From: Deltaproteobacteria bacterium
GTDB lineage: Bacteria; Desulfobacterota; JADFXK01
Direction: 5' to 3'
DNA: 25,857 nucleotides
Assembly: GCA_015233285.1 (NCBI GenBank)
Contig: JADFYA010000007.1
Coordinates: 3,072 to 28,928 of the forward strand
Positions 1-25,857 of the stretch are shown here, one piece after another. Below the pieces are notes generated by a model that saw nothing but the letters and a program-made list of their open reading frames with translations, had not been told where the DNA came from and made no database searches. The stretch's first letter is position 1; every line of letters starts with the position of its first letter. The position numbers and the translations under genes are program-made.

Positions 1-6
1 AATGTC

Positions 7-35
7 TTGACAAATCTGAACTCCCATGTATGAAT
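7..35 (+). promoter_or_regulatory. Candidate sigma70-type promoter for the bbs operon
   Basis: A perfect -35 box TTGACA (7-12) is followed after 17 bases by ATGAAT (30-35). An extended -10 TG lies at 27-28. This would start a transcript near position 42 with a leader of about 200 bases before bbsA. No other promoter-like pair of similar quality was seen in 1-243, and no coding sequence is supported there. Upstream sequence is cut off by the window, so an activator site further out cannot be judged. Confidence 0.4.
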
Positions 36-243
36 GCAACTGAGAAATAACTCGGTATGCAGTCAGACTCACAAAATATCCGGCCGGGGATTCTCCACAA
101 ATATGAATTCTAATTATGTAACATCAAATAGATACTGATAGTTATCTTTCATAAGGCGAAATAAACTAAGGTGACTGTGTGATGCCGACGTTGTAATGAA
201 GAGTTATCGTGCCGCATTAACAAAAAAGAGAAGGAGAGAGAGC

Positions 244-678
244 ATGGCCAAAGAGAAGGAAAAGAAGGCAAAGGAGCCGGACAGCACTTTTTTTCATCCG
301 GATCTTTTGGAGGCGCCGAACGATGGTTCCGCTGCCTTTCTCAAGGGATACCGGTGCAAAAAGTGCGGGCAACTGGATTTCCCCAAATTGAATCCCTGCC
401 CCAATTGTTGGGGCGATGAGTTCGAAATGGTCCCGCTGTCGCGAAAAGGCAACCTGTATAGCTATGCAGATATCTTTATCGGTCAGCCCGGCCTGAAAAC
501 GCCCTATATCATCGGATACGTCGATCTACCTGAAGATATCCGTATTTTCGCGATGCTCGACGGTGAGGTCGGATCTTTTAAGTGTGATGATGAGGTCGAG
601 TTGACTGTTGGCGAGATCAGAAAGAATCGGGATGACCTGCCCGTTCTGAGCTACAAATTCAAAAAAGTCAACGCATAG
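244..678 (+). CDS. bbsA: BbsA-like Zn-finger/OB-fold subunit of benzoylsuccinyl-CoA thiolase
   Basis: This 144-residue protein belongs to the zinc-ribbon plus OB-fold (DUF35-like) family that partners SCP2-type thiolases. The zinc ribbon is visible as CKKCG (C38, C41) and CPNC (C53, C56), followed by a beta-rich OB-like half. In characterised anaerobic toluene degraders, BbsA is an integral Zn-finger subunit of the BbsAB thiolase that releases succinyl-CoA and benzoyl-CoA. The ATG at 244 is chosen because GGAGAG lies just upstream. An in-frame ATG at 196 would add a basic 16-residue extension and has no good ribosome site. The thiolase gene follows 20 bases downstream, as expected for co-folded subunits. 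The family call is firm; the exact substrate depends on the operon. Confidence 0.82.
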
Positions 679-698
679 CCATAAAAGGAGCTGTAACC

Positions 699-1865
699 AT
701 GAAGTTGCCTCGGGAAGTCTATATTGCGGGTGTGGGAGAAACAGTTTTCGGAAAACTGAAAGAAGACTTCGACATCATCGGACGGCAGGCCGCCTTTCAG
801 GCCATTAAAACATCAAATATTGGCAGTCCAGACATTATCCAAAGCGCTTATTGCGGAAACGCCACGAACGGCATGGTCACTGGCCAAACCATCTTGAAGG
901 ATATCGGGTTGGTGGGAAAAGCCGGTATCATCAATGTCGAGAGTGCCTGCTCGGCCGGAGGCATGGCGGTGCATATGGCCGTTAAAGACGTGGCCTACGG
1001 CATCACCGAATGTTCGCTGGGCATCGGAGCCGAAAACCACTCTCTGCACAGAGAGACGGGGACCGCCTTTACGCCGGCCATGAACGACATCGAAACCGTC
1101 CACGGCGCGGTGATGACCGGAAAATACTCCATGCGCGCCACGCGTTACATGTATGAAACCGGCGCCACGATCGAAGATTTAGCCATGGTCACGGTGAAAA
1201 ACAGAAAACATGCAACAAATAATCCATACGCCTGGTTTAAGGGAGCGGTATCGATCGAGGAAGTGGTCAAATCGCGCATGATCGCTTATCCGCTGACTTT
1301 GCACCAGTGCTGCGGGATTGCCGATGGGGCAGGCGCCGTGGTGGTTTGCTCAAAAGACATGATCAAAAAGCTCGGCATCGAAAAGCCCGTCAGGATAGCG
1401 GGCTCCGTGGTTACCTCAGGGCCGTATCACAACCGTCCCAGAGATATCACCGGGGACGATATCACAGAGGCAACCAGTGACCTGCTCTATGAAGAATCAG
1501 GGATCGGTCCGGAGGATGTGGATATCGTTGAGTTGCATGACGCTTTCACCATCGCCGAGTTGCTTTATTACGAGTGCATGCGCTTTTGCAAAAGAGGAGA
1601 AGGGCTTCAGTTCCTGAGGGACGGCCAATCGACTCATGGGGGAAAGTGCGTCTTCAGCGCCAGGGGGGGCATGCTTTCATACGGGCATCCCATCGGTGCT
1701 TCCGGAGCGGCTCAAATTGCCGCCAATGTAAAGCAACTGAGAGGAGAATGCCCAGGCTACCAGGTGGAAGGCGCCAAGGTGGCCATGTCCCACGTGACGG
1801 GCGGAGGATTGTCTGGAACTGAGCACGCGGCTTGCACCATGCACATGCTGGTGAAGGGCTGGTAA
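699..1865 (+). CDS. bbsB: BbsB-like thiolase (2-benzoylsuccinyl-CoA thiolase large subunit)
   Basis: This is a 388-residue thiolase of the SCP2-type branch. The nucleophile is the Cys of ESACSAGG (C84). The second half carries HDAF (H280) and GHPIGASG (H330), the usual His motifs of this fold. The start has AAGGAG ten bases upstream. It sits directly after the zinc-finger/OB partner and heads a run of genes in the order bbsB-C-D-E-F-G-H, so the inferred role is the last beta-oxidation step, thiolytic cleavage to an aroyl-CoA and succinyl-CoA. A thiolase of an analogous methylnaphthalene (bns) pathway would look alike. Confidence 0.83.
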
Positions 1866-1920
1866 ACCGATGCAGAGAAGTTTCCGACCCGGTAGGTGGC
1901 ATATACGAAAGGAGAATGGA

Positions 1921-2670
1921 ATGGAGGTCGTTAAGGACAAAATTGCGTTGCTGGTCGGGGCCTGCGACGAGGTCGGCCAAGCGATTGGGTCGCGTCTCGC
2001 GCAAAAAGGCGCTACGGTCATTGTGTGCGATACCGATTATGCCAGACTAAGCATTTTCGCCGAGCAGATCAGGCAAAACGGCGGCAATGCCGAGGCTAAT
2101 CCGGTTGATTCCACCTCTTCTGGTGACGTCAGGCGTTTGGTCGGTGATGTGATCAAGCAATATGGTAAAATCGACATCCTGATAAACAATACCGATGCTC
2201 GGTTCGGCAAGCCTGTGGGCGAAGTTTCGGATGAGGAATGGGAGACAGGCATTCGTGGCAATCTTAACCCAGTCTTTTTCTTTTGCCGCGAGGTCATCCC
2301 GAAGATGCAGGCGCAAAAGTACGGGCGCGTGATAAACATCAGCAGCCTTGATTATATCGGCTGGCCCGGCCGGTCAAATTACTCGGCTGCCAAGTCCGCC
2401 CTCTTCGGATTTACCCGGTCGCTGGCCCTTGAGACGGCGCGTGATGGGGTGACGGTAAACTGTGTGGCCAAGGGCGATGTGGCTACATCTGAAATGAGTC
2501 CGGAACTAGCTGCAAAGATAGGCGAGTCCCTGCCGGTCAAAAGAATCGGACGTCCCGATGATGTCGCCAGGGCAGTGGGATTTTTCGCATCAGATTGGTC
2601 CAACTACGTCACCGGACAGATGTTTTTTGTGTGTGGAGGAAAGAGCGCCCATTTTTCTATGTCAATATGA
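1921..2670 (+). CDS. bbsC: BbsC-like short-chain dehydrogenase subunit, probably a pseudoenzyme
   Basis: This is a 249-residue SDR-fold protein. The dinucleotide motif, normally TGxxxGIG, reads VGACDEVG (12-19), and the conserved NNAG stretch reads NNTD. The YSAAK active-site segment near residue 153 survives. The following gene encodes an SDR with all these motifs intact. In characterised BbsCD, one SDR subunit is catalytically inactive and the other carries the alcohol dehydrogenase site, so this protein is inferred to be the non-catalytic partner. The start at 1921 is chosen for AGGAG six bases upstream; an upstream in-frame ATG at 1870 lacks a site and precedes the conserved fold. Confidence 0.78.
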   Translation: MEVVKDKIALLVGACDEVGQAIGSRLAQKGATVIVCDTDYARLSIFAEQIRQNGGNAEANPVDSTSSGDVRRLVGDVIKQYGKIDILINNTDARFGKPVGEVSDEEWETGIRGNLNPVFFFCREVIPKMQAQKYGRVINISSLDYIGWPGRSNYSAAKSALFGFTRSLALETARDGVTVNCVAKGDVATSEMSPELAAKIGESLPVKRIGRPDDVARAVGFFASDWSNYVTGQMFFVCGGKSAHFSMSI

Positions 2671-2706
2671 AGGGTTTATTCACTCGCAAAGAATCGGAGT
2701 CAAGAA

Positions 2707-3453
2707 ATGGGAATAGAAAACAGGGTCGCGCTGATCACGGGTTCGGCCAGCGGTATCGGGAAAAAAACGGCCTTTCGCATGGCTCAGAACGGGGCCAAGG
2801 TCGTTATCAACGATATCGTGGCTGATAATGTGGCGCAAACCGTTGATGAATTTAAGAAAGAAGGCTTGGCTGCAATCGGCAAAGTAGCTGATATCACAAA
2901 AAAAGCCGAAGTAGAGAGAATGATGAATGAGACGGTCGAGACTTTCGGCAGCCTCGACATTCTCGTGAACAACGCCGGGATGGAGCGCGCTGGGGCGCTG
3001 CGAAATCTTACCGAAGCTGACTGGGATATCACGCTCAACGTCAACCTGAAAGGGGCGTTTTTGTGTAGCCAGGCTGCTCATAATAACATGGTTTCTCAAA
3101 ATTACGGCCGCATCATTAATATCGCTTCCCGGGCATGGCTCGGAGGAGCGGGGCAGGCGCCGTATTCATCGGCCAAGGCCGGCGTGGTGGGGTTAACCCG
3201 GGTGTTGGCGCTGGAATTGGGGCGGAAGGGCGTAACCGCCAATTGTGTGGCCCCCGGTCTGATCCACACTCCCTTATGGGATGATCTGCCGGAAAAAAAC
3301 AAGGCGTTTCTCCTGTCCAAACAACCTACGGGCAAACTGGGCGATGTCGATGATATCGCTAATGCCGTAATGTTTCTTGCCGATGACCACAGCGGATACA
3401 TCACGGCTCAAGTCCTTTATGTGTGTGGCGGCAGAAGTCTATTTTCAGGCTGA
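2707..3453 (+). CDS. bbsD: BbsD-like short-chain alcohol dehydrogenase, catalytic subunit
   Basis: This is a 248-residue classical SDR. It shows the intact NAD-binding motif TGSASGIG near residues 11-18, NNAG near residue 89 and the catalytic YSSAK near residue 154. The likely reaction is NAD-dependent oxidation of 2-(alpha-hydroxybenzyl)succinyl-CoA to the benzoylsuccinyl-CoA, as a heteromer with the preceding SDR. It starts with ATG behind CGGAG. The pair of unequal SDR genes between thiolase and CoA-transferase genes is a hallmark of bbs operons and separates this cluster from ordinary fatty acid beta-oxidation. Confidence 0.82.
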   Translation: MGIENRVALITGSASGIGKKTAFRMAQNGAKVVINDIVADNVAQTVDEFKKEGLAAIGKVADITKKAEVERMMNETVETFGSLDILVNNAGMERAGALRNLTEADWDITLNVNLKGAFLCSQAAHNNMVSQNYGRIINIASRAWLGGAGQAPYSSAKAGVVGLTRVLALELGRKGVTANCVAPGLIHTPLWDDLPEKNKAFLLSKQPTGKLGDVDDIANAVMFLADDHSGYITAQVLYVCGGRSLFSG

Positions 3454-3480
3454 TGCGTTTTACATCTCAGGAGATAGGTG

Positions 3481-4719
3481 ATGGATAAAATGTCTTATGA
3501 TTCACTCGGCAACATAAAAGTGCTGGATTTCACCGGCGAATTAGGGCCCTACGCCGCAAAGCTGTACGCGGGTCTGGGGGCGGATGTGATTCACCTCGAA
3601 CCTATGACCGGAGACCCGTTGCGCCGGGTTGGTCCGTTTTACCGGAATGAACCGGGTCTCGACAGCAGCCTCCAGTTCCTCTATTACAATGCAGGCAAGA
3701 GGGGATTGGCGCTGGACCTGGAAAAGCCCGAAGGACAGGAGATATTTCTAAAGCTTTGCGCCAAGGCTGATCTCCTGCTGGAAAGCTTTGTCCCCGGCTA
3801 CCTGGAGGGATTGGGGATGTCCTATGATCGTCTCAGCGCGATCAACCCACGCTTAGTCCAGACCTCCATTACCCCGTTCGGCAGCTTTGGCCCGTATAAG
3901 GCCATGCCGGGATCGGATCTGATCTGTTCAGCCATGGGAGGGTTTCTTTTCCTGGCCGGGATCGAAAATGAGAAGCCAGTTCGCTCCTGCGACAACCAGG
4001 CTTACAGGATGGCCGAGGCTTATGCCGCGGTGGGCAGCTCAATCGCGCTGCTTTTCGCCAAAAGAACCGGCATTGGCCAGTTTGTCGATGTATCCTGCCT
4101 GGAAGCTGCCGGAATGGCCCTGGAAAATGCCGCCCAATACTGGGACCTCCAAGGCGTTATCAGGCGCGGCAGAGGTAAAGTGGCCGGCGAGGCGACAATT
4201 CATCCCTGCAAGGACGGCTATATTGCCATCGTCGCCATTATGGGCAAGAATAAGGTCATGTGGGAACCTTTCGTGGGTTGGATGAAAGAAGAGCAAATAG
4301 AAGAATGGGAGGTTTTCGATAACGACAAATGGATCGATGACACCTATCGCGGCACGAAGGAAGGGTACGAGACATTCTGTCGGATATTCGAGGCATTCAC
4401 CATGAAACACGACAAGCTGACCCTTTACGAGAAGGGGCAGGCCCACAAAGTGGCTCTCACCCCGGTCAGCAATGGTAAGGACCTGCTTGAGAATCCACAA
4501 CTAACCTACCGGAAATACTGGAATACCGTCTATAACCCCAAGCTCTCCGGCGACATCACCTACCCCGGGGCTCCCTATGAACTTGGCGACTTGAAGTGGC
4601 GGCTGGGAGACACGGCACCTTCTCTGGGGCAGCATACAGCCGAAATTTTAGGCGAACTCGGCTATACGGACGGTTGTATAGAAGCATTGGCAAAGGAGGG
4701 TATCGTCCATGTCGGCTAA
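3481..4719 (+). CDS. bbsE: BbsE-like class III CoA-transferase subunit (succinyl-CoA:benzylsuccinate CoA-transferase)
   Basis: This is a 412-residue family III (CaiB/BaiF-type) CoA-transferase. The segment [12 protein letters not shown] places an Asp at about residue 146 where the family carries its catalytic carboxylate. The inferred reaction moves CoA from succinyl-CoA to the arylsuccinate that enters beta-oxidation. The ATG at 3481 has AGGAG seven bases upstream; a GTG one codon earlier is possible. Its stop overlaps the start of the next CoA-transferase gene by 11 bases, which points to translational coupling and a heteromeric enzyme. Confidence 0.82.
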
Positions 4720-5938
4720 CTTCAGAAAAGCTCTGGAAGGAATTGTGGTCTGCGATTTTTCCTGGGTCGGGGCAGGACCGATTGCTACCAACGTGTTGGG
4801 CCAATGCGGCGCCGAGATAATTAAAATCGAGAGCGTAACGCGTCCCGACATACTGCGAAAGGGCGGGCCTTTTAAAGACGGCAACAGCCAGGGTCTGGAA
4901 CGAAGCGGCTATTTTGCCAACCGCAACCCCAACAAGAAATGCATCGCCCTCAACATGAGCATCCCCGAGGCGCGGGATGTGGCCGTGCGGCTGATTAAAA
5001 AGAGCGACATCATCATCAACAACTTCCGCGTCGGCCAGATGGAGAAGTGGAATCTTGGCTGGGAAGACGTCAAGGCCATCAACCCGCGCATCATTTACAT
5101 CACCATGAGTCTTCAGGGCCTCACCGGCCCGCATAAATCCTTCATGGGCTACGGCGTAAACCTGAATGCACTCTGCGGCCTGACTGAACAATCGGCATTC
5201 AAAGACGGTCGGCCCTTTGGTACCGGCACCAATTATACTGACCACGTCATGGTGCCTTGCCACACCCTCTTTGGCGTCATGGCGGCCCTCCTGCAGCGCG
5301 AGGTCACGGGAAAAGGCCAGACAGTGGCTATTTCACAGTTAGAATCAGCCATTGCCATGAAACCGAGCGATGTGATGACTTATGCGGCCAACGGGGATCT
5401 GCTGGGTCCCCTTGGCTACGGCGATGCTCATGCCGCACCGCATGGAGTTTACACAACCCTTGGATATCGCAAATGGATAGCCGTCTCGATATTCACCGAA
5501 AAGGATTGGCAGATTTTTAAAGACTTAATGGGCAATCCGGGGTGGGCCGACGATACCAAATTCTCATCTCTGTCGGCGCGCAAGGAAAACGAGGACGAAC
5601 TGAATGCCAATATAGATGCCTGGACGCGCGATCAGTATGCCGGCCGGCTGGCTGAAAGACTTAGAACCAATGGTATTCAGGCCGGAGAAGTAAATGACGC
5701 CCGTGCGGCCATCGAGGATCCTCACCTGATTGAACGGAATTTCTGGGCCTATCTTGACCATCCCGTGGTGGGCTCGAGTCTGTATAACAGGGCGCCGATC
5801 GTTTTTTCAAAGACGCCCGTTGAGATGAAAACCGCCGCTCCTCTTCTGGGCGAGCACACCCGTAAAGTTCTGACAGACATGCTCGGATACTCTGAGGAAG
5901 AAATCGATCAACTGGCTAAACAGAACGTATTAACCTAG
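4709..5938 (+). CDS. bbsF: BbsF-like class III CoA-transferase subunit
   Basis: This is a 409-residue family III CoA-transferase paralogue of the preceding gene. Where the preceding protein has the catalytic Asp (GSDL), this one reads [10 protein letters not shown], with Gly149 at the aligned place, so it may be the non-catalytic half of the heteromer. The start ATG has AAGGAGGG eight bases upstream and overlaps the bbsE end by 11 bases. Role inferred from family and operon: partner subunit in loading CoA onto the succinate adduct. An 89-base gap without a gene separates it from bbsG. Confidence 0.8.
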
Positions 5939-6027
5939 GAGGAGCCGCGCCAGGCGCGCGATGAATTTGCAGTAGGGTCGAAGGACAGGCCTTGCCCGCG
6001 ATGAAGTTTTATAGACAGGAGTAAAAA

Positions 6028-7263
6028 ATGGATTTCTCGATTTCCGAAGAATATAACATGCTGAAAGACTCCATGCGGGAGTTTGTTAAGAGAGAAATGC
6101 TGCCGCTGGAAAAAGCTTTTCTAGAACGTGACATCAGCCTTTGGACCGAGTCGGGCCCTCAGCTCTCTAAAGAAAGCGCGACGAGATTGCTCAGCGAAAG
6201 CAAAAAGCTCGGTTTCTGGGGGTTGGAGGTTGGAGAGGAATTTGGTGGGCAGGGATTGGGCATGCTGGCCAAGACCATAGTCCTCGAAGAAATGAGCAAA
6301 TCTTTCGTCGGGTTTTCACCCCACGGCTTTCTGCTCCCGCCGGATGCGCCCAATCTTTATTACCTGAACAGTTGCTGCACCGGCAACCAACGCGAGAAGT
6401 ATTTTAAACCATATTGCGATAACCTGCTGGATTCCGCCATGGCCTGTACCGAACCCGGCGCCGGGTCCGATGTCAGCGGGCTAAAGACCATAGCCGTGCG
6501 CAAGGGCGACAAATGGGTGATAAACGGGACCAAAACCTTTATCAGCAAATGCGATAAGGACAACGTCTTCTATATCCTCATTGCAGTGACAAACAAGGAC
6601 GCACCCTCTAAGGACCGCTTTACCGCCTTCCTTCTCGACCGGGATACGCCGGGGCTCAGAGTGGGCCGGGAGATCCCGGTCATCGGCGCCATGCCCACCT
6701 GGGATCTGATCCTCGAAGACGTGACCGTGGGTGATGATGCGATTCTAGGAGAAGAGGGCAAGGCTTTCATTCCGCTGCAAAATCGCTTTGGGGTGCGACG
6801 CATCGAACTGGCGTGCCGGTGCACGGGTATGGCCGAAAGACTCATCAAAATGATGATCGATCAAGCCAACACACGTGTAACCTTTGGAGAACCCTTGGCC
6901 AATCGTCAGACGGTGCAGAATTGGATCGCCGACTCCACGATTGAGCTAGAGACCGTCAGGTGGCTTCTCTATTACGCGTCTTGGAAATCGGACCAAGGAA
7001 TAGAGGATTTGCGCGTTGAAGGCTCCATGCTGAAGGTGGCGGCAACCGAAATGCTGACCAAAGTGGCGGACCGGGCCATTCAGCTTCATGGCGGCGTAGG
7101 GCTCTCAAAGGAGCTGGGGATTGAATACGTGGCCCGGATGGTTCGTATCTGGCGCATCCTGGAAGGTCCCTCCGAAATTCACAGATGGACACTGGGACGG
7201 ACCGTGCTGAAGCAGAAAAAACCCTATAATGGATTAGTGCTGGCAAAGGATGATGGCGATTAG
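6028..7263 (+). CDS. bbsG: BbsG-like acyl-CoA dehydrogenase ((R)-benzylsuccinyl-CoA dehydrogenase)
   Basis: This is a 411-residue FAD-dependent acyl-CoA dehydrogenase. The family signatures ACTEPGAGSD (FAD/substrate region) and LHGGVGL near the C-terminus are present. The catalytic base is the Glu of LEGPSEIH at about residue 379. In bbs pathways this enzyme oxidises benzylsuccinyl-CoA to phenylitaconyl-CoA and passes electrons to ETF. The etfBA genes about 1 kb downstream fit that. CAGGAG six bases before the ATG supports the start. It could act on a related substrate in a methylnaphthalene pathway. Confidence 0.83.
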   Translation: MDFSISEEYNMLKDSMREFVKREMLPLEKAFLERDISLWTESGPQLSKESATRLLSESKKLGFWGLEVGEEFGGQGLGMLAKTIVLEEMSKSFVGFSPHGFLLPPDAPNLYYLNSCCTGNQREKYFKPYCDNLLDSAMACTEPGAGSDVSGLKTIAVRKGDKWVINGTKTFISKCDKDNVFYILIAVTNKDAPSKDRFTAFLLDRDTPGLRVGREIPVIGAMPTWDLILEDVTVGDDAILGEEGKAFIPLQNRFGVRRIELACRCTGMAERLIKMMIDQANTRVTFGEPLANRQTVQNWIADSTIELETVRWLLYYASWKSDQGIEDLRVEGSMLKVAATEMLTKVADRAIQLHGGVGLSKELGIEYVARMVRIWRILEGPSEIHRWTLGRTVLKQKKPYNGLVLAKDDGD

Positions 7264-7293
7264 GACTGTATCGCTATAAAGGGAGTGACAAAA

Positions 7294-8064
7294 ATGCCCG
7301 TAGACTTTATAGTAGAAAACCACATTGCATTGATCACGCTCAATCGGCCGGAAGCCATGAATTCACTTGATCCCGAATCTGTTACGCAGCTCGCGCAGAA
7401 TTGGGCCGAAGTCCGAAACAATGATGATATCCGTGTCGCCGTGCTGACCGGTACGGGTGAAAAATCCTTTTGCACCGGGACGGACATGAAAAAAACGCCG
7501 CCGCCCGCTGAATGCATGGCCTCCATCTGGCTGAACGAAGGCCAACCGATCATTCCGCACATGAAGACGTGGAAACCTATCATTGCGGCCATTAACGGCT
7601 ACGCCATAGGAGGCGGCCTGGAAATGGCCCTGGCCTGTGATCTCAGGATCGCTGCCACTACCGCGAAGTTCGGCCTCACGGAGGTCAAGGTGGCCAGCCT
7701 GGCCGGCCTCAATGGAACCCAGTGTTTGCCGCGGGCCATCCCCCAGGCGGTAGCTATGAAAATGCTGCTGACAGGCGCCATGATCGACGCCCAGGAGGCC
7801 TTGCGGGTTGGATTGGTGAGCGACGTGGTCGAACCTGGGGAACTCCTCGATCTGGCTAAGCAATACGCCGGTATGATTGCAGCTAATGCTCCACTCAGCG
7901 TCAAGGCGGCCAAGCAGGCGGCTTTGATGGGGCTAGATATGCCCCTGGAACACGGCATAGCCTTCTCACATCTTCTGTGGGGTGCCCTGAGGGATACCGA
8001 GGACCGCAAAGAGGGATTCCAAGCTTTTAGTGAAAAGAGGACCCCACAGTGGAAAGGGCGTTAA
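7294..8064 (+). CDS. bbsH: BbsH-like enoyl-CoA hydratase (phenylitaconyl-CoA hydratase)
   Basis: This is a 256-residue crotonase-family protein. The oxyanion-hole segment NGYAIGGGLEMALACD and both catalytic glutamates (about E110 and E130, 20 residues apart as in classical hydratases) are present. The usual GGGGTQRL stretch reads GLNGTQCL, a deviation near the second Glu. Inferred reaction: hydration of the aryl-itaconyl-CoA made by BbsG. The ATG at 7294 is chosen because AGGGAG lies upstream; a GTG three codons earlier is less likely. It is the last bbs gene before a 268-base gap. Confidence 0.82.
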   Translation: MPVDFIVENHIALITLNRPEAMNSLDPESVTQLAQNWAEVRNNDDIRVAVLTGTGEKSFCTGTDMKKTPPPAECMASIWLNEGQPIIPHMKTWKPIIAAINGYAIGGGLEMALACDLRIAATTAKFGLTEVKVASLAGLNGTQCLPRAIPQAVAMKMLLTGAMIDAQEALRVGLVSDVVEPGELLDLAKQYAGMIAANAPLSVKAAKQAALMGLDMPLEHGIAFSHLLWGALRDTEDRKEGFQAFSEKRTPQWKGR

Positions 8065-8122
8065 GCCCCAACTAATAGTTTTCAGTTATCAGTTGACTGA
8101 ATCAATTGTTAGCTGTTGGTTC

Positions 8123-8281
8123 CAATCCATTTTTAGCAGGGTGCCGAAAAAGTGCCTGCGGACGAAAGGGCCTTTGCCTCCGGATAGAGGTCCGGGGCCG
8201 GTCCGGTAGGCGGCCCCACAATGTTTTTGCTCCAAAGGAGGAAGTTCAATCCTTTTTCAGCACTCTGTTAATATGGATAGT
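8123..8281. repeat. Short inverted-repeat (MITE-like) element between bbsH and etfB
   Basis: Two arms of about 30 bases, 8123-8153 and 8251-8281, are imperfect inverted copies. The core GCAGGGTGCCGAAAAAG on the left pairs with CTTTTTCAGCACTCTGTT on the right. The 97 bases between the arms are GC-rich and hold no convincing gene. This looks like a non-autonomous mobile element or a large hairpin between the two halves of the operon. The rest of the 8065-8332 gap shows only AT-rich sequence and the etfB ribosome site. Confidence 0.5.
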
Positions 8282-8332
8282 GACCAGTTCGAGCCGTCTG
8301 AAAACACAAAACCGGAAAAGGAGGGTACCTAG

Positions 8333-9088
8333 ATGCATATCGCGGTGCTCGCAAAAGTAGTGCCTGACTATGAAGTACCCGCGAGAGATTTTGAGCTGGA
8401 CGGAAACCGCGCTCACTCCCGCTACACCAGGATGATCGGTCTATATGACGAAAACGCGATAGAAACCGGCATCCAGTTGAAAGAGAAGTATGGAGCCAAG
8501 CTCAGCATCGTTTCTTACGGCCAGAGCGATGATGTCCCAATACTCAGAAAAGCCGTCGCCATGGGCGGAGATACTCTTAATCTCATATTAGGAGATTCAG
8601 ACGACCCCTATGTCATAGCGGCCAATCTGAAAATGGCGCTGGAGCAGATAAAAGATGTAGACCTGGTTTTAGCGGGCCAGCAATCCGCCGACCTGGACCG
8701 AGGAATTGTACATGGCATCCTGGCTGAGCTGCTCGGCTACACCTTTCTGGCCCAAATTAGCAAGATCGAGTTCAACCAAGATCGCTGGACTGTCCAACAG
8801 AATCACGAAAACGGCAGCCGCATGCTCCAATTCAATAGAAAAGCCGTTCTTTCCATAACCAGCAGCCATGAAAACGTCCCTCGCATTCCTGCCGTGCGAG
8901 CCATTATGGCCGCCAAGAAGAAGCCGGTGGAAAAGCTGCAGGGAATAGACGCCGTCCCGATGAAAGCTGAAGAGATCAAGGTGGAGATTCCGAAACTCGA
9001 ATCAATCTGTGAATTCCTGCCATTGGATGATCTGCAGCAAACCGCCAAAATCATGTTGGCCAGACTGAGGGAGGAGCGCTATCTATGA
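8333..9088 (+). CDS. etfB: Electron transfer flavoprotein beta subunit
   Basis: This is a 251-residue EtfB, near normal length. It shows the ETF-beta pattern of an N-terminal KVVPDYEVP segment, NAIETGIQLKEKYG, and the AGQQSADLDRG region that contacts the nucleotide. Together with EtfA it takes electrons from acyl-CoA dehydrogenases such as the BbsG-like protein upstream. AAGGAGGG precedes the ATG. Its stop overlaps the etfA start in ATGA. The gene is probably in the bbs transcript, although the inverted-repeat element lies between them. Confidence 0.9.
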   Translation: MHIAVLAKVVPDYEVPARDFELDGNRAHSRYTRMIGLYDENAIETGIQLKEKYGAKLSIVSYGQSDDVPILRKAVAMGGDTLNLILGDSDDPYVIAANLKMALEQIKDVDLVLAGQQSADLDRGIVHGILAELLGYTFLAQISKIEFNQDRWTVQQNHENGSRMLQFNRKAVLSITSSHENVPRIPAVRAIMAAKKKPVEKLQGIDAVPMKAEEIKVEIPKLESICEFLPLDDLQQTAKIMLARLREERYL

Positions 9089-9972
9089 AAACATTGATCA
9101 TAGAAAAGATTGAACCAAAAAGAATCGGTGAACTGGTGACCGTGGGGAGGATTCTGGGCGAAACACCCGATCTGCTCGCCATCGGACAAGGGGAAATTCC
9201 AGGCACATTCAATAGAGCCTTCCAGTGCCGGGAAACCGTCGCGGCCAACCTGGTAGATAGCGTGACGGAGGTGATCCAGAAGAATGATTACCAGTTGATA
9301 CTGCTCAGCGCGACAACTCTGGGGTCGGAAATCGCCGGGAGGCTGGGCGCCCGGCTGAGAGCACCCGTTCTTTCCGAAGTGATCGAAGTCCACCCGGATA
9401 TGACTGTCAAACGGCCCGTTTACGGAGGCAAGGCCGTCGCAGAATATAAAATACCAGAGGGCCATGTGGTCCTCACCGTTCGCAGGAAATATTTTGAACC
9501 AGCACCACTGGAGGGAACGTGTGTGGCCGAGGCCTTCAATATTGAGAACCCCGCGATCACCCTCCTTTCGGAAGATCAGATACAAACTCAGGGCGTCCGT
9601 CTTGAAGATGCAGAAATCATTGTCTCGGGCGGCCGAGGTATGGGCGACAGCGGAAATTTCGAAATTCTTCGAGAAATGGCCGGGCTGCTCAATGGCGCCG
9701 TCGGCGCCTCGCGCGGCGCAGTGGATGAAGGATGGGTCCCGCAAACCATGCAGGTTGGCCAGACCGGCAATATTGTGGCCCCGACTGTTTATTTTGCCGT
9801 CGGCATATCGGGCGCCAGCCAGCACCTCGCCGGCATAGCCAACGCCAAGTGCGTAGTCGCCGTAAATAAGGACGAGGAGGCCAATATATTCAAACGAGCC
9901 CGTTTTGGCGTCGTATCTGATTATAGAAACTTTATTCCTGCCTTGATCCAGGCATTACGAGAGGAACAGTAG
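9085..9972 (+). CDS. etfA: Electron transfer flavoprotein alpha subunit
   Basis: This is a 295-residue EtfA. The C-terminal FAD-binding half is clear: SGGRGMGD, then [13 protein letters not shown] and [12 protein letters not shown]. The N-terminal half is somewhat shorter than in many EtfA proteins, but nothing is missing from the FAD site. It pairs with EtfB (4-base overlap) to carry electrons from BbsG to the membrane Fe-S oxidoreductase whose gene starts three bases after this stop. Confidence 0.9.
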
Positions 9973-9975
9973 CCA

Positions 9976-11940
9976 ATGAGGGTCCCCTATTGGAATATCA
10001 GTTATGGTGTTTTGATGGACGTTCTGGCCGTTCCGGTGTTTGCCATCTTTTTTTCCGGCCTCTACAGTCATTACCGAAAGATCCGCAAAGGAACAGAACG
10101 GATAAAACGCATCTCGGATAAGGCGTACGTCAAAAACAGTCCGGTTTTTCTAAAGGAGGTTTTCACCAAGGGTATACTTGGCACCAGAATTTACCGGAAG
10201 CTCTTCACCGGATTGGCTCACGGGCTGGTTTTTGTGGGTATGGCGGTTCTGACCCTCGGCACCATACTCGTCTTTGCCAACGTAACCATAAAGTTGCCTG
10301 TTTTCAGCGGGTCCTTTAATCACTGGTTTATGAGCTTCGGCCTGGATCTCGCGGGGATATCGGCGCTGGCCGGCCTTTTATTCTTTTTCCTCCGCAGGCT
10401 CTTTCCTCCTGATCGGTTGGTTACCCCAAAGGAACGGACCGGCTTTTTTCCGATGATCGGCCTTCTTATCCTGATAATTGCCACCGGCTTTTTGCTGGAA
10501 TCATTGCGTATTCGCTCTTCCGGCCCGGATCCGGGTTCTTTCGTGGGCAATTTCCTCGCCGGCTTTATTCCGGCCAATAGCCAGGTTTTGTCTTACCATC
10601 GTTATGTGTGGTGGTTCCATGGTTTCATAGCGCTTGGTTTTATCGCTTATATCCCATACTCGCCAATGGTTCACATGGTTTTGGCCCCCGTCAACACCGC
10701 ACTGGCCGACCCCAGGCCCGGACCCAAAATGGGCGTTATCGATTTCTCCGGCTTCGATGACGAAGAGGGAGAGGACCTGCCTCCTATGGGCGTGGCCAAG
10801 CTGGGGGATTTCACCCGAAAGCGACTGCTTGATTTCGACACTTGTTTATGGTGCGGCAGATGTCACGAAGTCTGTCCGGCGGCCCAGACTCAACGGCCGC
10901 TTTCTCCTAAAATGGTTGTGGCCACCCTGGCCGAATTTCTCGCCGCTAACCGTTTCACGGACGAACCGGCGGATGTTATAGGTATCGACGCAATTTTTAA
11001 TTGCACGACTTGCGCCGCCTGCATGGAGGCATGTCCGATCAGCATCAACCAACCAAAGGCGATTATGCAACTCAGGCAAAACCTGGTCATGGAAAGGTCT
11101 GAATTGCCCGATCTGATGAGCAAAGCCTACAACAGCTTGGAACAGCGGCGACACCCGTTTTTCGGTACGGGCGCAGGTCCTAAGGATTGGCAAAAGGGAC
11201 TCGATGTTCCGATTTTTGCTGCCGGTAAAACCGAATACCTGCTTTGGGTCGGCTGCGCGGCCACTTATGACGAACGGGCGCAGAAAATCGCCGGCGCAAT
11301 GGTAAAAATTCTTTCTGCCGCCACGGTCTCTTTCGGCATTTTGGCCAAACCCCGTTGTACCGGTGACCCGGCCAAGCAAATGGGAAACGAGTTTCTGTTT
11401 ACCGAGATCGCCCGAGAAAATATAGAGGAATTTGATTCTCTGGGGATCAAGAAAATAATAACGCTCTGTCCGCATTGTTTTAACAGCTTCACTCGCCATT
11501 ACCCGGAGTTGGGCGGCCATTATGAGGTTATTCCCCATTCCGTCCTTATAAGCGATCTTATCGCCGCCAACCGGCTGACGTTGAACAAAAACAGTGAATC
11601 ATTCTGCTTCCATGATCCCTGTTATTTGGCCAGGCGCAACCACATTGAACAACCGCCCCGCCGCGCTCTGGAGGCTATGGGAACGCTTATGGAAATGCCA
11701 AGAGCCAAAAGAGAGAGTTTTTGCTGCGGTGGAGGGGGGGGCAACTACTGGAGCGAATCCACGGGGATTCGGATAAACCAGGTTCGAGCCAGGGAAGCGC
11801 TTGACACCGGCTCAAACCTGATAGCCACCGCCTGCCCATTTTGTCTGTTGATGCTGACCGATGGGTTAAAGAAGTTCACTGAAGACAAGAAGGTTTTCGA
11901 TATCGCGGAACTGGTCGAAGCAAGGTTGAAGCTGGGCTGA
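9976..11940 (+). CDS. Membrane Fe-S oxidoreductase, probable EtfAB:quinone oxidoreductase
   Basis: This is a 654-residue protein. The N-terminal 240 residues hold about five hydrophobic helices of the NarI-like haem-b type. Two 4Fe-4S motifs follow, CLWCGRCHEVCP (from C290) and CTTCAACMEACP (from about C343). Then come two CCG/HdrD-like domains, one with RCTGDP and LCPHC, the other ending in FCCGGGGGNYW near residue 583. This architecture matches the Fe-S oxidoreductases encoded next to etfBA in anaerobic aromatic and fatty-acid degraders, which are thought to pass ETF electrons to menaquinone. Spacing to etfA is three bases. The direct electron acceptor is inferred. Confidence 0.85.
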   Translation: MRVPYWNISYGVLMDVLAVPVFAIFFSGLYSHYRKIRKGTERIKRISDKAYVKNSPVFLKEVFTKGILGTRIYRKLFTGLAHGLVFVGMAVLTLGTILVFANVTIKLPVFSGSFNHWFMSFGLDLAGISALAGLLFFFLRRLFPPDRLVTPKERTGFFPMIGLLILIIATGFLLESLRIRSSGPDPGSFVGNFLAGFIPANSQVLSYHRYVWWFHGFIALGFIAYIPYSPMVHMVLAPVNTALADPRPGPKMGVIDFSGFDDEEGEDLPPMGVAKLGDFTRKRLLDFDTCLWCGRCHEVCPAAQTQRPLSPKMVVATLAEFLAANRFTDEPADVIGIDAIFNCTTCAACMEACPISINQPKAIMQLRQNLVMERSELPDLMSKAYNSLEQRRHPFFGTGAGPKDWQKGLDVPIFAAGKTEYLLWVGCAATYDERAQKIAGAMVKILSAATVSFGILAKPRCTGDPAKQMGNEFLFTEIARENIEEFDSLGIKKIITLCPHCFNSFTRHYPELGGHYEVIPHSVLISDLIAANRLTLNKNSESFCFHDPCYLARRNHIEQPPRRALEAMGTLMEMPRAKRESFCCGGGGGNYWSESTGIRINQVRAREALDTGSNLIATACPFCLLMLTDGLKKFTEDKKVFDIAELVEARLKLG

Positions 11941-11959
11941 TTGGGGAGTTTTTAAGAAT

Positions 11960-12097
11960 GTGGCGAAAAATTGGCATCGATCTTTACGGGTGTCGAGGGC
12001 ATGGGAATTGACCATACTGGAGGTGTACGGGGCCGGGTATTTGACGACTCCCAGGGTCGATATTATTGACCAGGCCGGAGATATAATTAAACGCTGA
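11960..12097 (+). CDS. Possible 45-residue peptide after the Fe-S oxidoreductase
   Basis: A GTG-started frame runs 45 codons and ends in a TGA at 12095-12097. GGGGAG lies upstream and the frame begins 19 bases after the oxidoreductase stop. The sequence is mixed and soluble-looking, with no domain I recognise. It may be a small operon gene, a remnant of a longer gene, or chance. The rest of the convergent gap 11941-12209 shows no supported gene. Confidence 0.2.
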   Translation: MAKNWHRSLRVSRAWELTILEVYGAGYLTTPRVDIIDQAGDIIKR

Positions 12098-12209
12098 AAT
12101 TACAAAAAATCTGATGCCCACCTTCATAAGAGAAGCTACGGAGCGGTCTGGCGATGAAGGAAGAGCCTGTGAATGACACCGGGCAGAAGGGTGGTGATAC
12201 TTAATGCGC

Positions 12210-12740
12210 TTATCCAACTGAATTTAAGGAGACCAGAACAATGGATATTTCAGCTAGTATAAATCCCATGCCGGATCCCACAAGCACATCTGATAAGTAA
12301 TGTTTCGACAAATAAAGTCGACTGAATCCAATGACGCCCGCGGTTGTCAGCAATGGAATCAAAAGTGGCGGGTGCTTTATTCCAACTACTGTGGCAATGG
12401 CAAAAGACCTTAGACTGTGGTGGGAAGGGAATGAATATTTATTCCAGGGCGAGTAACAACGCGTGACATAAGTATTATCAGGCCGGTTCCTTTTGGTCGT
12501 ATACCTGAGCCCAATGATTATGACCAGTCCCATTGACTCCGAAATGATCACAGGCAGAACAATGGAGTAAAACCAATCCGAAAAGCAAAAGAAGGAAAAA
12601 ATATAAACAATAACCCAGATCACCCCATCTGCGGCATGGGTTATCATACTGAAAACCCATTTCAACCGCCTGCTTCTTGTTGCGGCGATGTGGTTTTGCA
12701 GCCCCTGATCGACATCCGTTATGAAGGAGGCGATTTTCAT
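12210..12740 (-). CDS. PAP2-family membrane phosphatase
   Basis: This is a 176-residue, hydrophobic PAP2 (type 2 phosphatidic acid phosphatase) protein with several membrane segments. The three phosphatase motifs are visible: R79 to RP (86-87), FPSHHS (104-109) and SRLYLSKHYLSD (S140, R141, H147, D151). The first residue of motif 1 is Arg rather than the usual Lys. It would remove phosphate from a lipid or polyprenyl diphosphate at the membrane; the substrate is unknown. It follows the kinase-like gene by 55 bases on the same strand, so the two may be co-transcribed. The ribosome site is weak. Confidence 0.8.
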   Translation of the reverse strand: MKIASFITDVDQGLQNHIAATRSRRLKWVFSMITHAADGVIWVIVYIFSFFCFSDWFYSIVLPVIISESMGLVIIIGLRYTTKRNRPDNTYVTRCYSPWNKYSFPSHHSLRSFAIATVVGIKHPPLLIPLLTTAGVIGFSRLYLSKHYLSDVLVGSGMGFILAEISIVLVSLNSVG

Positions 12741-12795
12741 GCGTCTATTTCCAGGTGTCCTATTGGTTGGTTACACAGGTAACTTAACATGATGA

Positions 12796-13629
12796 TTATG
12801 TAAAATAGAGGGATACAAGTGCCTTTTTGAAAGCTGCCGATACCCCGGATAAGATGTCAGGATTATATGCATCAAGCTTGATGTATGGCCATATCCCCTT
12901 CTGCGGCCGTCCGTAACAATATGTGAAGAGCATCTCCTCTTTGCACAATAAATCCAAATCAGTTTCTTTATTCTTGATCATGTCTCGCAACTTTTTGATA
13001 TCTCGGTATCCTCCCTTTGGTCTCAGTTTAATTCTGATCGGACTACCTGTTATCCGAATTTCTTCCCCATCAATTGTTTCAAATGCTACGTCACCAATTT
13101 CTTTTAGTTTAGGGAAATCGAACAGGTCTGCGAGAATTCCCCCTCTGTCTCTTTCAAGGACTCTACTGGCGGCGTCTTCAATGGGACAATCAATGTAAAT
13201 AACGACTTCAAGACGGTCAATATCCTGGCACCGGATAAGCCTGATATTTTCATAAATATAACCAGACTCGAACGGAAATGCATTTATCAACTCCCGCCAG
13301 TAGAGGGTTCTCCAGGTAAGACCGGATCGCGCGGCGAGAGCCCTCCCGAGGGAACTTTTTCCGCTTCCGGGCAGGCCGTCAATCCCGATGGTTTTGGCCG
13401 AGACGCCTTTATCATTTAATATCTTCATTACCTTGTCGGCCCATAATTCAACTGTTGAGATTTCTCGGTAGGGTTTTTCTCTACTTCCCGTGAGAAGTCT
13501 TCTAAGTTGGGCGCGTAGGCTTGACCTGACTGTTTCTCTGGCAAGCAGACTATCAATTGTTGTGACTACAAAGGAAATCGCCGCATCAGGTAGCCCTTTC
13601 TTATATATTTTTTTTATGATGCTGCTCAT
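12796..13629 (-). CDS. Uncharacterised P-loop kinase-like protein
   Basis: This is a 277-residue protein with a clear Walker A motif GLPGSGKSS (85-93) preceded by a beta strand (KTIGID), as in nucleoside, uridine and related small-molecule kinases. A later strand VVIYIDCP followed by RVLERDRGG resembles the lid region of this fold. The N-terminal 60 residues are basic and helical and match nothing I recognise. It is not a typical adenylate, shikimate or APS kinase by motif. It lies between a small membrane-protein gene and a PAP2 phosphatase gene on the same strand. Substrate unknown. Confidence 0.65.
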   Translation of the reverse strand: MSSIIKKIYKKGLPDAAISFVVTTIDSLLARETVRSSLRAQLRRLLTGSREKPYREISTVELWADKVMKILNDKGVSAKTIGIDGLPGSGKSSLGRALAARSGLTWRTLYWRELINAFPFESGYIYENIRLIRCQDIDRLEVVIYIDCPIEDAASRVLERDRGGILADLFDFPKLKEIGDVAFETIDGEEIRITGSPIRIKLRPKGGYRDIKKLRDMIKNKETDLDLLCKEEMLFTYCYGRPQKGIWPYIKLDAYNPDILSGVSAAFKKALVSLYFT

Positions 13630-13732
13630 GTCTGTCCGCCGGTCTCTTGTGCCCTAATACCCAATTCGTCGGCATCTCGTCTCAGCCGGTGTACTGCCGT
13701 AATCCTGGGTCTGGAGTTGGTCTTCCATGTCG

Positions 13733-14113
13733 CTACTCCTTTAAATATGTTGGGATCAGAATTAGTCTCTTCTTGGTTTGTTTCATCTCTGCCGGTGTGT
13801 CCTTCCCCTTATTCATTCTGGCCACATTAATCCCCACTCCGGCCATGCCGCCGCCAGTGAAAGCCTTCATGGCCAAGGCGTGACCCAATATGGCCTTCAA
13901 ACCGAGCAATGGAAATGCTGCCAAACCGGCCACAGTGATCATCGCCCCAACCCCGGCTCCGATAACCGCCGTTCTGCCCAGATGGCCATAGGAATCGGCC
14001 ATCCGGCATGATTCCTTTTCGCCCCTGGCCGTCTTTTTCAAATGCAGTTTACAGAAGTACTGGCTATAACCACGATAGTAGCATTTTTCACACATGGACT
14101 TTTTCTTACTCAC
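13733..14113 (-). CDS. Small Cys-motif plus Gly-rich membrane protein
   Basis: This is a 126-residue protein. The N-terminus has a metal-site pattern CEKC...YFCKLH...SC. It is followed by two Gly/Ala-rich hydrophobic stretches (about residues 47-70 and 78-97) and a basic tail. A GTG at 14113 with GGAGG five bases upstream is the best start. Small Gly-rich membrane proteins are common in magnetosome clusters, but I cannot match this one to a named family. It is separated from the magnetosome-like genes by the 377-bp element. Real gene likely; function unknown. Confidence 0.6.
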   Translation of the reverse strand: MSKKKSMCEKCYYRGYSQYFCKLHLKKTARGEKESCRMADSYGHLGRTAVIGAGVGAMITVAGLAAFPLLGLKAILGHALAMKAFTGGGMAGVGINVARMNKGKDTPAEMKQTKKRLILIPTYLKE

Positions 14114-14208
14114 CTTAACCTCCGTTAGGCGTTTCCATCTACCAACCTAATTGCACCTAAGTTTTGGCTTAATCTTAGCCTCGCTTCATATTGATCTTAT
14201 CAGCGTGG

Positions 14209-14223
14209 GCAATTTCGTCACCA
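14209..14223 (-). promoter_or_regulatory. Candidate sigma54 promoter for the Cys/Gly-rich protein gene
   Basis: On the minus strand the sequence TGGTGACGAAATTGC has the GG-N10-GC spacing and a TTGC -12 element, with T for the usual C after GG. It would start a transcript near 14197 with a leader of about 85 bases to the gene at 14113. Such sites arise by chance, so the call rests on spacing and on the sigma54 activator gene present at 23458-24819. Confidence 0.3.
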
Positions 14224-14318
14224 GATCCGATGGTGTTCCAAAGATCAATGGCACAATGGGACTAGATTACTCCGCCCATATGTCGAGTTCAGTCAGAGCG
14301 GCCTTTGCTGGTGTATCC

Positions 14319-14695
14319 CCAATGTCATTGACTTAAGGGTAGGGTCATCGGATCCTATTCTAATAAATGGTTAATTCCGATGAAGCCCTGAAAGGGCGCT
14401 CTAGGTTAGCCCAGGGCAACGCCCTGGGTAGGGGTGGCGACTATATAAAAACCATGTAATAGTCACATAAAACCGCCGGCAATCCCGTACTTCAGCCGTA
14501 GCCGGACATTCCATTCAGAGGAAATGATTTTGGGGGCCAGCCGACCTCCTGACCATCCCGCTGACACGTAACATGCCGTATTTCCCAGGGCACTGCCCTG
14601 GGCTAACCTAGAGCGCCCCGTTGGGGCTTAATCGGAATGGTCTATTTTAAAAAAAATTAGCTCGTTTGTCCGCACCCTTAAGTCAATGACATTGG
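14319..14695 (+). mobile_element. 377-bp non-coding MITE-like element, copy 1
   Basis: The element has terminal inverted repeats beginning CCAATGTCATTGACTTAAG at both ends. Subterminal palindromes are built on GCGCTCTAGGTTAGCCCAGG and its complement. It is flanked by an exact 8-base direct repeat, GTGTATCC (14311-14318 and 14696-14703), which I read as a target-site duplication. It has no open frame of note and must be moved in trans. A nearly identical copy lies in inverse orientation at 22292-22668. Insertion sits downstream of the polyferredoxin stop and disrupts no gene. Confidence 0.85.
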
Positions 14696-14764
14696 GTGTA
14701 TCCCTCCAAATTCGACGCAAGGCATGAATTATCGCCTCATAGGACGCAGTTTGCCTCAGGTAAC

Positions 14765-15595
14765 TCATTTTGTTTCCTGGGACGAAAACGGAGTGACCAG
14801 TGACACGTGACCGCACCGGGTACATTCCAGGCAACGGATACAATCTTTCGAGTCGAAATCAAGAGATACGTTTAGATCCATGGGGCATTTGGTCTCACAC
14901 ATTTTGCAGCCATCGCAATGGGGTTCAACTTCCAGGCGAACAATACTAACTCTATTGAATAATGACAGAATCGCTCCCATGGGGCAAGCTACCGTGCAAA
15001 ACGGTCTCTTGCTAACCACGAACCAGATCAGGAAACCGGCAAGAATAATCAATCCCACAACAAATATAATCCCTGGCCCTGAAGGTAAGACTGGTCGACC
15101 AGTGGCGGGATTTGTCGGATTCCACAAAGCCCAGGGGATGGCTGCGGTTAACGTCCCGGCCGGGCAAAGTTTAGAGAACCATACTTCCCCGGTCTGATAG
15201 GGGATAACGATTACAAGAAGAGCCAGCACAACATACTTTAGGTAACTCAAGAAGGACGCAATCCGGTACTTGGGGCTTCTGATTTTATACATCAAGTCCT
15301 GTAGGAATCCAAAGGGACAGATCCAGCCACAAGCCATTCTGCCTGTCGTTAGGCCAACCAATCCAATTAGCCCTAACAGATAAAAAGGGATGGACCGAAT
15401 CGCCATAAAATGTTGCAGCGTACCGATCGGACAAGAAAACAAAGCCCCTGGGCAGGCGTAACAGTTCAAAATAGGCACACAGACACCTTTGAGGGCATTC
15501 GTATTCACAGACTTGGTGAAAATTGTACCGAAAAAGCTATTGGTGAGAAAAGTGCTGGTTAACTGGGTTAGAGTTCTTAATTTTGACAGTTTCAT
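14765..15595 (-). CDS. NapH-like membrane polyferredoxin
   Basis: This is a 276-residue membrane protein. About four or five hydrophobic helices alternate with Cys motifs typical of the NapH/NosR/CcoG-type polyferredoxins: NCYACPG and SCPIG (C45, C48, C55), CGWICPFG (C89, C93), CPAG (C144), CTVACPMG (C200, C204). Two clusters follow, CDGCKMCETKCP (227-238) and CIRCLECTRCG (252-262); the second lacks the usual Pro. Such proteins pass electrons across the membrane to periplasmic haem proteins. ATG 15595 is chosen because the conserved fold starts there. The frame is open upstream to a TTG at 15739, but that stretch is made of the hairpin repeat. Confidence 0.8.
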   Translation of the reverse strand: MKLSKLRTLTQLTSTFLTNSFFGTIFTKSVNTNALKGVCVPILNCYACPGALFSCPIGTLQHFMAIRSIPFYLLGLIGLVGLTTGRMACGWICPFGFLQDLMYKIRSPKYRIASFLSYLKYVVLALLVIVIPYQTGEVWFSKLCPAGTLTAAIPWALWNPTNPATGRPVLPSGPGIIFVVGLIILAGFLIWFVVSKRPFCTVACPMGAILSLFNRVSIVRLEVEPHCDGCKMCETKCPMDLNVSLDFDSKDCIRCLECTRCGHVSLVTPFSSQETK

Positions 15596-15695
15596 TGGCC
15601 GCCTGATCCACTCGGTGATTTGTCGATGAAGGGATAGAAGGTACGTCTCTCCCTGAATCAGATCAGGTAAGATAAAAAGACAAGCCTTGATTGAC

Positions 15696-15823
15696 GTTGA
15701 GGTTTCCCGAACCTCATGCTCATGGTTGTGCTCACCCAAATCCGGCAGCTAAGTTGAGGTTCCCCGAACCTCCTGGGGGCATTCAACCAAATCCGGCAGC
15801 CGTGTTGAGGTTCCCCGAACCTC
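15696..15823 (-). repeat. Three hairpin repeats between two genes
   Basis: The 20-base unit GTTGAGGTTCCCCGAACCTC occurs at 15696-15715 (one mismatch), 15753-15772 and 15804-15823. Each forms a stem of seven base pairs with a three-base loop. The spacers share CCAAATCCGGCAGC and resemble the 3' end of the upstream zinc-ribbon gene, so the array looks like repeated duplication of that gene's end. No T-run follows the stems in the direction of transcription, so simple intrinsic termination is not obvious. RNA processing or uneven expression of the two flanking genes is possible. Confidence 0.7.
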
Positions 15824-15833
15824 TAGGAGGCAG

Positions 15834-16226
15834 TCAGCCCATTCCTGCTGCCGGGATCACTCCGGATGAAATACTGTTAAAAGCCATAGCCTGGCCGCAG
15901 ATCGGACAGCAAGCGTTTCCTTGGCCGTCAAAATTTGGCAGCCCCACTGCTCCGTGTTGGGGACAAAGATATTGCCCTGCACCGGAGATTGAGGATGGGG
16001 CCGGAGCAGGTTGGCCAATTGGCAGTGGTTGAGTCCTCGCCGTTGAAGCACCGGGGCTGCCGGCCGCGGCCAACATAAGACTCGAAGCCTGGTTCAGCTC
16101 CTTTTTCCAGGTTCCAAAACCAAATACGGCCCAGTAGATCACGGTCACAATAACGGCCACAGCCGAAATCAACCCGACCAGGGTACCGAATTTCTTGGAA
16201 TCAAGACCAAAATATTGTTGTAACAT
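15834..16226 (-). CDS. Single-span membrane protein with C-terminal zinc-ribbon-like motif
   Basis: This is a 130-residue protein. A hydrophobic helix spans about residues 15-36, then comes a Pro/Ala/Ser-rich linker, then a CPQHG...CPICG pair (about residues 86-112) that looks like a metal site of zinc-ribbon type. It lacks a CxxCH haem site. ATG 16226 has AAGGA upstream. It lies 49 bases after the magnetochrome gene and before the polyferredoxin gene, so it may belong to the same redox assembly. I do not recognise a named family; a membrane-anchored metal-binding role is inference. Confidence 0.62.
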   Translation of the reverse strand: MLQQYFGLDSKKFGTLVGLISAVAVIVTVIYWAVFGFGTWKKELNQASSLMLAAAGSPGASTARTQPLPIGQPAPAPSSISGAGQYLCPQHGAVGLPNFDGQGNACCPICGQAMAFNSISSGVIPAAGMG

Positions 16227-16275
16227 CAATGATTCCTTCGCGTTGTTTTCATGGTTTCCTGTTCTTTAATTACCG

Positions 16276-17814
16276 TTATAAGATCGTCTGACCTGGTTGT
16301 CTTTCGCTGCCTGGTAAAGGTGAGACCTGGGGCGAACTACTCTGGATATTGGTACTGTCCGTATTCATTGGAACAAGACGCCCGGCCAGGAACGCGGCTA
16401 AAACATCTTGAACGCTTCCAGTGACGCCGGAGAAAATGGTCACCTTAAGCATCTGAAGAGACTGTGAGGTATTGGCGCTAAAATTTCCAGCCACCACATT
16501 GCTTATCCCCAGGTCAACCAGATATTGTCCCGTTTTGACACCACGTCCAGCTACGGCCGCACTGGGATTGGTTACAGTGCGATAGGAATTTTGAGCTAAA
16601 TCGTAAATTAGGAAGTATGGGCTGGCTCCAAACTGTGGATAGACTTGATATCCGAGGCCGGGTCCGGCAGCAGCCACGGCCACCTTTCCGTAATTGATCT
16701 TAGCCACAGGCCGTACCTGGCCTTTAAGGGCATTAAGGACGTTCTGTTTCGTCTTGGGCACCCCCAATTGTTCAGCCTGCGTCTCGATCTGGTTCTGGGT
16801 CATGGGAACATTAACATTTGTTCTTGGATTATTGCGGCCTTGAAGAGCGTTAAGAACATCCTGCTGTGTCTTAGGCACTCCCAATTGTTCAGCCTGCGTC
16901 TCGATCTGATTTTGAGTCATTGGAATGTTAACATTTGTTCCCGGATTACTTCGGCCAACATTTGTTCGAGAATTATTTTGACTTTTAAGAGCATTAAGCA
17001 CGTCTTGCCGGGTCTTAGGCACCCCCAGTTGTTCAGCCATGGTCTCAATCTGATTTTGGGTCATCGGAACGTTGGCTGCGGCGGCAGTCAAATTTCCTGG
17101 TGCTCCCAGTGTGCTATTTGGTAACACAAGATAGGCGCTCATTCTTTTGTTGCCACGATAAAGGGTTGCTTTGACCTCGCTACCGGGATCAAGTCCTTTA
17201 AGCGCGTTCTCAAAAGTTGATTGGCTTTCGACCCGGGTTTTTCCCAATCGGATAATCTCATCGCCGGGTTTGAGACCAGCCTGGGCGGCCATAGAGTTGA
17301 TCGCCACCTCAAGAATCAATGCGCCATCTTCGTTAGGCAGGCCCAGTTGCTGCATGGATGCCCTATTAACAGTCTCCACCTTCAACCCCAGACTCTGGGC
17401 GTTAAACTGGTTAAGGGCCGCGGCCTGGGCTTGCGGCTGAGCCTGGAAACCACCGATGACTTTGTGACACAGGAGACAATTGCCCCAGTAGTCATGGGTC
17501 ATTTTGGCCTTGACGGCAATGGGCGGTCCCGTCATCACTTTGGACCCCGGCCCCCCAGCGTCAATTGTAACATGGCACTTGTTGCAGTTGCCCCAATAGG
17601 CATGGGGCATTTTAGCTTTGACCGCAATGGGTGGCCCGGAAGGCACGGCGGCAGTGGCCGCGGCTAAAGACAGGTTCGCCGCCCTATTTGGCTTTATCAC
17701 TAATTGCCACACGGCCCCGGCGATCAAGAGGACTACCAGGGCGATCAACCCGATCAAGGCCGGTTTGAATTCCTTCTTAGAAAATTTGTACTTTTCGATT
17801 TTCATGTTCATCAT
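16276..17814 (-). CDS. Magnetochrome-PDZ-NifX fusion protein (MamE/MamP-like)
   Basis: This is a 512-residue protein. A signal-anchor helix spans about 18-40. Two magnetochrome-type c-haem motifs follow, each with the PPIAVKAKM-x-H-x-YWGNC-xx-CH pattern (C77/C80/H81 and C113/C116/H117). A PDZ domain spans about 141-232, then three repeats of about 29 residues built on PMTQNQIET...QLGVPKT (249-277, 297-324, 336-364). A NifX/dinitrogenase-cofactor-type domain follows at about 372-482. Magnetochrome with PDZ is otherwise the signature of the magnetosome proteins MamE and MamP, which act in iron redox control in the organelle. No trypsin-like domain is present, unlike MamE. Haem-first order differs from MamP as I recall it. 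The NifX fusion is unusual. Confidence 0.85.
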   Translation of the reverse strand: MMNMKIEKYKFSKKEFKPALIGLIALVVLLIAGAVWQLVIKPNRAANLSLAAATAAVPSGPPIAVKAKMPHAYWGNCNKCHVTIDAGGPGSKVMTGPPIAVKAKMTHDYWGNCLLCHKVIGGFQAQPQAQAAALNQFNAQSLGLKVETVNRASMQQLGLPNEDGALILEVAINSMAAQAGLKPGDEIIRLGKTRVESQSTFENALKGLDPGSEVKATLYRGNKRMSAYLVLPNSTLGAPGNLTAAAANVPMTQNQIETMAEQLGVPKTRQDVLNALKSQNNSRTNVGRSNPGTNVNIPMTQNQIETQAEQLGVPKTQQDVLNALQGRNNPRTNVNVPMTQNQIETQAEQLGVPKTKQNVLNALKGQVRPVAKINYGKVAVAAAGPGLGYQVYPQFGASPYFLIYDLAQNSYRTVTNPSAAVAGRGVKTGQYLVDLGISNVVAGNFSANTSQSLQMLKVTIFSGVTGSVQDVLAAFLAGRLVPMNTDSTNIQSSSPQVSPLPGSERQPGQTIL

Positions 17815-17860
17815 CCAAGATGTTAAATGATCTGACTTCCGGTCAGGTCACCCTTTAACT

Positions 17861-18028
17861 CTATTTGGTTACCCTAATTCCGTGAGCAACAAACACCAGC
17901 CCGGCGAATATCAGGGCCGGAGGAAAAAATCCGTTAAAGAAGTCCAATACGGCATAATATTCGTCATAAAGACCATATATCCCTAAAGGAAGAAAGATTA
18001 ACGTCAAGGAATAATTAATTTTTTTCAA
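17861..18028 (-). CDS. Second MamI-like two-helix peptide, no ATG start
   Basis: This frame encodes 55 residues from a TTG at 18028, or about 61 from an ATT at 18046. It has two hydrophobic helices separated by GIYGLYDEYYAVLDFF. The pattern IFLPLGIYGLYDEYY aligns with FFIPLGSWGIFDNYF of the peptide at 19866-20051, so the two are paralogues. Both follow the two-helix layout of MamI, a magnetosome membrane protein. GAGGAAAGG upstream fits the ATT start better than the TTG. Its position between the trihaem cytochrome and the magnetochrome gene, with small gaps, supports a real gene. It has no ATG and would be missed by many gene finders. Confidence 0.55.
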   Translation of the reverse strand: MKKINYSLTLIFLPLGIYGLYDEYYAVLDFFNGFFPPALIFAGLVFVAHGIRVTK

Positions 18029-18071
18029 ATGGGTATCACTAATAATTACCTTTCCTCTCGGGTCGAGCTAT

Positions 18072-19076
18072 CTATTGAGGCGCTCCAGCGTCAATCCAGT
18101 CGACAATAATTCGGGCGTTCGGCCCGGCAAACCGATGCATAGGTCCACCACGCCGAACCAATAATTTTAGTAGCCCGTTGTCCACGTACATCTTTACGTT
18201 TTGATAAGTTGTCAGATTCCTGAAGGGGCCGGAATGGCATTGGAGGCAATCTTGGGTCAAGATGCCTTTGATGGTGTTACTGTAAGTTACCTGAGCGGCA
18301 ATGCCGGTTGAATTAGCTGCCGGTGGGCCGTTGCGGCCGAGTCCGAGGCCGGGGGATCCTGGTGGACAGGCTTGAAACTGAACCTGAGTAACGTCCGGCT
18401 TCTCCGGGGCGCCATTATCAACCCAGGTCAAGATGATATCGGCATCGTTTCCGGCAAACCGCCCCATGGGTCCTTGAACCATTGTGGCCAACATACCGCT
18501 GTCGGCGTACATTTTCAAGTTATCATAATCACCTAAGTATCTGACGGAGCCGAAATGACACTTCCCGCAATCAGCGGAGATGATGTTCTTGATAGTCGGT
18601 TCGTAATAAATTTTCTTACTCGCGACTAAGTTGAGGGATCTTCCCCCGGAAGTTCCGGTACCTGGTTGGCCTTGAGGGCTTCTTTGAAAACGAGCCTGAG
18701 TAACGCCTGGTTTCTCCGGCGCGCCATTATCAGCCCAGGTCAGGATGGTATTGGCATCGTTTCCGGCAAAGCGCCCCATGGGTCCTTGAACCATAGTGGC
18801 CAGCAATCCGCTGTCGGCGTACATTTTTAAGTTGTCATAATCACCCAAATATCTGACTGAGCCGAAATGGCACCTGCCACAATCGGCCGCAATAATATTC
18901 TTGATGGTTGGTTCATAATAAATACCTTGAGTCGCGACAAGTCTGGCCCGATTGCCCAGAACCTGGCCTGGTTGTTGGTTTGCCTGGAAGTTTTGGGGGG
19001 TTCCTGCCGTGACAAAACCCACAGTCACCGTGATGGTCACCAGTAATCCAAGGAACATCCGTCTAATTCTTTGCAT
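18072..19076 (-). CDS. Secreted trihaem c-type cytochrome with three repeats
   Basis: This is a 334-residue protein with a signal peptide (basic start, hydrophobic core to about residue 22, then TAGTPQ). Three repeated units of about 104 residues each carry one haem site: CGRCH (C66), CGKCH (C170) and CLQCH (C277). Each is followed by a GPM..RFAG segment and an ILTW-D-GAP end. The first two units are nearly identical, the third diverged. The fold resembles the cytochrome domains found in planctomycete and other multihaem proteins. It is inferred to be a periplasmic electron carrier for the neighbouring magnetochrome protein. It starts 26 bases after the MamA-like gene. Confidence 0.82.
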   Translation of the reverse strand: MQRIRRMFLGLLVTITVTVGFVTAGTPQNFQANQQPGQVLGNRARLVATQGIYYEPTIKNIIAADCGRCHFGSVRYLGDYDNLKMYADSGLLATMVQGPMGRFAGNDANTILTWADNGAPEKPGVTQARFQRSPQGQPGTGTSGGRSLNLVASKKIYYEPTIKNIISADCGKCHFGSVRYLGDYDNLKMYADSGMLATMVQGPMGRFAGNDADIILTWVDNGAPEKPDVTQVQFQACPPGSPGLGLGRNGPPAANSTGIAAQVTYSNTIKGILTQDCLQCHSGPFRNLTTYQNVKMYVDNGLLKLLVRRGGPMHRFAGPNARIIVDWIDAGAPQ

Positions 19077-19102
19077 CAGTCAACTCAAGTCGAGATTTGT
19101 TT

Positions 19103-19873
19103 TTAGTCTTCATCCTCTTGTTCCCGCTCCAATTCCATCACCTTGGAGAAACATTTAGCGGCTTCTTTATGATTTTCAATCCGTTCGTATAGGAATCCAA
19201 GATGTTGATAGAATTTAGCATTCCCTGTATCTAAAGAGACAGCCTGCTGGATGGAGGAAATGGCATCGGCAAGTCTTTCTTTGCGGTCATAGGCTATGCC
19301 CAGCAGGTAATGGAATTCCGCTTTTAGGGGACTCATCCTGACTAGATTCTCCAAGCTCTCTATGGCTTGATTGTAGTCTTTGATTTTCAGAAGAAGAAGG
19401 CTCTTTCGGTATAAGGCGGTTTTGTGCTGAGGGTTAAGCTTAAGGACCTTGTTAAACGTCCCGATGGCGCTTTTTGCATTGCCGGTGGAGGCCAGGGCTA
19501 AACCCAGTTGAAAAAAGGCATCCGGATTATTTGGTTCGAGACGGGTCCACTCTTTGAGATAATCCAACGATTTTTTTATCAGGCCCTTGCCGGCGTAATA
19601 ATTACTTATGTTGCGGTATATTTTAGCCTTGTCCTGGGGTGCCAGTCCAACCAGGTTACCGTATACATCCAAGAGCCTACTGAAAAGGCGTCCACAAACC
19701 AGGAGCATACTATGATAATAGACCATGGCGGACACTTCCGACGATTCGTTTTTGACATCATCAACCCGCATATCCCTGCTGTTATCTTTAATTTTTTTTG
19801 TTCTCTTCTGCCGTTCTGCTTCGTCAAAGTCATCGCCTCGAATGCCCGAAGTCTTCATCTCACCTTCACTCAT
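19103..19873 (-). CDS. mamA: MamA-like TPR protein
   Basis: This is a 256-residue protein with about five TPR units over the last 170 residues (for example AFFQLGLALASTGNAKSAI and FHYLLGIAYDRKERLADAI). A helical segment SEVSAMVYYHSMLLV precedes them. From memory, the N-terminal helix, repeat number and the gap-free run of repeats line up with MamA of magnetotactic bacteria, the TPR scaffold on the outer magnetosome surface. The N-terminal 50 residues are charged and extra. ATG 19873 has GAGGAGG upstream and overlaps the end of the MamI-like gene by eight bases. A generic TPR protein cannot be excluded, but the neighbours favour MamA. Confidence 0.65.
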   Translation of the reverse strand: MSEGEMKTSGIRGDDFDEAERQKRTKKIKDNSRDMRVDDVKNESSEVSAMVYYHSMLLVCGRLFSRLLDVYGNLVGLAPQDKAKIYRNISNYYAGKGLIKKSLDYLKEWTRLEPNNPDAFFQLGLALASTGNAKSAIGTFNKVLKLNPQHKTALYRKSLLLLKIKDYNQAIESLENLVRMSPLKAEFHYLLGIAYDRKERLADAISSIQQAVSLDTGNAKFYQHLGFLYERIENHKEAAKCFSKVMELEREQEDED

Positions 19874-20051
19874 CTGATAGATCCTCCTCTTTTCTGGGCG
19901 ATACGAATCCGGCAATCACAGCTAACATCCAGATTAACATTAAAAAAATAGGCATAATTTCTTTTAGAAGGTCAACTATGTAAAAATAATTATCAAAAAT
20001 GCCCCAACTGCCTAATGGGATAAAAAACAATCCAATTATTATGTGTAACAT
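19866..20051 (-). CDS. MamI-like two-helix membrane peptide
   Basis: This is a 61-residue peptide with two hydrophobic helices (about 3-20 and 31-49) and an acidic tail EEDLSDE. The pattern IIGLFFIPLGSWGI, a short polar turn with D and Y, then VDLLKEIMP and an Ala/Ile helix ending in AG, matches the layout of MamI, a small protein needed for magnetosome membrane formation in Magnetospirillum. Identity at this length is weak, so the call leans on layout and on the overlapping MamA-like gene. The stop lies inside the mamA start region. A related peptide is encoded at 17861-18028. Confidence 0.55.
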   Translation of the reverse strand: MLHIIIGLFFIPLGSWGIFDNYFYIVDLLKEIMPIFLMLIWMLAVIAGFVSPRKEEDLSDE

Positions 20052-20096
20052 ACACGTCTCGACTTAATTTAAATGGAACTAGGCTTCGTTGGGGTA

Positions 20097-20315
20097 TCAC
20101 CTTCCTCCACACCCCTTGCCCCCTCCACCTTTTCCTCCACCACGTCTGCCGGCCCCCATCTTGCCGCTTCCTTTACCCTTGCCGTCGCAGGTGCCTGTCT
20201 CGCCCGGTTGCGCTTTTGTTCCAAAAATATCCGGGAGGTTAGCCACCTTGCCTAGCTTTGTTAAGACATCCGTGCTGATGACTTCTGAAAGAATTTGGCC
20301 AAGCAGTTTATTCAT
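20097..20315 (-). CDS. Small Gly/Lys-rich C-terminal-tail protein
   Basis: This 72-residue protein has a helical N-terminal half (LLGQILSEVISTDVLTKLG) and a C-terminal half almost entirely Gly, Lys and Arg with two Cys. GGGAGGAG six bases before the ATG supports the start. Short proteins with GGG-rich tails often sit next to NifX-like and DUF134 genes in anaerobes; their function is unknown. The 295-base gap upstream (20316-20610) holds its ribosome site and no other supported gene. Confidence 0.6.
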   Translation of the reverse strand: MNKLLGQILSEVISTDVLTKLGKVANLPDIFGTKAQPGETGTCDGKGKGSGKMGAGRRGGGKGGGGKGCGGR

Positions 20316-20610
20316 TTCTCTCCTCCCTTTGAAACATATGTGATGGACTTAATTTTGTACTCCCCAGCCGCACTCCCGCCACGTCCTCTCCTTAGGGAAA
20401 GGAATAAAGTCTGGAAAAGGATCATTCTCAGGTGAGGGATTACCCTGGATGAATACTTTACTGACTTTACGTCGTGGCCTCTTCCAGACCAGCCAGAGTG
20501 CTGTCATGGCTTCAGCCTGTTTAGGGTGATTCACATTTTATGTTGATTCTGTAACAGGCTGAAGTTCACCTGACGTGACGTTAGGCTCAACCCTGGATTG
20601 GGGCAGGCAT

Positions 20611-21078
20611 TCATCGATGGCCACCCCGCCCACCTCTTCTCCATCCTCCGCCCCGTGGGCCACATTCTCCCGGAGGTCCATGGGCTATTTCACTTTGGCA
20701 GGCGGGACATGCTGTCGGAGTCACCGTTCCGTGTACCGACTCCCAACTATATCGGCAGTTGTGGCATACAAAGTGGATATTACGCCCCATTGCATCTTCA
20801 TTACCGTTGATTCGGAGCGGCAGCCCATTGATCAAGGCTTGAGCTATTTTCTTGTGCGCTGCATCCACAATTCGACCAAACGTTTGTCGAGAAATATTCA
20901 TCATCTCAGCCGCCTGTTCCTGATAAAGATCTTCAAGATCAGCCAACCGGATGGCTTCCAGTTCATCTATGGTTAGGACTACTTCTTCTTTAAAAGACGA
21001 GTCTACCGGTCCTGTCGGCTTGAAGATATAACTATTAACCAGCCCGGAAATTCGGCGGCAACACTTTGGCCTTGGCAT
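20611..21078 (-). CDS. DUF134 family DNA-binding protein with C-terminal zinc ribbon
   Basis: This is a 155-residue protein. The start MPRPKCCRRI and the segment LTIDELEAIRLADLEDLYQ with a helix-turn-helix around MNISRQTFGRIV are hallmarks of DUF134 (COG1342), predicted DNA-binding proteins common in anaerobes. A zinc-ribbon pair, CHNC...CPAC, and a Gly/Arg tail follow. ATG 21078 has AGGA four bases upstream; a longer frame from 21162 would run over the promoter. It is adjacent to a NifX-like gene, the usual company of this family. It may regulate the cluster; the operator is unknown. Confidence 0.85.
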   Translation of the reverse strand: MPRPKCCRRISGLVNSYIFKPTGPVDSSFKEEVVLTIDELEAIRLADLEDLYQEQAAEMMNISRQTFGRIVDAAHKKIAQALINGLPLRINGNEDAMGRNIHFVCHNCRYSWESVHGTVTPTACPACQSEIAHGPPGECGPRGGGWRRGGRGGHR

Positions 21079-21122
21079 AAATCCTGCTTTTTTTGGGGTA
21101 AAGAATGTACTCGGATGAATCC

Positions 21123-21152
21123 ATTCTAAGCATATGCCCAAAACAAAGTCAA
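21123..21152 (-). promoter_or_regulatory. Candidate sigma70 promoter for the DUF134 gene
   Basis: On the minus strand TTGACT (21152-21147) and TAGAAT (21128-21123) are separated by 18 bases. Transcription would begin near 21116, 38 bases before the DUF134 ATG at 21078. This would give the regulator, and possibly the magnetosome-like genes after it, a promoter separate from the sigma54 one upstream. Confidence 0.45.
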
Positions 21153-21328
21153 GAATAATCATAATAAATAGTATGAATTAAGGGATTACTGAACCCTCTG
21201 AATATTCGTCTTGAAGTCTAAGAATACAGGCAGCGGACAAGCGTCGATCTGAACAGGAACAAAGTCTACCCCACGTGCTTAGACCCTGTGCGTCGATCAA
21301 CGCCCTTCCGCGGCGGACTACTTTCACA

Positions 21329-21718
21329 TTATGAATGACAGTGACCCTGGGCGCCGGAGCAGGTATGCTCCTGGCCGAATGCAGGCAACTGCCCTGCAAT
21401 AAAGCTCTCCAAAGCTTGTTTGACGGTGCTTTGAACTAAATTTAGGTGGACCCGAACGCCGACAGATTGGAGTCCCTTAAGAGGACGCATTCCCATACCG
21501 GCCGCAATTAAGGCCTGCACCTGGTTGTCGGCCAGGTAATTTACCGGGGCCATACAACCGCCTTCAGCGTGTGGCATCCCATTAACAATCGAAACATCGT
21601 TTACTTGTTCGTTATCGATCGTGGCGATGGTATAGCAATCACAGTGTCCGAAATGGGCGCTCATCGTGGCGTCCAACCCGCCGGGAAAATCTGATGGAAC
21701 AGCGACTTTGATAGGCAT
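21329..21718 (-). CDS. NifX/NifB-type dinitrogenase cofactor family protein
   Basis: This is a 129-residue stand-alone NifX-type domain (dinitrogenase iron-molybdenum cofactor family). The start PIKVAVPSD, the SAHFGHCDCYTI stretch and LIAAGMGMRPLKGLQ follow the family. The end carries an extra Cys/His tail (HTCSGAQGHCHS). ATG 21718 has AGGAGG nine bases upstream. Such proteins bind Fe-S or metal-sulphur clusters; here no nitrogenase genes are near, so a nitrogenase role is unlikely. Confidence 0.85.
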   Translation of the reverse strand: MPIKVAVPSDFPGGLDATMSAHFGHCDCYTIATIDNEQVNDVSIVNGMPHAEGGCMAPVNYLADNQVQALIAAGMGMRPLKGLQSVGVRVHLNLVQSTVKQALESFIAGQLPAFGQEHTCSGAQGHCHS

Positions 21719-21881
21719 GCTTTTAAATCCTCCTGGTTTAAACACGGCTTCTTTTAATAGCGCGACAGCCGGAATGAAAACTAACGAGCGAATATGCCGG
21801 TAGTATATTAAAGACAGTGCCGGCTTGATCTTGGTTTCCTGCTGGTTTAATTTGCGGCGTGGAATGACTGGTCTTGTTTTA

Positions 21882-21901
21882 CCCCGGATGTATTTCCGGG
21901 G
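21882..21901 (-). other. Hairpin between the FmdB-type gene and the NifX-like gene
   Basis: CCCCGGA (21882-21888) and TCCGGGG (21895-21901) form a seven-pair GC-rich stem with a six-base loop, 55 bases after the FmdB-type stop. No T-run follows on the minus strand, so it may be an RNA-stabilising or Rho-linked structure rather than a strong intrinsic terminator. Confidence 0.4.
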
Positions 21902-21955
21902 TTGTGATCATCACGCGTTTCCGTTTAAATAAGAAAGTGATGGAAAAATTGTCGT

Positions 21956-22204
21956 CTATGACTTTCCGCAACAGCTCCCGGGACCGGAACAGTTAGACTG
22001 TCCCGGTGTCGAACCGCAGCAAGAGTGGTCATTCGGGCCGGGGAGACGCCCACGGCTTAGCCCGGACCGCGTGGAATGGGCGGCCATTAGTCTCTTGAGG
22101 TTATGGCTGCCGAAGGCTTCGCAGCGAGCTTTTTCGGCCAACGACACAATCAGGACTTCGGTGAGTTTCCCGCAATCTAAGCATTGATAATCAAATAACG
22201 GCAT
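21956..22204 (-). CDS. FmdB-type zinc-ribbon protein, degenerate second Cys pair
   Basis: This is an 82-residue protein. The start MPLFDYQCLDCGK is the FmdB family zinc-ribbon opening. Where the family usually has a second CxxC, this protein has a single Cys (ARCEAFGSHNLKRL). It ends in a Cys/Ser/Gly tail (HSCCGSTPGQ...GSCCGKS) that could supply other ligands. GAGG precedes the ATG. It lies between two NifX-like genes and downstream of the 377-bp element. Role unknown; regulatory or metal-binding roles are suggested for the family. Confidence 0.75.
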   Translation of the reverse strand: MPLFDYQCLDCGKLTEVLIVSLAEKARCEAFGSHNLKRLMAAHSTRSGLSRGRLPGPNDHSCCGSTPGQSNCSGPGSCCGKS

Positions 22205-22291
22205 GTTAACCTCTAAATGTGTTAGGTTTATGGTTATGGCAATGGTCGTTGATTGCCTTTTCCCGTCGTCTTGATCGACAGTCGGGTGCAG

Positions 22292-22668
22292 GTAATGTCA
22301 TTGACTTAAGGGTGCGGACAAACGAGCTAATTTTTTTTAAAATAGACCATTCCGATTAAGCCCCAACGGGGCGCTCTAGGTTAGCCCAGGGCAGTGCCCT
22401 GGGAAATACGGCATGTTACGTGTCAGCGGGATGGTCAGGAGGTCGGCCGGCCCCCAAAATCATTTCCTCTGAATGGAATGTCCGGCTACGGCTGAAGTAC
22501 GGGATTGCCGGCGGTTTTATGTGACTATTACATGGTTTTTATATAGTCGCCACCCCTACCCAGGGCGTTGCCCTGGGCTAACCTAGAGCGCCCTTTCAGG
22601 GCTTCATCGGAATTAACCATTTATTAGAATAGGATCCGATGACCCTACCCTTAAGTCAATGACATTGG
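22292..22668 (-). mobile_element. 377-bp non-coding MITE-like element, copy 2 (inverted)
   Basis: This is a near-identical reverse complement of the copy at 14319-14695, with the same terminal repeat and internal palindromes. The left end reads GTAATGTC instead of CCAATGTC. I see no convincing 8-base duplication of the flanks (GTGCAG before, GGTGAAAG after), unlike copy 1. It sits between a NifX-like gene (stop at 22677) and the FmdB-type gene (start 22204), splitting what may have been one operon. Confidence 0.85.
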
Positions 22669-22676
22669 GGTGAAAG

Positions 22677-23042
22677 TTATCTGAGGCAGCATTCCCCGCC
22701 CGTTCGATGGCAAGTCCCGCCGCAAACGAGAGTATGTGGAATTATCTTGTCAGTCAAAAACACGGCCATAACTTCATCTAGCTCGCCACTGACAAATGAC
22801 ACCATCTTAAGCCCGTTTGAAGTCAAGAACCTGGCCAGCCGGTTTTCGATCCCGCCACAAATTAGCAGATCGAGGTCCATTGTCAGGATCTGGCTTGTTC
22901 TGTCTGTAACCGGCATATCGCTCCATGAATAGTCATGCCGGGATATGACTGCCCTGTCCTCAATCGTAAACACGGCTAAATTGGGAGCATAGTCAAACCA
23001 GGGCGAAACGCGTTCATGAAACAGGGTCACGGCCACTCTCAC
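22677..23042 (-). CDS. NifX-type dinitrogenase cofactor family protein
   Basis: This is a 121-residue stand-alone NifX-type domain with RVAVTLFHERVSPWFDYAPNLAVFTIED at its start and a C-terminal Cys motif CGGTCHRTGGECC. The start is a GTG with GGAGGAGG upstream. It is the first gene after a sigma54 promoter at 23102-23117 and after the activator gene, so it is probably the first gene of the regulated transcript. Its biochemical role is unknown; the family binds Fe-S or Mo-Fe-S clusters. Confidence 0.82.
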   Translation of the reverse strand: MRVAVTLFHERVSPWFDYAPNLAVFTIEDRAVISRHDYSWSDMPVTDRTSQILTMDLDLLICGGIENRLARFLTSNGLKMVSFVSGELDEVMAVFLTDKIIPHTLVCGGTCHRTGGECCLR

Positions 23043-23101
23043 GCCAGGCCTCCTCCAAAATATCCTAAGGAATCAATTTGGGCCAGTTGACTTTGTGAAT
23101 A

Positions 23102-23117
23102 GCAATTCCTGAGCCAA
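23102..23117 (-). promoter_or_regulatory. Sigma54 promoter for the NifX-led operon
   Basis: On the minus strand TTGGCTCAGGAATTGC carries GG-N10-GC spacing with TGGC and TTGC elements, close to the sigma54 consensus. Transcription would begin near 23090, 48 bases before the GTG start at 23042. The gene immediately upstream encodes a sigma54 activator. Confidence 0.65.
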
Positions 23118-23402
23118 TCTGATGTAAATGGCAAATATTTGTCTCACGAGGTCGAAATACTCCTGAAACAGTCCAATAGCTCCTTCTGATGCAGGCTGTT
23201 TGTCACTGGTTGCTCGTTGAAGGCAACCGGAAACCTTGTTATATCTAAAAGGAACAATCATGACCGTTCACTGTATAATCTGATCAGGTGAAACAACGGA
23301 GGCATTGCTTACGGGCCGGATTTTGGTTATAAATCGAGATAAAAGGCGTGGTTGCCCGGCGGGATTGGGGGCTTCAGCGATGTTCATTATTGAAACATCA
23401 TC

Positions 23403-23428
23403 TGAAACGTGTTTCAAGTTGGAACAAC
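23403..23428. promoter_or_regulatory. Candidate activator-binding palindromes
   Basis: TGAAACGTGTTTCA (23403-23416) is a 6+6 palindrome with a two-base spacer, followed by GTTGGAACAAC (23418-23428). A further TGAAAC half-site lies at 23391-23396. They are about 290-330 bases upstream of the sigma54 promoter, a normal distance for an enhancer-like site. The rest of 23043-23457 holds no supported gene. Confidence 0.35.
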
Positions 23429-23457
23429 AGTTTCCGGCAATTATGCCCTGATCATTA

Positions 23458-24819
23458 TTAGTCATCATTGCTTGCGGGGCGCAACCCGGCCAACTTCATC
23501 CGGCGCCACAAGGTGGTTCGGGAGAGCCCTAATTCCCTGGCCGTCGCGGCCCGATTGTTCCCGTGCCGTTTCAAGGCCTGGAGCATCAGTTCCTGTTCTT
23601 TGGCCCTGAGGCTTCCGGATGGCTCTCCGGGAGTTGTTTGATAGCACGAATCAACTTGTTGGACCTCCGGCGGCAGATGCTCCGGTTGAATCATCTGATT
23701 GCGGCATAAGATAAAGGCATATTCGATGATGTTCAGCAGTTCTCTGACGTTCCCAGGAAATTGGTAAGCCATGAGCAGGTTGAGTGATTCTGGTGTCAGC
23801 GATTCTATAGATCTTTTTTTTGATCGATTAAAACGATTAATGAAGTAATCGGCCAACAAAGGAATATCTTCTCGACGCTCCCGCAGTGGCGGGATAAACA
23901 TCCGGGCCACATTCAGCCGGTAAAAAAGGTCTTCCCGAAAGGTGCCGGTCATCATCATCTGCTTTAAGTTTCTATGGGTGGCAGCTATAAACCTCACATC
24001 GGCCTTAATGGGTTTAACGGCGCCCAGGGGGGTATATTCATTTTGGTCCAGGACCCGAAGTAATTTGATCTGCAAGGCAGGAGACATTTCTCCAATCTCA
24101 TCCAAAAACAAAGTCCCGCCTTCTGCGGCCGCTAATCGGCCTGGATGATCTCGTCTGGCATCGGTAAATGCTCCTTTGACATAGCCAAATAGCTCGGATT
24201 CCAACAGGGTCTCCGGCAAGGCGCCGCAATTGACCGCCACGACCGGCCCTGTTGATCGATGACTCAAGCGATGGACGGCTTTGGCAAACAATTCCTTGCC
24301 AACCCCGCTTTCGCCTTCAATAAGCACATTGCTGTCGCTCTCGGCAACGTCTTTCAGGATGTCCAGGCTACGCCTTAAGGCTGGGGAAGCGCCGATGATG
24401 CCGTGCAACGGAAACCATTCTTGAACATGATCATTTAGTTTCTTAAGCCCGGAAATATCCTGAAACGTCTCAACTCCTCCGATAATCTGATCTTGATCGT
24501 CTCTAAGGGCCGAGGCCCTGATGAGAATGGGAATCTTTTCACCGGAATTGGTCAAAATTTCAACCGCCCTGTCCATAATTCGGCGACCGGTATTGATACT
24601 CTCCTCCAGAGCACAATCTACCTGACAAATAGAAGACCTGAATATATCATAACATTTTTGCCCAATGGCCACCTCGCGGGGAATGCCGGTGATCTCTTCC
24701 GCCACCCGGTTGAACTTGGTGATGGTTTTATCCGGGGTGATGGTGAAGACACCTTCACTGATATTATCCAGGATGAGTTCGGCTAAGGCCGGATTATTCT
24801 TTTCTTCTGATACAGTCAT
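23458..24819 (-). CDS. Sigma54-dependent activator with PAS sensor
   Basis: This protein of about 453 residues has an N-terminal PAS domain (about residues 10-125), then an AAA+ sigma54-interaction domain with Walker A GESGVGKE, the GAFTDA loop, and Walker B GGTLFLDEIGEM. A C-terminal Fis-type helix-turn-helix (NNRAATARELGLSRTTLWRRM) ends it. The PAS segment includes CYDIFRSSICQVDC, Cys residues that could sense redox or metal; that is inference. ATG 24819 is chosen over an in-frame TTG at 24828; neither has a good ribosome site. It is probably the activator for the sigma54 promoter downstream at 23102-23117. Confidence 0.9.
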   Translation of the reverse strand: MTVSEEKNNPALAELILDNISEGVFTITPDKTITKFNRVAEEITGIPREVAIGQKCYDIFRSSICQVDCALEESINTGRRIMDRAVEILTNSGEKIPILIRASALRDDQDQIIGGVETFQDISGLKKLNDHVQEWFPLHGIIGASPALRRSLDILKDVAESDSNVLIEGESGVGKELFAKAVHRLSHRSTGPVVAVNCGALPETLLESELFGYVKGAFTDARRDHPGRLAAAEGGTLFLDEIGEMSPALQIKLLRVLDQNEYTPLGAVKPIKADVRFIAATHRNLKQMMMTGTFREDLFYRLNVARMFIPPLRERREDIPLLADYFINRFNRSKKRSIESLTPESLNLLMAYQFPGNVRELLNIIEYAFILCRNQMIQPEHLPPEVQQVDSCYQTTPGEPSGSLRAKEQELMLQALKRHGNNRAATARELGLSRTTLWRRMKLAGLRPASNDD

Positions 24820-24993
24820 GGGTGTCAATGAGTAGGGATAACAGGATGATAATTAGGACCAGACCGGGTCGGTCCAGGTCGGCAGCCTATGGATTAGGGA
24901 AGATACATCGAAAAGGCTTACGTGTCAATGAGGGCGGGGGGCTAAACGCCGCCTTGGCAATAAACATAAATTGGAATACTGCTACACAGGATA

Positions 24994-25009
24994 GAACCAT
25001 TTATGGTTC
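24994..25009. other. Perfect palindrome upstream of the activator gene
   Basis: GAACCAT-TT-ATGGTTC forms a seven-pair inverted repeat about 175 bases upstream of the activator start. It could be an operator or a hairpin. Nothing else is recognised in 24829-25054. Confidence 0.3.
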
Positions 25010-25054
25010 ATCCGGCTAAAGCGTACTTTGCCTCCATCGGGTACCTTTGATCAC

Positions 25055-25264
25055 CTATTTCTCCATAACAGTGGCAACCTCATGATATAGTTTGCGTCTT
25101 AGATCCGGCAGTTTGTCGTTATAAAGTTTGACCACATGAAAATGGTCAAAAACAATGGCAGCCTCAGGCAGATTCTTCTTAACCGCTTTGGGCATAAATA
25201 ACAATTGGATCTGGTGATCTTTCCAGAAGAGAAGCATATTCCAACGATTGCTGTTCCAATTCAT
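25055..25264 (-). pseudogene. ISL3-family transposase fragment
   Basis: About 45 residues from AVKKNLPEAAIVFDHFHVVK through KLPDLRRKL match the central catalytic region of ISL3-type transposases (the VFDHFHVVKL...DLRR signature). The frame is short, its N-terminal 20 residues do not fit the family and the C-terminal half is missing. It is a remnant that cannot transpose by itself. Confidence 0.75.
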
Positions 25265-25351
25265 GAATCCTGTCCTCCAATCGCTGATATCAATCCGGTA
25301 TGTCTGAAATACTTCTTGTTATGTCGTCCATACCCAAAGCCTTCGCGTTAT

Positions 25352-25406
25352 GTCATTGCGAGCGAAGTGTGACGCCTTTAGATTCCTCACCTTCGTTCGG
25401 AATGAC
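25352..25406. repeat. Dispersed palindromic repeat, copy A
   Basis: GTCATTGCGAGCGAAG (25352-25367) is imperfectly complementary to CTTCGTTCGGAATGAC (25391-25406). This type of inverted repeat is widespread in intergenic DNA of many bacteria. A second copy of the same motif lies at 25718-25810. No gene is supported in 25265-25583. Confidence 0.5.
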
Positions 25407-25583
25407 AACGTGAGAACCATTCTTGATCCGCAATAGACGGCATTCGACAACCAGAAACAAGTCGCGGACCCCGGCGGCGCCGGTGTTATTAATGGGAGAA
25501 ACTTCCGGGCCCGAGCCAAGGACGCCATGATCTGTTATCTAACTTAACAACTATAAGAAATTTCTCATTAGTAACATACAACG

Positions 25584-25687
25584 CAATGTCATTGACTTAA
25601 GCCGACGAACAATCGTGCCAACTTTTTTAAAATAGACCATTCCGAATAAGCCCCAACGGGGCGCTCTAGGTTAGCCCAGGGCAACGC
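25584..25687 (+). mobile_element. Truncated third copy of the 377-bp element
   Basis: From GCAATGTCATTGACTTAAG the sequence follows the left end of copy 2 through AAAATAGACCATTCCG and the GCGCTCTAGGTTAGCCCAGG palindrome. It stops abruptly at 25687 where another element begins. The subterminal stretch is more diverged than between copies 1 and 2, so this copy is older. Confidence 0.7.
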
Positions 25688-25857
25688 CCCAATGTTGTTG
25701 AATTAAGGGTGCGACGTTAAGATTTCTCGCTTCGCTCGAAATGACAGGGAAGTGGACCACCTGGAATGACGCCATAAATTTGTCATTCCGAACGAATGTG
25801 AGGAATCTTATCACATCCGAAGATGGTTAAGCCGCAGCTTAATTCAACAGCATTGGG
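25688..25857 (+). mobile_element. Nested 170-bp MITE-like element with related ends
   Basis: The left end CCCAATGTTGTTGAATTAAG and the right end CTTAATTCAACAGCATTGGG are inverted repeats. They resemble the ends of the 377-bp element (CCAATGTCATTGACTTAAG), so both probably use the same kind of transposase. Inside is a large hairpin of the GTCATTCCGAACGAA type (arms about 25718-25746 and 25781-25810). It seems inserted into copy 3 and ends exactly at the window edge. Confidence 0.6.

Follow-up and report, generated by a model that had tools for sequence, protein, structure and literature searches.

The window analysed here (the whole stretch of DNA, 25,857 nt) carries seven consecutive reading frames on its minus strand between positions 14765 and 20051, all of which (7/7) were located where a sequence-only reading had placed them; better start positions were assigned to MamA (19873) and to the polyferredoxin (15595). 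Profile searches (Pfam, NCBIfam) identified MamA, MamI-like and magnetochrome plus PDZ proteins, in agreement with the magnetosome identity proposed in that reading. The contrary outcome that it had named, i.e. placement of the TPR, small and haem proteins in other families, was also tested by profile and the opposite result was obtained. The magnetochrome and MamI profiles, as well as the MamA profile at E 1e-40, matched none of the control genomes (0/14 in each case). The genes, junctions and palindromes of the block described below are on the minus strand.

The mamI-like gene (19866..20051; 61 aa) has an intact frame in the window and its product shares 62–65% identity with the main-cluster MamI proteins of three related MAGs (G001, G002 and G005). 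Two MamI-like peptides had been proposed for this locus: both indeed matched the MamI profile (NF040963), but the second one (17861..18040) proved to be only the latter half of a two-part protein, aligning to residues 49–111 of 111 of its counterpart in locus L005. Since both peptides (61.2 and 47.1 bits, respectively) score below the curated cut-off of 80 bits, they are named MamI-like; the main-cluster MamI proteins of G001, G002, G003 and G005 also fall under this value (77–78 bits), and that of strain BW-1 lies above it. The half gene has no ATG or GTG start, the possible starts being only TTG (18028) or ATT, and sequence comparison with relatives revealed that its upstream half is gone and the ribosome-binding leader is retained. 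In the relatives, the two-part gene stands between mad1 and mamQ, which is probably the position of mamL. The end of the mamI-like gene is overlapped by mamA (19103..19873), encoding a 256-aa TPR protein that reaches the curated cut-off (NF040959, 216.2 bits; cut-off 200) and matches the solved MamA structure 4xi0 (E=1.8e-49). Two MamA proteins above this cut-off were present in 4 of 20 genomes (G001, G205, G006 and G212).

Directly after mamA lies a gene for a 334-aa cytochrome (18072..19076) with CxxCH motifs at residues 66, 170 and 277, homologous to the cytochrome found at this place in fuller clusters, where mamQ, missing from the window, is also present. Its position and its three motifs suggest that it is probably of the mad1 type, although the homologues of L001 and L005 have two CxxCH each. 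RS-1 Mad1 is described as carrying three CxxCH and RS-1 mad6 as carrying a NapH domain (available text of PMC4287615), and the names Mad1 and Mad6 are used here on the basis of such descriptions. The mad6-like gene (14765..15595) encodes a NapH-like membrane iron-sulphur protein (TIGR02163, 58.5 bits, below the cut-off of 213), which is 81.5% identical to the protein at the same place in L046 and 62–72% identical to those of 10 related loci.

The gene at 16276..17814 encodes two magnetochromes, PDZ, a repeat region and NifX (PF18509, PF13180, PF02579), preceded by an apparent N-terminal membrane segment, as read from the sequence. The C-terminal NifX/Nitro_FeMo-Co domain extends the magnetochrome-PDZ protein first described for this locus. 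The resulting MCR1-MCR2-PDZ-NifX architecture, with both haem motifs (CNKCH and CLLCH), is the one by which FmpB/MamP* is defined in the consulted parts of PMC3971196 and PMC4287615. The magnetochrome part matched MamP (4jj0) with E=6e-6. Homologues of FmpB numbered 171 (120 listed) among 7997 scored candidates. Some match was obtained in 191 of 198 genomes related to G001; only those of G001, G002 and G005 were stronger than 6.6e-18, and the matches listed for the remaining related genomes reflect the common NifX or PDZ domain.

Two further genes were assigned to the block. The first (15834..16226), just before the mad6-like gene, encodes a membrane protein whose tail, as read from the sequence, resembles a zinc ribbon, and for which no Pfam or NCBIfam family scored above cut-off; it precedes the mad6-like gene also in L004, L010, L040 and L046, while the homologue of L003 sits upstream of mamI instead. 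The second, an eighth cluster gene downstream of the seven (13733..14113), encodes a 126-aa protein without a Pfam match, 70–71% identical to the copies of L045 and L046, where it adjoins mamM; it was also found in L001, L004, L012, L013, L018 and L019.

Comparison with the fuller clusters of relatives (L003, L004, L005 and L010) revealed that the order of genes in the window is the standard Desulfobacterota order minus mamQ-mad2-mamB, fmpA-mamO and mamM. When 21 fuller-cluster proteins (L005, L004) were compared with the window at E 1e-3, 8 had counterparts and 13 gave no match. The proposed absence of mamB, mamM, mamQ, mamO and mamK from this place was borne out by protein comparison of the window with the relatives' clusters: mamB, mamQ, mamM and mamO gave no match, so the gene set of a complete cluster (mamB, mamQ, mamM, mamE/O) is not present here, and three MamK-like proteins of relatives retrieved nothing even at E 1. 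Since the standard order lacks internal blocks and non-magnetosome genes flank both sides, the suggestion that the locus is a cluster edge with a novel gene arrangement was rejected. An allelic variant of the main cluster was ruled out by a protein identity to that cluster of only ~60–82%.

The sites of the missing blocks were recognised by comparison with L005. At 17815..17860, the place of mamQ-mad2-mamB in relatives, no MamQ, Mad2-position or MamB match was found in the window, and the bases preceding fmpB are similar to the last part of mamB. The second junction (16227..16275), between fmpB and the zinc-ribbon gene, is at the place of fmpA, mamO and a 289-aa gene in relatives. This same junction is present in L001 (~89% DNA identity), so the gap is older than the split of the two sequences. 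The mamI2-fmpB junction is weak as evidence of common descent, because ~1 kb around it (18300–17260) is 99–100% identical between the window and L001, the rest of the block being mostly 87–97% identical, and because L001 has an N gap inside this region; recombination or mixed assembly may account for it. Three short palindromes, GGTTCGGG(G/A)AACC, lie before mad6 (15701..15821); two occur in L001, and a search of ten further loci, two of which share a contig, detected no exact copies. A mobile unit with the inverted repeats at 14320–14698 and 22295–22668 as its ends is not supported, as the block of L001 is not accompanied by the 22295 repeat; absence of the other repeat from L001 carries little weight, since ~1.5 kb, including mad6, is missing there.

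Locus L001, in MAG nDJH6bin12 (G001), carries nearly the same block (~92% DNA identity) without mad6. Its mamI copy is broken by an internal stop and a split NifX gene lies nearby; these features, together with the half gene of the window lacking a normal start, count against the explanation preferred below.

The same MAG also contains pieces of a main cluster. Contig C530 carries two response-regulator-type genes, mamI, mamA, mad1, the two-part MamI-like gene and the first 34 codons of mamQ, and contig C151 carries part of fmpA, mamO, the 289-aa gene, the zinc-ribbon gene and part of mad6. The seven main-cluster magnetosome proteins that have L005 counterparts are 86–100% identical to them. 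Relocation of the core genes elsewhere need not be assumed, as mamO and the beginning of mamQ are on these pieces; no mamB, mamM or main-cluster fmpB was detected in this fragmented MAG. Fuller clusters are present in two related MAGs, G005 and G002, and an 11-kb flank of the window (781–11990) is 93% identical to G005. The analysis covered the window of this strain and the related MAGs, which are fragmented and of doubtful purity: two main-cluster stretches of G002 overlap at 89% identity, so bins may mix strains and the two clusters of G001 may derive from different cells. The idea that a glycyl-radical enzyme of the PFL family (benzylsuccinate synthase type) accompanies the bbs genes was dropped, as matches were obtained in 0/3 MAGs and in 3/14 control genomes.

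These data bear on the earlier suggestion that a non-magnetotactic bacterium has a related redox organelle or system here, and on the kindred view that the strain is devoid of a main cluster and the module serves a different redox purpose at the envelope. Most of the kept genes encode redox carriers, no mamB, mamQ, mamM, mamO or mamK is present in the window, and the sole magnetochrome gene found in G001, whose bin may mix strains, is that of the islet. However, G001 has main-cluster pieces, the fmpB missing from them falls in the gap between two contigs that both end within genes, and both the MAG matching the flank and G002 have fuller clusters. We therefore do not favour this explanation and regard it as quite improbable.

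Phylogenetic analysis placed the islet and main copies of the lineage in one clade (support 100/100 for FmpB, 100/99 for Mad1 and 91/98 for MamA), within which they separate at 100/100. The trees included 21 of 22 FmpB matches (L049, with shared domains only, was left out), 17 of 19 Mad1 sequences (without the fragments L002 and L007) and all 19 MamA sequences; no G001 main copy appears in the FmpB tree, as none was found. Most islet proteins are ~30–40% diverged from those of the main clusters, with high or saturated synonymous divergence. Such distances also speak for the block being a fragment imported horizontally from another related magnetotactic lineage, an origin compatible with either function discussed below. 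Multi-copy repeats surround the block in the window, and it is absent beside the same NifX locus of G002 on contig C593 and, within the extent of a short match, on C237. Nevertheless, among the sampled loci the islet is nearest to the main clusters of its own lineage, which fits an old duplication; an unsampled sister donor could give the same picture, and we consider import possible but doubtful.

In the selection analysis, which covered MamA, FmpB, the zinc-ribbon protein and the 126-aa protein, nonsynonymous changes were fewer than expected under neutrality (p 4e-8 for MamA, 6e-15 for FmpB outside the identical part, 1e-5 for the zinc-ribbon gene and 1e-4 for the 126-aa gene), at a synonymous divergence of ~0.2. 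The dN/dS values (NG86) of the islet were raised relative to the main clusters for MamA (0.20 vs 0.07–0.09), Mad1 (0.30 vs 0.14), the zinc-ribbon gene (0.16 vs 0.09) and FmpB (1.5x), and no higher for the 126-aa gene; the constraint on several islet genes is thus about half of that in full clusters. The full-cluster figure for the zinc-ribbon gene takes in a few codons beyond its stop. The weaker constraint is consistent with a decaying relic, a leftover of a redundant second cluster that shares the origin preferred here but is no longer useful. The loss of whole blocks, the startless half gene, the broken mamI and lost mad6 of L001, the absence of the block at the NifX locus of G002, and the single magnetochrome gene in each of G002 and G005 point the same way. 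Against this stand the strong under-representation of nonsynonymous changes in all four genes, the intact frames and haem motifs of the window, and the separation of islet and main copies, which predates the divergence of the sampled MAGs and would be a long time for useless genes to persist. A relic is, in our view, a serious possibility at somewhat below even odds.

Taken together, the comparisons argue, with a probability of roughly 0.7, that the block represents a second, incomplete and diverged copy of a magnetosome cluster of the Desulfobacterota type (mad/fmp, RS-1-like magnetite), i.e. a magnetosome islet, in the chromosome of a lineage that normally has a fuller cluster too and is presumably magnetotactic. 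The main-cluster evidence for an islet-bearing genome comes from G001. The islet is probably a redox accessory set that is partly decaying. The main cluster (MamB, MamM, MamQ, MamO) would build and load the vesicle, and it seems about an even chance that the islet products join the same organelles. Electrons from membrane quinol might reach the lumenal haem proteins Mad1 and FmpB through Mad6, and these haem proteins could control the balance of Fe(II) and Fe(III), MamA and MamI serving as scaffold and membrane components; the redox and crystal-maturation step would then receive an extra dose or a variant from the islet, even as the latter loses parts. In RS-1, according to the accessible portions of the genetic studies, MamB, MamQ and TauE are absolutely required, and some crystals are still formed by mutants in mad1, mad6 and fmpB (PMC4287615, PMC12748827), and likewise by mad2 and fmpA mutants (PMC4287615). 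Since mad2 and fmpA are also missing from the islet, retention does not simply follow a pattern of accessory genes kept and essential ones lost. A division of labour, with the islet as a conserved set that is specialised in electron transfer, has no part in vesicle building any more and gives the organelle or cell envelope a second iron-redox setting, is unlikely on the present sequence data; if true, it could mean, e.g., a different crystal form, or the handling of iron under different redox conditions. The redox proteins of deep-branching magnetosomes are genetically hard to separate from vesicle building, and a natural block without mamB, mamQ, mamM and mamO, with its redox genes under selection, offers a test of whether they form an independent functional unit.

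With the mad/fmp cluster of Desulfovibrio magneticus RS-1 and Desulfamplus magnetovallimortis BW-1, as presented in the available descriptions, the islet shares mamI-like, mamA, mad1-type, fmpB (magnetochrome-PDZ-NifX) and mad6-like genes in the same relative order, but it lacks mamQ, mad2, mamB, fmpA, mamO and mamM, and its MamI/MamL gene is halved. Silent magnetosome clusters were reportedly found in a non-magnetotactic phototroph (ISME J, 2023); these are likewise magnetosome genes without shown use, yet they are said to be complete, whereas the present block is partial and resides in a relative of MAGs that have fuller clusters. Partial duplicates as such are known, and the retention of redox genes without mamB and mamQ appears unusual; our literature search found no report of a redox-retaining partial copy in Desulfobacterota, although gene maps in the supplements on the nDJH MAGs may already show the block. 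The magnetosome islet of Magnetospirillum magneticum AMB-1 also lies outside the main cluster, but consists of another gene set (limJ, a MamK), belongs to another phylum and is thought to be acquired by transfer (available parts of PMC6819731, PMC8788322). The mamAB-2 remnants and duplicated mamAB operons of Alphaproteobacteria/Pseudomonadota similarly represent partial second copies after duplication and loss, and their kept paralogues are said, in the consulted sections, to be biased to the essential genes mamB, E, L, M, O and Q (PMC6819731, PMC9840458); duplication appears in some magnetotactic Deltaproteobacteria as well (PMC6819731, same part). In contrast to this published view that retained duplicates are mostly essential genes, the window is devoid of mamB, mamM, mamO and mamQ and has kept the redox genes and, possibly, half of mamL.

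All seven minus-strand genes described in the sequence-only reading are present in the window: a mamI-like gene (19866..20051), mamA (19103..19873), a mad1-type gene (18072..19076), a half gene (17861..18040), fmpB (16276..17814), a Zn-ribbon gene (15834..16226) and a mad6-like gene (14765..15595). Together with a 126-aa gene (13733-14113), they form an islet read here as a partial second magnetosome cluster. The MamA-like TPR protein exceeded the curated cut-off of the MamA profile (216.2 bits vs 200). The naming of two MamI-like peptides was borne out in part: MamI was the sole family given by the curated profiles, but the scores (61.2 and 47.1 bits) lie under the cut-off of 80. The large protein contains the two magnetochrome stretches and PDZ domain ascribed to it, as well as a C-terminal NifX (Nitro_FeMo-Co) domain, and has the two magnetochromes-PDZ-NifX architecture described for FmpB (alias MamP*) of Desulfovibrio magneticus RS-1 (PMC4287615, PMC3971196). 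Judged against RS-1 descriptions, the cytochrome, with three CxxCH motifs, corresponds to Mad1 by place and haem number, and the polyferredoxin to Mad6, which is described as NapH-like (PMC4287615). Two stand-alone NifX-domain proteins (21329-21745 and 22677-23042) are encoded beside this block, whose FmpB also carries NifX.

In one scan of genome contigs, 23 aligned FmpB proteins served as the query, and 20 loci were obtained out of 24 matched stretches. The order of fuller clusters was pieced together from several loci, each covering only part of it and varying from the others: mamI, mamA, mad1, a two-part MamI-like gene, mamQ, mad2, mamB, fmpB, fmpA, mamO (the name used here for a trypsin-TauE gene that may correspond to RS-1 tauE), a 289-aa gene, the Zn-ribbon gene, mad6, two small genes, mamM, (a 604-aa gene in L004), the 126-aa gene and feoB. 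In these clusters mad2, fmpA and mad6 are named by position and from RS-1 descriptions (PMC4287615). In L003 a Zn-ribbon homologue lies upstream of mamI, and the listing for L004 shows fmpA and the 289-aa gene with no mamO between them. When the 21 cluster proteins of L005 (MAG nDJH8bin5) and L004 were searched in the window, eight had a counterpart and 13 had none; MamB, MamQ, MamM and MamO, already reported as absent, were among the latter, as was Mad2, and FmpA matched only the PDZ/NifX part common to FmpB. Three MamK-like queries likewise gave no match, in agreement with the earlier reading. The islet retains mad1, mad6 and fmpB and lacks mamB, mamQ and mamO, and also mad2 and fmpA. Of the two-part MamI-like gene, the leader before the gene and the second half only are kept, and the bases 5' of fmpB resemble the end of mamB.

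MAG nDJH6bin12 (locus L001) has almost the same layout, upstream NifX, Zn-ribbon and sigma-54 regulator genes included; there mad6 is absent and mamI broken. This MAG additionally contains parts of a distinct, ordinary cluster. Contig C530 has, besides two response-regulator-type genes, mamI, mamA, mad1 and the two-part MamI-like gene, the first 34 codons of mamQ; on contig C151 mamO, the 289-aa gene and Zn-ribbon lie between partial copies of fmpA and mad6. Seven magnetosome proteins encoded on these contigs have counterparts in L005 and match them at 86-100% identity (71-76% for the response-regulator-type genes), compared with 60-71% for the L001 islet genes and 52% for its mamI. In the same MAG all CDF transporters show at most 29% identity to L005 MamB, MamQ had no match at profile level, and the search for magnetochrome genes found the islet one only. 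Since C530 and C151 both end inside genes, mamB, most of mamQ and the main fmpB are either in an assembly gap or missing.

In midpoint-rooted trees of FmpB (21 rows), MamA (19) and Mad1 (17), islet and main copies from the lineage together make up a single clade (100/100, 91/98 and 100/99, respectively), within which the two are split at 100/100. The islet therefore split off before these MAGs diverged, either by duplication or by transfer from an unsampled sister. The islet is of FmpB type: the window MamA is 42% identical to its homologue in the FmpB-bearing BW-1 cluster, against 28% for the one in the other BW-1 region. A second FmpB-like gene was not detected in any of 15 other genomes carrying an FmpB locus; three of them show a single weak magnetochrome match each, at another place.

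Window 781-11990 shares 93% identity with an nDJH8bin5 contig; the fuller cluster of this MAG comprises L005 and, on a separate contig, mamM, feoB and a MamK-like gene. The upstream NifX/sigma-54 locus was found, without the magnetosome block, in nDJH13bin5 (82-86% DNA identity). Both window flanks thus belong to one lineage. On nDJH8bin5 contig C233, from 11211, an apparent phage-type integrase (read from sequence) and other genes follow the bbs operon and replace the islet region. PMC7602337, which covers 168 MGC-containing genomes, uses the nDJH naming; from this naming and the main clusters held, the related MAGs are presumably magnetotactic. Two main-cluster stretches of nDJH13bin5 (C72, 6789-8823; C148, 1-1824) overlap at 89-90% identity, which makes MAG purity doubtful: either the bin contains two strains, or there are two main clusters.

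The main rival explanation is that the islet is a redundant copy in decay, a process which may be ongoing alongside use. NG86 dN/dS values for window vs L001, compared with main clusters, were 0.20 vs 0.07-0.09 for MamA (3 pairs), 0.17 vs 0.12 for FmpB (1 pair), 0.16 vs 0.09 for Zn-ribbon (1 pair), 0.21 vs 0.225 for the 126-aa gene (1 pair), 0.30 vs 0.14 for Mad1 (3 pairs) and 0.69 vs 0-0.46 for MamI (3 pairs). Values by YN00 were higher; the ratios lay at 1.9-2.8 for MamA, FmpB, Zn-ribbon and Mad1, and for the 126-aa gene at about 1. Neutrality was rejected in binomial tests for MamA (p = 4e-8), FmpB outside an identical stretch (6e-15), Zn-ribbon (1e-5) and the 126-aa gene (1e-4). The islet is genuinely constrained, though less tightly. 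Over about 1 kb (window 18300-17260; L001 about 5713-6760, with an N gap at 6219-6240) the two are 99-100% identical, and over the rest of the block mostly 87-97%, which suggests recombination or mixed assembly; for this reason Mad1 and the half gene are poor guides here.

A short repeat element whose imperfect inverted ends measure about 109 bases is present in two inverted copies (14320-14698 and 22295-22668) that are 99.7% identical over 373 bases; the matches listed include many more in the three nDJH MAGs. In L001 the element is missing at both places, at the former together with about 1.5 kb. Another repeat (25585-25857) also has many matches in these MAGs. The operon at 196-8064 has a bbsABCDEFGH-like order: BbsA (266.8 bits vs 250) and BbsB (771.8 vs 750) exceed their curated cut-offs and are followed by two SDRs, two CaiB-type CoA-transferases, an acyl-CoA dehydrogenase and an enoyl-CoA hydratase. 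This suggests that relatives of MAGs with magnetosome clusters carry out anaerobic beta-oxidation of toluene (benzylsuccinate); a PFL-family glycyl-radical enzyme was found in none of the three related MAGs.

If the islet is in use, the main cluster would build the vesicle and the islet would contribute redox carriers, electrons passing from quinol via Mad6 to the haems of Mad1 and FmpB and on to lumenal iron, with the islet MamA and MamI serving as scaffold and membrane parts. Redox genes kept in a partial second cluster from which mamB and mamQ are missing were not met in the literature searched. Partial second magnetosome clusters are known in Alphaproteobacteria, in which retained copies are said to favour essential genes (PMC6819731, PMC9840458), and the magnetosome islet of AMB-1 provides a parallel to that of the window.
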